Origin: Methylobacillus caricis
Lineage (GTDB): Bacteria; Pseudomonadota; Gammaproteobacteria; Burkholderiales; Methylophilaceae
Assembly: GCF_020532705.1 (NCBI RefSeq)
Contig: NZ_JAJAVD010000004.1
Location: forward strand, 186,001-250,000
DNA: 64,000 bases
Direction of reading: 5' to 3'
Shown here: piece by piece, positions 1-64,000 of the stretch
Layout of the letters: the number at the start of each line of letters is the position of its first letter
Numbering within the stretch: position 1 is the stretch's first letter
The notes under the pieces: generated by a model
What the model was told of the DNA's origin: nothing
What the model saw: the letters and a program-made list of their open reading frames with translations, nothing else
The model's database searches: none
Made by a program: the position numbers and the translations under genes

Positions 1-304
1 CGGCCAGGGGAATCTTGAATTTGCTGCGCCAGCAGGCGGCAAGGTCACCCAGTGCCCGCCGGGTATCTTTCACCAGCAACGCTGGACGGGCAAGGGCTGA
101 ATCGTCAGACACCATGACAGCTGCAGCCCCACCCTCCAGCACTTGGGAGACATAGTCATGCCCGTCAAACCTGTCACCATGCAAAGCGATAAACAATTGC
201 TGCGGCTCAAGCTTACGGCTGTCGGTGCCCACGCTGCTAAATAACACATCATTACCCAATACCTGGCCTTTAGTAGCGATAGCAGCTTCAGACAAACGCA
301 TCAT
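1..304 (-). CDS. murF: MurF, UDP-MurNAc-tripeptide:D-Ala-D-Ala ligase, N-terminal part only
   Basis: Only the first 101 codons or so are in the window; the gene runs off the left edge. The translation carries the N-terminal Mur ligase substrate domain, with the typical 'GTDSRKL' and 'LFIALHGDRFDGHDYV' stretches that bind the UDP-MurNAc peptide. MurF adds D-Ala-D-Ala to the tripeptide precursor in the cytoplasm. The start ATG (304-302) overlaps the murE stop as ATGA, so the two are translationally coupled; a second ATG follows directly at 301. The position after murE is the standard dcw order, which makes MurF much more likely than another Mur ligase. Confidence 0.93.
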   Translation of the reverse strand, partial: MMRLSEAAIATKGQVLGNDVLFSSVGTDSRKLEPQQLFIALHGDRFDGHDYVSQVLEGGAAAVMVSDDSALARPALLVKDTRRALGDLAACWRSKFKIPLA

Positions 305-1755
305 GCCGCACCTCCGCGCTGCCATGCATTGAGCGCCTGTTGCGCAATTTGTGCATCATTGAAGGGATACTGACCCCCCTCGATCTCCTGGTAGTCCTCA
401 TGCCCTTTGCCTGCCACCAGCACCACGTCACCTGCACGGGCAGTATTGATCGCTGCGGTAATAGCCAGAGCCCGGTCCGGCTCTATTTGATAAGCCCCTT
501 TCAAGCCAGCCACCACTTCTGCAATAATCTGCGTCGGATCTTCATCGCGCGGATTATCGGAAGTCACAACAACCTCGTCTGCCAGGCTAGAAGCCACTTC
601 CGCCATCAGTGGGCGCTTACCTTTGTCGCGATTTCCGCCACATCCGAAAACGCAAACCAGGCGGCCAGGGGCTTGCTCGCGCAGGGAGGCCAGCGCCTTC
701 TCCAAGGCGTCTGGCGTGTGGGCATAATCAATCACCACCAGGGGTTGTTGTTTACCGCCCAGCTGTTGCATACGGCCGGGTGCGGCAATAATCTGCCCAA
801 GCACATCCACAGCACGATTGAGCTCAACGCCTGAGACCAGCAGCGTGGCCAGTACCGCCAGCAGGTTATACGCATTGAAACGACCAAGCACTGCCGCCTC
901 GACCGTAGCATTGCCGTAAGGCGTATTTACCTGCATTTGCAGGCCCGACTCATTGAAAGCAAGCTGGGTGCCGCGCACATCGCCGCTATCCAGGCCATAG
1001 GTCAATACATGCTTGCCTGTTTCAGCCAGTTCCACCGACAATTGACGACCAAAGGCATCGTCATGGTTAAGAATGGCGTGCCCCAAGTCTTCAAATGCAA
1101 ACAGCTTTTTCTTGGCATCGGCATAGGCATGCATGTCACCGTGATAGTCCAGATGGTCGCGCGTCAAATTGGTCAGCACGGCTACATCAAAATGCACTCC
1201 ATGCACGCGGCCTTGCTCGAGGCCATGCGACGATACTTCCATGGCAGCCGCCACAGCACCTTGGGCCAGATAGTCCGCCAGCATGCCATGCAGCAAAATG
1301 GGATCAGGTGTCGTATTGACAGCAGCAGACAACGCTCCAGGAAAACCATTGCCCAGGGTACCGATCACGGCGGTCTTGCGCTGCAATAAAGTGAACGCTT
1401 GTGCCAACCAGTGGGCACAAGAAGTTTTGCCATTGGTACCGGTGACACCTATCATCCATAGCTGCTGTGACGGACGACCATAAAACGCATCTGCAATATT
1501 GCCGGCCTGCTGGCGCAAACCACTCACGGGTTGATTTGGCAATGCCCATCGCGCATCCCAGTCGTATCCTTCACGTTCCCACAGCACAGCTGCTGCTCCT
1601 TGTGAGATAGCCTGGGCTATGAATTGACGACCATCAGCTTTTTCACCAGGGAATGCCAGGAACACGCTGCCCGGATGCACCTGGCGGCTATCGGCGGTGA
1701 TTGCGCTGAAATGACTGCGATCAAGTGTGATGTGCTCAAGACCCAGCAGACTCAT
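301..1755 (-). CDS. murE: MurE, UDP-MurNAc-L-Ala-D-Glu:meso-diaminopimelate ligase
   Basis: Cytoplasmic ATP-dependent ligase that adds the third amino acid of the peptidoglycan stem. The 484-residue length is normal for the family. The ATP-binding motif GVTGTNGKTS is at about residues 103-112, the central Mur ligase domain contains TTPDP and SSHGL, and DNPRDEDP near residue 400 is the DNPR signature that selects meso-diaminopimelate over lysine. That agrees with a Gram-negative cell wall. The start ATG overlaps the ftsI stop by four bases and the 3' end overlaps murF, so the gene lies in a compact dcw operon read leftward. Confidence 0.97.
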   Translation of the reverse strand: MSLLGLEHITLDRSHFSAITADSRQVHPGSVFLAFPGEKADGRQFIAQAISQGAAAVLWEREGYDWDARWALPNQPVSGLRQQAGNIADAFYGRPSQQLWMIGVTGTNGKTSCAHWLAQAFTLLQRKTAVIGTLGNGFPGALSAAVNTTPDPILLHGMLADYLAQGAVAAAMEVSSHGLEQGRVHGVHFDVAVLTNLTRDHLDYHGDMHAYADAKKKLFAFEDLGHAILNHDDAFGRQLSVELAETGKHVLTYGLDSGDVRGTQLAFNESGLQMQVNTPYGNATVEAAVLGRFNAYNLLAVLATLLVSGVELNRAVDVLGQIIAAPGRMQQLGGKQQPLVVIDYAHTPDALEKALASLREQAPGRLVCVFGCGGNRDKGKRPLMAEVASSLADEVVVTSDNPRDEDPTQIIAEVVAGLKGAYQIEPDRALAITAAINTARAGDVVLVAGKGHEDYQEIEGGQYPFNDAQIAQQALNAWQRGGAA

Positions 1756-3500
1756 ACTACCTCCTTGATTTCAGGAATATCGTCTACCGGAATCACCACG
1801 TTATTGTTTGGCGCGTCCTGCGGAATGGCCAGCATGCGCAGGGCACCTGACATCACCTTGCTGAATACTGGCGCGGCCACCGTGCCGCCGTAATACTTGC
1901 CTGCACCCGGATCATCGATCATGACAGCAACAATCAAGCGAGGATTGGAAGCCGGTGCCAGGCCGACAAAAGACGATACATAATGATTGGCCTGATAACC
2001 GCCAACACCAGGCTTGTGCGCAGTACCGGTCTTGCCCGCCACCCGGTAACCCAGCACCTGGGCCCTTGGTGCTGTACCGCCGACCTGGATGACAGTCTCC
2101 ATCATGTCTTTCAGGTGGTTGGCAGTAGCAGGGGTATAGACCTGGTGACCTACTGGTGGCTCTTTCAGCTTGAGCAGGGATACGGGCAACAAGGTGCCAT
2201 TATTGGTAAAAACAGTATAGGCACGCGCCAGTTGCAGCAGGGTCATACTGATACCGTGCCCATAAGACATGGTCGCCTGCTCAATCGGCCGCCAAGTCTT
2301 GTAATTGCGCAGCTTGCCTGATGCCTCGCCAGGAAAACCTATGCGGGTTGGGCTGCCAAATCCCACTTGATTGAAAATGCTCCAGAGATAATGCGGTTCC
2401 AGGCTCAAGGCCATTTTGGCCGAGCCCACATTGGAAGATTTCTGTATGACTTGTGCCACTGTCAGCAGCCCTTGCGGGTGTGCATCCCGGATGGTAGCTG
2501 AGCCGATGCGCATGGCGCCTGGCGAAGTTTCAATCAGCGTTTCCGGCTTGTAACGGCCGCTATCGAGGGCTGCCGCCGCTGTAAACGGCTTAAGTGTGGA
2601 GCCTGGCTCAAAGATGTCGACAATGGCACGGTTGCGCGAGCGCCCAGCCATATTGACCGGATTATTCGGGTTGTAGCTAGGCAGATTGGCCATAGCCAGC
2701 ACTTCGCCAGTCTTGGCATCCAGCACCACCACTGAACCGGCTTTCGCCTTGTGCTCTTCCACGGCGGCAGCCAGCTCGCGATAAGCGAGATACTGGATTT
2801 TACGATCGATGGACAAGGCCAGGTCATGTCCATCCTGCGGCACCTTGACTGCTTCCAGATCTTCGACAATGCGCCCCTGCCTGTCCTTGATCACGCGGCG
2901 GCTACCGGCCTTGCCAGACAACCAGCCTTGGGAATGAAGCTCAAACCCTTCCTGGCCATTGTCATCAATCCCGGTAAACCCGACCAGGTGGGCGGTCACT
3001 TCCCCTGCCGGATAATAGCGACGGTATTCCCGCTGCGTAAACACCCCGGGAATATGCAGGCGCATGACTTGTGCAGCCAGTTCCGGTGGCAAACGACGCT
3101 TGATATAGACAAATTCGCGCGGATTATTTACCAGTTTTTTCGTGATGACATCCGGCTTGATTTTGAGAAGGGTGGCTAATTTCACCAGTTGCTCTGGTTC
3201 AGCCTTCACATCGGGAGGGCTGGCCCAGATAGACTCGACTGGTGTACTGATTGCCAGCGGCTCGCCAAAACGGTCAGTGATCTTGCCACGATGTGCAGGC
3301 AACGTAATCATGCGGCTGTATCGCGCATCGCCCTTCTGCTGCAGGAAAGCCTTGTGCATGCTTTGCAGGTAGACGCTACGTCCAAGCAACACAGCAAAGC
3401 CTGCCAACACGGCAATGAGCAAGATACGACGGCGCCAGGTCGGCATCTTGACTACAACCCGCGACTTGGCAGCAGAGCCCAGGCGTGCAGCGCGTATCAT
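1752..3500 (-). CDS. ftsI: FtsI (PBP3), septal peptidoglycan transpeptidase
   Basis: Class B penicillin-binding protein that cross-links septal peptidoglycan in the divisome with FtsW. A cytoplasmic basic tail is followed by one membrane anchor at about residues 25-42, then the dimerisation domain and the transpeptidase domain. The catalytic motifs are present: STLK at 301-304 (nucleophile Ser301), SSN at 355-357 and KTGT at 490-493. Length 582 residues is typical. It overlaps ftsL upstream and murE downstream by four bases each, as expected for the dcw cluster. Confidence 0.97.
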   Translation of the reverse strand: MIRAARLGSAAKSRVVVKMPTWRRRILLIAVLAGFAVLLGRSVYLQSMHKAFLQQKGDARYSRMITLPAHRGKITDRFGEPLAISTPVESIWASPPDVKAEPEQLVKLATLLKIKPDVITKKLVNNPREFVYIKRRLPPELAAQVMRLHIPGVFTQREYRRYYPAGEVTAHLVGFTGIDDNGQEGFELHSQGWLSGKAGSRRVIKDRQGRIVEDLEAVKVPQDGHDLALSIDRKIQYLAYRELAAAVEEHKAKAGSVVVLDAKTGEVLAMANLPSYNPNNPVNMAGRSRNRAIVDIFEPGSTLKPFTAAAALDSGRYKPETLIETSPGAMRIGSATIRDAHPQGLLTVAQVIQKSSNVGSAKMALSLEPHYLWSIFNQVGFGSPTRIGFPGEASGKLRNYKTWRPIEQATMSYGHGISMTLLQLARAYTVFTNNGTLLPVSLLKLKEPPVGHQVYTPATANHLKDMMETVIQVGGTAPRAQVLGYRVAGKTGTAHKPGVGGYQANHYVSSFVGLAPASNPRLIVAVMIDDPGAGKYYGGTVAAPVFSKVMSGALRMLAIPQDAPNNNVVIPVDDIPEIKEVV

Positions 3501-3757
3501 GGTGCCACCACCTGAATTCGATTCGTTTCAGGCACCTGCATATTCAGGCGTTTTTCAGCAATCTGCTCAATGCGAGAATGCATGGCCCATGTACTTTGCT
3601 CCAGCTGCAACTGCCCCCACTCAATCTCATACAGTTTGGATGCATCCTGTTGCTGCTGCAGCTCTATATAGAGTTTGCGCGCCTTGTGTTGAGCCGTGAT
3701 CACGCCTAGCGCAGTCACTATCAGCACAAGAAACAGGATGAGATTAAGCTTGGTCAT
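3497..3757 (-). CDS. ftsL: FtsL, cell division protein
   Basis: Small bitopic membrane protein of 86 residues. A hydrophobic segment fills about residues 5-22, followed by a periplasmic coiled-coil-like stretch with heptad leucines. FtsL joins FtsB and FtsQ in the divisome and helps activate FtsWI. Sequence conservation in this family is poor, so the call rests on size, topology and the position between rsmH and ftsI. The start ATG lies two bases after the rsmH stop, and the 3' end overlaps ftsI by four bases. Confidence 0.9.
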   Translation of the reverse strand: MTKLNLILFLVLIVTALGVITAQHKARKLYIELQQQQDASKLYEIEWGQLQLEQSTWAMHSRIEQIAEKRLNMQVPETNRIQVVAP

Positions 3758-3759
3758 AT

Positions 3760-4725
3760 CTAGAGCACGCCCGTTCTTTCAGCCACCCGCAGCACCGCAC
3801 TACGTGAACGGGGATTGCGCTTCACCTCCAGCGTGCTGGGCTTGATCGCTTTACCCACAGCCAGCATGCGCGGTTGCGGCAAATCCTTGGCACGCACAGG
3901 AAAATTGGCAGGCAGGTCGTCCCTGTCCTGCTCTGCACGGATAAAGCGCTTGACGATACGGTCTTCCAGCGAGTGAAAACTGATGACCGCCAACCGCCCT
4001 TGAGGCGCCAGAACATTCAAGCATTGAGGAAGGATCAGCGACAATTCCTCAAGCTCCTGATTGACGAAAATCCGTAGAGCTTGAAAGGTGCGCGTCGCCG
4101 GGTCTTGGCCAGGCTCGATTTTGGGGACCGCCCCTGCCACGATCTTGGCAAGTTGTCCGGTAGTGGAGATGCCCACCCCTCCTGCGCGCTGCGCAACAAT
4201 CGCCCTTGCAATCTGTTTAGCAAACCGTTCTTCACCATATTCTTTTATAACCCCCGTAAGTTGCTGTTCCGTCGCATTTGCAATGAAGTCAGCTGCAGTT
4301 TGGCCGTGAGTCTGGTCCATCCGCATATCAAGCGGACCATCAAACCGAAAACTGAAACCGCGCTCGCCTTCATCAATTTGCGGCGATGAAATACCCAGGT
4401 CCAGCAGAACACCATCAACCTTATTAATATTGAGATTCGCCAGCACTTCGCCAATTGCGGCAAAATGACTGTGAACTATCGTGAAACGTGCATCGGCAAT
4501 ATCAGAGGCGGCACTGATGGCAGCAATATCCCTGTCCATTGCGATCAATCGCCCACCCTTGCCCAGTTGCTGCAAAATCTTGCGACTGTGGCCACCGCGG
4601 CCAAAGGTGCCATCCACATAAGTGCCTTCTGGCTTGATCGCCAGCGCTTCCACTGCTTCATCCAACAAAACCGTTACATGCTGAAAAACCTGGGGAGCCG
4701 GTACCTGGGTCAAACCCGCACTCAC
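3760..4725 (-). CDS. rsmH: RsmH (MraW), 16S rRNA m4C1402 methyltransferase
   Basis: SAM-dependent methyltransferase that modifies N4 of C1402 in 16S rRNA. The N-terminal region has the [13 protein letters not shown] opening and the SAM motif [24 protein letters not shown] and the C-terminal [13 protein letters not shown] are family hallmarks. A longer open frame reaches 4815, but that would overlap mraZ by 94 bases. The GTG at 4725-4723 forms a GTGA overlap with the mraZ stop and has a GGAGGG ribosome-binding site upstream, giving 321 residues, close to the usual 310-320. RsmI, which modifies the same nucleotide, is also in this window at 7883-8731. Confidence 0.95.
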
Positions 4726-5168
4726 AGCGAGAAGCCCTCCAGCTCGGCAGGAAGGATCATGTCCTCTGCCGCCATCACCTGCTGCAATTGGGCGCGCCAG
4801 GCATCCATATTCCATAATTCAAAATGGCTGCCCTGCCCCACCAGCATTACTTGCTTCTCAAGGCCTGCAAATTCCCGCAATACGGGAGAAACCAGCAGAC
4901 GGCCAGCACTATCCAATTCAATATCCTCGGCAAACCCCACCAGCAGTCGCTGCAAGGCACTGGACTGCCGGTCAAAGCTGGACAAGGCCATCATTTTTGA
5001 CTGGATGGGCTCCCATGCTGGCTGTGGATAAAGCAGCAGGCAACGATGAGGGTGAGCGGTAAGGACAAGACTGCCCTCGCTTTGAGAGTGCAAGGCGTCA
5101 CGGTGCTTGGCTGGCACAGCCAGCCTGCCTTTGGCATCCATATTCAAAGATGTCGCACCGCGAAACAT
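4722..5168 (-). CDS. mraZ: MraZ, transcriptional regulator of the division/cell wall cluster
   Basis: First gene of the dcw operon, 148 residues, made of two tandem AbrB-like MraZ domains. [14 protein letters not shown] and the second copy [16 protein letters not shown] are the two DNA-binding swapped-hairpin motifs. In E. coli MraZ represses its own operon by binding TGGG repeats spaced 10 bp apart, and such repeats are present here at 5284-5318. The ATG is preceded by AAGGGG at suitable spacing. The stop overlaps the rsmH GTG start. Confidence 0.96.
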
Positions 5169-5283
5169 GAGGCCCCTTTATTAGATACTGGGACTGCTTC
5201 ACACGCAGTCCAGCAAGAATGCAAAAAGTGGATAAGGGATCGCCAGCCTTCGGAGATGAGCAATCAACTTCGACTGGCAATTA

Positions 5284-5318
5284 CCCACAAAACCCCACTT
5301 TTCTCCACTAGTGCCCAC
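5284..5318 (-). promoter_or_regulatory. MraZ operator: four boxes on a 10-bp period
   Basis: On the minus strand four boxes GTGGG, GTGGA, GTGGG, GTGGG follow one another with exactly five bases between them (complements at 5314-5318, 5304-5308, 5294-5298, 5284-5288). This matches the known MraZ target, direct TGGGN repeats with 10-bp phasing. The array lies about 115-150 bases upstream of mraZ and begins at the -10 element of the candidate promoter, so bound MraZ would cover the transcription start. One box ends in A instead of G. Confidence 0.85.
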
Positions 5319-5345
5319 TATAGATAAAAAAAAAAGGCAACGCAA
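5317..5345 (-). promoter_or_regulatory. Candidate sigma70 promoter of the mraZ operon
   Basis: Minus strand: TTGCGT (5345-5340), 17-base spacer containing a T-run, then TATAGT (5322-5317). Spacing is ideal and both hexamers match consensus at four or five positions. The -10 overlaps the first MraZ box. This would give a leader of roughly 140 bases before mraZ. Inferred from sequence only. Confidence 0.65.
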
Positions 5346-5554
5346 GCGCTTTTTGGTGATTTTTCCTTTACAGGACAATGACTTAGATGATTTTTGCTGG
5401 AAAATTTTTATCCTTAAAAAATAAGGAGATAGCAAACTATATGAAAGTGCTTTATGAGAAGTAATTAAGAGGTAGTTGAATCTTGGTGGGAGAATAATTA
5501 GCAAGAAAGCAAAGATGGGAGAAAACCCATCATGGAATAGTAAAAAATAAAAAA
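5346..5554. other. AT-rich spacer between the mra promoter and rnpB
   Basis: No gene is apparent here. On the minus strand, which is the direction of rnpB, the RNA gene is followed by a T-rich stretch (5538-5552) and then a small hairpin GATGGG/CCCATC with a six-base loop (5514-5531). These may help end rnpB transcription. The remainder is AT-rich and shows no recognisable feature. Confidence 0.4.
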
Positions 5555-5857
5555 GAAGCTGGCCGATAAGCCGGGTTTTGTTCCTGCCTCGCAGCAGGCG
5601 GCAGCCATTCATCTAGGCCCATAATTGCTCATGGGCTCAAGCAACCTACCCGGTAGCAGCGCGAGCCACGCTATCGCTACCCTATTTGGCCTTGCTCCGG
5701 ATGGAGGTTACCGCGTTTCACATCCGCCTTGCGGCTTACTCGTCTCTGTGGCCCTGTTCCTCGCCTCACGGCGTACGGCTGTTAGCCGTCATCCTGCTCT
5801 CTGGAGCCCGGACTTTCCTCCCCTCACTAAGTGAGCGGCGGCTGCCTGGCCAGCTTC
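5555..5857 (-). ncRNA. rnpB: RNase P RNA, bacterial type A
   Basis: Catalytic RNA that removes tRNA 5' leaders together with RnpA. Read on the minus strand it begins GAAGCTGGCCAGGCAGCC, contains the near-universal GAGGAAAGTCCGGGCTCC, GGAGCAAGGCCAAATAGG, GGTAGGTTGCTTGAG and GGCCTAGATGAATGG blocks, and ends ACCCGGCTTATCGGCCAGC, which pairs with the 5' end as helix P1. At about 303 bases it is shorter than the roughly 375 bases of E. coli. The P3 arm and the specificity-domain arms look shortened. Confidence 0.95.
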
Positions 5858-5864
5858 GGCATGC

Positions 5865-5870
5865 ATTCTA
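5865..5870 (-). promoter_or_regulatory. -10 element of the rnpB promoter
   Basis: TAGAAT on the minus strand ends seven bases before the predicted +1 G of RNase P RNA. No convincing -35 hexamer is seen 17 bases further upstream. Confidence 0.45.
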
Positions 5871-5992
5871 CCAGTCCTGTTATATTTCCCTCCACTTTAT
5901 CCTCAAATGATTAGTCCTTTCGGCCTATTTCCCCGCCTCATATTTAAGTATATTTTCAGCGAGGCGGTCTAATATTAACGGGGAGATCAACT

Positions 5993-6754
5993 ATGAAATC
6001 AATGTATTACATGGCAGCCATTGCTATAACCACGCTTTTCTCGGCAAACAGTCATGCCGAACTTAAGGGCACGCTTACCTACCTGCAACCGTACGACAGC
6101 ATCAGCAGCACTGACAGCGCCGTCGTCAATGTCCGGCTGACACTGAATGATGATTCAGACTCATTAAACTTCACCCGGTCAGAAAACCTAAACAACTGGC
6201 TCCAATTTGCAAACGAGCAACTGGCCAATCACTGGGATCCGGCATTCAACACGCTAGAATTCGTCCATATCGAACATATATATCTGAATACCTGGTTTGA
6301 ATGCTCAGGCACATTCACCGCCAGCTGCAGTGACGGCCCTCCGTACAACTTCGACTTCAACAACCAATTACTGAGCGGCGAAGAGTTATGGAATATTGAT
6401 CTGGCCCTCGCGCCGGGCGAAAGCATAGACTATAACTTTGGCGTATTCACCCCCAGCCACGGCCCGGTGGCAGCAGACACCTACGAGTTCTATCGCGCAG
6501 GATTCACCTTGAATTTCGCTGGATATACGGCGGATGACTATGATGAAAACGGCGAGCTGAAGCTGGATGAGAATGGCTGGACAATTCAGGCCAGGGAGGT
6601 TTCCTATGACCTGGCCACTACCTGCCCGCAGTGCGCCTTCACTCGCACCGTGGTGGCAGCCGTTCCTGAACCATCCAGCTACGCCTTGATGGGCTTGGGT
6701 CTCGGCATCCTGGCTTATTCGGCACGCAGGAGAAAAGCACGAAAAATCCAATAA
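5993..6754 (+). CDS. PEP-CTERM sorting domain protein
   Basis: Exported protein of 253 residues. A signal peptide covers about residues 1-22, ending ANSHA before ELKGT. The C-terminus from about residue 224 is a textbook PEP-CTERM signal: VPEPSS, a hydrophobic helix, then ARRRK. Such tails are recognised by exosortase EpsH, and many carriers are surface or biofilm-matrix proteins. No exosortase gene is in the window. The middle has no domain I recognise; it is acidic and rich in Asn, Asp and aromatic residues, with paired cysteines near residues 103 and 110 and near 211 and 214. GGGGAG precedes the ATG at good spacing. A terminator follows. Confidence 0.88.
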   Translation: MKSMYYMAAIAITTLFSANSHAELKGTLTYLQPYDSISSTDSAVVNVRLTLNDDSDSLNFTRSENLNNWLQFANEQLANHWDPAFNTLEFVHIEHIYLNTWFECSGTFTASCSDGPPYNFDFNNQLLSGEELWNIDLALAPGESIDYNFGVFTPSHGPVAADTYEFYRAGFTLNFAGYTADDYDENGELKLDENGWTIQAREVSYDLATTCPQCAFTRTVVAAVPEPSSYALMGLGLGILAYSARRRKARKIQ

Positions 6755-6778
6755 CCTGCCTGCGCCAATACAAATAAC

Positions 6779-6800
6779 AAGGCCCAATACAATGGGCCTT
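6779..6800 (+). terminator. Intrinsic terminator after the PEP-CTERM gene
   Basis: AAGGCCCA, six-base loop, TGGGCCTT, then TTAT. It lies between convergent genes (PEP-CTERM gene and pyrC), so it may serve both directions, although the T-run favours the plus strand. Confidence 0.7.
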
Positions 6801-6814
6801 TTATCTTTATATTG

Positions 6815-7852
6815 TCATGCCCTTAACTTCCAAGCGATTGTGCCGCCTGCGCGCAAGGGCACCAGCTCATCGTCAGCAAACGGCAGGCTTGCCGGCACTT
6901 CCCATGCGCTCTTTTCCAGGGTGATCCTGTCCGCATTGCGCGGCAGGCGGTAAAAATCCGGCCCATGGAAACTTGCAAATGCTTCCAGCCTGTCCAGCGC
7001 GCCAGCCTCGTCAAACACTTCGGCATAAAGCTCGATCCCGGCATGCGCGGTATACATGCCGGCACAACCACAAGCCGCTTCCTTTGCGGATTTCGGATGT
7101 GGTGCGCTATCAGTGCCCAGGAAGAACTTGGAATTGCCGGAGGCCGCCGCCGCAACCAAGGCCAGGCGATGCTCCTCGCGCTTGAGTACCGGCAGGCAAT
7201 AATGGTGCGGACGGATGCCTCCGTTGAACATGGCATTGCGATTCATGAGCAGATGGTGTGCCGTGACGGTGGCAGCGACGTTCCCGGATGCCTGGGCAAC
7301 GAACTCTGCCGCATCCCTGGTCGTGATGTGCTCAAACACCACCCGCAATCCCTGGAAACGCTCCAGCAACGGGATCATATTGCGCTCGATGAATACCCGC
7401 TCGCGGTCGAACACATCCACATTGGCATCGGTCACCTCGGCATGCACCAGCAAGGGAACCCCGTGCTTCTCCATGGCCTCCAGCGCCTTGACGCAATGCC
7501 CGAGGTTGGTCACCCCCGAGTCCGAATTGGTCGTGGCACCTGCCGGATAAAGCTTGACGCCATGCACCACACCGCTTGCCTTGGCACGGATGATATCTTC
7601 CGCACTGGTATTGTCGGTCAAGTACAAGGTCATCAACGGCTCGAAGCGCGACCCATCGGGCAATGCTTGCAAGATACGTTCGCGGTAGGCCAGGGCCAAC
7701 TCAATGGTAGTCACTGGCGGACGCAGGTTGGGCATGACAATGGCGCGCCCAAAACGCCGCACGGCATCCGGCAGGACTGCCGACAAGGCGGCACCGTCAC
7801 GCAAATGCAGGTGCCAATCGTCGGGACGTGTAATCGTAATCGTCGTGGTCAT
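6815..7852 (-). CDS. pyrC: Dihydroorotase, class II
   Basis: Zinc enzyme of pyrimidine synthesis that interconverts carbamoyl aspartate and dihydroorotate. The metal-binding HLH is at residues 14-16, the lysine that becomes carbamylated is K100 (GVKLYPAG), metal histidines are at 137 (VHAEV) and 175 (FEHIT), and the catalytic aspartate is in LGTDSAPH. Length 345 matches the E. coli-type enzyme. The next gene in the same direction, rsmI, ends 30 bases upstream of its start; the two could share a transcript. Confidence 0.97.
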
Positions 7853-7882
7853 GTAATTCTCTAAACTAAATAATCATTGATA

Positions 7883-8731
7883 CTATTCTGCTTGCTTAAG
7901 ACTCAATGCCAGCTCATAAAGCGCATTTTTCTTCGCACAAGTAATATCGGTTGCCAGCTTGACCGCTTGCTTCAACGGCAACTCGGCAAGCAACAGCCTC
8001 AGCACCCTCTCGGCCTCGGCATCAACGGGGCCAGTTTCCTTGGGCGTAGCGGGCTCCACCAGCAGCACAAACTCGCCGCGCTGGCGGTTGGCATCTTCCT
8101 CCAGCCAAGCCCGGGCCTCTGCCAATGGCAAGCGATGTATGGTTTCAAATGTCTTGGTCAGCTCACGCGCAATCGTCAACACACGTTCGCCTCCCAGCGT
8201 GGCGGCCATATCTTGCACGCTATCAAGCACACGATGCGGTGCCTCGTAAAACACCAGCGTCACAACAGACTCTGCCAGCGCTTGCAATGCGGCACGCCGC
8301 TGACTGCCGCCAGCCGGTAAAAAACCGTGAAAGCGGAAACCCGGTGTCGCAATGCCTGCTGCAGACAGCGCAGCAATCACGGCAGAAGGACCGGGCACAG
8401 GGACAACCTTGATACCAGCCGCCTGTGCCATTGCCACCACGACAGCACCCGGATCGCTTACACCGGGCGTACCCGCATCACTGACCAGCGCAACCGATTC
8501 TCCGGCCTGCAGCCTCAGGAGCAGCTGCTCACCCGCCTTGCGCTCATTGTGCTCATGCACCGCAAGCAATTTTTTCTGTATGGCGAAATGCGAGAGCAAG
8601 CCTGAAGTGTGACGGGTATCTTCGGCCGCAATCACATCCACGGCCTTCAATACATCCACCGCCCGCAAGGTTATATCCTGCAGGTTTCCAATTGGCGTGG
8701 CTACCACATATAATGTCCCACTATGATTCAA
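7883..8731 (-). CDS. rsmI: RsmI, 16S rRNA 2'-O-methyltransferase (C1402)
   Basis: Tetrapyrrole-methylase-fold enzyme that 2'-O-methylates C1402 of 16S rRNA. It has VATPIGNLQDITLRA near the N-terminus, AEDTRHT, VSDAGTPGVSDPG and PGPSAVIAALSAAG. The start is a TTG at 8731-8729; the next possible start would remove the first beta strand. The gene therefore overlaps the divergent lpoA start by nine bases. RsmH, which methylates N4 of the same cytidine, is also in the window. Confidence 0.94.
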   Translation of the reverse strand: MNHSGTLYVVATPIGNLQDITLRAVDVLKAVDVIAAEDTRHTSGLLSHFAIQKKLLAVHEHNERKAGEQLLLRLQAGESVALVSDAGTPGVSDPGAVVVAMAQAAGIKVVPVPGPSAVIAALSAAGIATPGFRFHGFLPAGGSQRRAALQALAESVVTLVFYEAPHRVLDSVQDMAATLGGERVLTIARELTKTFETIHRLPLAEARAWLEEDANRQRGEFVLLVEPATPKETGPVDAEAERVLRLLLAELPLKQAVKLATDITCAKKNALYELALSLKQAE

Positions 8732-10360
8732 CGACTACTAGCCCTTCTCTGTCTGCAATGGATTCTGCTAGGAGCCGCATTGGCTGCGCCTGCTTTCCAG
8801 AACGAGTCCTCTATAGAATCCCATTTTCATGATGGCATTATCTGCCTGCAGAAAACTGATGCCGAATGTGCGAAACTTGCCCTCAATCTGATTCCCAGCC
8901 AGTCCATCTATGCAAAATTACTTGCTGGAAACATCGCTGCTGCGGAAAAAGATTTCGACACGGCATTCCGCCTGTTGTTGCCACTTAAAGCCAATCCAAC
9001 ACTGAATGCTGAAGCAGCCGCAAGTTTACACGCAAGCCTTGCCGTCGCCTACGATAACCAGCCGGATACAATGCGTTCATTGGAACATCGCGTAACCGCC
9101 GAACGCTTTCTCAACACGCCCCAGAGCCTGCAACAAAACCATGAAATGATCTGGCAAAGCCTGAGCCAGCTTCCAGCCAGCGATCTGGTAACGATGCGCG
9201 GCGACAGCATGGACACCGACGTCCAAGGCTGGATCGACTTGGCACTGGCAGCCAAAGAGCAAGATAGTAATGCCCTCAGCAACTGGGGGAAATTTTACCC
9301 AGGACATCCCGCAGCATTGGGTTTTAGCGAGGAATTGCTGACAAGGCATCCAAGCCCGGCGACAAGCACAACAACTCCCATGGCAGAGCCAGGCGACAAA
9401 ATAGGCTTGATATTGCCATTTTCCACCGAAATGTACTATCCCGCAGCAGATGCAATTGAGCAAGGCTTTGCGGCTGCCCAACAACAAGCCGGGGATCAGA
9501 GAGAGCTTAAGCTTTACGCCACCACCGGTGATAAAGAAGCCATTGTCAGCGTCTACCAGCAAGCCGTCAGCGATGGCGTCAAGATGGTACTTGGCCCATT
9601 AACGCGTGATGAAGCCACCGCCCTGAGCCAGCAACCAGAATTACCTGTGCTCACACTTGCCCTCAACCAACCTACGGATAATGGACAATATCCAGCCACA
9701 CTGCATATTTACGGACTTCCACTTGAATTAGAAGTTGCTCAGGTTGTTCAGATGGCGCAGCGCCTGGGTATGCAGACGGCTACCGTGGTCATTGGTGGCA
9801 ATGGTCTCGCCTTGCGTATGGCACAGGCATTTATCGATAAGTGGAATGCATCTGGCGGGCAAATCACGTTGCAACTCGCAGCAGCAGAGAGCAGCAGTCC
9901 AACAGAACTACAAGCACAGATCAATGCCAATCCCGCCGACATGATATTCATTGCGGCCAATGCCGAAGAGGCTCGTACCCTCCGCCCATATCTGGATGCC
10001 GCCACCCCCACCTTTGGCATATCGCACCTTTATGCTGGCATCCCACATGATGCCAGCGACGATGTGCTTTCCGCAGTACGCTTCATCGACATGCCCTGGC
10101 TGCTAAAACCAGACGCCGCAGAGTTCTCTGCCTACAAGAACGCCGCATCCGACCTCCCTCCTGGAGAAATGCAACGCTGGTTTGCACTGGGAGTCGATGC
10201 TTACAATATCCTGGACAGGCTGAGCCGCAACCCTGGGCAACCTTTCATGCTGCAAGGACTGACTGGCAAGATCAGTGTCAACAGCTCGGGGGAAATCACA
10301 CGCGAGCTCACCAGTGCCCATTTCAGCAATAATGGCCTGGTGGTGGAAAACTCACCGTGA
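8723..10360 (+). CDS. lpoA: LpoA/YraM-like penicillin-binding protein activator
   Basis: Periplasmic protein of 545 residues that matches the LppC/LpoA family: an N-terminal helical TPR-like region (about 30-215) and a C-terminal periplasmic-binding-protein-like fold (about 225-540; opens DKIGLILPFSTEMYYPAADAI). In E. coli LpoA is an outer-membrane lipoprotein that activates PBP1A. Here the signal peptide (about residues 1-21, ending LAA before PAF) has no convincing lipobox cysteine, so it may be soluble in the periplasm. It heads an lpoA-yraN-diaA-dolP block, the same order as E. coli yraMNOP, and overlaps the divergent rsmI start. Confidence 0.87.
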   Translation: MIQRLLALLCLQWILLGAALAAPAFQNESSIESHFHDGIICLQKTDAECAKLALNLIPSQSIYAKLLAGNIAAAEKDFDTAFRLLLPLKANPTLNAEAAASLHASLAVAYDNQPDTMRSLEHRVTAERFLNTPQSLQQNHEMIWQSLSQLPASDLVTMRGDSMDTDVQGWIDLALAAKEQDSNALSNWGKFYPGHPAALGFSEELLTRHPSPATSTTTPMAEPGDKIGLILPFSTEMYYPAADAIEQGFAAAQQQAGDQRELKLYATTGDKEAIVSVYQQAVSDGVKMVLGPLTRDEATALSQQPELPVLTLALNQPTDNGQYPATLHIYGLPLELEVAQVVQMAQRLGMQTATVVIGGNGLALRMAQAFIDKWNASGGQITLQLAAAESSSPTELQAQINANPADMIFIAANAEEARTLRPYLDAATPTFGISHLYAGIPHDASDDVLSAVRFIDMPWLLKPDAAEFSAYKNAASDLPPGEMQRWFALGVDAYNILDRLSRNPGQPFMLQGLTGKISVNSSGEITRELTSAHFSNNGLVVENSP

Positions 10361-10698
10361 AGATACGTGGTGACAGTGCCGAGCAATTGGCGGCCGACTA
10401 TCTGCAAGAACAAGGCCTCCAGCTGGTCACAAGAAACTACCATTGCCGGTTTGGTGAAATCGACCTGATTATGCAAGAGCAGAAAACATTGGTTTTTGTT
10501 GAAGTACGTCTGCGCAGCCATGCTCAATTTGGAGGCGCAATCGCAAGTATCACCCCCAGCAAACAATCCAGGTTATTACGCACCGCCGAGCATTATCTAC
10601 AGCGGCATGGCGACGCAGCCTGTAGGTTTGATGCCATACTGATGGAACAGCTGGACAGCGCCAGCATCCAGTGGATAAAAGACGCTTTTAGCGCATAA
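10357..10698 (+). CDS. yraN: YraN family endonuclease-fold protein (UPF0102)
   Basis: Small protein (113 residues) with the Holliday-junction-resolvase-like PD-(D/E)XK fold: GEIDLIMQEQKTLVFVEVRLR near residues 29-49 carries the E, D and E-x-V elements, although the usual lysine of VEVK is replaced by R. Cellular role is not well established. The start is a GTG overlapping the lpoA stop (GTGA), which indicates translational coupling. The C-terminus is short and ends in WIKDAFSA, as usual for the family. Confidence 0.9.
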   Translation: MKIRGDSAEQLAADYLQEQGLQLVTRNYHCRFGEIDLIMQEQKTLVFVEVRLRSHAQFGGAIASITPSKQSRLLRTAEHYLQRHGDAACRFDAILMEQLDSASIQWIKDAFSA

Positions 10699-10770
10699 GG
10701 CACAGCACTCAACATAACAAGCTCGGTTCGGCTAGCAACTATACTTAGCATATTTTAAGAAGCATCAATC

Positions 10771-11364
10771 ATGACAGACCTCAGCGCCCGCATTGCCAAT
10801 CACTTTGAGGAAAGCGGCCGCCTCAAACTTGAATTGGGTGCATTGCTGGCAGCGCCTATTGCAAACGCGGCAGAAATGATCGTACAAGCCTTGCTGAATG
10901 AAAAAAAAGTACTGGCTTGCGGTAATGGCGGCTCTGCTTCCAGTGCCCAATACTTTGCCTCGCGCATGCTAAACCGTTATGAAATGGAGCGCCCCGGGCT
11001 TGCTGCCATCGCCTTGCCCGCAGACATTTCAACCCTGACATCGATTGCCAATGACAATCATTTTGAGCAGGTATTCTCGCGCCAGATATCGGCATTGGGC
11101 CATCACGGGGATGTACTGCTGGCACTCAGCACAAGCGGCAACTCCAAAAACATACTGCGTGCGATTACTGCGGCCAAGGAATCCGGACTTACGGTGATTG
11201 CTTTCAGCGGCGGTGATGGCAGCGGCCTGGTTGAACTTCTTGGTGAAGAAGATATCCATATCGGTGTACCTCACGAACACCCCGCCAGGATTCAGGAAGT
11301 GTATATTCTTACCCTGCATTGCATTTGCGATGCTATCGACTGTCTTTTGTTAGGAGTGAATTAA
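10771..11364 (+). CDS. diaA: DiaA-like SIS-domain protein (DnaA-associating, or phosphoheptose-isomerase-like)
   Basis: Single SIS domain protein, 197 residues, with GNGGSASSAQ (about 51-60) and STSGNSKN, the sugar-phosphate loop signatures. DiaA binds DnaA and promotes timely initiation in E. coli; GmhA, which has nearly the same fold, makes heptose phosphate for LPS. I favour DiaA because the gene lies in the lpoA-yraN-diaA-dolP order. Sequence reading cannot fully exclude GmhA. Confidence 0.85.
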   Translation: MTDLSARIANHFEESGRLKLELGALLAAPIANAAEMIVQALLNEKKVLACGNGGSASSAQYFASRMLNRYEMERPGLAAIALPADISTLTSIANDNHFEQVFSRQISALGHHGDVLLALSTSGNSKNILRAITAAKESGLTVIAFSGGDGSGLVELLGEEDIHIGVPHEHPARIQEVYILTLHCICDAIDCLLLGVN

Positions 11365-11366
11365 AC

Positions 11367-11936
11367 ATGCGTTCCATTACCCCATTGCTGCTGGCCCTGG
11401 TGATTTCCAGCCAGCTTGCTGCCTGTGTCCCGGTTGTCATTGGCGGCGCAGCCGCAGGCGGTGCCATGGCTGCAGATCGTAGAACTTCTGGCATTTATAT
11501 TGAAGATCAGAATATCGAACTTAAAGCCTCAAAAGCCATTGCTGACGAGCTTGGAACCAAGAACCACATTACCGTGACCAGCTACAATCGCAACCTGTTG
11601 TTGACTGGTGAAGCGGTGGATGCAGCAAGCAAAGCCGCCGCTGAGGCTGCCACCAAAAAAATAGAGAATGTACGCAATGTGACCAATGAGATTGTTATTG
11701 ATACCAAGAGCACACTGTCTGAACGCAATAACGATGCCTACATCACATCCAAGGTCAAGGCGCGCATGTTGAAGGAAAACCGTTTCCCGGCAAACTATGT
11801 CAAGGTCGTGACTGAAGCCACTACCGTATTCCTGATGGGTCTGGTCTCGCGCCAGGAGGCTGAAGATGCCGTTGATATTGCACGTAGTACAAACGGTGTA
11901 GGCAAAGTGGTCAAGGTGTTCGAGTATGTAGATTAA
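11367..11936 (+). CDS. dolP: DolP (YraP)-like BON-domain outer-membrane lipoprotein
   Basis: Lipoprotein of 189 residues. The signal peptide ends in LAAC, with the lipidated cysteine at residue 20, and a Gly/Ala-rich linker follows. Two BON domains (about 45-110 and 120-189) fill the rest; BON domains bind phospholipid, and E. coli DolP supports outer-membrane integrity. An upstream in-frame start at 11319 would lie inside diaA and would spoil the signal peptide, so I chose the ATG at 11367, which has AGGAG at the right distance. It is two bases after the diaA stop. Confidence 0.92.
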   Translation: MRSITPLLLALVISSQLAACVPVVIGGAAAGGAMAADRRTSGIYIEDQNIELKASKAIADELGTKNHITVTSYNRNLLLTGEAVDAASKAAAEAATKKIENVRNVTNEIVIDTKSTLSERNNDAYITSKVKARMLKENRFPANYVKVVTEATTVFLMGLVSRQEAEDAVDIARSTNGVGKVVKVFEYVD

Positions 11937-12047
11937 TGAGCTGCGCAACCGACTCAGGAGGCTGCCACCATTTACCGGGCGGCAACCCCTGAGCGCGGAT
12001 TGCAATGCTACAATTTAAGGCTATCTCCAAAGATTACGGTTAACGGC

Positions 12048-12359
12048 ATGAGCACGACAGACAAATCAGGTATCAACGAAATCATCATTCAGGGCTTGAC
12101 TCGCGCAGGCAAGCCTTTCCGCCCCAGCGACTGGGTTGACAGGATGTGCAGCACCTATGCCACTTTTGGGGCTGACCGCAAACTGCGCTATTCGCCCTAT
12201 CTCAAGCCACGCGTGGTAGAAGGTATTCGTTGCCTGGCCGTTGACCTCCAGCTCAAGGTCAGCAATCCAGAGGGCTTTACCCAGCTCATGCATTTTGCAG
12301 AAGAGAATCAACTCAATGTTCTCGATGCCGCAGGCAACAGCATCCCGGTTCCAAACTAA
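12048..12359 (+). CDS. DUF3579 family protein
   Basis: Protein of 103 residues of a family largely restricted to betaproteobacteria, with the conserved IIIQGLTRAGKPFRPSDW opening, FGADRKLRYSPYLKP and a C-terminal LNVLDAAG. Function is unknown. An upstream start at 12000 is possible, but the ATG at 12048 aligns with where family members begin. No signal peptide is seen, so it is probably cytoplasmic. Confidence 0.85.
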   Translation: MSTTDKSGINEIIIQGLTRAGKPFRPSDWVDRMCSTYATFGADRKLRYSPYLKPRVVEGIRCLAVDLQLKVSNPEGFTQLMHFAEENQLNVLDAAGNSIPVPN

Positions 12360-12377
12360 AAGATTCCCAGCTCATGA

Positions 12378-12403
12378 ATGCCGTATACAGCTGTATACGG
12401 CAT
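12378..12403. repeat. Perfect 26-base palindrome
   Basis: ATGCCGTATACAG followed directly by its exact reverse complement, with no loop bases. It lies 19 bases after the DUF3579 stop and about 100 bases before the next gene. No T-run follows, so a standard terminator is doubtful. A dimeric regulator site or a cruciform is an alternative. Confidence 0.75.
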
Positions 12404-12502
12404 GGCTATTAGACCTGACGGCCTGCAAGGTTCTCGCTCAGACACCGTGACAAATCAGCCAAGACTAATTACCATCCCCATATATTAAGGGGGTAATTGG
12501 TA

Positions 12503-14080
12503 ATGATCTTGAATCTGAACGTGCCTGCGCTGGTTGAAAAACCACTGATTATTGCAGAAACGCGACCACACAGAATCGCAAAGTTTCTCAACTCGCTGCC
12601 CGTCACCAATGCCCCCGAAACTGCACTGGCACTCCAGGAAGAGCTGGAGATACTCAATCGCCAGAAAATCTCCCCCGATGCTAGAAGTAAAGCATTGGAA
12701 ACCTATCGCCCCATGGTGATAGAGATTACCGACAGCCTGACCACACATTTTTGCAACGCCGCCCTACCGCTTTCCGAGCAGGAAAAAAGTGATGCCGCAC
12801 TCGCTTGTGCGTTGTGGATCGAATTGGGATATGGATACAAACTGGTGCTGCTGGACCAGGAGGCCAAGCTCTTCAAGTTTGGTCATAACAAGTTACTGGC
12901 CTTAAGCATCCAGCGTGCGATGGATGCAATTCGCCGATTAAATATCATTCATTATCAAACCTACCATTCTCCGAGTACCGGAATATGGACAGAATTACAC
13001 CAGCTTTACCAGTTTGCAGTCTTGCGCTCGCTGCAAAACATTGAGACAGAGGACCAACCTATACTTCCAGGACCAGGCGACAGCACCATCAGCCATGTTT
13101 ACAAACAAGCCCTGCTAATCAGCCTGATTGATCCTCAGCATTTATCAGCAAAAGACATCAAACAAGTCAACGATTATATTAAGCGCTTTGCAAGCCTGGC
13201 GCAGATACAGTCGCCAGGAACTTTTGACAGCTCGGTTGGCATTTTCCTGATTTCATCCAACCAGGATACCCCCCCAGTCGCTCATGGTAAAAGCAAGAAG
13301 AAAGTAGATCCTGACAATGACCTGTTGTTGATCACCACGGACCTGGCAAGACAGGTTCACAATCACATCAAGCTATTACAAGCTGGTCAGAATTTATTGA
13401 GTACAGGCCTGCCGGAACATGCCAATCAGCCAAGATATCAGGACTTGCTGGCATACTTGTTACGCCACTGGGGCGCCTCACCCAAACGGATATTCAACCG
13501 TACCGCAAAGAACGATGGGATAGAACTTCTGATCGGACTCAATTCCTTGCATTACGCCATCAGTGGAAAAGCATATCAAGCGCCAGGATCCGCTACCGCC
13601 ATCCCATCTTCAGAAAAAGAATCTGCAACGATCACCACCTTAAAGCCGTCACGTTGGCAAGTGGTCAACATCAGTGCAGGTGGGATGGCTTTACGTAAAC
13701 TGCCTGTCACCGATTGCCATATACATATAGGAGATCTGGTCGGGGTCAAGATCACGCCTTCCTCCCATTGGTCACTAGCCTCGCTCCGCTGGGCCAGCCA
13801 TCATGACAACCACCAATTAGAGATTGGCATACAGATGATTTCGCCTGACGCAAAACCTGCCGGGGCAAGGATCGTAAACCAGGATGACTTCGTCCCTGTA
13901 CTGCTGTTGCCAGAGATACCTGCCTTGAAGCAACACGCCTCTCTGATCGCTTCCCCTGGTACTTACAGTCCGGCCCGGCTCATGGACCTTGAGGAAAATG
14001 GCACAATACAGCGTATTATGGTGACGCGGTTAGTCGAGCGCAGCCATCACTTCGATAGATTTTATTTCAGCGTGCTTTAG
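12503..14080 (+). CDS. Large protein with C-terminal PilZ-like domain
   Basis: Predicted cytoplasmic protein of 525 residues, mostly helical, with no signal peptide or membrane segment. The C-terminal part (about 385-500) resembles a PilZ domain: WQVVNISAGGMAL carries the NxSxxG motif, followed by beta-rich sequence. I do not see the RxxxR motif that normally completes the c-di-GMP site, so binding is uncertain. The long N-terminal region is not one I recognise. The ATG at 12503 has AAGGGGG nine bases upstream and is preferred over the TTG at 12497. It converges on an EAL phosphodiesterase gene only 33 bases away, which suggests a link to c-di-GMP. Confidence 0.65.
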   Translation: MILNLNVPALVEKPLIIAETRPHRIAKFLNSLPVTNAPETALALQEELEILNRQKISPDARSKALETYRPMVIEITDSLTTHFCNAALPLSEQEKSDAALACALWIELGYGYKLVLLDQEAKLFKFGHNKLLALSIQRAMDAIRRLNIIHYQTYHSPSTGIWTELHQLYQFAVLRSLQNIETEDQPILPGPGDSTISHVYKQALLISLIDPQHLSAKDIKQVNDYIKRFASLAQIQSPGTFDSSVGIFLISSNQDTPPVAHGKSKKKVDPDNDLLLITTDLARQVHNHIKLLQAGQNLLSTGLPEHANQPRYQDLLAYLLRHWGASPKRIFNRTAKNDGIELLIGLNSLHYAISGKAYQAPGSATAIPSSEKESATITTLKPSRWQVVNISAGGMALRKLPVTDCHIHIGDLVGVKITPSSHWSLASLRWASHHDNHQLEIGIQMISPDAKPAGARIVNQDDFVPVLLLPEIPALKQHASLIASPGTYSPARLMDLEENGTIQRIMVTRLVERSHHFDRFYFSVL

Positions 14081-14113
14081 CACCAAAACAGAAGGTATGG
14101 CAAAGTCATTGCA

Positions 14114-15376
14114 CTATTTAGGTGCGATCATTTCCTCGCTCCACTGGATATCAAAACAAAGCACAGCAATTTTCCCATCCAATACAACCGCCATCGAAAG
14201 GGTAACGCACAACTGCCCGGTTGCAATGGAAAGATAAGGACGGGTCATCTGCAATGAACCCGGATTCTGCAACGCCCTGCGTAGATAAGGCCTGCGTAGC
14301 CAGATAGCCCCATCGCCTTCGGCCAATGGTTGATAGCGCTGACTGACTCTTAGGGCTGCCGTCTCGCCGGCCAACAGACTGGAACCCAATTGCACTCCCT
14401 GTTGATCGAGAATATAACAACGATCAGCCCTATTCAACGCAAGCAAAGCCTGGCATGCCATGTCAGGAGGATCACCAGCTTGCATTTGCCTGACAGCGGA
14501 CTTAAATGCCTGTCCATAAAAATCAAGGCACTTTTGGCTTAATTCAAAGGATGATGACACTTGGTAGCGCCGAAACAGATCGTTTACTTTAATGGACTCA
14601 TCTTCAATGCATAGCTGCGAATCCGGCATGCCAAAATAATTGCCCTGAACCAGATCAACATCTGTTTCCATGGCAATCATGGCTTCTTCCACAGTCTCTA
14701 TGCCTTCAATCAAGACCAGGCTGCCAGCCTCGTGAATCAGCGAAACAATGCCGGGCAAGAGCCGCCTCACCATGGATTTTTGCATTGCCTGCACAATCAT
14801 GGAGCGATCCAGCTTGACGATATCTGGTGCCAAACGCCAGATGCGCTCAAAATTAGACTGCCCGGCGCCAAAATCATCGATCGCTACCAGGCATCCCAAT
14901 TCTTTATAAAAGCCGACAGATTCAGAAAGCTGCACCTCGTCATCTATCGCTCCCTCCATAATCTCCACCACCACTTGTTCTGGCAACACTCCGTGATATG
15001 CCAGCAATTCCTGGAAGAAGGAACCATAATATTTTCCCTGCACAATGACACGAGGGTCCACATTCAGGAACAGCCAGCTTGCCTCACCTTGTTTCATCCT
15101 GCAGTAATTATGCATATGCAAGGCTCTGGAAAGCCTGTCCAGATGCACAATGCCAGCTTCATCCAGCGCACGCGAAAATATTTGATAGGGTGGTATCTGA
15201 ATATCGCCTTGCGATGCACGTAACAATCCCTCGTAACCGACAACACGACAATGGGAAAGACTATAAATCGGCTGAAAAGCACTTCTCAGTTCTACTTCCT
15301 GATAAGTAGCAAATACCTTTCCGCTAGCATCGGACTCTTCTGAAAAGAAAAATGCTTCTGATATCTTTGAGGTCAT
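14114..15376 (-). CDS. EAL-domain c-di-GMP phosphodiesterase with C-terminal sensor domain
   Basis: About 420 residues. The EAL domain occupies roughly residues 25-260 and keeps the catalytic set: EGLLRA (EAL position), LNVDP, the E of VEIMEG, AIDDFGAG, the K of DIVKLD, and EGIET. It is therefore predicted to hydrolyse c-di-GMP. The C-terminal 150 residues, with RCYILDQQGVQLG and RRPYLRRALQ, resemble a Cache/PAS-like sensor. There is no GGDEF domain and no membrane segment. The frame stays open to 15451, but the ATG at 15376 follows AAGGGG and GAG and fits the domain start better. Confidence 0.88.
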   Translation of the reverse strand: MTSKISEAFFFSEESDASGKVFATYQEVELRSAFQPIYSLSHCRVVGYEGLLRASQGDIQIPPYQIFSRALDEAGIVHLDRLSRALHMHNYCRMKQGEASWLFLNVDPRVIVQGKYYGSFFQELLAYHGVLPEQVVVEIMEGAIDDEVQLSESVGFYKELGCLVAIDDFGAGQSNFERIWRLAPDIVKLDRSMIVQAMQKSMVRRLLPGIVSLIHEAGSLVLIEGIETVEEAMIAMETDVDLVQGNYFGMPDSQLCIEDESIKVNDLFRRYQVSSSFELSQKCLDFYGQAFKSAVRQMQAGDPPDMACQALLALNRADRCYILDQQGVQLGSSLLAGETAALRVSQRYQPLAEGDGAIWLRRPYLRRALQNPGSLQMTRPYLSIATGQLCVTLSMAVVLDGKIAVLCFDIQWSEEMIAPK

Positions 15377-15593
15377 TGTCTCAACTTGCCCCTTTATAAA
15401 TGTCGGCATTGCTTGCATGCTAATAGTTCTGACTTTACAAAATGCAAGCATCCCAGCAATATTTATGCCCGAATTGAATACTTCACTTGAAGGATTTTTT
15501 TCGCTACGATAGCGAGATTGCTTGAATTAACCGTTACGGCCTCACGACGACGACACATAATCCTAGCGAAACCATTAACAACTAGAGGTTCAA

Positions 15594-15920
15594 ATGAGCG
15601 AACATATTACCCATATCAGTGACGACACTTTCGATCAGGAAGTTTTGCAATCCCAGGTACCCGTTCTGGTAGATTACTGGGCGGAATGGTGTGGTCCATG
15701 CAAAATGATCGCTCCTATCTTGGACGAAATTTCCAAGGAATACGCAGATCGCCTGAAAATCGCCAAGCTAAACATTGATGAGAACCAGAACACTCCTCCT
15801 AAATATGGCATTCGTGGCATTCCAACCCTCATGCTGTTCAAGAATGGAAATGTCGAAGCTACCAAAGTAGGAGCCTTGTCAAAGTCTCAGCTAACAGCCT
15901 TTATTGACAGCAATATTTAA
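15594..15920 (+). CDS. trxA: Thioredoxin 1
   Basis: Canonical 108-residue thioredoxin. The redox motif WCGPC is at residues 32-36, the buried Asp27 is in LVDYW, and the cis-proline loop is in RGIPTLMLF. It reduces cytoplasmic disulfides with thioredoxin reductase. AGAGG precedes the ATG. It lies just upstream of rho, a common proteobacterial arrangement; the 131-base gap between them holds a long inverted repeat. Confidence 0.98.
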
Positions 15921-15934
15921 TAGCGCTACTCTAG

Positions 15935-15985
15935 CGTCAGGTTCCACTTTTAATTACTCATGTAATGCCTTTCGGGAACCTGACG
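15935..15985 (+). repeat. Inverted repeat (nested hairpin) between trxA and rho
   Basis: CGTCAGGTTCC at 15935-15945 pairs perfectly with GGAACCTGACG at 15975-15985. Inside the 29-base loop, ATTAC-TCAT-GTAAT forms a second short hairpin. TTTATC follows. It may end trxA transcription or belong to the rho leader, where autoregulation is known in other bacteria; the loop is long for a simple terminator. Confidence 0.6.
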
Positions 15986-16051
15986 TTTATCTCAAAATAA
16001 TCCCCGTTAAGTTTTTCGCAGCTGTTCCAATTCCCAACGAGCCCTCCCAAT

Positions 16052-17311
16052 ATGCATTTATCCGACCTGAAACACCTACCTGTCACCGAATTAGTCGAAA
16101 TGGCCATTGCCAATGAAATCGACGGCGCCAGTCGCATGCGAAAGCAAGATCTCATTTTCGCCATTTTGAAAAACAAGGCCAAGAAAGGCGACAGCATATT
16201 TGGTGACGGCACACTGGAGGTACTGCAAGACGGTTTTGGCTTTTTGCGTTCGCCAGATACATCTTATCTAGCGGGGCCAGATGACATCTATGTTTCGCCC
16301 TCGCAAATCCGGCGATTCAATCTGCATACTGGCGATACCATCCAGGGTGAAATCCGCACACCAAAAGACGGTGAACGTTATTTTGCATTGGTAAAGGTAG
16401 ACAGCGTCAATGGTGAAGCTCCGGAAAACAGCAAGCATAAGATCCTGTTTGAAAACTTAACGCCGCTCTTCCCTACCAAGCCATTGATCCTGGAAAGAGA
16501 CATCCGCAGCGAAGAGAACATTACCGGCCGCGTCATCGACATGATTGCTCCTATCGGCAAGGGCCAGCGCGGCTTACTGGTTGCACCACCAAAATCTGGC
16601 AAGACCGTGATGATGCAACACATTGCACACGCGATTACAGCCAATCACCCTGATGTCATCCTGATAGTCCTGATGATTGATGAGCGCCCGGAAGAGGTCA
16701 CGGAAATGACTCGTTCAGTCAAGGGCGAGGTAGTAGCGTCCACCTTTGACGAACCTGCAACTCGCCACGTGCAAGTAGCAGAAATGGTGCTGGAAAAAGC
16801 CAAACGCCTGGTGGAACACAAAAAAGACGTGGTTATCCTGTTGGACTCCATCACCCGCCTTGCTCGTGCCTACAATACCGTTGTCCCAGCATCCGGCAAG
16901 GTATTGACTGGCGGCGTGGATGCCAACGCTTTGCAGCGCCCGAAGCGCTTCTTCGGGGCAGCCCGCAATATCGAAGAAGGTGGATCGCTCACCATCATTG
17001 GTACCGCACTGGTGGATACCGGCTCTCGCATGGATGACGTCATCTACGAAGAATTCAAGGGCACAGGCAATTCCGAATTACACCTGGACCGCCGCATGGC
17101 AGAAAAGCGCATATACCCTGCGATCAACGTCAACAAGTCTGGCACCCGCCGCGAAGAACTGCTGATTGAGAAAGACGTACTGCAGAAAATCTGGGTGCTG
17201 CGCAAACTGCTGTATCCGATGGATGACTTGGAAGCGATGGAATTCCTGTTGGACAAGCTCAAGGCCACCAAAAACAACGGCGACTTCTTTGACTCTATGC
17301 GCAGAGGCTAG
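16052..17311 (+). CDS. rho: Transcription termination factor Rho
   Basis: Hexameric RNA-dependent ATPase that ends transcription. Length 419 is typical. The N-terminal Rho domain ([18 protein letters not shown]) is followed by an OSB-like RNA-binding domain with DGFGFLRS, the P-loop APPKSGKT (about 178-185), the Walker B region [15 protein letters not shown], and [20 protein letters not shown] (Q/R loops). No strong Shine-Dalgarno precedes the ATG, but it aligns with the normal family start. Confidence 0.98.
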
Positions 17312-17333
17312 AGAAAGAAACAGTAAGCTTTTG

Positions 17334-17362
17334 TTGCAAAATCCTGGCGGGATTACTATAAT
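17334..17362 (+). promoter_or_regulatory. Sigma70 promoter for rpmE
   Basis: TTGCAA (17334-17339), 17-base spacer, TATAAT (17357-17362). The -10 is a perfect consensus and the spacing is ideal. It lies 70 bases upstream of the rpmE start and 22 bases after the rho stop. Confidence 0.8.
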
Positions 17363-17432
17363 TCCGCTTTTCCGCTTTAGGTGGAAACCCCATTTATCCG
17401 CCGCACAAACCGGCAACACAGAGGTAAACATT

Positions 17433-17675
17433 ATGAAACCCGGCATTCACCCAGAATATCGTGAAGTTGTATTCCAGGACATCGGCGCTGATTTCAGCTT
17501 CCTGACACGCTCCACTATTGCAGCCAGAGACACCATCAAGTGGACTGACGGCAAAGAATACCCATTGATCAAGATTGAAGTTTCATCTCAATCTCATCCT
17601 TTCTATACAGGCAAGCAGAAGATTCTTGACACTGCCGGTCGTGTTGAGAAGTTCCGCCAAAAATACGGCATGTAA
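17433..17675 (+). CDS. rpmE2: 50S ribosomal protein L31, type B (zinc-free)
   Basis: 80 residues beginning [16 protein letters not shown]. It has the long type B form, lacks the CxxC zinc ligands, and contains SHPFYTGKQ and VEKFRQKYG. Zinc-free L31 paralogs often replace the zinc form when zinc is scarce, but in many betaproteobacteria type B is the main copy. The ATG is preceded by AGAGG. It has its own consensus promoter and an intrinsic terminator, so it is probably monocistronic. Confidence 0.96.
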
Positions 17676-17700
17676 TCCCAGAATTACATGTTTTGGTAAA

Positions 17701-17726
17701 AAGGGCAGCCTTGGCTGCCTTTTTTG
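17701..17726 (+). terminator. Intrinsic terminator after rpmE
   Basis: GGCAG, six-base loop, CTGCC, then a run of six T. It fits the end of the rpmE transcript. Confidence 0.85.
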
Positions 17727-17803
17727 TTTTCCTTCGCTGGAACGACGATTAAAATACCCGGTATTGGCAATGGCAGCCCTCATTACAAGAAAAAAGGATA
17801 TTC

Positions 17804-19477
17804 ATGGCATTCGAGCTTGAGCATGACTGGCAGGCGCACTTGGCAACACCACGCGCTCGCGTGGGCGAGCGTGCCAAGACGCACCTGCTGATCCTGCTCT
17901 GCATCGCCTGGATTTTTCTTGGCTTGGTCGGCCACGAACCATGGAAACCTGATGAAGCCCAAACCATCAGCATAATCAAGGCCATGATGCATGGAGATCA
18001 GTTGCTCAGCCCACTCGCTGCGGGGCAGACAAGCATTGAATATCCACCGCTGTACTACTGGAGTGCCGCAGCATCTGCCAAACTGTTTTCTGGTTGGCTA
18101 CCCATGCATGATGCAGCCCGCCTGGTTAATGGCCTCTGGATGTCCGTTACCCTGCTCATGATCGGCATGCTGGGACGGGAAGTGTGGGGAACCGGCATCG
18201 GACGGCAAATCACCTTCATATTTATCGCATCGCTTGGACTGGTCGCAGCAGCACACTTATTGATGCCGCAAGTGGCAGCCCTGACCGGCCTGTCTATGGG
18301 TTTGTATGCCCTGGCCTTGGCCAAGCGCCGCCCTTTTCGCGCCTCGGCCCTGCTAGGTTTGGGCCTGGGCATCAGCTTTCTGTCCACGGGTCCGGCTACT
18401 GCCTTGATTCTTTTAGGCACAATGCTGTTATTACCTGCATTGTTCGTCCAATGGCGCAGCAGGAGCTTTCTTACCGTGAGCGCACTGAGCCTTTTGATGG
18501 CCAGCCCCTGGCTGGCTGCATGGCCCCTGCTGCTAAACTCATCAAATCCTGAACAGCTTGCACATTGGTGGAAAGAGGCTATCACAGGGTCTGCCACCAT
18601 CAATCATTTGTACTTTAGTCGGACACTTGCATGGTTTTCCTGGCCAGCATTGCCTATTGCTGCCTGGGGAGTCTGGCGCTATCGCACTACGCTATTCATC
18701 AAACCCAAGCTGCAGCTGATGCTGGTATTTTTCGCCATCAGCCTGCTGGTGATAGGATTTGCTTTTGATCGCCGTGAGATCCACGCCTTGCCCTTGCTGT
18801 TGCCATTGGCTGCCCTGGCTGGCGGCAGTGTAGAAACACTGAAACGTGGTGCGTCCGGCGCGCTGGACTGGTTTGGCATGCTGCTGTTCGGCATCATCGG
18901 CTTTCTCACATGGCTGGGCTGGTTTGCCATGACAACAGGTACGCCAGCAAAAATCGCTGAACGCATGCATTATCTTGCGGCCACACAAGAAGCTCACATC
19001 AACCTGCTGGGCTTAGTTGCAGCCATCACGGTGACCATTATCTGGTTGTTCATCATTGCCAATAGCAAACGTTCCAACAGGGGCGCTGTGACAAACTGGG
19101 CGGTCGGCATGACCATGGCCTGGGGTTTGCTCATGACCCTGTGGCTGCCCTGGATTGATAATGCACGCAGTTACAAGCACGTCATGATGCAGTTGAGTTC
19201 CGCCATGCCTGCAGAACGTTCATGTATCAACAGCTATGGCGTGGGTATGGCGCAAACTGCATTGCTTGATTATTACGACGGCCTACGCCTGCAGCCTCAA
19301 AGTACTCTGAACCAGAGCAATCCGGGATGTGATTTTTACCTGATCCAGGACGAAGGCAGCCGCTCGTCACTGGCACCGGTAGGAGGGTGGGAATTGCTGT
19401 GGGAAGGCAACCGCATCATGGACAGGCGAGAAAAATTCAGGATATTCCAGCGCACATCCAGTTCCGAAGGCAACTAG
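17804..19477 (+). CDS. ArnT/PMT-family membrane glycosyltransferase
   Basis: Integral membrane protein of 557 residues with about ten or more hydrophobic segments. The first periplasmic loop has GHEPWKPDEA and YPPLYYW, which are GT-C signatures of the ArnT/dolichyl-phosphate-mannose family. Such enzymes move a sugar from an undecaprenyl-phosphate carrier to lipid A or another envelope acceptor. The substrate cannot be told from sequence and no arn genes lie nearby, so I do not assign arnT. The stop overlaps that of the convergent ModE-type gene (CTAG). Confidence 0.8.
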   Translation: MAFELEHDWQAHLATPRARVGERAKTHLLILLCIAWIFLGLVGHEPWKPDEAQTISIIKAMMHGDQLLSPLAAGQTSIEYPPLYYWSAAASAKLFSGWLPMHDAARLVNGLWMSVTLLMIGMLGREVWGTGIGRQITFIFIASLGLVAAAHLLMPQVAALTGLSMGLYALALAKRRPFRASALLGLGLGISFLSTGPATALILLGTMLLLPALFVQWRSRSFLTVSALSLLMASPWLAAWPLLLNSSNPEQLAHWWKEAITGSATINHLYFSRTLAWFSWPALPIAAWGVWRYRTTLFIKPKLQLMLVFFAISLLVIGFAFDRREIHALPLLLPLAALAGGSVETLKRGASGALDWFGMLLFGIIGFLTWLGWFAMTTGTPAKIAERMHYLAATQEAHINLLGLVAAITVTIIWLFIIANSKRSNRGAVTNWAVGMTMAWGLLMTLWLPWIDNARSYKHVMMQLSSAMPAERSCINSYGVGMAQTALLDYYDGLRLQPQSTLNQSNPGCDFYLIQDEGSRSSLAPVGGWELLWEGNRIMDRREKFRIFQRTSSSEGN

Positions 19478-19821
19478 ACTGGCAAGAGTAGCTCAGCCAA
19501 AGCGTCAGCATCGGCAGCGATGCTTTTATTTGCCTTGGCTTCCATCTCCCGATAGCGCAACAAAACATCCCTGCCAAACTCGGTAACTTGAGCACCACCA
19601 CCATGACTACCACCTGTCGCAGTTGCTACCAGTGGCTGACGGAAACTCTTATTCATGGCATCCACCAGATCCCAGGCACGCTTGTAAGACATCCCCATGG
19701 CACGTGCCCCAGCCGAAATTGAACCATTACGGTCTATAGCTTCAAGTAGATCGGCCTTGCCTGGCCCTATGGCTACCAGATTCTGATGAGGAATACGAAT
19801 TTTGATACTAATCGCGCTCAT
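19474..19821 (-). CDS. ModE-type winged-helix regulator (HTH domain only)
   Basis: 115 residues matching the ModE N-terminal LysR-type helix-turn-helix: LLEAIDRNGSISAGARAMG, MSYKRAWDLVDAMN and GGSHGGGAQVTEFG. The C-terminal molybdate-binding (molbindin) domains of E. coli ModE are absent, so how it senses molybdate is open. It is divergent from moaA-mobA-mobB-moeA, which suggests control of cofactor genes. The frame stays open to 19914; the ATG at 19821 matches the family start. Confidence 0.85.
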   Translation of the reverse strand: MSAISIKIRIPHQNLVAIGPGKADLLEAIDRNGSISAGARAMGMSYKRAWDLVDAMNKSFRQPLVATATGGSHGGGAQVTEFGRDVLLRYREMEAKANKSIAADADALAELLLPV

Positions 19822-19934
19822 GAGGAATTTCCGTTCACTATCCGATGTCTTAACTTCAACATTGTTTATACACGCTGAAGCACTTACAATCCAGCATCTT
19901 AATGCATACTGCATAAGGCTATAACACCTACTTC

Positions 19935-20942
19935 ATGTTAACTGACGCCCATCATCCTCAACTCATAGACCAGTTCGGCAGAGTGGTGGATTACATCCGC
20001 CTCTCTATCACTGATCGCTGCGACTTTCGTTGCATCTATTGCATGAGCGAGGACATGAGTTTTCTGCCCAGAGACGAAGTGCTGTCACTGGAAGAATGTT
20101 CACGCCTGGTTAAAGCTTTTGTTTCACTTGGAGTCAGCAAGGTCAGAATTACCGGTGGCGAGCCTTTGGTACGAAAAAACGTATTATCCCTGCTTGAAGA
20201 TATAAGCAATCTGCCGGGACTCAAAGAATTGGTCATGACAACCAATGGCTCCCAGCTGGAACACTTTGCAGAACCACTGAAAAAAGCTGGTGTGCGCCGA
20301 TTGAATATCAGCCTGGACAGTCTTGATGCCGAGCGCTTCCGGAAAATTACGCGGGTAGGCGACCTAGGCAAAGTGCTACGTGGGCTTGCCGCTGCAAAAC
20401 AGGCCGGATTCGAGCGCATCAGGCTCAACACTGTCCTGATGCGTGGCGTCAATGATGATGAAGCATTGTCCATGCTCCGGTTTGCCATTGATCAAGGCAT
20501 TGATATCTCCTACATTGAAGAAATGCCATTAGGGGAAGTAGACCACAGCCGTGGATCAACCTATGTCAGCAATGAAACCACACTAAAACTGCTGGGAAAG
20601 CATTACCAGCTTATCAGCAGCATGGAGTCCAGCGGCGGTCCGGCCCGCTACTGGCGCGTACCCCACACCCAGACCCGAGTCGGGTTTATATCTCCACATA
20701 GCCACAACTTCTGCGAATCATGTAACCGGGTACGTATCACCTGCAAGGGCGAACTGTTTTTGTGCCTAGGCCAGGAAGACAAAATTGATCTCATGCCGCT
20801 CTTACGCAACCACCCAAATGATGACCAGCCTTTGATCAATGCCATCCTTGGTTCCATGCGGACCAAGCCCAAAGGCCATGACTTCGACTTGCGCCGCAAT
20901 GCGCCGGCCGTGATCAGATTCATGTCGCAAACTGGTGGCTGA
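19935..20942 (+). CDS. moaA: MoaA, GTP 3',8-cyclase
   Basis: Radical SAM enzyme that starts molybdopterin synthesis with MoaC. The N-terminal cluster motif CDFRCIYC is near residues 33-40, ITGGEPLVRK follows, and the C-terminal cluster cysteines are in CESCNRVRITCKGELFLCLG. The protein ends in GG, which is needed for activity. 335 residues is normal. It starts the run of cofactor genes and faces away from the ModE-type regulator. No moaC, moaD or moaE is in the window. Confidence 0.97.
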   Translation: MLTDAHHPQLIDQFGRVVDYIRLSITDRCDFRCIYCMSEDMSFLPRDEVLSLEECSRLVKAFVSLGVSKVRITGGEPLVRKNVLSLLEDISNLPGLKELVMTTNGSQLEHFAEPLKKAGVRRLNISLDSLDAERFRKITRVGDLGKVLRGLAAAKQAGFERIRLNTVLMRGVNDDEALSMLRFAIDQGIDISYIEEMPLGEVDHSRGSTYVSNETTLKLLGKHYQLISSMESSGGPARYWRVPHTQTRVGFISPHSHNFCESCNRVRITCKGELFLCLGQEDKIDLMPLLRNHPNDDQPLINAILGSMRTKPKGHDFDLRRNAPAVIRFMSQTGG

Positions 20943-21040
20943 TGCTGTAATTGTATTGAAAATAAAGTAAAATTCCCTTTATCTTGGCGAGGATAGTACT
21001 GCTACTGATGGTGGCAAATCATATCTGAAATGAAAAACTC

Positions 21041-21619
21041 ATGAGTATCACAGGAATTGTATTGGCCGGAGGCAAAGGACGCCGTATGGGAGGCGCCGAC
21101 AAAGGACTTGTCGACTTCCTGGGCCACCCCATGATCGGGCATGTCATCAACCGTATTGCCCCGCAGGTTGACGAGGTCCTGGTCAACGCCAACCGCGAAA
21201 TCGAGCGTTATAAAACATTCGGGCATCGCGTCATTCAGGATGAGATCGCCGATTTTGCCGGCCCTCTGGCAGGATTGCACAAAGGCATGCTTGAGGCCAA
21301 GCATCCGTATATCCTGACCGTGCCTTGCGATTCCCCTTTATTGCCTGCCAACCTTGCCATGCGCCTGATGAATGGCCTGATTGAGCGCGATGCCGATATC
21401 GCCGTCGCCAGGACCGGCATGCAGACTCATCCGGTGTTCTGCCTGTGCCGCCGCTCATTGCTTCCTGGCCTTCAAGCCTTTCTGGATAAAGGTGAGCGAA
21501 AAATGGCGGATTGGATCAGCACCCTGGACAGCATAGACATTTCCTTCACGGACCACTCACAGGCCTTCACCAACATAAACACGCTAGAAGAGTTACGGTG
21601 GCTGGAACAAGCAGCTTAG
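21041..21619 (+). CDS. mobA: MobA, molybdenum cofactor guanylyltransferase
   Basis: 192-residue nucleotidyltransferase that attaches GMP to molybdopterin to give the MGD cofactor. The N-terminal LAGGKGRRMGGADKGL is the GTP-binding loop; VPCDSPLLP holds the metal-binding aspartate. Its presence means the cell makes bis-MGD enzymes such as formate dehydrogenase or nitrate reductase. It overlaps mobB by 22 bases. Confidence 0.96.
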   Translation: MSITGIVLAGGKGRRMGGADKGLVDFLGHPMIGHVINRIAPQVDEVLVNANREIERYKTFGHRVIQDEIADFAGPLAGLHKGMLEAKHPYILTVPCDSPLLPANLAMRLMNGLIERDADIAVARTGMQTHPVFCLCRRSLLPGLQAFLDKGERKMADWISTLDSIDISFTDHSQAFTNINTLEELRWLEQAA

Positions 21620-22161
21620 ACGCCTACCAATTTCCCAAACCGCTACTCGGATTTTGCGCATACGGTAGCGGTGCAGGCAAAACAACCTTGCTCACCAGCC
21701 TGATCCCTGTCCTGATTGGGCGAGGCATCAGGCTATCCATCATCAAGCATGCGCACCACAAATTTGATATTGACCAGCCCGGCAAGGATAGCTATCGCCT
21801 GCGCGAGGCAGGAGCAGTACAAACCCTGGTGGCATCCAATATCCGTTGGGCCTTGATGACGGAACGCCACCGCATTGCAGATAAAAAAAATAGCGAAGTA
21901 GGACTGGCAGAACTGCTGCCTGAAATTGATAGCGATATGGTCGATCTGGTGCTGATTGAGGGCTTTAAGCAGGCTAAGATTGACAAGATTGAAATCTACC
22001 GCCCCAGCCTTGAGTATCCATTATTGGCTTCGGATGACAAGAGCATCATCGCAATTGCTACTGATGCGCCTTTGGCTCACCACCTGCCCACACTGAATTT
22101 GAACAACCCGGAAAACATTGCCGACTTTGTCATGCAATGGATGAAAGTATCAACCCAATGA
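21598..22161 (+). CDS. mobB: MobB, molybdopterin-guanine dinucleotide adapter
   Basis: GTP-binding accessory protein. The P-loop is YGSGAGKTTLLTSL near residues 22-35, and IIKHAHHKFDID follows. The GTG at 21598, behind AGAAGAG and overlapping the end of mobA, gives 187 residues with the P-loop at the expected distance; the open frame extends to 21511 but would lie deep in mobA. The 3' end couples to moeA through ATGA. Confidence 0.92.
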   Translation: MAGTSSLDAYQFPKPLLGFCAYGSGAGKTTLLTSLIPVLIGRGIRLSIIKHAHHKFDIDQPGKDSYRLREAGAVQTLVASNIRWALMTERHRIADKKNSEVGLAELLPEIDSDMVDLVLIEGFKQAKIDKIEIYRPSLEYPLLASDDKSIIAIATDAPLAHHLPTLNLNNPENIADFVMQWMKVSTQ

Positions 22162-23417
22162 GTAAGAAATCTCTGTCTGAAATCAGTTGCCAAGATGATT
22201 ATGATCCTAATTCCATGCCCGTCAGCCAGGCCCGGGATTTCATTCGGGATTATCTGACACCGATTACTGAAACCGAGACCCTGCCACTCAAGCTGGTGCT
22301 TGGCCGCATACTGGCGGGTGACATTGTATCTCCCTGCAATGTGCCCAATCACAACAATTCCGCAATGGATGGTTATGCTTTTCATAGCCATGATGCAGCA
22401 GCCAATTCACTAGAAATAATAGGCACTGCCTTCGCAGGCAAGCCATTTGACGGTGTAGTCAAAACTGGGGAATGTGTACGCATCATGACCGGCGCAGTCA
22501 TTCCGTCCGGGACAGATACGGTAGTGATGCAAGAGCGCGTGCTCACAGAAAACAATCGCATATCCATGACAGAGGTACCAAAACCAGGTGCCAACGTTCG
22601 GCTTGCGGGAGAAGACTTGAAGCAGGGTGAAACTGTATTGCCTCAAGGTCGCAGCCTCCGCCCATCCGATATCGGCCTGATTGCATCATTGGGCATAGGG
22701 GAAGTCACCGTTTATCGCAAACTGCGGGTTGCTTTCTTTTCTACCGGAGATGAACTGATCAGCATCGGACAACCCTTGCAGGAGGGACAGGTCTACGACA
22801 GCAACCGCTATACCCTGCATAGCATGCTGAGCAAGGTAAATCTCGACATCCTTGACATGGGCGTGGTACCGGATGATCCGCAACGCCTGGAGCAAGCACT
22901 GATAGATGCCTCGCGGCAGGCAGATGTCGTGATTACCAGTGGTGGGGTTTCAGTAGGCGAAGCAGATTTCATGAAGTTGCTGCTCGAGAAACTGGGCCAG
23001 GTGGTTTTCTGGAAAATTGCCATGAAACCAGGCCGGCCACTGGCATATGGCAAGGTAGGAAATGCCCATTATTTTGGCCTGCCAGGCAATCCAGTCTCTG
23101 TGATGGTCACGTTTTACCAGTTTGTGCGCGACGCCCTGCTTTACATTATGGGCCAGCAAAACCTGCAACCTCAACCTTTACTCCAGGTAATCTGCACTGA
23201 AGACATTCGCAAGCTTCCTGGCCGTACAGAATTTCAACGCGGCATCCTTTATACCGATGAAAAAGGTACATGGCGGGTCAGGCCAACAGGCAACCAGGGT
23301 TCAGGTATATTGCGCTCCATGTCAGAAGCCAACTGCTTTATCGTATTGGATGATGACACAGGTAATCTGCCGGCAGGCACCAAAGTACAGGTACAGGTTA
23401 TGGAAGGCATTTTGTAA
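22158..23417 (+). CDS. moeA: MoeA, molybdopterin molybdenumtransferase
   Basis: Inserts molybdate into adenylylated molybdopterin. Hallmarks are NNSAMDGYAF, IMTGAVIPSGTDTVV, SGGVSVGEADF and GLPGNPVSVMVTF. From the ATG at 22158, which overlaps the mobB stop as ATGA, it has 419 residues, the usual size; an earlier in-frame ATG at 22137 lies inside mobB. It completes the moaA-mobA-mobB-moeA run. Confidence 0.96.
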   Translation: MSKKSLSEISCQDDYDPNSMPVSQARDFIRDYLTPITETETLPLKLVLGRILAGDIVSPCNVPNHNNSAMDGYAFHSHDAAANSLEIIGTAFAGKPFDGVVKTGECVRIMTGAVIPSGTDTVVMQERVLTENNRISMTEVPKPGANVRLAGEDLKQGETVLPQGRSLRPSDIGLIASLGIGEVTVYRKLRVAFFSTGDELISIGQPLQEGQVYDSNRYTLHSMLSKVNLDILDMGVVPDDPQRLEQALIDASRQADVVITSGGVSVGEADFMKLLLEKLGQVVFWKIAMKPGRPLAYGKVGNAHYFGLPGNPVSVMVTFYQFVRDALLYIMGQQNLQPQPLLQVICTEDIRKLPGRTEFQRGILYTDEKGTWRVRPTGNQGSGILRSMSEANCFIVLDDDTGNLPAGTKVQVQVMEGIL

Positions 23418-23468
23418 GCAACTGCACTAATGTAAGTGTAAGCGCAGTTGCTTATCAGGGCCTTGCTC

Positions 23469-24362
23469 TTACTTTAGTTTTTCGAGGTATTTGGTTAAAT
23501 CCACCTTTGTCCCTTTTGTAAGATCTATCTTGTCTGTTGAGATCAACAAATTGTATTGAACCCATGCGCCCTTGGCTCTGGTCCAGTAGATCACACCTCC
23601 CTGAAACCTGCTCTGTCGGCCGCTGCCCTTGCGTGGTTCTTCATCCGAGACTGGATAGCCCAACTTGCCGCGCTCCCATCCAAGCGTCGCCCACTGATTA
23701 CGAATAGAGCCCGTTACTGACCATGCTCCCGTCTTGGAAGTCCAGTAGATTGATCCTCCCTCAAAATGGTTATAGCGTCCAACACCGTCTGGAGTGCTTC
23801 GCTCGTCAGTAAGTGGTCTACCAAGGAAACCATTGACGCCTCCCAATGCTGCATATTTAGCACCAATTGCACCTGAAACAATGAACTCGCGACGAACGCA
23901 CTCTACAATATGGTTGAAATTCATCTGGATCACGGAGGGAAATGCTGCCCGTCCGCCATGCTCACCCAACCCGCCGATGAAATTGGATACGCTGTTCAAT
24001 ATCTTGCTCGCCACATTGGCAATTGCACCATACTCCTGCCCGAATATGCTGGCAGCCTCTGTGACCAAGCCCGTATCAAACTGAGGATTGCCCTGGATTT
24101 GTACTCGCGTCTGCCACTGAATCAAGGTGCCCTGATTATCAAAATACATATCAAGCTGGCAATGATCGTCCTTGGCTGCCCCTCTAATATGATCAAGTTT
24201 GGTAAATAACTGTAGCCCCCCGCCCAACGGAGAAGAAACCGTCGGCTTGTAAGTACGATAATTACTGCCTGCAGCTTTATATTCTGCTGCCGTGCGATTC
24301 TTATAGCGCCAGCCGCCCAACCTGCCTCCAAGTTCGTTTAAGTCCAAAGTTATTGTTGCCAT
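23469..24362 (-). CDS. LGFP-repeat protein, function unknown
   Basis: 297 residues. The second half (about 165-270) carries two LGFP repeats: GAKYAALGGVNGFLGRPLTD...FEGGSIYW and NQWATLGWERGKLGYPVSDE...FQGGVIYWT. LGFP repeats are known mostly from secreted actinobacterial cell-wall proteins. There is no signal peptide or membrane segment here. The first half is not a domain I recognise. GGAAGG precedes the ATG. It is divergent from the GntR gene and its codon context and repeats look foreign to a methylotroph core, so acquisition by transfer is plausible. It may be a surface adhesin, toxin cargo or phage-tail-like part; none is supported directly. Confidence 0.75.
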   Translation of the reverse strand: MATITLDLNELGGRLGGWRYKNRTAAEYKAAGSNYRTYKPTVSSPLGGGLQLFTKLDHIRGAAKDDHCQLDMYFDNQGTLIQWQTRVQIQGNPQFDTGLVTEAASIFGQEYGAIANVASKILNSVSNFIGGLGEHGGRAAFPSVIQMNFNHIVECVRREFIVSGAIGAKYAALGGVNGFLGRPLTDERSTPDGVGRYNHFEGGSIYWTSKTGAWSVTGSIRNQWATLGWERGKLGYPVSDEEPRKGSGRQSRFQGGVIYWTRAKGAWVQYNLLISTDKIDLTKGTKVDLTKYLEKLK

Positions 24363-24528
24363 CAGATGCCTTCCGGGGGTAATTAAGGGAAATCAAATAA
24401 TAGTATAATTATAATTATTTGAATATATCTAAAATTGATTCTCTCCCAACCCCAGGATTCCTGTTGTTGCTTCCAGCCCTGGACGTTAATATGCTGCTGG
24501 ACATTCCATACAAGCCTCTTAATCTCCA

Positions 24529-25296
24529 TTGAAGAACATCAAAGACAAATGCAACTGTATCGCCAGCTTGGTCACTCTGGACAAAAGCGCGACAGAACCT
24601 CTATATGCCCAGCTTTACAAGCAGCTTGAAGCTTTGATCCTGAAACAGGAGCTGAAACCCGGCACGCAGCTACCCACTGAAACTGCTTTTGCAGAAGCAC
24701 TGCAAGTCAGCAAGATCACTATCAAGCGCAGTTACATGGAGCTACGCAACCGCAAGCTCATCACCAGCAACCGTAAAGGCGGCACCAGCGTACTCACCCC
24801 GGGACGGCTGGATACCCATATGTTCAAACTGCGTGGGTTCACTCAGGAAATGCAGGAACTGGGCATAACACCCTCCTCAAAAATTCTGGAACAGACGGTG
24901 ATTCAGGATAGAGGCATGGCATCCATGTTTGGCTTGAACTCGAATGCGCCCTTGCTCAAAATAGAGCGCATACGCTATGGCGATGAAAAACCGCTCTCGC
25001 ATGAAGTCGCGTGGTACAACCTGCATCATTTACCCGAGCTAAAATCCACTGATTTGACTGGATCGATTTACCAGGTGATCAACCAGCACTGCAACCATTC
25101 GCTGGACTGGTGTGAGCAAACGGTGGAAGCTGTCTTATCCAACAATATCGAGAATCAGGCTTTCGGCTTTACGTCGCCGCAACCATGCCTGTTGATCAAG
25201 CGGCGCAGTTATTCGCACGATGGTATCCTGCTGGAGTATGTTGAAGGCACTTTCCGCGGGGATGCCTATGCCTACCGAGTCAAAATGAAGGGCTGA
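24529..25296 (+). CDS. GntR/HutC-family regulator with UTRA domain
   Basis: 255-residue repressor. A winged helix (about 25-90: PLYAQLYKQLEALIL, LPTETAFAEALQVSKITIKRSY) precedes a UTRA effector domain (about 110-250) of the kind that binds sugar phosphates or similar small molecules. The start is unsure: the frame opens with TTG at 24529, and a TTG at 24565 is also possible; there is no ATG before the HTH. It lies 23 bases upstream of a PfkB kinase in the same direction, so the kinase substrate or product may be its ligand. Confidence 0.87.
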   Translation: MKNIKDKCNCIASLVTLDKSATEPLYAQLYKQLEALILKQELKPGTQLPTETAFAEALQVSKITIKRSYMELRNRKLITSNRKGGTSVLTPGRLDTHMFKLRGFTQEMQELGITPSSKILEQTVIQDRGMASMFGLNSNAPLLKIERIRYGDEKPLSHEVAWYNLHHLPELKSTDLTGSIYQVINQHCNHSLDWCEQTVEAVLSNNIENQAFGFTSPQPCLLIKRRSYSHDGILLEYVEGTFRGDAYAYRVKMKG

Positions 25297-25319
25297 CGCT
25301 CAACTGGAACAAGGTACCC

Positions 25320-26327
25320 ATGCTGGCAAGCTTTATTGAACAACGCTCACAGAATCCCCGAAAACCACCATCGGCCTTTGTATTGGCCAGCCTGATGGTT
25401 GCTCATGTCTTCTTTGTCAGGCGCTTCCCATCCGCAGGCGAATCAGTGAAAGCCGAGAGGTTTTACTGCGAAATCGGCGGTAAGGGACTGAATGTACTGG
25501 TAGGACTTCATAAGCTTGGCACCCCTGTCGATGGCATCATTCCTGTAGGCAACAATCCTGCCGCCCAATTGCAATATCTCGAGACATTGCAAAAATGGGA
25601 ATTACATACCCCGGAACTACTCAAACTGGGAGAACACAACGGCACTGGGGTAGCGCTCATCAACGATACAGGGCAAAACGAGATCACGCTTTACCCAGGT
25701 GCGAATGCCCTGCTGGATCCCTCCCATATTAGAGCGCACGCATCCCGCATCACACAGGCAGATATTGTCTATGCATCATTTGAAACCCCTGCACCCGCTA
25801 TTACGGAAACCTTTCTTCAGGCAAAGCATGCAGGCCGCCTGACGATCTTGAATCCCTCTCCTTTTCACTCAATTTCACCTGTGTTATTAGCATCCACAGA
25901 CGTGCTCATTATGAATCAGACCGAAGCCGCCGAGTTTTTCCACGTAGATGCCAACACATTCCATCATACGGAAAGCGCCCGGCTTTTCCTCAACCGTATC
26001 TCATTCAATCAGCTACATCCAGGCAAAAGCCTTGTCCTTACCTTAAGCAGCGAAGGAGCAATCACCATACTGGAAAACGGCCAATTTACGGCACATCCGG
26101 CTTTCAGGACCGAGGCCATAGATAGCATTGGTGCTGGCGATGCCTTTGCCAGTGCTTTTCTGCATATGCTGCTTTCAGGGCAATCCATTGAGAAATCCAT
26201 GCAGGCGGGCTGTGCCAGTGCCAGCATAGTGATAGGTACCAGCGGGCTGCTGCATCATCTTCCCACTAATATGATATTGAATTCATTTATAGAGAACCAC
26301 CCACCTATTTCTCCCGGAACTCAATAA
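25320..26327 (+). CDS. PfkB-family carbohydrate kinase (ribokinase-like)
   Basis: 335 residues. The N-terminal GGKGLNVLVGLHKLG is PfkB signature 1, and DSIGAGDAFASAFL near residue 270 is signature 2, with the catalytic aspartate. These ATP-dependent enzymes phosphorylate sugars or nucleosides; the substrate here is not identifiable. AAGG precedes the ATG. It is probably cotranscribed with the GntR regulator. No transporter is attached, which is unusual for a catabolic sugar operon. Confidence 0.87.
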   Translation: MLASFIEQRSQNPRKPPSAFVLASLMVAHVFFVRRFPSAGESVKAERFYCEIGGKGLNVLVGLHKLGTPVDGIIPVGNNPAAQLQYLETLQKWELHTPELLKLGEHNGTGVALINDTGQNEITLYPGANALLDPSHIRAHASRITQADIVYASFETPAPAITETFLQAKHAGRLTILNPSPFHSISPVLLASTDVLIMNQTEAAEFFHVDANTFHHTESARLFLNRISFNQLHPGKSLVLTLSSEGAITILENGQFTAHPAFRTEAIDSIGAGDAFASAFLHMLLSGQSIEKSMQAGCASASIVIGTSGLLHHLPTNMILNSFIENHPPISPGTQ

Positions 26328-26434
26328 AATCGCACTTCCCTCCGTAAATTAATGATTATCTTGATGGTCAAAAATAAGTCTTTCCCATAAGCTCGCATCA
26401 TTAAAATTTAATTGCAGCATTCGGGGGAGACACC

Positions 26435-28552
26435 ATGCACAAAAAATCATATTCACTAAAACTCATTCCACTTGCTATATTGAGTGTATGGGGAACATCT
26501 GCTCCTGTCATGGCAGAAGATACAGACGAGAGCAAGGAATCCTTGCAGGTAATCTCTCCAGTTGTGGTGACAGCCACACGGGCAGCCCAAAGAAGCTTTG
26601 ACCTGCCAGTAGCGATTGATGTTGTCACCAAAGACCAAATTCAAGACGGTCAGGCGCAAATGACCCTGTCGGAAAGCCTGATCCGCGTCCCTGGCATTAC
26701 TGCACAGAACCGTACTCAAATGTCACAAGACCCGCAAATTTCCACACGCGGCTTTGGTGCGCGCTCTGCCTTCGGAGTACGCGGTGTACGTGTGTATGTG
26801 GATGGCATTCCTCTAACCTATCCTGATGGCAGTGGGCAACCTGGAAGTGTCGACCTTGGTACTATGCAAGGCATAGAAGTCATGCGGGGTCCGTTCTCCG
26901 CACTTTACGGAAACTCCTCAGGGGGCGTATTGCAACTGCTAACAGAAAACGCGCCAGCAGGTCATGAGTTATCTGCAGGCATATTATTCGGCAGCTATGA
27001 CACTCGTCGCGAGAATGCACGGGCCGCAGGCACTGCAGATGGACTGGAATACCTCATTAACTATAGCAATTACTCATCCGACGGCTACCGCGACCATAGC
27101 AGCAACAAGAAGGAGCAAGGTACTGCCAAGTTCCGTTTCAACCTGAACGCGGATACCAAGCTCACTACTTTGATCAACTGGTTTGACCAGGAGGCGGATG
27201 ATCCGCTTGGGCTGAACCGTAATGAAGTTCGCACAAACCGTAAACAGGCGGCGCCAAGCGCATTACGTGCTGATACCCGTGTTTCCCGTAGCCAAACCCA
27301 AGTGGGATTCAATCTTGAACATAAGATTAATGAGAGCAACTCGATCAATCTGATCACCTATGTAGGCAATCGCAAAAACGAACAATATCTCTCGATCAAT
27401 CAACTAACTGCAGTGGGCCGTGCCAGCTCGATAGATCGTGAATTCTGGGGTACAGACCTGCGCTGGAACAACAAAGGCGAGTTGCTCAACCGGCCTTATA
27501 CCATAAGCCTGGGCCTGACTTATGGGAAAATGAAAGATGACCGTCTGGATATTAATGCAAACAATGGCGTAAAAACCGGTGTCTTGAACCGCGACGAAGA
27601 AAACATCGCCACCAACTCCGACAAGTACATTCAAGCCCAGTGGTCCGTGCTTGACAATCTCGACCTGCACTTGGGCGCTCGCCGCACCAAAGTCACATTG
27701 GAAGTCGATGACAACCTATTGACGGTGGGTGGAGATAACAGTGGCCGGGTTTCCTACGAAAAAACCACTCCTGTATTTGGCGCAGTCTGGAAAGTCACGC
27801 CAAGTTGGAACTTCTATGCCAATTACGGCAAAGGATTTGAAACTCCAACCTTCATTGAGGCCGCTTACGCAACTGCCGTATCTACCAGCGGCCCTAATCT
27901 TGGCTTGAAACCCAGTGAAAGCCGTAATTTTGAGGTTGGCACAAAAGCATTCATTGGCAATAACACCATTGCCAACCTAACTTTATTCAATATCAGGACT
28001 GAAGACGAAATCTTGGTGCAGGAAAATAATCTAGGTACCGTCAGCTATATGAATGCAAGCAAAACTAAGCGTAATGGAGCAGAGTTTTCAGTAGAGTCCA
28101 AATTCAACAATAACATCTCATTGTTTGGCTCTTATACATTGCTTAACGCAAAATTTGATGAGGCCTACACCTATGTTGTGAATGGAACTCCAAATTTTGT
28201 CGCGTCCGGTAACTACATACCAGGTACATATCGTACCCAGATTTATGGTGAGGTTGCTTGGAAGCATCAGGCCAGCGGATTTAATACCGCCTTTGAAGCC
28301 CGTCACAACAGCAAAGTTTATACCGATGACCAGAATACAGAGTCTGCTGGTTCGTACACGATTTTCAACATTCGCGCTGGTTTCCAGCAAAAACTTCAAA
28401 ACTGGCGCTTCAGTGAATACGTACGTGTAGAAAATATATTCGACAAGGACTATATCGGTTCCATCCGTGTCAATGATGGCAACTCACGTTTTTATGAGCC
28501 AGCAGCTGGCCGCAACTGGCTAATGGGCCTCAACGCCACCTATATGTTCTGA
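26435..28552 (+). CDS. pqqU: TonB-dependent receptor, PqqU (YncD)-like
   Basis: Outer-membrane receptor of 705 residues: signal peptide (about 1-27), TonB box PVVVTATR, plug domain (RGFGARSAFGVRGVRVYVDG, GPFSALYGNSSGGVL) and a 22-strand barrel ending in aromatic MF. From memory it resembles E. coli YncD/PqqU along its length, for example LSESL..VPG, PDGSGQ, GYRDHS and FYEPAAGRN near the end. PqqU imports PQQ. The location beside PQQ-associated genes supports a role in taking up PQQ or a related ligand. GGGGGAG precedes the ATG. A 17-bp-stem terminator follows. Confidence 0.8.
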   Translation: MHKKSYSLKLIPLAILSVWGTSAPVMAEDTDESKESLQVISPVVVTATRAAQRSFDLPVAIDVVTKDQIQDGQAQMTLSESLIRVPGITAQNRTQMSQDPQISTRGFGARSAFGVRGVRVYVDGIPLTYPDGSGQPGSVDLGTMQGIEVMRGPFSALYGNSSGGVLQLLTENAPAGHELSAGILFGSYDTRRENARAAGTADGLEYLINYSNYSSDGYRDHSSNKKEQGTAKFRFNLNADTKLTTLINWFDQEADDPLGLNRNEVRTNRKQAAPSALRADTRVSRSQTQVGFNLEHKINESNSINLITYVGNRKNEQYLSINQLTAVGRASSIDREFWGTDLRWNNKGELLNRPYTISLGLTYGKMKDDRLDINANNGVKTGVLNRDEENIATNSDKYIQAQWSVLDNLDLHLGARRTKVTLEVDDNLLTVGGDNSGRVSYEKTTPVFGAVWKVTPSWNFYANYGKGFETPTFIEAAYATAVSTSGPNLGLKPSESRNFEVGTKAFIGNNTIANLTLFNIRTEDEILVQENNLGTVSYMNASKTKRNGAEFSVESKFNNNISLFGSYTLLNAKFDEAYTYVVNGTPNFVASGNYIPGTYRTQIYGEVAWKHQASGFNTAFEARHNSKVYTDDQNTESAGSYTIFNIRAGFQQKLQNWRFSEYVRVENIFDKDYIGSIRVNDGNSRFYEPAAGRNWLMGLNATYMF

Positions 28553-28570
28553 GCTTCCTCCTCCCTCATC

Positions 28571-28613
28571 CGGGGTTTACTGCACAGCTGTTATTACTGT
28601 GCAGTAAACCCCG
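28571..28613 (+). terminator. Strong hairpin terminator after the PqqU-like receptor
   Basis: Seventeen perfectly paired bases starting CGGGGTTTACTGCACAG, with a nine-base loop, followed by a T-rich stretch. It lies 19 bases after the receptor stop. Confidence 0.8.
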
Positions 28614-28676
28614 TCTTTGTTGTATGCTTGGCAAAATAATAAAAACATACTGGGTGGTATATGGAGATGAGAGATC

Positions 28677-29480
28677 ATGACAACCGCATTCAATCGCCGC
28701 ATTATCATTGCACTGACAACCATCACTATTGCAGGTACAGGCAATACTGTATGGGCTGAGGCCTCAACCGAAATCTGGCCGGTCATGAAAGAAGGCTTTT
28801 TTCCCAAACGGACTATAGAGGAAGCTGACTTTATCAAGCTTTCTGGCCCCAAGCGTGCTGAAAGCGGTGCCCAAGTACCCATCACATTGACAATAGACAA
28901 GCCACAGAATGCTCCCGATGCCATCAAGTCGGTCTATATCATCGTTGATGCAAATCCCATCCCGCTGGCAGCCACCTATCACCTTTCGGAACAGTTAGGA
29001 AAATTGCAGCTTTCTACACGTATTCGCCTGGAAACTGATTCATACATCCATGCTGTTGGCGAAACAGCAGATGGCAAACTCTATATGACCGCCATTCCCA
29101 TTCGCGCCTCCGGTGGCTGTGGTGGCGTTGTTGATGGCGATGACAAGGCGGTGCTGGCCGCTGCCGGCAAGATTAAGATGAACGTCGAAACGCCAGTGAC
29201 ATTCGCGCAGCCAACCACCGCCACATTTATCATCAAGCACCCGATGTTTACCGGACTGCAACGGGATCTGGTATCACAAGGTTTTCGTCCGGCTTTTTAT
29301 ATCCAGAAAGCCAGCTTCACCTATGATGGCAAGCCGGTACTGGATGTCGACTTTGGCGTAGGCACCAGTGAGGACCCTTATCTGCGGTTTGATTTTGTAC
29401 CGCCAGCAGCCGGTACGCTTGAGGTCAAAGCCAGTGACAATGAAGAAGGGAAATTTGCGTACGCTGTCACAGTGGAATGA
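28677..29480 (+). CDS. Quinoprotein dehydrogenase-associated SoxYZ-like carrier
   Basis: Exported 267-residue protein. The signal peptide ends near residue 27 (VWA before EAS). The first part is SoxY-like and contains SGGCGG, with the single cysteine at about residue 148, matching the thiol-carrying motif of SoxY. The second part (about 165-267) is SoxZ-like. In thiosulfate oxidation SoxYZ carries sulfur intermediates, but fused forms of this type occur next to PQQ dehydrogenases and no other sox genes are in the window. GGAGATGAGAG precedes the ATG. Confidence 0.88.
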   Translation: MTTAFNRRIIIALTTITIAGTGNTVWAEASTEIWPVMKEGFFPKRTIEEADFIKLSGPKRAESGAQVPITLTIDKPQNAPDAIKSVYIIVDANPIPLAATYHLSEQLGKLQLSTRIRLETDSYIHAVGETADGKLYMTAIPIRASGGCGGVVDGDDKAVLAAAGKIKMNVETPVTFAQPTTATFIIKHPMFTGLQRDLVSQGFRPAFYIQKASFTYDGKPVLDVDFGVGTSEDPYLRFDFVPPAAGTLEVKASDNEEGKFAYAVTVE

Positions 29481-29500
29481 CCAACACCAGCAATAAAAAA

Positions 29501-29524
29501 GGACGCCACAGCCGCGTCCTTTTT
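29501..29524. terminator. Bidirectional terminator
   Basis: GGACGC, seven-base loop, GCGTCC flanked by A6 and T6. It separates the convergent SoxYZ-like and cytochrome b561 genes and would work on both strands. Confidence 0.85.
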
Positions 29525-29546
29525 TATTTAAACCATACAGTTATCG

Positions 29547-30149
29547 TCATTTAAAAAATGACATGCGCTTCATCGTATCGTCCCGGTCAATCCATCTGTG
29601 CTTGAGGGCAGCAGCAATATGCAGAGTGATCAGCAAGAACAGTATCGTTGCAGTGAGCTCATGCGCGGATACAAAAAAATCTCGCAAATCAGGCTCGTCC
29701 AACCCCGGCAATACGGGAATGGAAAACCAGCTCAGGCCATATTTACTGTAAAGCGTGGTCAACATCCCCGTCACGGGCATCAGTACCATGAGCAAATAAA
29801 GCAAGTGATGGGTGCCATGCGCTAATACTTTTTCCCAGCGCTTCAATGAGTCTTGTAAAGGAGGGGGTTGATGAGTCAATCGCCAGTAAACCCTCAAACC
29901 CACCAGGAAAAAAACCGTCAGCCCAACGGATTTATGCAGGTTGAAATAGAAGGTACGGGGGGATACAGCCTCTGACAAATGCAAGGTATAGAGCCCGAGA
30001 TCAAACAGGTCAAAACTCATTACCTTTGGGCCGCCTTTAGGCAGTTCATTCATGTACCAGCCAAGACCGAACAGGACAAGAATGCCCAACCCCACCAACC
30101 AGTGCAGTGCAATGGCAACTTTGCCATATCGTAAAACCGCGTTATTCAT
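29547..30149 (-). CDS. Cytochrome b561-family membrane protein
   Basis: 200 residues with four transmembrane segments and histidines at the expected places (IALHWLVG near residue 16, NLHKSVGL, HGTHHLLYLLM, HELTATILFLLITLHIAAALKH), which would bind two b hemes. This family passes electrons between the quinone pool and periplasmic proteins. In this cluster it could connect the SoxYZ-like carrier or a quinoprotein to ubiquinone; that is inference. It is followed upstream by the beta-propeller gene in the same direction, 84 bases away. Confidence 0.9.
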   Translation of the reverse strand: MNNAVLRYGKVAIALHWLVGLGILVLFGLGWYMNELPKGGPKVMSFDLFDLGLYTLHLSEAVSPRTFYFNLHKSVGLTVFFLVGLRVYWRLTHQPPPLQDSLKRWEKVLAHGTHHLLYLLMVLMPVTGMLTTLYSKYGLSWFSIPVLPGLDEPDLRDFFVSAHELTATILFLLITLHIAAALKHRWIDRDDTMKRMSFFK

Positions 30150-30233
30150 TTCTTATCTCGCCAATAGAACATGCCGACTATGGCGTGGCTATCCTGCACA
30201 TAACAACCACGCCCTGTCAGCATGATGGTCTAC

Positions 30234-31187
30234 TTAGTGTACAAATACACCCCAGGGTGTGTCACCGACTGTGATTTCCTTGATGGCCTTGTCACTTTCT
30301 GTATCAATCACAGATACAGAATTGGACTTGCCATTGGCAACATACAATTTCTTGCCGTCTGGTGTGATATCCATGTTCCATGGACGCTTACCCACAGGAA
30401 TAGTGGCAGTGACCTTGTTGGTCGCAGTGTCAATGACGGACAATGTGCCGTCACCGCCATTAGAGATATAGACCTTTTTGCCATTCGGCAGCACTTTAAC
30501 GCCATTGGAACGCAGGCCTACAGTGATCGTCGCAACCACTTCATGCTTGCTAGTATCAAACACTGATACAGTGCCGGCAGCTTCATTAGCTACATAGGCC
30601 CTTGAGCTGTCTGGTAGGAAACCAATGCCGCGTGGACGCTCGCCCACTTCAACCAGTTTCACGGAAGTGCGTTTTGCTATATCCACCACGTCAACGTATT
30701 TGGCTTCTTCAGCGCTTACATACATCCATTTCCCATCAGGGCTGAACTCGGCATGCTCTGGGTTCTTACCCTGCATTTTGACTTTGTAGCTCACTTTATG
30801 CGTGGCGGTATCAATCACCGACACCGTGTTGTCTTCCTCATTGGCAGCAGAAATCCATTTGCCATCATGGGAAATACCTACGCCCTCAGGAGATTCATCC
30901 AGCTTGATTGTATCGGAAATGGATTTCTTGGCGAGATCAATGACCAGTAATGCATTCTGTTTCTGATCGCTGACAAACATATACTTGCCATCATTGGTAA
31001 TTGCCGCGCCACGAGGCTTCTTGCCTGCCTTGAAACTTCCAACAACTTTGTCCGTTTGGGTATCGATAATGGATACCGTCCCCGATTTTTCATTGGTGGA
31101 ATAAGCAAAAGGTGCTGCCAGCAGCGAACCTGAAAAAAATAAAGCAGCAGTCGCCGCCACGAGCTTTAACTCAATTTTGCATTGCAT
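30234..31187 (-). CDS. PQQ-dependent catabolism-associated beta-propeller protein
   Basis: Periplasmic protein of 317 residues: signal peptide to about residue 24 (SGSLLAA), then seven or so YVTN/40-residue propeller blades, each with a 'VSVIDT' strand and a 'GKKPRGAAITNDGKYMFVSD'-like turn. Proteins of this kind co-occur with PQQ dehydrogenases, but their function is undefined. The frame begins at 31199, but the ATG at 31187 has GGAG six bases upstream. It is divergent from the MBL-fold gene across a 118-base gap. Confidence 0.9.
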   Translation of the reverse strand: MQCKIELKLVAATAALFFSGSLLAAPFAYSTNEKSGTVSIIDTQTDKVVGSFKAGKKPRGAAITNDGKYMFVSDQKQNALLVIDLAKKSISDTIKLDESPEGVGISHDGKWISAANEEDNTVSVIDTATHKVSYKVKMQGKNPEHAEFSPDGKWMYVSAEEAKYVDVVDIAKRTSVKLVEVGERPRGIGFLPDSSRAYVANEAAGTVSVFDTSKHEVVATITVGLRSNGVKVLPNGKKVYISNGGDGTLSVIDTATNKVTATIPVGKRPWNMDITPDGKKLYVANGKSNSVSVIDTESDKAIKEITVGDTPWGVFVH

Positions 31188-31305
31188 AACGTTCTCCATG
31201 TTCTTACAAACTCATTCTAGTCGTTTTTATAACGCATTGTTTCAGACGCCGTACGATTGCTCAAGTTCCATCTGATGTTTACAGAGTGGTATACAGACAT
31301 TTAAC

Positions 31306-32313
31306 ATGTGCATTTACACTTGGACAAGCCACTTCCCAATGATACCCGTTTCGGCTGTTGATTTTTCACGCATGATACTGGGCACCTGTTTCAGAATAGT
31401 AACAGGGCTGGCAATAATAAATCTCGGATTCATCATATCTGCCCAGGCAATCGCAGCAGACTTGTTGATCAAAGAAGTGGCTCCTGGCATTTATGTGCAT
31501 CAAGGCGCACATGAAGACCTGGATGAAGGTTACCACGGCGATATCAGCAATATCGGCTTTATCATAGGAAGCAAAGGAGTCGCCGTCATTGATACCGGTG
31601 GCAGCTATCTCGTTGGCAGTGCATTACGCCAAGCGATCGCTGCGGTCACGAAGCTGCCAGTGCTTTATGTCATCAACACGCACATCCATCCTGACCATAT
31701 TTTTGGTAATGCGGCATTCCTCGCGGACAAACCAGCGTTCATTGGCCACAAGAAGCTCGCCAACGCCATGGAGCTACGCAAGGACGCCTATATACGGCAA
31801 GGCAACAATCTATTGCAGGAAGCATTTTCAGGCAGTGAAATCGTCAAACCGACAATGACTGTCGACAATACCCAGGCCATTGACCTGGGCGGAAGAAAGT
31901 TGCTACTCACGGCCTACTCCACCTCTCACACCAATACGGACCTCACTGTTTTCGATGAAAAAACCGGTACTCTCTGGACTGGCGATCTGCTTTTTATTGA
32001 TCGCACCCCTTCTATTGATGGTGATATCAAAGGCTGGCTGGTGACCATAGGCACTCTCAAGCAGCTACAAGGTGTCAACATCGCAATCCCTGGGCACGGC
32101 CCTGTGACTACAGCATTCAGCACTGCGCTGGACAATGAATCCCGCTACCTGGAACTATTGCTTAATGATGTACGCACTTCTATCAAGAAAGGCAGGACCA
32201 TGGAGCAGACCATGCAGTCTGCTGCAGAGCAGGAGCGGGACAAATGGGCGCTGTTTAATGCCGTTAACCGGCGTAATGTGAACCTGATCTATCCTGTTCT
32301 TGAATGGGAGTAG
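31306..32313 (+). CDS. Quinoprotein relay-type MBL-fold metallohydrolase
   Basis: 335-residue metallo-beta-lactamase-fold protein. The zinc motif HIHPDH is at about residues 126-131, with SHTNTD, WTGDLLF and IPGHGP supplying further ligands. A hydrophobic segment at about residues 23-50 ending AQAIA looks like a signal peptide, so the true start may be the ATG at 31372. It matches the family named quinoprotein relay system zinc metallohydrolase; I cannot separate subtypes 1 and 2 with certainty. Substrate unknown. Confidence 0.85.
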   Translation: MCIYTWTSHFPMIPVSAVDFSRMILGTCFRIVTGLAIINLGFIISAQAIAADLLIKEVAPGIYVHQGAHEDLDEGYHGDISNIGFIIGSKGVAVIDTGGSYLVGSALRQAIAAVTKLPVLYVINTHIHPDHIFGNAAFLADKPAFIGHKKLANAMELRKDAYIRQGNNLLQEAFSGSEIVKPTMTVDNTQAIDLGGRKLLLTAYSTSHTNTDLTVFDEKTGTLWTGDLLFIDRTPSIDGDIKGWLVTIGTLKQLQGVNIAIPGHGPVTTAFSTALDNESRYLELLLNDVRTSIKKGRTMEQTMQSAAEQERDKWALFNAVNRRNVNLIYPVLEWE

Positions 32314-32401
32314 GCAGGAATATGGAAAATGTTTCCTAGTGCCTGGTCCAATAATTCAGCTATACCGCATAATAAGCAGCATAAAAACTTCACGAACCCT
32401 C

Positions 32402-33208
32402 ATGTCGGCCTCTATTACACTACCATCATCCGGTAAGGATCGGACACTAGGCTGGGCCATTCTGGGCTCCCTGGCATTGCATGCAATTATTGCCTTGCAG
32501 TTGCCCGCTTTCGATTTTGCACAGGATGACGAGACACCTCCAGTACTGACTGTAGAACTTGCCCCGTCGGCTGCACCTGCATCACCCGTCGCCCCGGCAC
32601 CGGTGTCAGAACCAGAGCCCCAAAAAATACCGGAACCAGAACCTGTAAAGAAACCTGAGCCGATCAAGCCGCTCCCGAAGCCTGTGCCTGTGGCTCCAGC
32701 TGTCAAACCAGCTCCCAAAGTGATTGAGGAAGTGGCGCCAAACAAGCCAGAAGAACCCACAGAAAGCGCTCCTCCACCAGCGTCTGCTGCGCCTGAGGTC
32801 ATGTCAGTAGCCCCCAAAGAACACTCTGTGCCGGCTCAAACTGTTCCAGCACCTCTTCCTGCACCGCCGCCTCCAGTCCAGGCACAAGGCCCCAGCCAAC
32901 AGGATCTGGATGCAGCGCGCAACCTTTATGGCAGTATGCTGGCGCGTGCAATTTCCAAATACAAACAATATCCAAAGATCGCACAGATGCGAGGCTGGGA
33001 AGGCGAGGTCATCGTCGAGGTTCAAAGCGATGGCAACGGAAATATCATCTCGAGCAAAATCCAGAAATCCAGTGGCCACAAGGTTCTGGATGAACAGGCA
33101 TTGACGATGGTGAAGAAAGCTTCCCCATTGCCTACTCCGCCGGAAATGTTACGGGGTAAAACACTGAATATTCTTGTACCCATTCCTTTTAGCCTGGAAG
33201 ACTCATGA
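32402..33208 (+). CDS. tonB: TonB-family energy transducer
   Basis: 268 residues: one N-terminal membrane anchor (about 18-34), a long proline-rich spacer with many PEP and KP repeats that spans the periplasm (about 45-170), and a C-terminal TonB domain with GWEGEVIVEVQSDGNG and SSGHKVLDEQALTMVKKA. It transmits inner-membrane proton-motive energy to TonB-dependent receptors, of which three are in this window. No exbB or exbD is seen. An earlier in-frame start at 32300 lies within the preceding gene. The stop overlaps the kinase start (ATGA). Confidence 0.9.
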   Translation: MSASITLPSSGKDRTLGWAILGSLALHAIIALQLPAFDFAQDDETPPVLTVELAPSAAPASPVAPAPVSEPEPQKIPEPEPVKKPEPIKPLPKPVPVAPAVKPAPKVIEEVAPNKPEEPTESAPPPASAAPEVMSVAPKEHSVPAQTVPAPLPAPPPPVQAQGPSQQDLDAARNLYGSMLARAISKYKQYPKIAQMRGWEGEVIVEVQSDGNGNIISSKIQKSSGHKVLDEQALTMVKKASPLPTPPEMLRGKTLNILVPIPFSLEDS

Positions 33209-34674
33209 GCCAACAAGCCCGCTCAAAATCATTGAAAGATGTATTGCTGATCCATGAGCTGACGTTCATTTTGCTCGTCGCGCTTGCGGGCACTGCAGGT
33301 GTGATCGGTATGCGGTTGTGGGACCAGTCCTCCCAGGAATCACAGCGAATCAACCTGATGGTGCAAGAAATTCAGCAAACCCGCGGTGATCTTTATCGCC
33401 AGATGAAAGAGCTGTTTGATATGTATTTCCTCAAGGATCCGCAGGCGCAGGAGGAATACAACGTCTATACACAATCCATAGGTGTGCACTTCCAGAAACT
33501 GCTTGAACTGACAGTGGACCAAGAAGAAAAATCCGCCATTCTGGACCTGCAGAACAGCTATCAGGCATTCGTGATTGAAACACAGCATTTTTTCAGCCGG
33601 CCGCAAGACTATAGCGACGAAGCCCTGGAGAAGACGCTGAACACCCATCTGGAATCAGGCATCTTTCATCGTTACGAGATCATCTCGGCACGCGCCGAAC
33701 GACTTTTGCTGGTCAAGCAGCGTGAATTATCCTCCAGGCTGGAGGAGGCCAAAAGCACATCCATTACCTTGCTTATGGTACCAATAGGGCTGGCCCTGCT
33801 GTTGCTTGTGTTCTCCCGCATATTCCTGAATCGGGCCATAGTGCGCCCAATCCGGGGAGTATTGCACGCCACCAATGAAATAAGTACAGGTAATCTGGAC
33901 TACAAGGCGCCGGAAGAAGGTGTTGCCGAACTGGCAACATTGTCCCAATCAATCAACCGCATGGCAGAAGAGCTCGCCCACAGCCAGGAAGCCCTGGTAC
34001 GTTCGGAAAAACAAGCGGCTTTGGGCCTATTGGTGCCCATGCTCGCGCATAACATCCGCAATCCGCTCGCAAGCATCCGCGCAACAGCCCAGGTTGCAGA
34101 CAGCAATGAATTGGATCAGGAAACGCGAGACTCCCTCAAAGCCATCATCAGCACGGTAGACCGGCTTGATCGGTGGACGCACGCCTTGCTGGCTTACTTG
34201 CACCCCCTTAAACCCCAGCCGAGCTTCACCACCCTGAGGCAAGTACTGCAAGGGTCTCTTGTCCCATTGCAGCAAAAAATTCAGGAAAAATCATTACGCC
34301 TGGTCCTGCCTGACTGGCAAGATCAGGATGATCGCATTTTTACGGATGAAAACCTGCTGGAACAAGCGCTATACAATCTACTACTGAATGCGGTTGAGGC
34401 CTCTCCACCCCACACCACTATAGAAATCCGGAGCGCACTGCAAAAGGATATGATTCATATCGTGATCAATGACCAGGGTCCAGGCATGCCTTTCACGCCT
34501 GATCCCCACGCAATCAGCCCCGGTCCCACCACCAAACGCTTTGGTACCGGACTTGGTATTCCATTTGCCTTCAAAGTGTTTGAGGCATTATCCGGCAATA
34601 TTTATTTCAACTCCCACATCAAGGGAGGCACGTCCACCGAGTTGACATTGCCTCGCAATCATCAGCAAAGCTAG
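33205..34674 (+). CDS. Membrane sensor histidine kinase
   Basis: 489 residues. Two membrane segments (about 15-35 and 188-208) flank a helical periplasmic sensor of about 150 residues; a HAMP domain follows, then the H-box AHNIRNPLASIRA (His near 276), N-box LLLNAVEAS, DQGPGMP and GTGLGIPFAFKV. The HNIRNP box is of the NtrB/NtrY-like kind. No response regulator is adjacent, so the partner is unknown. It overlaps tonB by four bases, an uncommon coupling. Confidence 0.9.
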   Translation: MSQQARSKSLKDVLLIHELTFILLVALAGTAGVIGMRLWDQSSQESQRINLMVQEIQQTRGDLYRQMKELFDMYFLKDPQAQEEYNVYTQSIGVHFQKLLELTVDQEEKSAILDLQNSYQAFVIETQHFFSRPQDYSDEALEKTLNTHLESGIFHRYEIISARAERLLLVKQRELSSRLEEAKSTSITLLMVPIGLALLLLVFSRIFLNRAIVRPIRGVLHATNEISTGNLDYKAPEEGVAELATLSQSINRMAEELAHSQEALVRSEKQAALGLLVPMLAHNIRNPLASIRATAQVADSNELDQETRDSLKAIISTVDRLDRWTHALLAYLHPLKPQPSFTTLRQVLQGSLVPLQQKIQEKSLRLVLPDWQDQDDRIFTDENLLEQALYNLLLNAVEASPPHTTIEIRSALQKDMIHIVINDQGPGMPFTPDPHAISPGPTTKRFGTGLGIPFAFKVFEALSGNIYFNSHIKGGTSTELTLPRNHQQS

Positions 34675-34750
34675 TTTTATTCTTGGCATAGATCAGAACC
34701 CGCTTGCTTTAACAGTTTTTTTTATCAACAATGTGGGGGTCTACCGTTTA

Positions 34751-35215
34751 ATGTACATTATGCTGAATCAAGTTATCCCAGACTTTGAATTACCCTCCAC
34801 CAGCGGAAAGACATTCAAGCTTTCCGCATATATTGGCAGAAAACTGGTCATCTATTTCTACCCGAAAGATAACACCCCAGGCTGTACCAATCAGGGCAAG
34901 GATTTGCGTGATCTTTACCCGGCTTTCCAGGCAAGCAATGCTGAAATTGTTGGTATTTCACGCGACAATCTCAAATCCCATGAAAACTTCAAGGCAAAAT
35001 TCACATTCCCGTTTGAGCTGCTATCAGATGCAGAAGAAAAGGCCTGTACGCTATTTGACGTAATCAAGATGAAGAAAATGTATGGTAAAGAAGTACGTGG
35101 GATAGAACGCAGTACCTTTGTCATTAACGAGAAAGGCGTTCTAGTCCATGAGTGGCGTAAGGTAAAAGTGGATGGCCACGCCCAGGAAGTGCTCGAGTTT
35201 ATTCAATCTATTTGA
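34751..35215 (+). CDS. Peroxiredoxin, BCP/PrxQ type
   Basis: 154-residue thiol peroxidase: NQVIPDFELPSTSG, then PKDNTPGCTNQGKDLRDL, with the peroxidatic cysteine in TPGCT. The resolving cysteine five residues later in many BCP proteins is replaced (CTNQGK), so it is either one-Cys or uses the later Cys in EEKACTLF. The start is ambiguous: ATG at 34751 or 34760, with GGGGG at 34734-34738 as the only ribosome-binding candidate. phoH follows by 15 bases and may be cotranscribed. Confidence 0.92.
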   Translation: MYIMLNQVIPDFELPSTSGKTFKLSAYIGRKLVIYFYPKDNTPGCTNQGKDLRDLYPAFQASNAEIVGISRDNLKSHENFKAKFTFPFELLSDAEEKACTLFDVIKMKKMYGKEVRGIERSTFVINEKGVLVHEWRKVKVDGHAQEVLEFIQSI

Positions 35216-35230
35216 CCAGGAATCTGCCAG

Positions 35231-36628
35231 ATGATCAGAAAGCGTACCGCAAGCACCAAACTGTTCGTACTCGACACTAATGTTCTGATGCATGATCCCT
35301 CAAGCCTGTTCAGATTTGAGGAACATGACATTTATCTCCCCATGGTGACATTGGAGGAACTGGACAATAACAAGAAAGGCATGACGGAAGTTGCGCGGAA
35401 TGCACGCCAGGCCAGCCGCAACCTGGAAGAGATAGTAGGCACAAACCTTTCCAGCCTGGAACAAGGCTGTCCCTTGTCCATCAATGGCAACAAGCATGTC
35501 AGCGGCAAGCTGTTCCTGCAAACTGCAGCCGTGACAACAGAATTGCCCATGCTGGCCGGTAGCAAGGCAGACAACCAGATACTCAGCGTTGTTCTGGAGC
35601 TGCATAAATCACAACCTCACCGTGAAGTGGTACTGGTCAGCAAAGATATCAACATTCGCATCAAGGCCCGGGCCATAGGCGTTGCAGCGGAAGACTACTT
35701 CAACGACAAGGTACTGGAAGACACCGATCTGCTATATAGCGGCATGAAAGAATTGCCAGCAGACTTCTGGGAGAAGCATAGCAAGGCCATGGAGTCCTGG
35801 CAGGATGCAGGCCGCATGTTCTACCGCATCAACGGACCGCTCTGCAAGAGCTTCCTGATTAACGAATTTATCTATTATGAGTTTGAAAAGCCTTTCCATG
35901 CGATCGTGAGATCAACTGAAGGCAATAGCGCAGTGCTGGAGGTGGTCAAGGACTATACCCAGGCCAAGCATAATATCTGGGGCATCACTGCCCGCAATCG
36001 CGAACAGAACTTTGCGCTTAATCTCCTGATGGATCCTGAAGTCGACTTTGTCACCCTGTTAGGACAGGCCGGTACTGGCAAGACCCTGCTGACACTGGCA
36101 TCTGCCTTGACACAAACACTGGACAAGAAAATCTACAGTGAAATCATCATGACGCGCGTCACTGTTCCCGTAGGAGAAGATATTGGATTCCTGCCTGGGA
36201 CAGAAGAGGAAAAAATGGCCCCATGGATGGGCGCATTGGAGGATAATCTCGACGTACTGAATAAATCTGATGAAGAAGCTGGCGAATGGGGCAGAGCGGC
36301 CACCCAGGATCTGATCCGCACCCGCATCAAGGTAAAATCATTGAACTTCATGCGTGGCCGGACTTTCCTACATAAATTCCTGATTATTGATGAAGCTCAG
36401 AATTTGACTCCCAAGCAAATGAAAACACTGATTACACGTGCAGGCCCAGGGACTAAAGTTGTCTGTTTAGGTAATATTGCGCAAATTGATACTCCCTACC
36501 TCACCGAAGGTAGCTCGGGGCTGACCTATGTAGTTGACCGGTTCAAAGGCTGGACACATAACGGCCATGTGACTTTGGTACGTGGTGAACGCTCCAGACT
36601 GGCGGATTTTGCAGCTGATGTTTTGTAA
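35231..36628 (+). CDS. phoH: PhoH-family protein with N-terminal PIN domain
   Basis: 465 residues. A PIN nuclease-like domain (about 10-150: FVLDTNVLMHDP, LEELDNNKKG, KADNQILSVV) precedes a PhoH ATPase domain with the P-loop GQAGTGKTLLTLA (about 280) and FLIIDEAQNLTPKQ. PIN-PhoH proteins are RNA-linked helicase/nucleases of uncertain physiological role. AGGAATC precedes the ATG. Confidence 0.93.
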   Translation: MIRKRTASTKLFVLDTNVLMHDPSSLFRFEEHDIYLPMVTLEELDNNKKGMTEVARNARQASRNLEEIVGTNLSSLEQGCPLSINGNKHVSGKLFLQTAAVTTELPMLAGSKADNQILSVVLELHKSQPHREVVLVSKDINIRIKARAIGVAAEDYFNDKVLEDTDLLYSGMKELPADFWEKHSKAMESWQDAGRMFYRINGPLCKSFLINEFIYYEFEKPFHAIVRSTEGNSAVLEVVKDYTQAKHNIWGITARNREQNFALNLLMDPEVDFVTLLGQAGTGKTLLTLASALTQTLDKKIYSEIIMTRVTVPVGEDIGFLPGTEEEKMAPWMGALEDNLDVLNKSDEEAGEWGRAATQDLIRTRIKVKSLNFMRGRTFLHKFLIIDEAQNLTPKQMKTLITRAGPGTKVVCLGNIAQIDTPYLTEGSSGLTYVVDRFKGWTHNGHVTLVRGERSRLADFAADVL

Positions 36629-36720
36629 CAATTGAAGATTAGAATGACAAGCACTGGCACTGCCAGCTACAAAAACAGGATGAGAAAGCACCAAGTATTT
36701 CCTGGTGTGACAAGGCAGCG

Positions 36721-37902
36721 ATGAATCCGGGTTTCTATATCATATTAGTAGCGCAGTTTTTATCAGCGCTAGCCGATAATGCATTGCTGTTCACCGCAAT
36801 CGCCTTGCTCAGGGACATGGAGGCACCAAGCTGGCATGATCCCTTGCTCCAATGGTTTTTTGTCATTTCCTATATCATCCTGGCGCCGTTTGTAGGGTCT
36901 TTTGCCGATGCCTTTCCCAAAGGCAGGGTCATGTTTGTCTCCAATGCCATCAAGTTTGTCGGTAGCACTGCCATGGTGTTTGGTATGCCGCCGCTCTATG
37001 CCTACGGGATTGTAGGTATCGGTGCTGCGGCCTATTCCCCCGCCAAATACGGCATCCTGACCGAATACCTGCCGCAGGAAATGCTGGTGAAAGCCAATGG
37101 CTGGATGGAAGGCTCAACTGTCATGGCAATCGTATTGGGGACAGTCATTGGTGCCATCCTGCCTGGTATCAATATACAAGTAGCCATGATCGTGATTACT
37201 GTGCTTTATATGCTGGCAGCCATTTTCAATATGTATATTCCCAAGGTCCCTATCGACCACAAATTGAACAAGAAAAACCCGCTTTACCTGATCTCGGACT
37301 TCTGGCATTCATTCAAGGCGTTGTGGAAGGATGCACAAGGCCAGGTTTCCCTTGCAGTCACTACATTATTCTGGGGCGTAGCCGCTACCCTGCGGTTTGT
37401 CGTACTGGCATGGGCAGGCTTTGCCCTCGATTTCAACCAGGAACAATCCACTTACATGATGGTGGTGGTTGCCATAGGTATCGCCATAGGCTCTATTGCA
37501 GCGGCCCGCATGATCAAACTGGAACAGTCGGTCAAGGTGTTACCCGTCGGCATTATTGTAGGTGTCCTCGTCATCAGCATGATATTCATCACCAACTGGA
37601 TTCTTGCCTGTGTGTTGCTGCTGCTGATTGGAGCCCTCAGCGGTTATCTCGTTGTGCCACTGAATGCGTTATTGCAACATCGAGGGCATTTGCTGATAGG
37701 CGCAGGCCATTCTATCGCGGTACAAAACTTTAATGAGAATCTGGGGATTGCTGCCCTGATCAGCATTTACACACTGATGGTCAAAGCAGATATCCAGATA
37801 AATTTCATTATTGTGGCGTTTGGCTTGTTTGTGAGTATCAGCATGGCAGGCATTTACAAGCTCTACCAGGCACAAAATGCGATAGCAAAAACCATTAAAT
37901 AA
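36721..37902 (+). CDS. lplT: LplT-type lysophospholipid transporter (MFS)
   Basis: 393-residue major facilitator protein with about eleven or twelve membrane helices. AQFLSALADNALLFTAIALL near the N-terminus, PAKYGILTEYLP, and VVPLNALLQHRGHLL are typical of LplT, which flips lysophospholipids inward for re-acylation. In enterics lplT is followed by aas; here it is followed by a terminator and no acyltransferase is present nearby. Confidence 0.9.
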   Translation: MNPGFYIILVAQFLSALADNALLFTAIALLRDMEAPSWHDPLLQWFFVISYIILAPFVGSFADAFPKGRVMFVSNAIKFVGSTAMVFGMPPLYAYGIVGIGAAAYSPAKYGILTEYLPQEMLVKANGWMEGSTVMAIVLGTVIGAILPGINIQVAMIVITVLYMLAAIFNMYIPKVPIDHKLNKKNPLYLISDFWHSFKALWKDAQGQVSLAVTTLFWGVAATLRFVVLAWAGFALDFNQEQSTYMMVVVAIGIAIGSIAAARMIKLEQSVKVLPVGIIVGVLVISMIFITNWILACVLLLLIGALSGYLVVPLNALLQHRGHLLIGAGHSIAVQNFNENLGIAALISIYTLMVKADIQINFIIVAFGLFVSISMAGIYKLYQAQNAIAKTIK

Positions 37903-37943
37903 CTGAAAGCATGCAATAGCCAACAGGCTGTGAAAAAATAAAA

Positions 37944-37965
37944 AGCCCGGTTGTTCGGGCTTTTT
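37944..37965. terminator. Bidirectional terminator between lplT and ndh
   Basis: AGCCCG, six-base loop, CGGGCT, with A-rich and T5 flanks. It lies between two convergent genes. Confidence 0.85.
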
Positions 37966-37986
37966 ATTTTTGATGATAAGGCAGGG

Positions 37987-39327
37987 TTAATGCAATTTAA
38001 CCCTAGCTTCCGTACGACGGGTAATCAGCCTCGCCAGTATTTGCAGCATCACGGCAAAAAAGCCATGCAGAGCCATGAGGTGCATCTGGTATAAAGATTG
38101 ATACATGATGCGTGCAAAGATACCCTCAATATACATTGAACCGCCAGCAATTGCCCCCATCAGGCTACCTACGGTGGAGTAGCGACCGAGATTAACCAGC
38201 GAGCCATAGTCGCGATAAGTATATTCCGGCAACTTGTCACTCTTGCCAGCCACCCGGTTTTTTACCGTCTTGACCAGCATGGAGGCCTGCTGATGGGCAG
38301 ATTGTGCCCGTGGAGGCACATTTTCATCATGTCCCGGCCATGGACAAGCTGCGCAGTCGCCAAAGGCAAATACATTGTCATCCAATGTAGTCTGCAAAGT
38401 GCGTTTTACAATCAGCTGATTAATGCGGTTAATTTCCAGCCCATCTAGTTCACGCAGAAAATCCGGGGCCTTGATGCCAGCAGCCCATACCACCAAGGCT
38501 GATGGGATAAACCTGCCACTATGGGTGTAAACGCCCTTACTGGTCACCTCTGTCACGCGCTCGCCAGCGTATACATGCACGCGTAGCTTCCTCAGTTCCA
38601 CATCTACCGCCATGGAAAGCTTGGGCGGCAAGGCAGGCAGGACACGATCGCTCGCTTCGATCAGGGAAATCTTGATGTCTTTGTCTGGATCAATCTTATC
38701 CAGTCCATATGCGGCAACCTCACGCGTTGTATTGTGCAACTCTGCAGCCAGCTCGACACCGGTGGCGCCGGCTCCAACAATCACAACTTCCAGTTGGCCA
38801 GCCTGAATGGGCTCAGCCTGGGTCTGGGCACGGATCAGTGCATTGTGCAGGCGCTGGTGAAAGCGCTCTGCCTGGCCCTGGGTATCAAGCGCAATCGAAT
38901 GCTCACGTGCACCGGAAATACCGAAATCATTGGTGGTGCTACCCACTGCAATAATCAGGGTGTCATATTTGAAAGTACGGCGTGGAATCACCTCCACGCC
39001 ATCCTCATCATGATAAGGCGCTACATAGACCTCTTGCTTGGTACGATCCAGGCCATCCATATTACCAAGACGGAAATGGAAATGATGCCAGTGTGCCTGG
39101 GCAATATACTCCAGCTCATGCTTGTCAGGATTCATGCTACCTGCTGCAATTTCATGCAGCAATGGCTTCCACACATGAGTGCGAGTACGATCGATCAAGG
39201 TGATATGCGCCTTTTTCTTACGCCCGAGGCTATCGCCAAGGCGGGTGGCCAATTCCAGGCCGCCGGCGCCACCGCCAACGATCACGACATGATGCAAATC
39301 TGAACTTGTTTGCGTTTCCAATTGCAT
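37987..39327 (-). CDS. ndh: Type II NADH dehydrogenase (NDH-2)
   Basis: 446-residue FAD enzyme that oxidises NADH and reduces quinone without pumping protons. The FAD-binding VIVGGGAGGLELATRLG is near residues 14-30; the NADH-binding VVIVGAGATGVELAAEL is near 178-194; FAFGDCAACPWPG is the second FAD contact. The C-terminal 60 residues hold amphipathic and hydrophobic helices (YIEGIFARIMYQSLYQMHL) for membrane attachment. Transcription is leftward from an intergenic region shared with the end of xoxG. Confidence 0.94.
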   Translation of the reverse strand: MQLETQTSSDLHHVVIVGGGAGGLELATRLGDSLGRKKKAHITLIDRTRTHVWKPLLHEIAAGSMNPDKHELEYIAQAHWHHFHFRLGNMDGLDRTKQEVYVAPYHDEDGVEVIPRRTFKYDTLIIAVGSTTNDFGISGAREHSIALDTQGQAERFHQRLHNALIRAQTQAEPIQAGQLEVVIVGAGATGVELAAELHNTTREVAAYGLDKIDPDKDIKISLIEASDRVLPALPPKLSMAVDVELRKLRVHVYAGERVTEVTSKGVYTHSGRFIPSALVVWAAGIKAPDFLRELDGLEINRINQLIVKRTLQTTLDDNVFAFGDCAACPWPGHDENVPPRAQSAHQQASMLVKTVKNRVAGKSDKLPEYTYRDYGSLVNLGRYSTVGSLMGAIAGGSMYIEGIFARIMYQSLYQMHLMALHGFFAVMLQILARLITRRTEARVKLH

Positions 39328-39478
39328 AACTTCACTTTCCAGGTCTAAACAATATTAACCAGCTTGGGCAAGCGCAACGTTCTACCCAATCCACCACCAT
39401 GCTGAATATCGGCTTTGGTGGCCGGCTTACGCCTAATTTATCTTCTCCTGATTTTACCCCTAAAGCTTGGAACCCGCA

Positions 39479-39511
39479 TAAAAAAACGGCCACTGTTCTA
39501 AACAATGGCCG
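39479..39511 (-). terminator. Terminator after xoxG
   Basis: Minus strand: CGGCCATTGTT, four-base loop, AACAGTGGCCG with one mismatch, then T7. It lies about 80 bases beyond the xoxG stop. Confidence 0.8.
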
Positions 39512-39589
39512 CTCTTTTTACAAGGTGGTAAAAACAGAATAACTGCTTAATTACCCGCAATTCCTTGCATCATCTAACATCCTGAATCC

Positions 39590-40120
39590 TTACTGAGGCT
39601 TTTCAGTCAGCCAAGGCTTGTCACCGCCGCCCTTGTACTGGCTGCGCAGGAAACCAATAATTTTCAGGATTTCATCTGTAGTCACCAAATCAGGGTTGCC
39701 AGAGACTTGTTTATGCCAAGTCGCCATCCCGCCATTGGAACCACCGGCGATAGTTTCAAACATACCCTTGTCGGTGATATGTTTGTTGTACTGCCAACGG
39801 TCATCAGTAATAGATACTGCTACTTGGCCGTCCCCGTTAGGGCCGTGGCATGTAGTGCAGGAATACAAGCCAAACTTGCTCTTGCCCTGCTTAGCCTTGG
39901 CTGGATCATCTGCAAAAATCTTTGTATAAGGATTCACACAGGTTTCCAGAAACTGCTTGGCCTCAGGGGTATCCTCAGGTTCGATCTTGATATTCAACGG
40001 ACTATTGTCCTTCGTCGATACCAAATTACATGCAGCACTAGCCTGCATAGGCATTGCCAGTCCTACCAGCGCCAGAATAGAGGCCGCCAAAGTTGCTTTT
40101 ACCACTCCATGATTCAACAT
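39590..40120 (-). CDS. xoxG: XoxG-type cytochrome c (electron acceptor of XoxF)
   Basis: Periplasmic c-type cytochrome of 176 residues. The signal peptide ends near residue 29 (MQASA before AC). The single heme motif CTTCH is at residues 88-92, and a later methionine, in GGMATWHKQ, could be the distal ligand. Family members (cytochrome cL) take electrons from methanol dehydrogenase. The gene lies downstream of xoxJ and xoxF in the same direction, which supports xoxG rather than an unrelated cytochrome. Confidence 0.92.
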   Translation of the reverse strand: MLNHGVVKATLAASILALVGLAMPMQASAACNLVSTKDNSPLNIKIEPEDTPEAKQFLETCVNPYTKIFADDPAKAKQGKSKFGLYSCTTCHGPNGDGQVAVSITDDRWQYNKHITDKGMFETIAGGSNGGMATWHKQVSGNPDLVTTDEILKIIGFLRSQYKGGGDKPWLTEKPQ

Positions 40121-40239
40121 ACTTTCTCCTTGCTTTTATAAACTCTTAAACTTCGACTGATTAAATTGCGTATGCATCAGCCTGCACTTCAATTAACGAG
40201 TCAGACATCTAACCAGTTGACTCAGTTCATGAAAAATTC

Positions 40240-41160
40240 TTACTCAAATTTGGGAATAACATCCCCTTTATCCCTGCCTTTTTTCTCGACGCTATCTCCC
40301 TCGACCACTGGAACATGCGGAATCCCATATTCATCGAGTATCTTGATAATGTCGTCATGGCGGCGGTCCAGCACCTCTTGCAACACAGCCAGGCGTTCTT
40401 TGTCGCGCTTGCGTACCGCCAAGGAAATATTCCAGTACTCCTTGCCATGTATATTTTCCTTTTCGTACTCTGGCGCAGGGACAACTACCAAAGGAACGCT
40501 TGATTTCTTAGCATAGTAGCCAGCAATTGGCCCCCAAAGCACCGCCACATCAATATCCCCCTTCACCAAATCATCGATGATAAAGCTGGGCGGCAGGTTG
40601 AGATCGCGCATGATGCGGTAGGGGCGGGAATTACCCAGCAACCCTTTATCAGAAAGAGGGCGAGAAGGTGGAGTCTGGCCAACTACACCAATAAGACCTT
40701 TACGGAGATCCGGGGAATCCCAGTCCTTGATGTCATAGCCACTATCCTTGCGGTAAACGAATACATAGCCAGAGCGATAATACGGCTTGGAAGTCAATAG
40801 CATATCATTGCCATCAACTGTTCCAATGATCACATCGCAACGATGTGCATTGATTGTGTTTCTAATGAAACCCATGCGGTCATACCAGAACTGATATGAC
40901 AAAGTCTTGCCAAGATCTTTAGCGATCAATTCGGCAATCTTATTTTCAAAACCTTCTTGCTTGCCATTGGAATACGGCAAGTTATCAAAATCTGCACACA
41001 CCTTAAACTCATTCGGGTTATCTTCCCGAACCGGCAAACCACCACGGCCTACTTCACTATCCACATCCAGTGTATTCGTAGCCGGCCCATCAGCCAAAGC
41101 TACCTGAGTAAATCCAGTTAATAACAATAAAAGGGAAACTTTTTTCAGCGTTTTGAGCAT
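40240..41160 (-). CDS. xoxJ: XoxJ/MxaJ-type periplasmic solute-binding-like protein
   Basis: 306 residues with a signal peptide (about 1-23, ending VALA) and a family 3 solute-binding fold (about 50-285): FKVCADFDNLPYSN, AHRCDVIIGTVDGNDMLLTS, GDIDVAVLWGPIAGYYAKKS. XoxJ and MxaJ are accessory proteins of methanol dehydrogenase; binding to the dehydrogenase and help with its activation have been proposed. It lies between xoxF and xoxG. The short acidic and basic C-terminal tail is not conserved in the family as far as I recall. Confidence 0.92.
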   Translation of the reverse strand: MLKTLKKVSLLLLLTGFTQVALADGPATNTLDVDSEVGRGGLPVREDNPNEFKVCADFDNLPYSNGKQEGFENKIAELIAKDLGKTLSYQFWYDRMGFIRNTINAHRCDVIIGTVDGNDMLLTSKPYYRSGYVFVYRKDSGYDIKDWDSPDLRKGLIGVVGQTPPSRPLSDKGLLGNSRPYRIMRDLNLPPSFIIDDLVKGDIDVAVLWGPIAGYYAKKSSVPLVVVPAPEYEKENIHGKEYWNISLAVRKRDKERLAVLQEVLDRRHDDIIKILDEYGIPHVPVVEGDSVEKKGRDKGDVIPKFE

Positions 41161-41214
41161 TACTGACTTCCTTCTTCAGTGATAAACAATCGCATTTGCA
41201 TTTGCCTATCAAAG

Positions 41215-41245
41215 ATAAAAAGCACCCCGCCATAAGCGGGGTGCT
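41215..41245 (-). terminator. Hairpin terminator between xoxF and xoxJ
   Basis: Ten perfectly paired bases, AGCACCCCGC/GCGGGGTGCT, with a five-base loop, then TTTTAT on the minus strand. It would reduce readthrough from xoxF into xoxJ-xoxG and could set higher xoxF transcript levels. Confidence 0.85.
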
Positions 41246-41295
41246 TGAGAGCAACTAACCTGATGTTAGCGTTGCAATTTCTGCATTAGCAGAGA

Positions 41296-43173
41296 TTACA
41301 GGCTGAACACGTTCAGTGCACCGCCGCCAGGAGCAGCGTTGTACTTGGTCAGTTCTTTGTAACCACCAGCTGCGCCCAGCGCATCAGTGGAGTTTTCCAA
41401 ACCAAGGTTCATCGCTACACCAGCCCAACCGCCGATACCGGACAGTACGCCAACGTATTGCTTACCCTTGTGGCTGTATGTGAATGCATTGCCAATCACA
41501 CCAGAACCAACTTGGAACTTCCAGAGTTCTTTACCGGACTGTGCATCAACAGCCTTGAACCAACGGTCCAGAGTACCGTAGAACACCAAGTCAGAAGCTG
41601 TAGTCAGAACACCACCCCAAGCAGAGAATTTCTCCTTGTTGTACCACTTGCTCTTGTTGGTCATTGGATCATAAGCAGCAAAGCCACCCATTACACCATC
41701 AGGACCAGCAAACATGGTCAGAGTAGCGCCAACCCATGGCTGACCAGCGATGTACTTGGACTCAACTGGTTCGTATGTCATACAAACGTGGTTAAGTGGT
41801 GAGTACACTAGGCCAGTACGTGGGGAGTAAGCTGCAGGCTGTTGGTCTTTTGTACCCAGCGCTGCTGGGCAAATACCCTTGGCGTTGTAATCTTGGTGAG
41901 TAGAGTACTTACCATCTTTTTGTGGCACGCCAGACTTGATGTCAACACCAGTTGCCCAGTTAACGAATGGATGCACTTTTTCAGCAGCGATGATGGTACC
42001 GTTCGATGCGTCAAATGTGTAAGCAAAACCGTTACGGTCATGGTGCCAAGCGTATGTCTTGCCGCCCTTGTCGAACAGGATGACTTCGTTGATGCCGTCA
42101 TAATCCCACTCGTCGTGAGGAGTCATTTGATAACCCCACTTAGCGATACCAGTGTCCAGATCGCGAGCAAAGATTGTCATGGACCACTTGTTGTCACCTG
42201 GACGTACGTCTGGGTTCCAAACAGATGGGTTACCAGTGCCGTAGTAAACCAGATTAGTCTTCTGGTCATATGGCCACCAACCCCATGTAGAGCCACCGCC
42301 GTGTTGCCAGCCGTCTTTAACAGCTTGTGGCTTCAGCCATGTCTTAACACCAAGGTCTTTTTCTGGGAACTTCAGCTTTTCCTTAGGCAGAGCCTTGAAG
42401 GAGCCGCCTTCTTTGTTACCACCGTTCACGTCTTCATAAACAGACAATGAACTGTAGTGTGGATTGTCCTTGTTGAAGTCAGCGCCGATCAGTACTTCAG
42501 AGTCAGGACCTGTGCTGTATGCCTTCCATGCCAGGGAGCCGTCTTTCAGGTTGTACGCAGCCAGGAAGCAACGAACACCGAATTCAGCACCTGAACACCC
42601 AGTCAGAACCTTATCCTTGATCACGTGAGGAGCGTTAGTGTTAGTAGCGCCAACCTTAGGATCATTAACCTTTACATCCCAAACCTTCTTACCGGTCTTG
42701 GCATCAAGAGCAATCAATACACCGTCGTTCTGTTGCAAGAAGATCTTGCCATCGCCAAAGCCCAGACCACGACTTACGTTATCGCAGCAGAGAACGGCTT
42801 GTACAGATGGGTCTTGCTTAGGGAAATATGACCAAACAATCTTTTGATTGTCGTTCAGGTCAAGGGCATATACGTTGTTAGGGAATGCTGTATGTACATA
42901 CATCATGTTGCCATTAACAACAGGTGAACCTTCATGACCGCGGTTTACACCAGTAGCAAAGTTCCATGCTGCCTTAACGTTCTTTACGTTGCTCTTGGTG
43001 ATTTGATTCAGGGTGCTGTAACCCTGGTTGTTGTGCTGACCACGTGGGTGCACCCAGTTATTTGGATCCTTCATAGCGGCTTCTTGATCTGCAGCTGCGG
43101 ATGCAACCATAGGCAATGCCATGGCCATACCGAATGCTACACCTAGAGCCAGCTTGACTTTGCTCATCTCCAT
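41296..43173 (-). CDS. xoxF: XoxF, lanthanide-dependent PQQ methanol dehydrogenase
   Basis: Periplasmic quinoprotein of 625 residues with a signal peptide (about 1-26, ASA before AAD) and an eight-bladed propeller. The vicinal cysteines C129-C130 form the disulfide over PQQ. Metal ligands are Glu197 (GAEFG), Asn315 (GTGNPSVWN) and the catalytic Asp357. The DYD in HDEWDYDG puts an extra aspartate at 359; calcium-type MxaF has alanine there, so this enzyme is predicted to use a light lanthanide. It oxidises methanol to formaldehyde or formate and passes electrons to XoxG. No mxaF or mxaI is in the window. MSKVK at codon 3 is an alternative start. Confidence 0.97.
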   Translation of the reverse strand: MEMSKVKLALGVAFGMAMALPMVASAAADQEAAMKDPNNWVHPRGQHNNQGYSTLNQITKSNVKNVKAAWNFATGVNRGHEGSPVVNGNMMYVHTAFPNNVYALDLNDNQKIVWSYFPKQDPSVQAVLCCDNVSRGLGFGDGKIFLQQNDGVLIALDAKTGKKVWDVKVNDPKVGATNTNAPHVIKDKVLTGCSGAEFGVRCFLAAYNLKDGSLAWKAYSTGPDSEVLIGADFNKDNPHYSSLSVYEDVNGGNKEGGSFKALPKEKLKFPEKDLGVKTWLKPQAVKDGWQHGGGSTWGWWPYDQKTNLVYYGTGNPSVWNPDVRPGDNKWSMTIFARDLDTGIAKWGYQMTPHDEWDYDGINEVILFDKGGKTYAWHHDRNGFAYTFDASNGTIIAAEKVHPFVNWATGVDIKSGVPQKDGKYSTHQDYNAKGICPAALGTKDQQPAAYSPRTGLVYSPLNHVCMTYEPVESKYIAGQPWVGATLTMFAGPDGVMGGFAAYDPMTNKSKWYNKEKFSAWGGVLTTASDLVFYGTLDRWFKAVDAQSGKELWKFQVGSGVIGNAFTYSHKGKQYVGVLSGIGGWAGVAMNLGLENSTDALGAAGGYKELTKYNAAPGGGALNVFSL

Positions 43174-43445
43174 TTTTATAAATCTCCATAGTGATACTAC
43201 TAAGGGTTTAACAAGACTAAGTCCACATTGCGCGCGACCCGTTTATAATTACGGATTTACAACACATCCAGACATTGCCTCTTACTCACTCTGAAGCGAG
43301 TAGATTGCATATTAGTTCACAATAAAACGTTTTGCAATACTCCATTTACAATTTACTTACAATTAAATAATTCCTTAATTGGATAAGAGAAATTCCCACA
43401 TAAAAATATATATACTCCCGATACCACAGGACATCCCTCACAACC

Positions 43446-44405
43446 ATGACTACCACACTTTTCCCGGAAATTCAGCCTTATCACCACGACTGGCTTAATG
43501 TATCGCCGACCCATCAAATATATTTTGAACAGTCAGGCAATCCCGGGGGACAACCTGTTGTGTTTCTGCACGGTGGGCCGGGCAGCGGTTGCAATCCAGG
43601 ACAGAGACGATACTTTGACCCCGAACACTATCGGATCATCTTGCTGGACCAACGCGGCTGTGGTCGGAGCAAACCGCAAGGCTGCATAGAGGAAAATACG
43701 ACGCCACACCTGGTCGAGGATATTGACGCCCTGCGCCAACATCTGGATATTGATCGCTGGCTGGTATTTGGCGGTTCCTGGGGTAGTACGCTCGCACTGA
43801 ATTACGCACTTGCATATCCCCAACACGTGACCGGGCTTGTATTACGTGGCATATTTCTCAGCCGCCCCAGTGAACTTGCATGGTTTCTGCAGGACATTGA
43901 ACACTTTTTCCCTGAGAACTGGGCACAACTGCTTTCATATTTGCCAATAGCGGAACGCAGCAACCCCTTATCAGCGTTTGCCAAACGTGTATTTTCCGAA
44001 GATCCTGTTATCAGCGAAGCTGCAGCGATCCACTGGAACGCATACGAGGCCAGCATCATGACCCTGCTCCCATCAACACAGACAAATAGCGGCCCTATCA
44101 ATGGATCACTGGAACTGGCCCGTGCCAGAGTGCAGATTCACTACATACAGAACCAATGCTTTGTCGGACATCGCGATTTGCTCAAGGAAGCCAGCAAATT
44201 GGCCCATATTCCTACCGTGATAGTACAGGGACGTTACGATATGGTGTGCCCCCCCCTGACAGCACACCTGCTCCATCAAGCCATGCCCCATGCAGAGTTC
44301 CATATGATCCCGGATGCCGGGCATTCAGGCATGGAACCAGGCACCAGTGCCGCTTTGGTTGCCGCTACCGAGAAATTTAAGAGACAATCAGCGCTCGTCG
44401 GCTAA
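43446..44405 (+). CDS. pip: Proline iminopeptidase
   Basis: Alpha/beta-hydrolase of 319 residues that removes N-terminal proline. The oxyanion region FLHGGPGSGCNPGQRRYFDP, the nucleophile elbow GGSWGST (Ser near 112), DQRGCGRS, and the catalytic His in PDAGHSG near residue 295 are all present. It is cytoplasmic. The gene is divergent from xoxF over a 272-base gap and ends 19 bases before the next gene. Confidence 0.95.
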   Translation: MTTTLFPEIQPYHHDWLNVSPTHQIYFEQSGNPGGQPVVFLHGGPGSGCNPGQRRYFDPEHYRIILLDQRGCGRSKPQGCIEENTTPHLVEDIDALRQHLDIDRWLVFGGSWGSTLALNYALAYPQHVTGLVLRGIFLSRPSELAWFLQDIEHFFPENWAQLLSYLPIAERSNPLSAFAKRVFSEDPVISEAAAIHWNAYEASIMTLLPSTQTNSGPINGSLELARARVQIHYIQNQCFVGHRDLLKEASKLAHIPTVIVQGRYDMVCPPLTAHLLHQAMPHAEFHMIPDAGHSGMEPGTSAALVAATEKFKRQSALVG

Positions 44406-44424
44406 CTTCCAGGGATTGCTGTTT

Positions 44425-45711
44425 GTGGCTTTCAAATTCAACCGAGTGAAAAACCTCGGCACCCATCCAGCAATAGCGATATCGCGGCGCGCTTATGCAC
44501 GCCATCGATACAACACGCCATTTTTCGTACTGCGTGAAACGCTGAACAGCTTTCAGGTACATAACGGCTTCGGTATTTCAGCATCGCTTTCATTCTATGC
44601 GATGTTTGCGCTGATACCCTTGATCCTGCTCATGTTTTTCATGCTGAGCCACTTGGTGATCTCATCCAATTACGCCATTGTCAAACTGGCTATTCTGGTC
44701 AGCAACCTGGTACCCAAGCTCAGCAATCGCATCATGGTCGAGGTTTACAATGCCTCTCAACACAAGGCAGCCTGGGGCGTATTCGGGATGATCGCCATGT
44801 TCTGGATCGTCATCCCGCTTGCAGGCGCATTACGCTCAGCTTTTTACACCATAGCCAGCGTCATAGAAGCCCCCTCTTTCATCCGGCGCCAAGTCAAGGA
44901 TATTCTTGCCGTTCTGGGAATATTGCTCATGTTTTCCCTATTTACCATCCTGGGACTAGGGATAGAAAAAGTCATCAGCGTCCTGGAGCCTCACGCCTCC
45001 CACTCTAGATACATCAACTCAGGCACGTCCCTATTACTCACCACATTACTCATAGGAATCTTTTATCGCGTCTTTTTTCCGGTAAGGGTCAGCTTGAGGC
45101 ATATCCTGATCGGTTCGTTGATCACTGCCTTGCTGTGGCTGGCCATGCGGCCCGCATTCGGATTGTTTTTATCCATCAACCCATCGTATGGCGCGGTTTT
45201 CGGCGGCATGAAAAATCTGTTCATTTCAATCGGGTGGCTGTACTACACCTTTGTCGTCTTCATGTTTGGGACAGAGCTGATTTCAACCCTGCGAAAAAAA
45301 GACGTGCTTCTGTTACGGGGACTGTTTGATCGCATGCCAGACGATAAGGACACCTATCTGGGGGAACTGATGGCACGCTACGGAAAACATTATAAAAAAG
45401 GTGACTATATCTTCAGCAAAGGCGATGCCAGCCACGATCTGTACTATCTGGTATCAGGCAAAATCACCCTGACACTCAATGGTCGCTCATTGCGTAATTT
45501 AGACCCTGGAGACTATTTTGGAGAAATCGCTTTTCTTACCCAAACGCCGCGTGTTGCTGACGCCAAGGTGATATCTGATCATGCAGAGGTGGTGGTGGTC
45601 ACTTCTGCCAACGTCGAGACACTGCTGCTCGGTGAGCCACGCATCGCCATGAACTTTCTGAAACAAATGGCCAATCGCCTGCAAGACAACCACGTGCAGA
45701 GCACTGCCTGA
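44425..45711 (+). CDS. YihY/BrkB-type membrane protein fused to a cyclic-nucleotide-binding domain
   Basis: 428 residues from a GTG at 44425 behind AGGGA; the frame stays open upstream but there it overlaps pip. The first three quarters is a YihY/BrkB domain with about six membrane segments and the motif GFGISASLSFYAMFALIPL. From about residue 318 a cyclic-nucleotide-binding domain follows (KGDYIFSKGDASHDLYYLVSGK), with FGEIA at 365-369 and the arginine of PRVADA at 376, the elements that hold the cyclic phosphate. YihY was once called RNase BN in error; its transport or regulatory role is unsettled. The fusion suggests ligand control of the membrane part. Confidence 0.88.
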   Translation: MAFKFNRVKNLGTHPAIAISRRAYARHRYNTPFFVLRETLNSFQVHNGFGISASLSFYAMFALIPLILLMFFMLSHLVISSNYAIVKLAILVSNLVPKLSNRIMVEVYNASQHKAAWGVFGMIAMFWIVIPLAGALRSAFYTIASVIEAPSFIRRQVKDILAVLGILLMFSLFTILGLGIEKVISVLEPHASHSRYINSGTSLLLTTLLIGIFYRVFFPVRVSLRHILIGSLITALLWLAMRPAFGLFLSINPSYGAVFGGMKNLFISIGWLYYTFVVFMFGTELISTLRKKDVLLLRGLFDRMPDDKDTYLGELMARYGKHYKKGDYIFSKGDASHDLYYLVSGKITLTLNGRSLRNLDPGDYFGEIAFLTQTPRVADAKVISDHAEVVVVTSANVETLLLGEPRIAMNFLKQMANRLQDNHVQSTA

Positions 45712-45719
45712 GAATCACC

Positions 45720-46403
45720 TTAGCTATCGGCCCACATGCGTAAAAGATTGTGGTAAACACCTGTCAGACTGATCACTTCAGCATCTTTCCCGCCCTTGTC
45801 TACAGCAATTTTCTGAATAGCGTTATCCAACTGGAATAACAATGTACGCTGTGCATCATCCCTCACCATACTTTGCATCCAGAAAAAAGATGAAACCCGA
45901 GTGCCACGCGTTACCGGCGTGACATGATGCAGGCTGCTAGAAGGGTAAAGCACCATATGCCCTGCTGGCAATTTGACCTCTTGCGATCCGAAGGTGTCTT
46001 CTATGGTCAGCACTCCGCCATCATAATCTTCCGGCTCAGAAAAGAACAAAGTCGCGGACAAATCGCTTCGAATGCGGAAATTGGTGCCGCGCAATTGACG
46101 AATGGCATTATCCACATGCGTACCAAACGCCTGCCCGCCCTCATAGCGGTTAAACAAAGGCGGAAAAACCTTGAGAGGTAGAGCGGCAGAAATAAATAAT
46201 GGGCTCATCCCTAATGCATCCTGGATCAAATCACCGACTTGACGTGCGACAGGAGAACCCTCAGGCAACTGCATATTATTCTTGGCGAGCGCGGATTGAC
46301 TGCCCGATGTCACGTTGCCATCCACCCACTCAGCCGCATCCATCAACTGCCGACACTGTGCCACTTGCTCTTTGGTCAATACCTTTGGAATTTCAATTAG
46401 CAT
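45720..46403 (-). CDS. PKHD-type 2-oxoglutarate/Fe(II) hydroxylase (PiuC/YbiX-like)
   Basis: 227 residues from the ATG at 46403 (MLIEIPKVL); the longer frame to 46424 has no family support. The iron ligands are HVD (about 95-97) and the His of HHVTPVTRG, with the Arg that binds 2-oxoglutarate in [11 protein letters not shown]. Members of this family sit beside catecholate siderophore receptors (PiuA, Fiu), and here the next gene upstream is such a receptor. The biological substrate is unknown. A terminator separates it from that receptor gene. Confidence 0.92.
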
Positions 46404-46428
46404 CTTGCCTACCCATTTGCTCACAAGT

Positions 46429-46464
46429 AAAAAAACCCTATAGAGGTTAACACCTCCATAGGGT
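46429..46464 (-). terminator. Terminator between a siderophore receptor and the PKHD hydroxylase gene
   Basis: Minus strand: ACCCTATGGAGGT, four-base loop, ACCTCTATAGGGT with one mismatch, then T6. It lies 36 bases after the receptor stop, so the hydroxylase may depend on readthrough or on its own promoter. Confidence 0.75.
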
Positions 46465-46499
46465 CAAAGCATTAAGATATATACACTACAGCACGAAAT

Positions 46500-48668
46500 C
46501 TAGAACTTGAAGTTCAGTGACAAGAACGCAAATCTTCCAGCAGCCACTGTCGCCAGACCACCATGTGAAGAACCTGAATTACTGAAATAACGTTTGTCTG
46601 TCAGATTCTGTACATTCAGCTGCAGATTGATACGCTCGTCAAATTTATAGGTAGCCATCGCATCCAGACGCACATAAGACGGCACCTTCAGCGTATTGGC
46701 AGTATTCACATACATTTCACCTGTATAGAATGCACCTCCACCTACGGTCAATTGCGGCAGCAGCTCATAGGTAGTCCACAAGCTGGCGCTGTTGCGTGCC
46801 ACGGTAGGTAATGGCTTTCCCTTACCCACCAGTCCAGCAGCATTAGTAGCTGTTTTTACCTGCTCGCTATCCAGGTATGTATAACCAGCAAACACACTCC
46901 ACTTATCCGCCAGACGACCTGCAGCACCAAGCTCCAGCCCTTGAACCTTGGTTTCCCCGATATTGTCCAGCAGTCCAGTGTCTACATTGGTTACCCGACT
47001 ATCTGTACGCTTGATATGGAAAATAGCAGCGTTCAGTGCTAACCCATCCAGTACATCCCACTTGGTACCAACCTCAAAACTCTTGACACGCTCTGGATCA
47101 AGATCCTGAGTGGCTACAGCAATATCTGATCCATTATCTGGACCAACAGCACCATTGCTAATACCCATAGGAACTGTTGAAGTAGCATAGGTTGCATAGA
47201 TACTGCCATTAGGTTGCACCTTGTACACCAAACCCAACTGATAATTGAAAGATCCATTATCGGACTCTCCGATACTTTCATCCCCGGCCACAATATTGAC
47301 GTGTCTTCTGGCTTCGAACTTGTCATAGCGTACACCCGCATTCAACAACCACTGATCATTGAATTCAATCGTATCAAACGCATAGATGGAGCGGTTGAAA
47401 CTGGTGCTTCTATTGTTGGCATCGTGGTCTGGGAAACTGACCGTTGCCACACCGGCAGGTGCGGTATTATCTGGATTGTGGGCATCCACATTCGGGTTCA
47501 ATCCAGGAACTGCCACATTACGGTATTGATATGTCACATCCCGACTGATAGTCACGCCCACATTCATGGTGTGCTTGATTTCAGCCGTATTGAAGCCAAA
47601 TGAGACATCTGTCGTATTCGCCACACTTGTCGTTTTAACTTTACGCGCGTGATTGGTACGTGTCAGGAATGGAAAATTGGCTGCAGCTCCACCTGGGGAA
47701 GTCATCACATATTCATTATCCGATGTGCCATAACGGCTGGTATTTCTCAATGTCACATCGTTATCAAAGGTATGCTTCAACTCAAGTGTGCCAATATCCG
47801 TATTGGTCTCTTGATAATCCCGATTGGTATACCCGAAAAAATTATCCTTGCTGACATGAATGGGCTTGCCGTTCAGGAATGGGAAACCGCGGTCTGGTGT
47901 ATCATCCGACTCCATGTGATACCAGCTTACTGTAGCAGTGGTTGGTCCATTCAGCCCCAGCGTCAGAGATGGCATGAACCCCCAACGCTTCACATCTACA
48001 CCATCCCGTCCTGGAGTATCGGCATCATGGGTCATCCCTACCAGACGGATAGCAGCATCTTCCCCTAACATATAGTTGCCATCAAACGTCACACGCCGAT
48101 AATCATCTGTCCCGATACCCACAGAACCCGAGGTAAAATTATCTGCCTTGGCTTTCTTGGTAATGATATTAATACTACCTCCGGCAGAGCCTTGCCCATC
48201 AAATGCACCACCCGGCCCCTTGATTACCTCAACACGCTCAATCGCAAAAATCTCACGATTCTGCGTCGCAAGGTCGCGGAAACCATCAACAAAGATAGAA
48301 GCCTGTGCATCATATCCTCGAATAAATGGACGATCAGACATGGCGCCACCTGAGCCGCCTTCGCCAACCCCAAATGTAATACCCGGTGTTGTACGCAAAG
48401 CATCCTGCAATGTCAGGGAGCCACTATCCTTGATCACATCCTCTGTAATCACAGTGACAGTCTTCGGCGTATCCTTCAGTGACGCAGTAAATTTCTGGTT
48501 GGCAGACCTCTCCACCTTATAAGGATTTTCCTTCGCGGATTGGATCTGCAATTCAGGCAATGTCAGCGCCTCATCTGCCGAATATGCTGCCCCGGCAAAA
48601 AGCATCGCAACCGCTGTTGCGACGGGCTTCATCACAGCATCGTAGTTTTTTGTAATCATTTTGCGCAT
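46500..48668 (-). CDS. TonB-dependent siderophore receptor, Fiu/PiuA-like (copy 1)
   Basis: 722-residue outer-membrane receptor: signal peptide (ending near AAYSA), plug (TVTVITEDVIKDSGSLTLQDA, RPFIRGYDAQASIFVDGFRD, GGAFDGQGSAGGSINIITK) and barrel ending FLSLNFKF. It lacks the STN signalling extension. Pairing with a PKHD hydroxylase points to catecholate siderophores. AAGGGA lies only a few bases before the first ATG, so the ATG at 48659 (MITKNYD) may be the real start. It is a close paralog of the next receptor. Confidence 0.9.
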   Translation of the reverse strand: MRKMITKNYDAVMKPVATAVAMLFAGAAYSADEALTLPELQIQSAKENPYKVERSANQKFTASLKDTPKTVTVITEDVIKDSGSLTLQDALRTTPGITFGVGEGGSGGAMSDRPFIRGYDAQASIFVDGFRDLATQNREIFAIERVEVIKGPGGAFDGQGSAGGSINIITKKAKADNFTSGSVGIGTDDYRRVTFDGNYMLGEDAAIRLVGMTHDADTPGRDGVDVKRWGFMPSLTLGLNGPTTATVSWYHMESDDTPDRGFPFLNGKPIHVSKDNFFGYTNRDYQETNTDIGTLELKHTFDNDVTLRNTSRYGTSDNEYVMTSPGGAAANFPFLTRTNHARKVKTTSVANTTDVSFGFNTAEIKHTMNVGVTISRDVTYQYRNVAVPGLNPNVDAHNPDNTAPAGVATVSFPDHDANNRSTSFNRSIYAFDTIEFNDQWLLNAGVRYDKFEARRHVNIVAGDESIGESDNGSFNYQLGLVYKVQPNGSIYATYATSTVPMGISNGAVGPDNGSDIAVATQDLDPERVKSFEVGTKWDVLDGLALNAAIFHIKRTDSRVTNVDTGLLDNIGETKVQGLELGAAGRLADKWSVFAGYTYLDSEQVKTATNAAGLVGKGKPLPTVARNSASLWTTYELLPQLTVGGGAFYTGEMYVNTANTLKVPSYVRLDAMATYKFDERINLQLNVQNLTDKRYFSNSGSSHGGLATVAAGRFAFLSLNFKF

Positions 48669-48711
48669 TTCCCTTAACTTAAATTTACAAAATTTTTGGA
48701 AACGCCAATAT

Positions 48712-48730
48712 AAATGAGAAACATCAATGA
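48712..48730. promoter_or_regulatory. Possible Fur box upstream of receptor copy 1
   Basis: AAATGAGAAACATCAATGA resembles one good Fur half-site (AATGAGAA) with a weaker second half. It is about 50 bases upstream of the gene. Similar sequence lies upstream of copy 2. Tentative. Confidence 0.35.
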
Positions 48731-48799
48731 TACAAATAAAAATTGTTTCTATTTTCTTTTGTATTTAATCCACATAAGATATAACTCTATGTCTTAAAA

Positions 48800-48835
48800 A
48801 TAAAAAATCCCTGTCAGACCAGTCTGGCAGGGATT
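48800..48835 (-). terminator. Terminator after receptor copy 2
   Basis: Fourteen-bp stem starting AATCCCTGCCAGAC on the minus strand with one mismatch and a two-base apex, then T6. It lies about 80 bases past the stop of the 48917-51100 gene. Confidence 0.8.
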
Positions 48836-48916
48836 ACTTTTTAAATATTGAAAATATGTTGTGCTTTAGCCTGCAGAAACCAATAGCTCCGCAGAGCTAA
48901 AGCACAGAAACAGGCC

Positions 48917-51100
48917 CTAGAACTTGAAATTCAAGGACACAAATGCCAGTCGCCCAGGAGCAACAGTTGCAAAATGACGTGTATATGTCTGATTGAAATA
49001 ACGCTTATCCGTTAGGTTTTGTAGATTGAGCTGCAGACTGATTCGATCATCAAACTTGTATGAAGCCATCGCATCCCAGCGGACATAGGATGGAACATAC
49101 AATGAGTTACCTGGATCAGCGTATACCTTGTCAACGTAAAACGCACCACCGCCAACAGTCAATGCAGGCAACACATTATATGTCGTCCATATACTGGCAC
49201 TGTTTTTTGCAATACCTGGCAAGTCCTTGCCCTTATTCGCAGCACTTCCAAGGTCAGTCATGCCCCCAGCAAACTGACCTGTCTTGGATTGCTCTGTATC
49301 AAGATAAGTATACCCAGCAAACACATCCCATTTATCTGTAATTTTTCCTGCTGCACCAAGCTCTATACCCTTAACCTTCACCTCACCCGCATTGGCATAA
49401 ACACTATTAGCAACTAGAACCCGCGCATCATACTTTTCAGTATAGAAAGCCGCGGCGGTCAATGACAAGCCATCAAGGACATCCCATTTCGTACCAACTT
49501 CGAAGCTCTTGGTGCGTTCCGGCCTTAAATCAGCGGTAGTACTTGTAATCAAATAACCATTTTCCTGATTACCATCGCCATTATTCAAGCCCACTGGAGT
49601 ACTTGATGTGCCATATGACACATACACATTGCCTCTGTCATTGATCTTGTAAACAGCGCCAAGTTGGTAATTCCAAAAAGTGTGATCTGCTGTCGCATTA
49701 TCTGCGGCTGTTGTTGAGTCCCTGTTGATCTTGAATTTATCGTATCGAATACCTGCATTGAGCAACCATTGCTCATTCAACTCGATGCTGTCGAATGCAT
49801 AAAGCGAATGGTTTCTGCTGGTAGTTGTATTGGAAGGCGTACCACTAAAACTGACATCAAGGTTCGAAGGCCTGCTTGGGTCTGGATCATACATATTTAC
49901 CGGAGATGACAATGTTCCTGACGTCAGCGCATTGAATTGATCAGTTTCTACCTTGGACCATTCAAATCCCACATTCACGGTATGCTTAATGCTGCCAGTG
50001 GCGAATGCAAAGGAAAGGTCTGTCAAATTACCTAGTGACTCAGTCTTGGTGTAGCGTGCCTGGTTATTGAGGTCCAGTAAACCGGAAGCGCCGCCTGCAG
50101 CCTGCACCAAGGCACGAGTGGTCACGTACTTATTCTTGCTAATGCCGTAACGTGAAGTGTTTCGCAGCACTACATCATCATTAAAAGCATGCTTAAGCTC
50201 CAGCGTCCCAATATCACTATCGGTCTTTTGATAGTCCTTATCCTTGAACCCATAGAAATTGTCCTTGCTGACACTTAGAGGACGATGATAAAGAACACCG
50301 CTATTGTCTGCATAAGGCAAACCACGATCAGCCATATCATCTGTTTCAAAGTGGTACCAATTTGCCGTTGCCGAGGTGGGGCCATTTAATCCTAGCGTGA
50401 TAGATGGCATGAATCCCCAGCGCTTTACATCCACAGAATCTCGTCCTGGGGTATCCGCATCGTGCACCATACCGACCAGACGAATGGCAGCATCATCGCC
50501 AATCATGTAGTTGCCATCAAAAGTGGCACGACGGTAACTGTCTGTACCCAAGCCAATAGAACCAGAGGTAAAGTTATCAGCCTTAGCGCGCTTGGTCACA
50601 ATATTGATACTACCGCCAGCGGAACCCCGGCCATCAAAAGCACCACTGGGTCCTTTCAGTACCTCCATTTGCTCAATCGCAAACACTTCACGGGTTTGAG
50701 CTCCAAGATCACGCAGACCATCTACGAAAATAGAACTTTGTGAATCAAAACCGCGAATGAATGGTCTATCAGTCATCGCAGATCCACCACCCTCTCCAGA
50801 TCCGAAGGTAATTCCTGGCACTGTGCGCAGGGCATCCTGAAAGGTATTTGACCCTGTGTCCCTAATCACATCCTGAGTTACTACCGTCACTGACTTTGGA
50901 GTGTCTTTCAGCGTAGCTGTAAACTTTTGGTTGGCAGATTTTTCAACCTTATATGGATTTTCTTTTTTTCCTTGAACCTGCAACTCAGGCAATGCACCAC
51001 CTTCTTCAGCTGCGAACGCAGACCCTACAAAAATAAGTGCAACAGCCGCACTTACAGGTTTTAAATTAATCCCTGCTTTTTGACCTAATACCTTCAGCAC
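48917..51100 (-). CDS. TonB-dependent siderophore receptor, Fiu-like (copy 2)
   Basis: 727 residues from a GTG at 51100 that follows AAAGGG; the frame extends to 51133 without a better start. Signal peptide ends near AFA. The plug (SVTVVTQDVIRDTGSNTFQDA, RPFIRGFDSQSSIFVDGLRD) and barrel are highly similar to copy 1, including the shared DTPGRD and KRWGFMPS region, so the two arose by tandem duplication. Ligand is probably a catecholate siderophore; the loops differ, so ligands may differ too. Confidence 0.9.
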   Translation of the reverse strand: MLKVLGQKAGINLKPVSAAVALIFVGSAFAAEEGGALPELQVQGKKENPYKVEKSANQKFTATLKDTPKSVTVVTQDVIRDTGSNTFQDALRTVPGITFGSGEGGGSAMTDRPFIRGFDSQSSIFVDGLRDLGAQTREVFAIEQMEVLKGPSGAFDGRGSAGGSINIVTKRAKADNFTSGSIGLGTDSYRRATFDGNYMIGDDAAIRLVGMVHDADTPGRDSVDVKRWGFMPSITLGLNGPTSATANWYHFETDDMADRGLPYADNSGVLYHRPLSVSKDNFYGFKDKDYQKTDSDIGTLELKHAFNDDVVLRNTSRYGISKNKYVTTRALVQAAGGASGLLDLNNQARYTKTESLGNLTDLSFAFATGSIKHTVNVGFEWSKVETDQFNALTSGTLSSPVNMYDPDPSRPSNLDVSFSGTPSNTTTSRNHSLYAFDSIELNEQWLLNAGIRYDKFKINRDSTTAADNATADHTFWNYQLGAVYKINDRGNVYVSYGTSSTPVGLNNGDGNQENGYLITSTTADLRPERTKSFEVGTKWDVLDGLSLTAAAFYTEKYDARVLVANSVYANAGEVKVKGIELGAAGKITDKWDVFAGYTYLDTEQSKTGQFAGGMTDLGSAANKGKDLPGIAKNSASIWTTYNVLPALTVGGGAFYVDKVYADPGNSLYVPSYVRWDAMASYKFDDRISLQLNLQNLTDKRYFNQTYTRHFATVAPGRLAFVSLNFKF

Positions 51101-51146
51101 AATTTTCCCTTTACACAAGTTTACATATACCAAGAAACATGAATAT

Positions 51147-51165
51147 AAATAAGAAAGATTATCAA
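51147..51165. promoter_or_regulatory. Possible Fur box upstream of receptor copy 2
   Basis: AAATAAGAAAGATTATCAA has a good ATTATC half and a partial second half. It is about 50 bases upstream of the GTG start and starts with the same AAAT-AGAAA pattern as the site before copy 1. Tentative. Confidence 0.4.
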
Positions 51166-51355
51166 TACAAGATATATTTCTTAATTGTTGCTAAATAACA
51201 ACAATTAACCACATGAAAAATATGGAAATTTAAATTAGAATATTGCGCTTGGTCATTTTTAGCATGTTGTAATCTAGGGCATACAATTCTTAATTATGCA
51301 TTCATCTGATAAAAGAGATGCCTATTCACTTTTATCCCAATCGCGAGAGTAAACC

Positions 51356-52300
51356 GTGTCAAATATTGTCGTTGCCGCTTTATATAAATTTGCCAGCCTG
51401 CCGGATTACCAGGAAATTCAACCAAGGCTACTTGCATTTTGTAATGAGCAAAGCATAAAAGGCACGCTGCTATTAGCAGAAGAAGGCATCAACGGCACCG
51501 TGGCAGGCAGTCGTACTGCGATTGATGCCTTGCTGGCTTATCTCCGCAAGGACACTAGACTGGCTGACATTGAACATAAAGAGTCATTCACTGATGAGTT
51601 GCCTTTCTATCGCATGAAGGTCAGGCTCAAGAAAGAAATCGTGACCTTGGGAATACCAGGCATAGACCCCAATAAAAAAGTGGGCACTTACGTCAAGCCA
51701 GAGGATTGGAATGCATTGATTTCAGACCCGGATGTTATTGTGATCGATACACGCAATGATTATGAATATGGCATAGGCACATTCAAAGGGGCGATAGACC
51801 CCCAAACAACCACTTTCCGTCAATTTCCTGACTACGTAAGCAAGAATCTTGATCCGGCAAAAAACAAAAAGGTTGCCATGTTTTGTACCGGTGGAATCCG
51901 TTGCGAAAAAGCCAGTTCATATATGATGGAACAAGGATTTGAAGAGGTTTACCATCTCCAGGGCGGGATCCTTAAATATCTAGAAAATGTCCCCCCTGAA
52001 GAAAGCCTGTGGGAGGGAGAGTGCTTTGTCTTTGACCAGCGTGTTGCTGTCAAACATGGCTTGGAAGTTGGCGATTACGATCAATGCTTCGCTTGCCGCC
52101 ATCCCATTTCCGCTGCAGATATGACATCAGGAAAATATGTCAAGGGAGTTTCTTGCCCTCGGTGCTATGACACACTCTCGGCTGAAAAACGCGCCAGCAT
52201 CCTGGAGCGTCAAAAACAAATCGACCTTGCCCGCAAACGGGGGGAAGTCCACATTGGTGATGATGCAAGGAAATACAAAAAAACAACCCCTGACGTTTGA
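51356..52300 (+). CDS. trhO: TrhO, tRNA uridine-34 hydroxylase (rhodanese-like, YceA)
   Basis: 314 residues. An N-terminal acylphosphatase-like part ([14 protein letters not shown]) precedes a rhodanese domain with the active cysteine in FCTGGIRC (Cys177), and a cysteine-rich C-terminus follows ([14 protein letters not shown]). TrhO uses oxygen to form 5-hydroxyuridine at U34 of tRNAs. The start is GTG behind GCGAGAG. The last codons form one arm of a hairpin that ends the opposite gene. Confidence 0.94.
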
Positions 52301-52313
52301 TGTTCAGGGGTTG
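52277..52313 (-). terminator. Terminator for the small secreted protein gene, overlapping trhO
   Basis: CAACCCCTGA, ten-base loop, TCAGGGGTTG, then T7 on the minus strand. It includes the last codons and stop of trhO on the other strand. No T-run on the plus strand. Confidence 0.75.
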
Positions 52314-52350
52314 CAGGTAACGCTGACAACTGCAATTGCCAGCAAGTAAT

Positions 52351-52698
52351 CTAGTTAACGCCTACGTATCTCTTTACCTTGAAATGATGCTTTGGATGGG
52401 TAACATAAACAAACTTCTTGCCTGCATTACGGTCTGCACTGACGCCACTAGTGTCAATTTTATTGACGTTGAAATGGTGCCTGAAATGCGGCCTGAGATT
52501 CCTTGATTTCACTACATCTTTATGAGATGCAACGGCCTGAACTTCAGAAACCTGCGGATCAACTGAGATGGTGTTAGGGTTGATATTGGCAGCAGCCATC
52601 ATTTGGTTGTTCAACAAAGCATCGGTATTGTCAGCCTGAGCGAATGGAGCCCAAGCGGCGACTAAAGCAATTACTGCAACTGACATTGTCTTTCTCAT
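52351..52698 (-). CDS. Small secreted basic protein, unknown
   Basis: 115 residues from the ATG at 52698, which has GGAGA seven bases upstream. The signal peptide covers about residues 1-22 (PFAQA before DNT). The mature part is rich in Asn and then His, Lys and Arg (HFRHHFNVNK, HPKHHFKVKRY), which could bind metal or polyanions. I recognise no family. It is transcribed away from nhaR. Confidence 0.7.
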   Translation of the reverse strand: MRKTMSVAVIALVAAWAPFAQADNTDALLNNQMMAAANINPNTISVDPQVSEVQAVASHKDVVKSRNLRPHFRHHFNVNKIDTSGVSADRNAGKKFVYVTHPKHHFKVKRYVGVN

Positions 52699-52843
52699 GA
52701 TTATCTCCAAGTTATGGTCTTTGTAAGTTTTCTTTACAATGGTTCCCATACTACTAGACTAATATCCAGAGAAAAACATACTATTTGTTGATGAATACTT
52801 CGAGAAAAACGTAGTATTTATCTCCATGTAATGGAGAACAACC

Positions 52844-53758
52844 ATGAATTACAAGCAATTGAGCTATTTCTGGGCAGTCGCGAAGGCAGGAAGCCTAGTC
52901 AAGGCCAGTGAGCAACTAGGCGTTAGCCCACAAACCTTAAGCGGGCAAATCTCGTTGCTGGAAGCCGACCTCAACGTTACATTGTTCAAGCGGGTGGGAC
53001 GAGGACTGGAAATGACCGATGCAGGCAGAATGGCCTTGCCATATGCAGAAAACATTTTTGAAACTGGCAGCATGCTGGAAGAAAATCTCCGCCATCAACC
53101 CAAAAAACGTCCTCGACTATTCAATGTAGGGATTGCAGAATTTGTTCCCAAATCGATTGCCTACCACCTGCTATCTGCGGCAATGTCCTTGGAAGAACCC
53201 ATCCGTATCGTCTGTCGTGAAGACAACTTTGAAACATTGCTTGCCCAACTAGCCATCCACAAACTGGATTTGGTATTGGCGGATCGCCCCATGCCAAATG
53301 AAGTCAATATCACCGGCATCAGTCACAAACTAGGGGAAAGCGGCACCAGCTTTTTCGCCAAAGCAGAACTTGCCCTAAAATACCCTGGTGTATTTCCCGA
53401 ACGCCTTCACAGGGCTCCCATGCTGGTAATGGGGGAAGATAGCCTGATCCAGGGCCAGCTCATGCGCTGGCTTAATGAACAGCATATCGCACCCAATATA
53501 GTAGGAGAATTTGACGACAGTGCATTGATGAAAGCCTTTGGAATGGCTGGCATCGGCTTTTTCACCGCATCATCTGTTATTGCCCATGAAATCGAACAAG
53601 AATATGGCGTGATCAAAATTGCGGAAACCAAGGAATTCACCCAACATTTCTACGCAATCTCAGTACCCAAACGCGCCCACCACCCTGCCGTAGTAGCAGT
53701 CAACGAATCAGCAGACCAGCTATTCCTGTTCAATAAATCAAGCACACTCGACTCATAA
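52844..53758 (+). CDS. nhaR: NhaR-like LysR-family regulator
   Basis: 304 residues. The N-terminal helix-turn-helix (MNYKQLSYFWAVAKAGSLVKASEQLGVSPQTLSGQI region) with NYKQL..FWAVAKAGS is the NhaR type, and the periplasmic-binding-like effector domain fills the rest. In E. coli NhaR responds to sodium and activates nhaA, and it also controls biofilm genes. No Na+/H+ antiporter is nearby, so its target here is not shown. GGAG precedes the ATG. Confidence 0.87.
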   Translation: MNYKQLSYFWAVAKAGSLVKASEQLGVSPQTLSGQISLLEADLNVTLFKRVGRGLEMTDAGRMALPYAENIFETGSMLEENLRHQPKKRPRLFNVGIAEFVPKSIAYHLLSAAMSLEEPIRIVCREDNFETLLAQLAIHKLDLVLADRPMPNEVNITGISHKLGESGTSFFAKAELALKYPGVFPERLHRAPMLVMGEDSLIQGQLMRWLNEQHIAPNIVGEFDDSALMKAFGMAGIGFFTASSVIAHEIEQEYGVIKIAETKEFTQHFYAISVPKRAHHPAVVAVNESADQLFLFNKSSTLDS

Positions 53759-54173
53759 CTTAAAAATAGGTGATGTACCTAATCCGCCAGCTGAATTGAG
53801 CATTGGTCCAAGTTTGCCTTTAGTATTTGGAGGGGTTGACCTCTTTTGATGTGCCTATTCATGACAAAAAGCTGAACATGATTAGAACCAGAAAATATAT
53901 CGGGCGGCATTACTACGGTTTGGCATCTTGTAAAGAGAATCGCAGATAAACCATATATAACTAGGTAAAAGATACCATTGCCGAATTGCTCGGTAAGTCT
54001 ATCTGGCAATATTGCAATAGCAGATACGACTCTTGATATTCATAAGGGCAACTGATCCAGCAATTTCATGCCTCCCAAAATTGGAGGCCGATCAAATACC
54101 GCTTTGTGCACTTGATTCTCCTGAGCAAGCGCGCCCTGGATCAGGAGTTTTCAGTATGAAGGAATGGCAGAAA
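53759..54173. other. Gene-poor AT-rich stretch
   Basis: No supportable gene. The frames are short and have no recognisable protein. A seven-base inverted repeat (CTCCTGA/TCAGGAG) lies at about 54118-54147. The region appears to be decayed sequence at the edge of the tRNA-linked island described to the right. Confidence 0.5.
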
Positions 54174-54365
54174 CTACTTAGGTTTAGCGGGCTCTACTTC
54201 GACGATTTTCCAACCATCATCTAGCCATGTCTTGGCAACAAACTCAGCCTCAGCATACGAGGCCAATTTATCCACATCTTCCAAGGTGTCGAATAAATCA
54301 ACACCACCCTTACCGTTTGGGCCTAAATATTTCGAACCTACCATGATGACGAATCCAACATTCAT
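54174..54365 (-). CDS. Small protein, paralog of the neighbour at 54506-54694
   Basis: 63 residues from the ATG at 54365, preceded by AAAGGTGG at five bases. It contains VGSKYLGPNGKGG, a FDTLEDVDKLASYAEAEFVAK helix region and the ending WKIVEVEPAK. The same plan (AGDKYLYP, FDTWEEAQKCA, FEIIAVDPA) appears in the next small gene. There is no signal peptide. Function unknown; it may be cargo of an integrated element. Confidence 0.6.
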   Translation of the reverse strand: MNVGFVIMVGSKYLGPNGKGGVDLFDTLEDVDKLASYAEAEFVAKTWLDDGWKIVEVEPAKPK

Positions 54366-54505
54366 GGGTACCACCTTTCGTACGGAACAAATCCGATGAA
54401 AAAATCCCCGATATTGAATGCTCAACTGCGTATGAGATTGACACCAGTCTTATCAGATAACCTTACTGGATTGATCAAAAGTATAACGCCACATCCCAGC
54501 TTAGG

Positions 54506-54694
54506 TCAAAACCGGGCAGGATCTACCGCAATGATTTCAAATGGCGGCTTGGCATTCTGCACTGCGCATTTTTGGGCTTCTTCCCAAGTATCAAATACGC
54601 CAGCTTCAATGATGGAGGCTGTGTATCCCACATCGCCATCCTTACTTGGATACAAATACTTATCTCCAGCCTTAACCAGATATTTAACAGCCAT
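54506..54694 (-). CDS. Small protein, paralog of the neighbour at 54174-54365
   Basis: 62 residues, ATG preceded by AGGGAA. Sequence plan: VKAGDKYLYPSKDG, GVFDTWEEAQKCAVQNA, PFEIIAVDPARF, shared with the small gene 140 bases downstream. The pattern (a KYL hairpin, a helix with W/L-E-A, and a final beta strand) suggests a compact alpha/beta fold. Function unknown. Confidence 0.6.
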   Translation of the reverse strand: MAVKYLVKAGDKYLYPSKDGDVGYTASIIEAGVFDTWEEAQKCAVQNAKPPFEIIAVDPARF

Positions 54695-54813
54695 TGCTTT
54701 ATTCCCTATGTGTTACCCCTATCAATTATCTAACGGACTCAGCTCATGAAAATTAAGACGCCGTTCCATTTTACATGCTGATGCGCATGTACTTGCAAGG
54801 TTCAGGAATTGTT

Positions 54814-55000
54814 ATGAAAGCTTCCGCCGATGCATACCATTCTGAACAACCTAGCACAAGCCAGCTTATTCACAGCCTCCGCCATATTTTCGCAAGCCAC
54901 TTCTAATGAATGATGGAAATATCCTGACCTTGCAACGCATCCTCGGCCATAGCTCAATCACACTATAAACATGAAATATGCTCATCTAATCCTGAGCACA
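54814..55000 (+). pseudogene. Decayed tyrosine-recombinase (phage integrase) C-terminal fragment
   Basis: Reading across two frames gives HSLRHIFASHF, then MNDGNILTLQRILGHSSITL, then MKYAHL. These are the box II region of phage-type integrases: the H-x-x-R pair, the LGH histidine and the catalytic tyrosine. Stops after ASHF and after SITL, with frame changes, show it is broken. Only about 60 codons remain; the catalytic core upstream is gone. It points toward the 3' end of tRNA-Ile2, the normal attachment target of such enzymes. Confidence 0.8.
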
Positions 55001-55045
55001 TCCGAGATACAAAAACTCTGCCCCTCAGCTCTATGACGATAAATG

Positions 55046-55075
55046 AAAAAAGGAGTTACGTTTTCACGTAACCCC
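55046..55075 (-). terminator. Terminator after tRNA-Ile2
   Basis: Minus strand: GGGGTTACGT, GAAA loop, ACGTAACTCC, then T6. It lies 10 bases downstream of the tRNA CCA end. Confidence 0.85.
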
Positions 55076-55084
55076 TTGATTCTT

Positions 55085-55163
<79 letters not shown>

Positions 55164-55177
55164 TAAACCTTTACAGT

Positions 55178-57100
55178 TTAGTCGTTGCCAGTTTCGAGGA
55201 AACTGCGCAGACGTTCTGAGCGAGTTGGATGGCGGAGCTTGCGCAGCGCCTTGGCCTCAATTTGACGAATACGCTCACGCGTTACATCGAATTGCTTACC
55301 TACTTCTTCCAGCGTATGGTCGGTGTTCATTTCAATCCCGAAACGCATGCGCAGGACTTTGGCTTCCCTTGCGGTTAGCGATTCTAACACTTCTTTGGTA
55401 GCTTCGCGCAAGCTGGCGTAAACAGCAGCATCCACAGGCGCCAATGTTGTCATGTCTTCAATGAAGTCGCCAAGATGGGAGTCATCATCATCCCCAATTG
55501 GAGTCTCCATGGAGATAGGTTCCTTGGAAATTTTGAGGATTTTACGAATCTTGTCCTCCGGCATTTCCATTTTTTCCGCCAAGGTCGCTGGATCAGGCTC
55601 AAGACCGGTTTCCTGCAATATCTGACGGCTGATACGATTCATCTTGTTGATGGTTTCGATCATGTGTACAGGAATACGGATAGTACGTGCCTGGTCAGCG
55701 ATGGAGCGTGTAATCGCCTGACGGATCCACCAGGTAGCATAGGTGGAAAATTTATATCCACGACGGTATTCAAATTTATCAACGGCCTTCATCAAGCCAA
55801 TATTGCCTTCCTGAATCAGATCCAGGAATTGCAAACCGCGGTTGGTATACTTCTTGGCAATGGAAATCACCAGGCGCAAATTGGCTTCAATCATTTCACG
55901 CTTGGCACGGCGGGCACGCGCTTCGCCTGTCGACATCTGCTTGTTGATTTCCTTCAGTTCCTTGATAGGAATGCCAACACGGTCCTGAATGGCAAGTAAC
56001 TGCTGTTGCTGGTCATCAATGGAGTGCTTGAAGCGTTCCAGGCGCTCCACATAAGGCTTGCTCACTGTAAGTTCAGTGGCCAGCCAATCGGGATTACCCT
56101 CATTGCCTGGGAAAGTCTTGATGAAATGCGGCCGTGGCATGCCTGATTTTTCAACACAGAAGTCCATGATCTTGCGCTCATGGCTGCGGATTTCCTCCAC
56201 CATGCCACGCACTTGATCACACAAGGCCTCAACCTGTTTGGCGGAGAAGCGGAAAGCCATCAGCTCATCAATGATGACAACTTGCAGCTTTTGATACTCT
56301 TTATCTTGTGAGCCTTTGTTGACAAGAATGATCGACATTTTTTGATGCGCGTCGCGAATCACGGCAAAACGTGTGAGCACCTCTTCCTTGAGCTTGGCCA
56401 GCGCTTCAGCAGAGATAGCGGCAGCTTTTGCACCGTCGTCATCTTCTTCCTCTTCATCACTGTCGCCATCAGCGTCTTCATCGTTCTCGCCGGCCTCTTC
56501 TGCAGCCATTTCCGCACCAAGGCCATCATCTGCGTCAATCAGGCCGTCAACCAGATCATCAACGCTTAGCTCGCTTTTCTCCACCCTATCCACCATTGCC
56601 AACAACTCGGCAATCGTGCTCGGACAGGCAGCAATGGCCTGCACCATGTGCTTGAGGCCATCTTCAATGCGCTTGGCAATTTCAATTTCGCCTTCGCGAG
56701 TCAGAAGATCAACCGTACCCATTTCGCGCATATACATGCGTACAGGGTCGGTAGTCCGTCCAAATTCGGAATCTACTGTAGAGAGTGCCTGCTCTGCTTC
56801 TTCAACCGCATCCTCATCGGTAACGGGAGCTGGAGCATCTGACATGAGCAATGCTTCGGCATCAGGCGCTTCTTCATACACCTGGATGCCCATGTCATTA
56901 ATCATGCCGATAATGCCATCGATCTGCTCGGAATCCTGTACATCATCCGGCAAGTGGTCGTTGATTTCGGCATAGGTAAGGTAGCCACGCTCCTTACCAA
57001 GAACAATGAGCGTTTTCAACCGGGTACGGCGTATATCTGCGTCGTTTACCTGGGTATCAGCCTTCTCGTTTATATTGTCGTTCTGTTGCTCTTTAGCCAT
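55178..57100 (-). CDS. rpoD: RpoD, primary sigma factor (sigma 70)
   Basis: 640 residues from the ATG at 57100 (MAKEQQND), behind GAGG; the frame extends to 57127. All sigma70 regions are seen: region 1.1 near the start, an acidic non-conserved insert around 205-235 ([11 protein letters not shown]), region 2 with [27 protein letters not shown] and [16 protein letters not shown], and region 4 with the helix-turn-helix [20 protein letters not shown]. It is the last gene of the rpsU-yqeY-dnaG-rpoD group. Confidence 0.98.
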
Positions 57101-57206
57101 GCTTGACCTCAATCTGTCGAACCGCAAGGTTGATTTACGGAAAACCCTAGATTATACCTTAAAAATACCCATAATTTTTAGCAGAATTAGGGCAACTCTT
57201 ACTAAC

Positions 57207-58937
57207 TTAACGAGTGCTGATCGACTTCAACAGCTCCCGCTCTTCTGCTGTCAGCTGGCTCAGGCTTTTTTCCTTGAGCCTATCCAGCATGGATGTCTGC
57301 TGACGTTGCATATACATGTCCCTAATCTGCTTGCGGACTCCCTCAAATTCAAGGGCCAGATCCAAATTCTCATCAAGAATATGCAGTTCACTCTGTATTT
57401 CACGCAAAACACGCACATCAATCAGCGGCTCCAGGCCATGCAATATCACGACCGGCTTTGAGTTTGGGCTGGCGATCGCAAGCCGCATTACCTGCCGCAC
57501 CATTTCATCTTCATCTGCAACACCGGTCACCCAGTGCATATCTTGTTCTTGAACCAGTTGCGGCTGCATGATGGCCATCAATGCAAAGCGGCGCTGCAAA
57601 GACATGGTTGTACGTTCCTGTCTAGGAGCAGACCTCGGCCTGCTACGATTAGTTTCAGGCAATTTGAGCATAGCCCGCATTTCCTCACCGGATATATCAG
57701 CCAGCTCGGCAATACGTTTACGCAACAACAATGCCAGGCGCGGTGCCTGAATCTGCTTGAGAATGGGTTCAGCCTCATTGAGGAACTGCACCCTATCCTC
57801 TTGCGACTGCAGGTTGTTATTGGCACTCAACTCCTGAACCACATACTGCGAAAGCGGCAAAGCCTGCAATATCAATGCTTCAAACGCCTCCTTGCCATAC
57901 TCCCGCACATAACTATCAGGATCATGCTCTGCCGGCAGGAACAGAAAACTGATGCGCAATCCGTCTGTCAACGCAGGCAAGGCATTCATGGCCGCACGCC
58001 AGGCTGCACTTCGCCCGGCATTGTCACCGTCGAAACAGAATACAATCTCGTCGGTCTGGCGCATCAGCTTGGTAATATGCGATGGCGTCGTCGCTGTTCC
58101 CAATGCTGCCACAGCATATTCAATGCCATACTGGGCCAAAGCCACGACATCCATATAGCCCTCGACCACCAACACCCGCCCGGCATCACGAATAGCACGC
58201 CGGGCCAGGAACAAGCCATACAGCTCATGTCCCTTCTGGAATAGGGGGGTTTCAGGGGAATTCAGGTATTTGGCACCTGCGTCATCCTTTTCCAGAACAC
58301 GCCCGCCAAAGCCGATAACCTGGCCTTTCTGGTCATGGATGGGAAACATGATGCGATCACGGAATCTGTCGTATCGGCGCCCCTGTTCATTCTCTATCAC
58401 CAGGCCAGCCGTCTTGAGGACTTCGTGCTTATAATCTTCAAATACCGTTTCCAGATTCTGCCATCCATCTGGCGCATAGCCTACCTGGAAACGCGCTGCC
58501 ACCAGGCCGCTCAGCCCGCGCCCCTTGAGGTAGTCTATCGCCTTGGCCGACTTCTTGAGCTCAGCCTTGTAGTAATTGGCTGCCTGCTGCATGACATCCT
58601 GCAGACCAGGAATAAACTTGGCCCTGGCCACATCTATATCACGCGTTTCCTGCGGTACTATCATGCCCACAGACTTTGCCAGCTCATGGATAGCCTCGAC
58701 AAAGCTGATGCCCTGATATTCCATGACGAAGCCGAGCGCGGAGCCATGCGCCCCACATCCAAAGCAATGATAGAACTGCTTGGTAGGACTGACCGTAAAA
58801 GAAGGGGATTTCTCGTTATGGAATGGACAACAGGCCGAATAATTGGCTCCGGCTTTCTTCAACGGTACGCTACGGTCAATCACGTCGACAATGTCAACTC
58901 GATTAAGCAACTCTTGTATGAAGGAATCAGGGATCAT
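57207..58937 (-). CDS. dnaG: DNA primase
   Basis: 576 residues. The N-terminal zinc-binding domain has C37, H40, C58 and C61 (CPFH and CFGC). The RNA polymerase core includes the TOPRIM domain with VEGYMDVVAL and FCFDGDNAGR. The C-terminal region (about 450-576) binds DnaB helicase. It makes RNA primers for replication. It lies 106 bases upstream of rpoD and after a hairpin following yqeY. Confidence 0.97.
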   Translation of the reverse strand: MIPDSFIQELLNRVDIVDVIDRSVPLKKAGANYSACCPFHNEKSPSFTVSPTKQFYHCFGCGAHGSALGFVMEYQGISFVEAIHELAKSVGMIVPQETRDIDVARAKFIPGLQDVMQQAANYYKAELKKSAKAIDYLKGRGLSGLVAARFQVGYAPDGWQNLETVFEDYKHEVLKTAGLVIENEQGRRYDRFRDRIMFPIHDQKGQVIGFGGRVLEKDDAGAKYLNSPETPLFQKGHELYGLFLARRAIRDAGRVLVVEGYMDVVALAQYGIEYAVAALGTATTPSHITKLMRQTDEIVFCFDGDNAGRSAAWRAAMNALPALTDGLRISFLFLPAEHDPDSYVREYGKEAFEALILQALPLSQYVVQELSANNNLQSQEDRVQFLNEAEPILKQIQAPRLALLLRKRIAELADISGEEMRAMLKLPETNRSRPRSAPRQERTTMSLQRRFALMAIMQPQLVQEQDMHWVTGVADEDEMVRQVMRLAIASPNSKPVVILHGLEPLIDVRVLREIQSELHILDENLDLALEFEGVRKQIRDMYMQRQQTSMLDRLKEKSLSQLTAEERELLKSISTR

Positions 58938-58964
58938 TATCTGGAAATAATAGCCGAAAAAAAC

Positions 58965-58989
58965 AAAAAAGGAGCTTCAAGCTCCTTTT
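58965..58989 (-). terminator. Hairpin between yqeY and dnaG
   Basis: GGAGC, five-base loop, GCTCC, flanked by T6 on the minus strand and T5 on the plus strand. It would limit readthrough from rpsU-yqeY into dnaG-rpoD, like the known terminator between rpsU and dnaG in E. coli. Confidence 0.75.
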
Positions 58990-59016
58990 TCAATCCATAC
59001 TTTCGGCAAGAAGTGC

Positions 59017-59463
59017 TCAGGCGCCCAATCTCGCCTTGATCAGGCCCGATATCTTGCCCATGTCGGCCCGGCCAACTACTTTTGGCTTGATTGCCGCCAT
59101 GACCTTGCTCATGTCCTTGATGCTGGCAGCGCCAGTCTCTGCAACCACCTCTTCAAGAATGGCTGAAATTTCATCTTCGGTCAGCGCTACAGGCAAATAT
59201 TCCTGCAGCACAGTGACTTCAAACTTTTCCACATCTGCCAGATCCTGACGGTTGGCAGCTTCATATTGGGAGATAGAATCCCTGCGCTGCTTCAGCATCT
59301 TCTCGATCGCCTCAATCACTTGAGTATCATCGAGCTCAATCCGCTCATCCACCTCACGCTGTTTTATTGCAGCCTGCAACAGACGTATAGCACCGAGCCG
59401 CGCACTATCCTTAGCGCGCATCGCGGTTTTCATATCTTCAGTAAGACGAGCCTTGATAGTCAC
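59017..59463 (-). CDS. GatB/YqeY-family protein
   Basis: 148 residues matching the YqeY family: an N-terminal helical half (LTEDMKTAMRAKDSARLGAIRLL) and a C-terminal domain like that of GatB (EEVVAETGAASIKDMSKVMAAIKPKVVGRADM, in segments). It may act in tRNA-dependent amidation, but this is not settled. It lies 18 bases after rpsU, in the usual order. Confidence 0.93.
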   Translation of the reverse strand: MTIKARLTEDMKTAMRAKDSARLGAIRLLQAAIKQREVDERIELDDTQVIEAIEKMLKQRRDSISQYEAANRQDLADVEKFEVTVLQEYLPVALTEDEISAILEEVVAETGAASIKDMSKVMAAIKPKVVGRADMGKISGLIKARLGA

Positions 59464-59481
59464 AACAAAACTACGCCAGGC

Positions 59482-59694
59482 TTAGTAAAGCTTAGTAGGC
59501 AGAGTCTGGCTGCGGATACGGCGATAGTGACGCTTAACAGCTGCTGCTGCTTTACGCTTGCGTTCCCAGGTTGGCTTCTCGTAGAACTCGCGCGCGCGCA
59601 AATCTGTCAGAAGGCCAGTCTTTTCAATCATGCGCTTGAAGCGGCGCAGAGCCACGTCAAATGGCTCGTTTTCTTTAACACGTACGCTAGACAT
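59482..59694 (-). CDS. rpsU: 30S ribosomal protein S21
   Basis: 70 residues, very basic, with [18 protein letters not shown] and [14 protein letters not shown], the S21 signatures. It helps start translation by contacting the platform of the 30S subunit. It begins the rpsU-yqeY-dnaG-rpoD group and is divergent from tsaD across an 88-base gap. Confidence 0.98.
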
Positions 59695-59782
59695 TTAAAT
59701 CACTTTCCTTTGAGAAAGGGCGAAAAAGTTTGCTATTCTAGCGGCTCGCTCCTGATTTATCAATCATTATCCTTATTTTCTT

Positions 59783-60802
59783 ATGTTAATTCTTGGCATT
59801 GAATCCTCCTGCGATGAAACCGGCCTCGCACTTTACGATACCAAACAAGGCCTGTTGTCACATGCGCTGCATTCGCAAATAGAAATGCACGCTGAATATG
59901 GTGGCGTTGTTCCCGAACTTGCCTCGCGCGATCATATCCGCCGCGCCTTGCCATTGACCCGCCACGTTCTCAATCAGGCTGGTAAAACCCTGCAAGATAT
60001 TGATGGCATTGCATATACACAAGGACCGGGCCTCTCAGGAGCACTGTTGGTAGGCACCAGCATTGCAGAAGCACTGGCTTTCAGCCTGAACCTCCCTACG
60101 ATAGGCGTCCATCACCTGGAAGGCCATTTGCTGGCACCATTGCTGGAAGCCAATCCACCCGCATTTCCTTTCGTCGCGCTCCTAGTGTCAGGCGGGCATA
60201 CCCAGCTCATGCGGGTATCTGCCATAGGAGACTACGAACTGCTGGGGGATACCCTGGATGATGCTGCAGGGGAAGCGTTCGACAAAACCGCCAAGTTGCT
60301 GGGGCTGAGCTATCCAGGCGGTCCTGCAATTTCCAGGCTGGCCAGCCAAGGAACAGCCGGCGCCTGCCAATTGCCACGCCCCATGCTGAATAACGGGGAC
60401 CTCAATTTCAGCTTCAGCGGCCTGAAAACCGCGGTACTGACCCTGGTCAACCAATATGGAAACCAGCTGGATGAACAAGCAAAAGCAGATATTGCCTACG
60501 AATTCCAGGAAGCCGTTACTGAAGTGCTCACCAAGAAGTGCATGGCAGCCTTGCGCAACACTGGTCTTGACCAACTGATTGTTTCCGGCGGAGTCGGCGC
60601 CAATGCCAGACTGCGCGAGCGCCTTGATGCAGCTACAAAGCGCAGACACTGCCATGTGCATTACCCCAGACTGGAATTCTGCACCGACAACGGCGCAATG
60701 ATCGCCTTTGCCGGCGCAATGCGCATGCAACACGCCCACATATCAGATCACGGCTTTACCGTGCGACCCCGCTGGGATCTGGCTGAACTGCAAACGCCTT
60801 AG
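59783..60802 (+). CDS. tsaD: TsaD, tRNA threonylcarbamoyladenosine transferase
   Basis: 339-residue ASKHA-fold enzyme that transfers threonylcarbamoyl to A37 of ANN-decoding tRNAs with TsaB and TsaE. The iron-binding HHLEGH has H111 and H115; ESSCDETG is at the N-terminus, VSGGHTQL and SFSGLKTAV are present, and TDNGAMIA is near the C-terminus. It is divergent from rpsU, a common arrangement. Its stop overlaps that of convergent plsY by four bases. Confidence 0.97.
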
Positions 60803-61389
60803 GGCTTTTTGCCAAAACCCGACTCAGTACCATCCAGCAATTTGCGGATATTGCTACGGTGTCGCCAGATCAGCAACAAGGAAAGAATAAATACGACAAT
60901 GATATAGCCTACATGCGCAAGCAACAGCCAGGCAAAACCCGGAGCCAATGCTGCAGCAGTAAGGGCCGCTAATGAAGAAAAGCGGGTCAGCGCAAAAATA
61001 GCAACCCAACTCAGCATTGCCAATCCGGCCAGCAAAGGGGAAAAGCCAAGCAGCACTCCCAACGCGGTTGCCACTCCCTTGCCGCCTTTAAAGCGATAAA
61101 ATACCGGATACAAATGCCCCAGGAATACCGCCAACGCAACCCAGCACACCACTTCCATCGGCAAACCATAATATTGAGCCAGCCATACCGGCAGCCAGCC
61201 TTTGGCCGCATCTCCCAACAATGTCAGCAATGCTGCCAACTTTTTGCCGCTGCGCAGCACATTGGTCGCCCCGGGATTGCCGGAACCTACAGTACGCGGA
61301 TCAGGCAGGCCAAACGCCTTGCTGACCAGAATGCCAAAAGAAATTGAGCCGAGAAAATAAGCCAAGACGACGAAAACTGCGTTATTCAT
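60799..61389 (-). CDS. plsY: PlsY, glycerol-3-phosphate acyltransferase
   Basis: 196-residue membrane enzyme that adds an acyl group from acyl-phosphate to glycerol 3-phosphate. [32 protein letters not shown] and [12 protein letters not shown] are the three conserved cytoplasmic or interface motifs. Five or more membrane helices are evident. The ATG at 61389 (MNNAVF) fits the family; the frame extends upstream to 61434. It is divergent from folB. Confidence 0.96.
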
Positions 61390-61459
61390 GTGGATTGGAT
61401 TAAAATTGAATTGCCGTATTCTATCAGCCCTCAAGCCCTAACGCAGGATCCCCGCCATT

Positions 61460-61816
61460 ATGGATATTATTTTTCTCAGTGAAGTCAAAGTTGAAACCCA
61501 CCTGGGCGTACCAGAATGGGAACGCCTGACAGCCCAAACCATCATCCTGGATATTGAAATTGCCATGCCAAACAGCAATTCATGTCAGACCGATGAAATT
61601 GATGACACCATAGATTACGGCGTGGTCGTCTCCCGCATCCGGCAAACACTGGCAGAACGCTCGTTCAAGCTGGTTGAGGCACTGGCGGAACACATTTGCC
61701 AGCTCATCATGCAGGAATTCGGTGCACCCTGGGTCAAGCTGCGCGTAGCAAAACCCGGCATATTGCCGGGGTTGAAGGCGTTAGGGGTAGTAATTGAGCG
61801 GGGGAAGACTCACTGA
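61460..61816 (+). CDS. folB: Dihydroneopterin aldolase
   Basis: 118 residues: FLSEVKVETHLGVPEWER (active Glu region), TIDYGVVVSRI, VEALAEHICQLI and RVAKPGILPG, all typical of FolB, which converts dihydroneopterin to 6-hydroxymethyl-dihydropterin in folate synthesis. It is next to plsY and opposite in direction, as seen widely in proteobacteria. Confidence 0.94.
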   Translation: MDIIFLSEVKVETHLGVPEWERLTAQTIILDIEIAMPNSNSCQTDEIDDTIDYGVVVSRIRQTLAERSFKLVEALAEHICQLIMQEFGAPWVKLRVAKPGILPGLKALGVVIERGKTH

Positions 61817-61837
61817 CACTATTTTGCAAACTAGACA

Positions 61838-64000
61838 TTAATCAGATGCAGTTGATGGAATAGTATCAACCAATGCCCCCAGATTCGTTACGTCTTTGAA
61901 AATCACATCCTTGGCCAATGCAAAATGCCGACGGCCACATTCGATTTTTAGATTCTCACTTTGTCGTCTATCACTCTGCACAGTGCTGGATTTGGTTTCA
62001 GCAACAAAATACACGCGTGAGTCATTTTCAAAAACCACAGCCCAATCCGGATTGTAACTACCCAATGGAGTGGCAATTTTGAACCTGCCAGGCAGCTTGA
62101 AAAAGAATTTCACTCGCTCATCCACCGTGCAATCATGGGCAAAGCGACTTTCAACATCGCTATCGCTTAACACACAAGCAAAGGCATCACCCAGCGCTTC
62201 TTTTTGCTCATCAATTGGCTGCGCTTCGAGAAGCGTTTTGTTGACAGATATTGTCAGCTCATCATTAGCGGGCGGGTAAACACTGCTCAGATAGGTTTCA
62301 AGCTCTTCGTCAAACAAGGTCATCTCATAACGGCGACCGTTGATTTCGTGGTATTGAATGCCTTCCACCAGCAAGTCTTGCAGGCTGTTTTTGATCGCGG
62401 CAATCGCTGTATCCAGAAATGTCTGGGGGTTAATCAGTAGCTCGCCCAAGCGTTTTGATTCATCCAGAATGGCAAACAGCGTCGAGCGCGATAAATGCAC
62501 ACGGTTCTGAATGTAGGCATAAACATCAGGAATTGCCACGCTTTCGGCCGATACCTCGCTTTGGCCAACTCCGACCTCAATGCCCTGCACACCCTGTTGC
62601 GACATCCGGATTTTAGCCTTGCGAGCGCGTATTTTGGGGGCTTGAACTTTGGGATATTGATTAACATCGGCCAAGGCTGCCACACATTTCTGTATTAATA
62701 CCGACGTATCCAAGGCCACGCTGTAACGCGTCTGATAATTGATTTTTTGCCAAATCGCCTTGAACAGTGACTCCTCTTCCGCATTCAAGGTTTTGCGTTT
62801 GATGCGCACCTTGGCACGCGCGTTCTTCACCCGCCCGGCAAAACTTACGCCGGTTTCCTCTTCAATTTCCTGTTGCAGGGTTCTGGCAAAAGCTTCGTAG
62901 CTTTCATTGGGAATTACGGTCAACACATTCACACGCTTGTCTTGCACCCGCTCGCCCGATTTGTTGACACATAGTCGCAAGCCACGCCCTATCTCCTGAC
63001 GTTTTTTCATTGCGCTGTGGGTTTCGTTGAGTGTGCAAATCTGGAATACATTGGGATTATCCCAGCCCTCTCTCAAGGCAGAATGGCTAAAGATAAACTG
63101 TAAGGGTTCGTCCGGGTTTAACAGTCGCTCCTTCTCTTTCATGATCAGCGCATAGGTATCATCATCCTTGGCAACGTTGCCCTTGGTGTCCACCCACACT
63201 GTTTTGGCATTGGCACCTTTGCCCTTCTTATCGCCCGAGAAGTACCCGTTATGCACTTCACTGGCCTGATGCGGAATCATGCCCTTGTACTTGGGCATAC
63301 TGGCGTATTTATTGAACGCCTCCTCAAACCACACGCCAAACTTGCCCGGCATGGCGTTGTCCTCTTCGTCATAAGCGCGGTAATTCGCCACCTTGTCGAT
63401 AAAAAACAAGCTCAATACCTTCACGCCAATGGTCTGCAAATTTTTCAACTTGGCAAAATGGCTGGCCACTGTGCGCTCGATCTGAAAGCGCATGACATCC
63501 TCCGTCAAACCGCCTTGTTGTTCCCGCATGCGTAATACCCGCCCACCTGAGAATTCAATTTCCTCATCGTCCGCACGGATTTCATTGAGGATATAACCCT
63601 CTGCATACACATCACGCTGATTGGATTTTGCAAACAGGTCATCGCCCAGCTTCAGCGTCAGTTCTTTACGATTAACACCCGTTTTGTCATTCACATCAAT
63701 GCACACCCTGGCGGTAATGCCTCTGGGCCTGGCATCAACGCTCACCAGCTCGATAAAAACCTGGTTGTGGCTTTCATCCGCCTGTACGCCATCCACCTCA
63801 ATTTGCTTGACCAATCCCAGGTCATAGGCTTGCACAGGGTCCAGTGAGTACAGCAAGTTATAATGGTTTTTATGGGTTGCGGAATAGCGCAAGGTACATA
63901 GCGGGTTTAAATCCATCAAGGCACGGCGGCGCACATCGGTTTCAAAATTTTGCGGTTCATCCACAATCACAATCGGATTTACCGACCTGATGTACTCAAT
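61838..64000 (-). CDS. Type III restriction enzyme Res subunit, C-terminal part
   Basis: The frame continues past the right edge; about 720 codons are present. The part seen starts in the helicase core at IVDEPQNFE (DEAD-box-like motif II) and RYSATH (motif III). FSHSALREGWDNPNVFQIC and QEIGRGLRL are motifs V and VI. Near the C-terminus, PDWAVVFEND...YFVAETK is the PD-(D/E)XK nuclease site. Type III Res acts with a Mod methyltransferase, which should lie further right. No broken frame is visible. Confidence 0.93.
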   Translation of the reverse strand: MEYIRSVNPIVIVDEPQNFETDVRRRALMDLNPLCTLRYSATHKNHYNLLYSLDPVQAYDLGLVKQIEVDGVQADESHNQVFIELVSVDARPRGITARVCIDVNDKTGVNRKELTLKLGDDLFAKSNQRDVYAEGYILNEIRADDEEIEFSGGRVLRMREQQGGLTEDVMRFQIERTVASHFAKLKNLQTIGVKVLSLFFIDKVANYRAYDEEDNAMPGKFGVWFEEAFNKYASMPKYKGMIPHQASEVHNGYFSGDKKGKGANAKTVWVDTKGNVAKDDDTYALIMKEKERLLNPDEPLQFIFSHSALREGWDNPNVFQICTLNETHSAMKKRQEIGRGLRLCVNKSGERVQDKRVNVLTVIPNESYEAFARTLQQEIEEETGVSFAGRVKNARAKVRIKRKTLNAEEESLFKAIWQKINYQTRYSVALDTSVLIQKCVAALADVNQYPKVQAPKIRARKAKIRMSQQGVQGIEVGVGQSEVSAESVAIPDVYAYIQNRVHLSRSTLFAILDESKRLGELLINPQTFLDTAIAAIKNSLQDLLVEGIQYHEINGRRYEMTLFDEELETYLSSVYPPANDELTISVNKTLLEAQPIDEQKEALGDAFACVLSDSDVESRFAHDCTVDERVKFFFKLPGRFKIATPLGSYNPDWAVVFENDSRVYFVAETKSSTVQSDRRQSENLKIECGRRHFALAKDVIFKDVTNLGALVDTIPSTASD

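Follow-up and report, generated by a model that had tools for sequence, protein, structure and literature searches.

A PqqU-type receptor gene near xoxF in Methylobacillus caricis has an upstream element in common with pqqA

Introduction

Much of methylotrophy depends on methanol dehydrogenases that use PQQ as their cofactor. The genome of Methylobacillus caricis has the genes pqqA to pqqE, and a stretch of 64,000 nucleotides of this genome, which was analysed as a whole and is called the window here, also encodes an outer-membrane receptor that an earlier note had described as PqqU-like and as the head of a PQQ-centred locus. What would a receptor for PQQ do in a bacterium with PQQ-making genes, and how are the genes that follow the receptor gene related to it?

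Results

The gene positions given in the earlier note are all correct, and the motifs that it quoted (LSESL, RGFGARSAFGVRG, GYRDHS, FYEPAAGRN and GGCGG) were found in the translations. On the forward strand, the gene for the 705-residue receptor (26435..28552) is followed by that of a quinoprotein-associated SoxYZ-like fused carrier (28677..29480), which has a GGCGG thiol arm between its SoxY and SoxZ domains. The reverse strand encodes a cytochrome b561 family protein of 200 residues (29547..30149) and a secreted seven-bladed YVTN beta-propeller of 321 residues (30234..31199; signal peptide by eye). On the forward strand follow the quinoprotein relay zinc metallohydrolase 2 of the MBL fold (31306..32313; the ATG at 31372 is a possible start), a TonB family protein (32402..33208) and a sensor histidine kinase (33205..34674) that overlaps tonB. 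The last two calls hold: TIGR01352 was matched with 71.6 bits (cut-off 27.1), making this one of five above-cut-off TonB genes in the genome, and the kinase has HAMP, HisKA and HATPase domains. Only the start of tonB has to be moved: the reading frame extends back to a TTG at 32300, but translation probably begins at the ATG at 32402. Relatives of the kinase (46%) adjoin an NtrC-type regulator in two other genomes.

About 5 kb past the kinase gene starts a XoxFGJ set (39590-43173, reverse strand) that had been overlooked. It comprises a cytochrome c of the MoxG/XoxG kind (39590..40120; TIGR03872 81.9 bits, below the cut-off of 147.8), a XoxJ-like periplasmic binding protein of MoxJ type (40240..41160; TIGR03871 above cut-off) and a XoxF-like PQQ-dependent methanol dehydrogenase (41296..43173; TIGR03075 624 bits, cut-off 480), the call as XoxF being based on a D-Y-D motif that we take to be a marker of the lanthanide type. 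A prolyl aminopeptidase gene (43446..44405, forward strand; TIGR01249 above cut-off) adjoins xoxF; in other families, its relatives belong to TonB-kinase-regulator operons that run divergently from pqq genes. Rfam gave no match within the interval 26435-34674, the promoter and terminator scan stayed at chance level, and the CCP_MauG family has no match anywhere in the genome.

In the profile search, NF041535 (PqqU) was by far the best family for the receptor, with 564 bits against a curated cut-off of 1200 bits; the protein is thus PqqU-type by the published residues and lies outside NCBI's equivalog. No other ligand class scores close. Among solved structures, those of E. coli PqqU come closest (463 bits), followed by FecA at 76, and comparison of the predicted fold with PqqU 9c4o gave Z 46.6 and an rmsd of 1.6 over 635 residues; the value for 6v81 is also Z 46.6, and FecA follows at 38.1. 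Profile, solved relatives, contact residues and model fold all support the earlier proposal, and, as judged from sequence and model, the product of 26435-28552 is a PqqU-type TonB-dependent receptor.

According to passages of PMC12124388, the PqqU signature consists of an aromatic residue at position 99 together with R304 and R365. The receptor has F113, R313 and R370 at these positions. These residues and Q98 are invariant across 21 host-family receptors, 20 of which share 42-69% identity with the receptor of the window, and in a wider set all 81 sequences have F99, R304 and R365. The triad was not seen in any of the genome's 22 other receptors: an aligned residue rules it out in 15, and the remaining 7 were unplaced there. 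Compared with E. coli PqqU (YncD; 9c4o and 6v81, as described in passages of PMC12124388), to which it is 38% identical, the receptor agrees in fold, in plug Q84 and Q121 and in R304, R365, Q308 and Y481, and the aromatic residue 99 is Y in E. coli and F here. The two differ at N477, which is I in the receptor, at R536, which is T, and at K274. This lysine is important in E. coli, yet the passages of PMC12124388 do not present it as a filter of the authors. Its counterpart here is V283, and the basic residue sits two positions further, at R285. Each of the 108 receptor rows has a single basic residue at 274 or 276, and the shift between the two positions corresponds to two changes on the tree. 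The relocation of the charge from K274 to R285 is new here and, as an aligned-sequence result, rests on these two changes.

A putative operator-like motif, ATTAATGATTATCTTGATGGT (26348..26368, forward strand), lies 66 bp 5' of the pqqU ATG and is kept in six of six aligned sequences of the genus. The matrix built from 39 host-family pqqU upstream regions has an information content of 21.3 bits, versus 9.6 (maximum 10.4) in 20 shuffled sets. At its matrix score the motif at 26348 is the sole match in the window, and the best match of the same matrix in a 19-kb stretch of the same genome stands before pqqA. The perfect palindrome CTCATGAWWWTCATGAG, to which the pqqU motif has four mismatches, is located 125 bp 5' of pqqA in this genome and also precedes pqqU and pqqA in other genomes; with at most one mismatch it was counted twice in the genome, the pqqA site being the one located. 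In six of six host-family pqq loci the pqqU-derived matrix finds its best match before pqqA or pqqB, with weak scores of 13.1-14.8, near background, in L235, L079 and L050, the last one only 0.1 above the runner-up. Four of the 39 host-family pqqU upstream regions score below 15; outside the host family, just 10 of 58 reach 15 or more. E. coli PqqU differs in this respect from the receptor studied here, which is encoded in a genome with pqq genes and has the palindrome upstream: the score before E. coli pqqU is 9.4, hardly above random pieces (95% below 7.7). At 14 of 30 fetched palindrome loci, no recognised PQQ gene was present within 1.5 kb. The same cis element is found before pqqU and pqqA, with weak sites in some genomes, which suggests that both belong to one PQQ regulon. 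At the level of titles and abstracts in a largely open-access literature, we found no report of such an element. Control of pqqU by Fur was considered as well, as the motif is partly Fur-box-like (14/19 in the window, equalled by three other window sites and with about one in shuffles; 16/19 in L044); the palindrome before pqqA is the better explanation, and Fur control a less likely one.

The SoxYZ-like carrier, in which the Pfam SoxY and SoxZ domains are fused, scores 242.5 with TIGR04557 (cut-off 140), and the metallohydrolase 399.6 with TIGR04559 (cut-off 280), so both earlier calls stand; GGCGG is present in 21 of 21 carrier homologues and the zinc motif HxHPDH in 19 of 19 MBL homologues. 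The b561 call holds by PF01292, with 59.5 for NF008566 (CybB; cut-off 170). The search for solved relatives gave E. coli cytochrome b561 (5oc0) alone, and the protein is presumably a relative of the E. coli superoxide oxidase. The propeller was less readily placed: it stays below the cut-off of the PQQ-associated family (TIGR03866, 233.9 versus 287.3), and its AF2 model (pLDDT 91.9) matches best the archaeal YVTN propeller 1l0q (Z 46.0).

The gene order of the locus was found again in 22 of the 39 host-family neighbourhoods fetched, which were drawn from 77 other receptor genomes, and is thus not due to chance; the propeller is present in 6 and the kinase in 13 of these 22 blocks. A SoxYZ-like gene above cut-off lies within 5 kb of the receptor in 28 of 78 host-family receptor genomes, from 13 genera. 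The other 50 receptors are elsewhere, two of them beside pqq genes. Outside the host family, receptor and relay genes co-occur with an odds ratio of 4.5, not corrected for kinship. The expected co-occurrence of these families does exist, then, and the PQQ-centred character of the locus is borne out by the receptor type, by pqqA to pqqE in the genome and by the motif common to pqqU and pqqA. The idea of a single functional unit is weakened: at least 10 genomes keep the SoxYZ-MBL pair within 5 kb with no adjoining receptor, most receptors (50 of 78) are elsewhere, and propeller and kinase are each present in only part of the blocks. SoxYZ-b561-MBL is a separable, putative quinoprotein accessory module, often though not always beside the receptor. 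In Methyloversatilis, SoxYZ and MBL genes 8-9 kb from the receptor were not taken as linkage, since an efflux-type operon (by eye) intervenes. Nor did we find evidence for the kinase as a PQQ sensor; it is absent from 9 of the 22 blocks, some of which are ended by contig or stretch ends.

PqqC is above cut-off in 112 of 120 host-family genomes, including that of M. caricis. No receptor match at 1e-60 was obtained in 42 of the 120, and as 35 of these have PqqC above cut-off, PQQ recapture would be dispensable. In G032 and G084 some 3 kb separate the receptor gene from pqqC, and XoxG, XoxGJ or XoxGJF come next in seven of seven fetched blocks that extend beyond the NDH2 gene. Outside the host family, PQQ-dehydrogenase-like or pqq genes are in the fetched flank at 16 of 58 loci, and on a Rahnella plasmid pqqU is directly 5' of an annotated PQQ dehydrogenase gene; in 36 of 72 receptor genomes there, no methanol/ethanol-type PQQ dehydrogenase was found at the limit used.

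Discussion

Our work supports the idea that the receptor is a PqqU-type importer that would recapture metal-free PQQ in a bacterium with PQQ-making genes, and we consider this role likely. The earlier suggestion that the locus recovers PQQ is the best reading because pqqA to pqqE are present and pqqU and pqqA have an upstream motif in common. What we observed are the sequence, the predicted fold, the residue signature, the charge relocation, the neighbourhood and the shared element. PQQ that escapes from the periplasm would be bound outside by F113, R313 and R370, R285 taking the part of K274 in the E. coli protein; energised by TonB, the receptor would return the PQQ to the periplasm, where it could reload XoxF, encoded nearby, and other quinoproteins with no need to cross the inner membrane. 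Certain methylotrophs give high PQQ yields in culture, Methylovorus MP688 about 125 mg/L (PMC3257108). Counted against this reading were the absence of K274, N477 and R536, the score below the NF041535 cut-off, the host-family genomes that have PqqC but no receptor match, the receptor genomes outside the family in which no methanol/ethanol-type PQQ dehydrogenase was found, and, for the shared element, the four mismatches of the window's copy, the weak sites and the palindrome loci that have no recognised PQQ gene close by.

The ligand might also be a complex of PQQ with calcium or a lanthanide, so that XoxF would obtain metal and cofactor together. The XoxFGJ set near the kinase gene and the Xox genes that come next in all seven blocks beyond NDH2 are in favour of this idea, and passages of PMC12124388 propose that homologues in which position 274 is Glu co-transport a metal. 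However, Glu is found at this position in none of the 108 receptors, all of which are basic at 274 or 276, the E. coli PqqU complex has no metal density at PQQ (passages of PMC12124388), and some receptors are located far from xox genes; we regard metal import as improbable. Less probable still, indeed hardly credible, is a receptor for a lanthanophore or siderophore whose likeness to PqqU is merely ancestral. The window does encode two more TonB receptors (46500-51133), the genome has 39 TonB-receptor matches and the upstream motif is partly Fur-box-like, but the PQQ contact residues are invariant among the receptors, pqq or PQQ dehydrogenase genes are receptor neighbours in several families, the upstream element is also found before pqqA, and FecA-type scores are far lower than PqqU scores. 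Since no row has Glu at 274, the metal-PQQ or lanthanophore ligand envisaged in the earlier note was rejected as first choice.

For the genes that follow, it is tempting to think of a clean-up relay as the second half of the work of the locus alongside PQQ recapture: the thiol arm would trap a sulfur or aldehyde adduct near quinoproteins, the MBL protein would hydrolyse the adduct off the carrier, and b561 would remove electrons or superoxide. The invariant GGCGG and zinc motifs and the SoxYZ-MBL pair kept together away from the receptor in at least 10 genomes agree with such a relay. The P. putida ped genes PP_2677 and PP_2678 likewise encode a fused SoxYZ-like carrier and a SoxH-like metallohydrolase near PQQ dehydrogenases, and passages of PMC12997753 name disulfide formation and a shielding of PQQ against sulfur adducts as hypotheses. 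Yet the P. putida genes have minimal phenotypes without lanthanides (same passages), carrier and MBL protein have no known activity, and the blocks of G010 and G053 lack the carrier, a further copy of which lies 324 kb away. The relay, together with its pairing with recapture, is therefore a tentative and rather doubtful proposal. Unlike the ped genes, the relay genes studied here are at the xoxF locus of betaproteobacterial methylotrophs; the main text of PMC12997753 is without b561, and its passages on ped mention neither PqqU nor TonB. Receptor and relay genes may instead be mere neighbours that both settled in a conserved moaA-xoxF interval and have no functional link. The 50 of 78 receptors elsewhere fit this explanation, as does one genus whose receptors at this same spot belong to two sequence groups and occur in either orientation; adjacency retained across 13 genera, the kinship-uncorrected odds ratio of 4.5 outside the host family, and an operon of L222 and L223, from another family, that holds TonB and MBL-relative genes and runs divergently from pqq genes speak against it. 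We give it a chance somewhat short of even.

Returning to PQQ recapture, the shared element as read from the genomes points to a shared PQQ regulon of pqqU and pqqA, contrary to the published inference of independent regulation, and the expression of pqqU is probably tied to PQQ synthesis through the element common to pqqU and pqqABCDE. The element is perhaps read by a NarL-type two-component system that is encoded beside pqq in other families. Taken together, we lean towards a joint reading in which PQQ import and synthesis form one regulon in Betaproteobacteria, including a regulator operon, the moved charge and a propeller partner. A PQQ box (CTCATGAWWWTCATGAG and variants) would stand before pqqU and pqqABCDE, and several families would have it also before a TonB-peptidase-kinase-NarL-regulator operon, which probably encodes the factor that reads the box; receptors relocated to the xox locus or the dut-coaBC interval would mostly have retained it. 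Some lineages have a seven-bladed propeller gene beside pqqU, as does E. coli with yncE, and this propeller could be the PQQ-handling partner of PqqU. BtuB-BtuG of Bacteroides is also a pair of TonB-dependent receptor and seven-bladed propeller; BtuG is a B12-binding surface lipoprotein (passages of PMC10404256), whereas no lipobox was recognised by eye in the propeller studied here. The proposed regulon is akin to that of AgmR/ErbR in Pseudomonas, a LuxR-type regulator that co-controls pqq and quinoprotein genes (passages of PMC12997753); in contrast, the candidate regulator in the families examined here is NarL/GacA-like and encoded with TonB and prolyl aminopeptidase, and pqqU carries the element.

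The relocated binding-site charge and the palindrome common to pqqU and pqqA are new here. The palindrome suggests that recapture and synthesis of PQQ are controlled together in this cell. If this is true, the published inference of independently regulated import and synthesis needs revision, and co-controlled recapture would explain how PQQ producers limit its loss.

Gene content of the locus

All seven genes claimed by the earlier note were found where it had placed them, starting with the receptor gene pqqU (26435-28552, + strand, 705 aa). The SoxYZ-like fused carrier (28677-29480) and the MBL hydrolase (31306-32313) score over the cut-offs of their family profiles, cytochrome b561 (29547-30149) and TonB (32402-33208) were likewise identified by family profiles, and the proposed sensor kinase (33205-34674), which begins within the last bases of tonB, is a HAMP-HisKA kinase by profile. 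The supposed PQQ-associated propeller (30234-31199) is a YVTN propeller by profile, but its score lies under the PQQ-propeller cut-off. Past the kinase follow peroxiredoxin, PhoH2-like, LplT and NDH-2-like genes and then, in a set absent from the earlier note, genes for a PQQ methanol dehydrogenase, a XoxJ-like protein and a cytochrome. In this genome of 2.97 Mb, both the thiol arm of the SoxYZ-like protein and the zinc motif of the MBL enzyme are intact. The SoxYZ-b561-MBL module is a known, uncharacterised quinoprotein accessory with a putative role in clean-up.

The receptor and its predicted ligand

The PqqU-like nature of the receptor was borne out by the family profile (564 bits). Its closest solved relatives by sequence are 6v81 (463 bits) and 9c4o (462 bits), with FecA at 76 bits, and its AlphaFold2 model (29 sequences, pLDDT 85.6) matches 9c4o with a Z of 46.6 and an rmsd of 1.6 across 635 residues, ahead of FecA (38.1). 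PqqU has been defined by an aromatic residue at position 99 together with R304 and R365 (PMC12124388), and the window receptor carries this triad as F113, R313 and R370, along with Q98 and Q135. All 21 receptors of the Methylophilaceae compared keep Q98, F113, R313 and R370; in a wider set, F99, R304 and R365 occur in 81/81 sequences and Q84 in 79/81. In an alignment control, the triad was found in none of 22 other receptors of the same genome (20 from the rest of the genome and two from the window): 15 were excluded by an aligned residue, four lacked deciding aligned residues and three gave no match. By the published residues, rather than by the NCBI cut-off, the receptor is classed as PqqU-type.

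The window receptor differs from E. coli PqqU at K274 (V283), N477 (I) and R536 (T). Each of 108 rows, E. coli among them, has exactly one basic residue at positions 274/276: where 274 is K or R, 276 is not basic, and where 274 is V, A or L, 276 is R or K. Eleven near-identical rows and two of fewer than 600 residues were left out of this count. Two changes account for this on the tree, a shift leading to a clade of 60 rows and, inside that clade, a reversal in two of them (L066 and L112, Methylotenera by title or genus code). R285 of the window receptor, two residues on from V283, may supply the charge of the binding site. Since the K274 amine of E. coli PqqU occupies the position that a catalytic metal would take on PQQ (PMC12124388), the clade with the relocated charge probably imports metal-free PQQ.

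Distribution and neighbourhood

Among 120 family genomes, the receptor was found at 1e-60 in 78, and genes over the cut-off were present for the SoxYZ-like carrier in 98, PqqC in 112 and the MBL enzyme in 103. The adjacency expected by the earlier note recurs: a SoxYZ-like gene over the cut-off lies within 5 kb of the receptor in 28 of the 78 genomes, from 13 genera. This is not so in the other 50, two of which have blocks without their former carrier. The block with the receptor was found in 22 of 39 neighbourhoods; SoxYZ and b561 are each present in 20, MBL and TonB in 19, the kinase in 13 and the propeller in six. Its order runs from moaA and a moeA-like gene through pqqU, SoxYZ, b561, MBL, TonB, peroxiredoxin and PhoH further to NDH2 and the xox genes. 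In two genomes of the genus, at L040 (10787-11146) and L041 (10459-10812), the block lacks the SoxYZ-like gene, and its place is taken by a small protein of 117-119 aa that looks secreted. L074 (9877-10674) encodes its genome's second SoxYZ-like carrier, 46% identical, which adjoins a small 101-aa protein; no MBL gene was noticed nearby.

In at least 10 genomes the SoxYZ-MBL pair persists without an adjacent receptor, so the relay can be separated from the receptor. The receptor lies between dut and coaBC in six neighbourhoods inspected (genera g7, g10, g19 and g22), directly after pqqB, pqqC, pqqE and an MFS gene in G032, a genome of the Ca. Methylopumilus type, and 3.2 kb from pqqC in G084. 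This row of pqqB, pqqC, pqqE, an MFS transporter and pqqU is seen at L050 (4025-10546) and L138 (Ca. Methylopumilus-type genome), and the MFS transporter might carry PQQ over the inner membrane. Receptors from different clades are found at the same two places on the chromosome (xox block: L056, L063, L064, L077; dut-coaBC: L058, L065), and in genus g20 they face opposite ways. The pattern resembles an exchange of the receptor in situ, possibly caused by phage pressure.

Outside the family we took the best 80 loci of a named-genome scan, 22 of which were assigned to the family by title or synteny and a few more of which may belong to it by tree. In 16 of the 58 others, the examined flank holds a pqq gene or a XoxF-like gene (31-39% identity, not profiled). 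In an order sample the receptor occurs in 77/250 genomes and the SoxYZ fusion gene in 47; the odds ratio for the two together is 5.2, and 4.5 outside the family, uncorrected for kinship. At least four of 72 non-family receptor genomes have a TIGR03075 dehydrogenase no more than 5 kb from the receptor, and at least four more have one at 12-15 kb. The receptor at L113, in a record titled Klebsiella pneumoniae, groups in the tree with betaproteobacterial ones, and the record is perhaps a mislabelled metagenome bin. A protein related to the window kinase (46%) adjoins an NtrC-type regulator at L222 and L223, with TonB, an MBL enzyme, pqqB, pqqC and pqqE nearby; this regulator type is a candidate partner for the orphan kinase.

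That receptor and propeller act together is a lead rather than a result: BtuB and BtuG provide a precedent (PMC10404256), and in E. coli K-12 yncE, also encoding a propeller, is divergent from pqqU. The window propeller matches YncE weakly (49 bits), its top structural match is the archaeal YVTN protein 1l0q, and TIGR03866 matches under the cut-off lie about 6 kb or less from the receptor in 4/72 non-family genomes (two weak; compared by eye). In the window propeller, glutamates 37, 121, 164 and 206, at equivalent blade positions, and arginines 63, 190 and 272 are invariant in eight sequences and possibly form a ligand or metal pocket.

A shared upstream element

Upstream alignment of six receptors of the genus revealed a single conserved block (26348-26368 in the window, 66 bp before the pqqU ATG). 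A matrix built from 39 family pqqU upstream regions, uncorrected for kinship, contains 21.3 bits, as compared to 9.6 (maximum 10.4) in 20 shuffled sets, and its consensus is the palindrome TCATGA-NNN-TCATGA. Four of the 39 sites score below 15, and the sole match at that score in the window is at 26348; of 378 random pieces, 95% score below 7.7 (maximum 21.6). Outside the family, 10 of 58 receptors are preceded by a score of at least 15, most others being low. CTCATGAWWWTCATGAG occurs with at most one mismatch in 86/399 genomes of the order (reversed control, 2/399). Of 16 genomes checked among the matches listed, 11 carry a site 0.4-0.9 kb upstream of the receptor match.

The element also lies before PQQ synthesis genes. 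In the genome that contains the window, pqqA is preceded at 125 bp by a perfect palindrome, which scores 22.0 against at most 17.1 in other stretches of this genome scanned, except for pqqU with 27.5. Trained on pqqU only, the matrix has its top match before pqqA or pqqB in six of six family pqq loci examined, with scores of 22.0 in this genome, 20.8 at L080 and 17.4 at L234; the matches at L079, L235 and L050 are weak (13.1-14.8) and supported by position alone. The palindrome has pqqB to one side in 16 of 30 loci examined, including eight of nine perfect sites, and no recognised PQQ gene was present at the other 14. The perfect palindromes at L211/L230 (G160) and L226 (G147:C25), without a recognised PQQ gene nearby, may represent other members of the putative regulon or chance. 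Several genomes have a second site about 5 kb off, between pqqB and an operon for TonB, prolyl aminopeptidase, a UhpB-like kinase and a NarL/GacA-like regulator (profiled in L220 only).

Missing synteny has been taken to indicate that PQQ import and synthesis are regulated independently (PMC12124388). As pqqU and pqqA share the element, the sequences argue against this view and point to putative common control. In the best reading, the receptor, encoded at a xox locus, would allow a PQQ-producing cell to recapture metal-free PQQ, under control that may be shared with PQQ synthesis.
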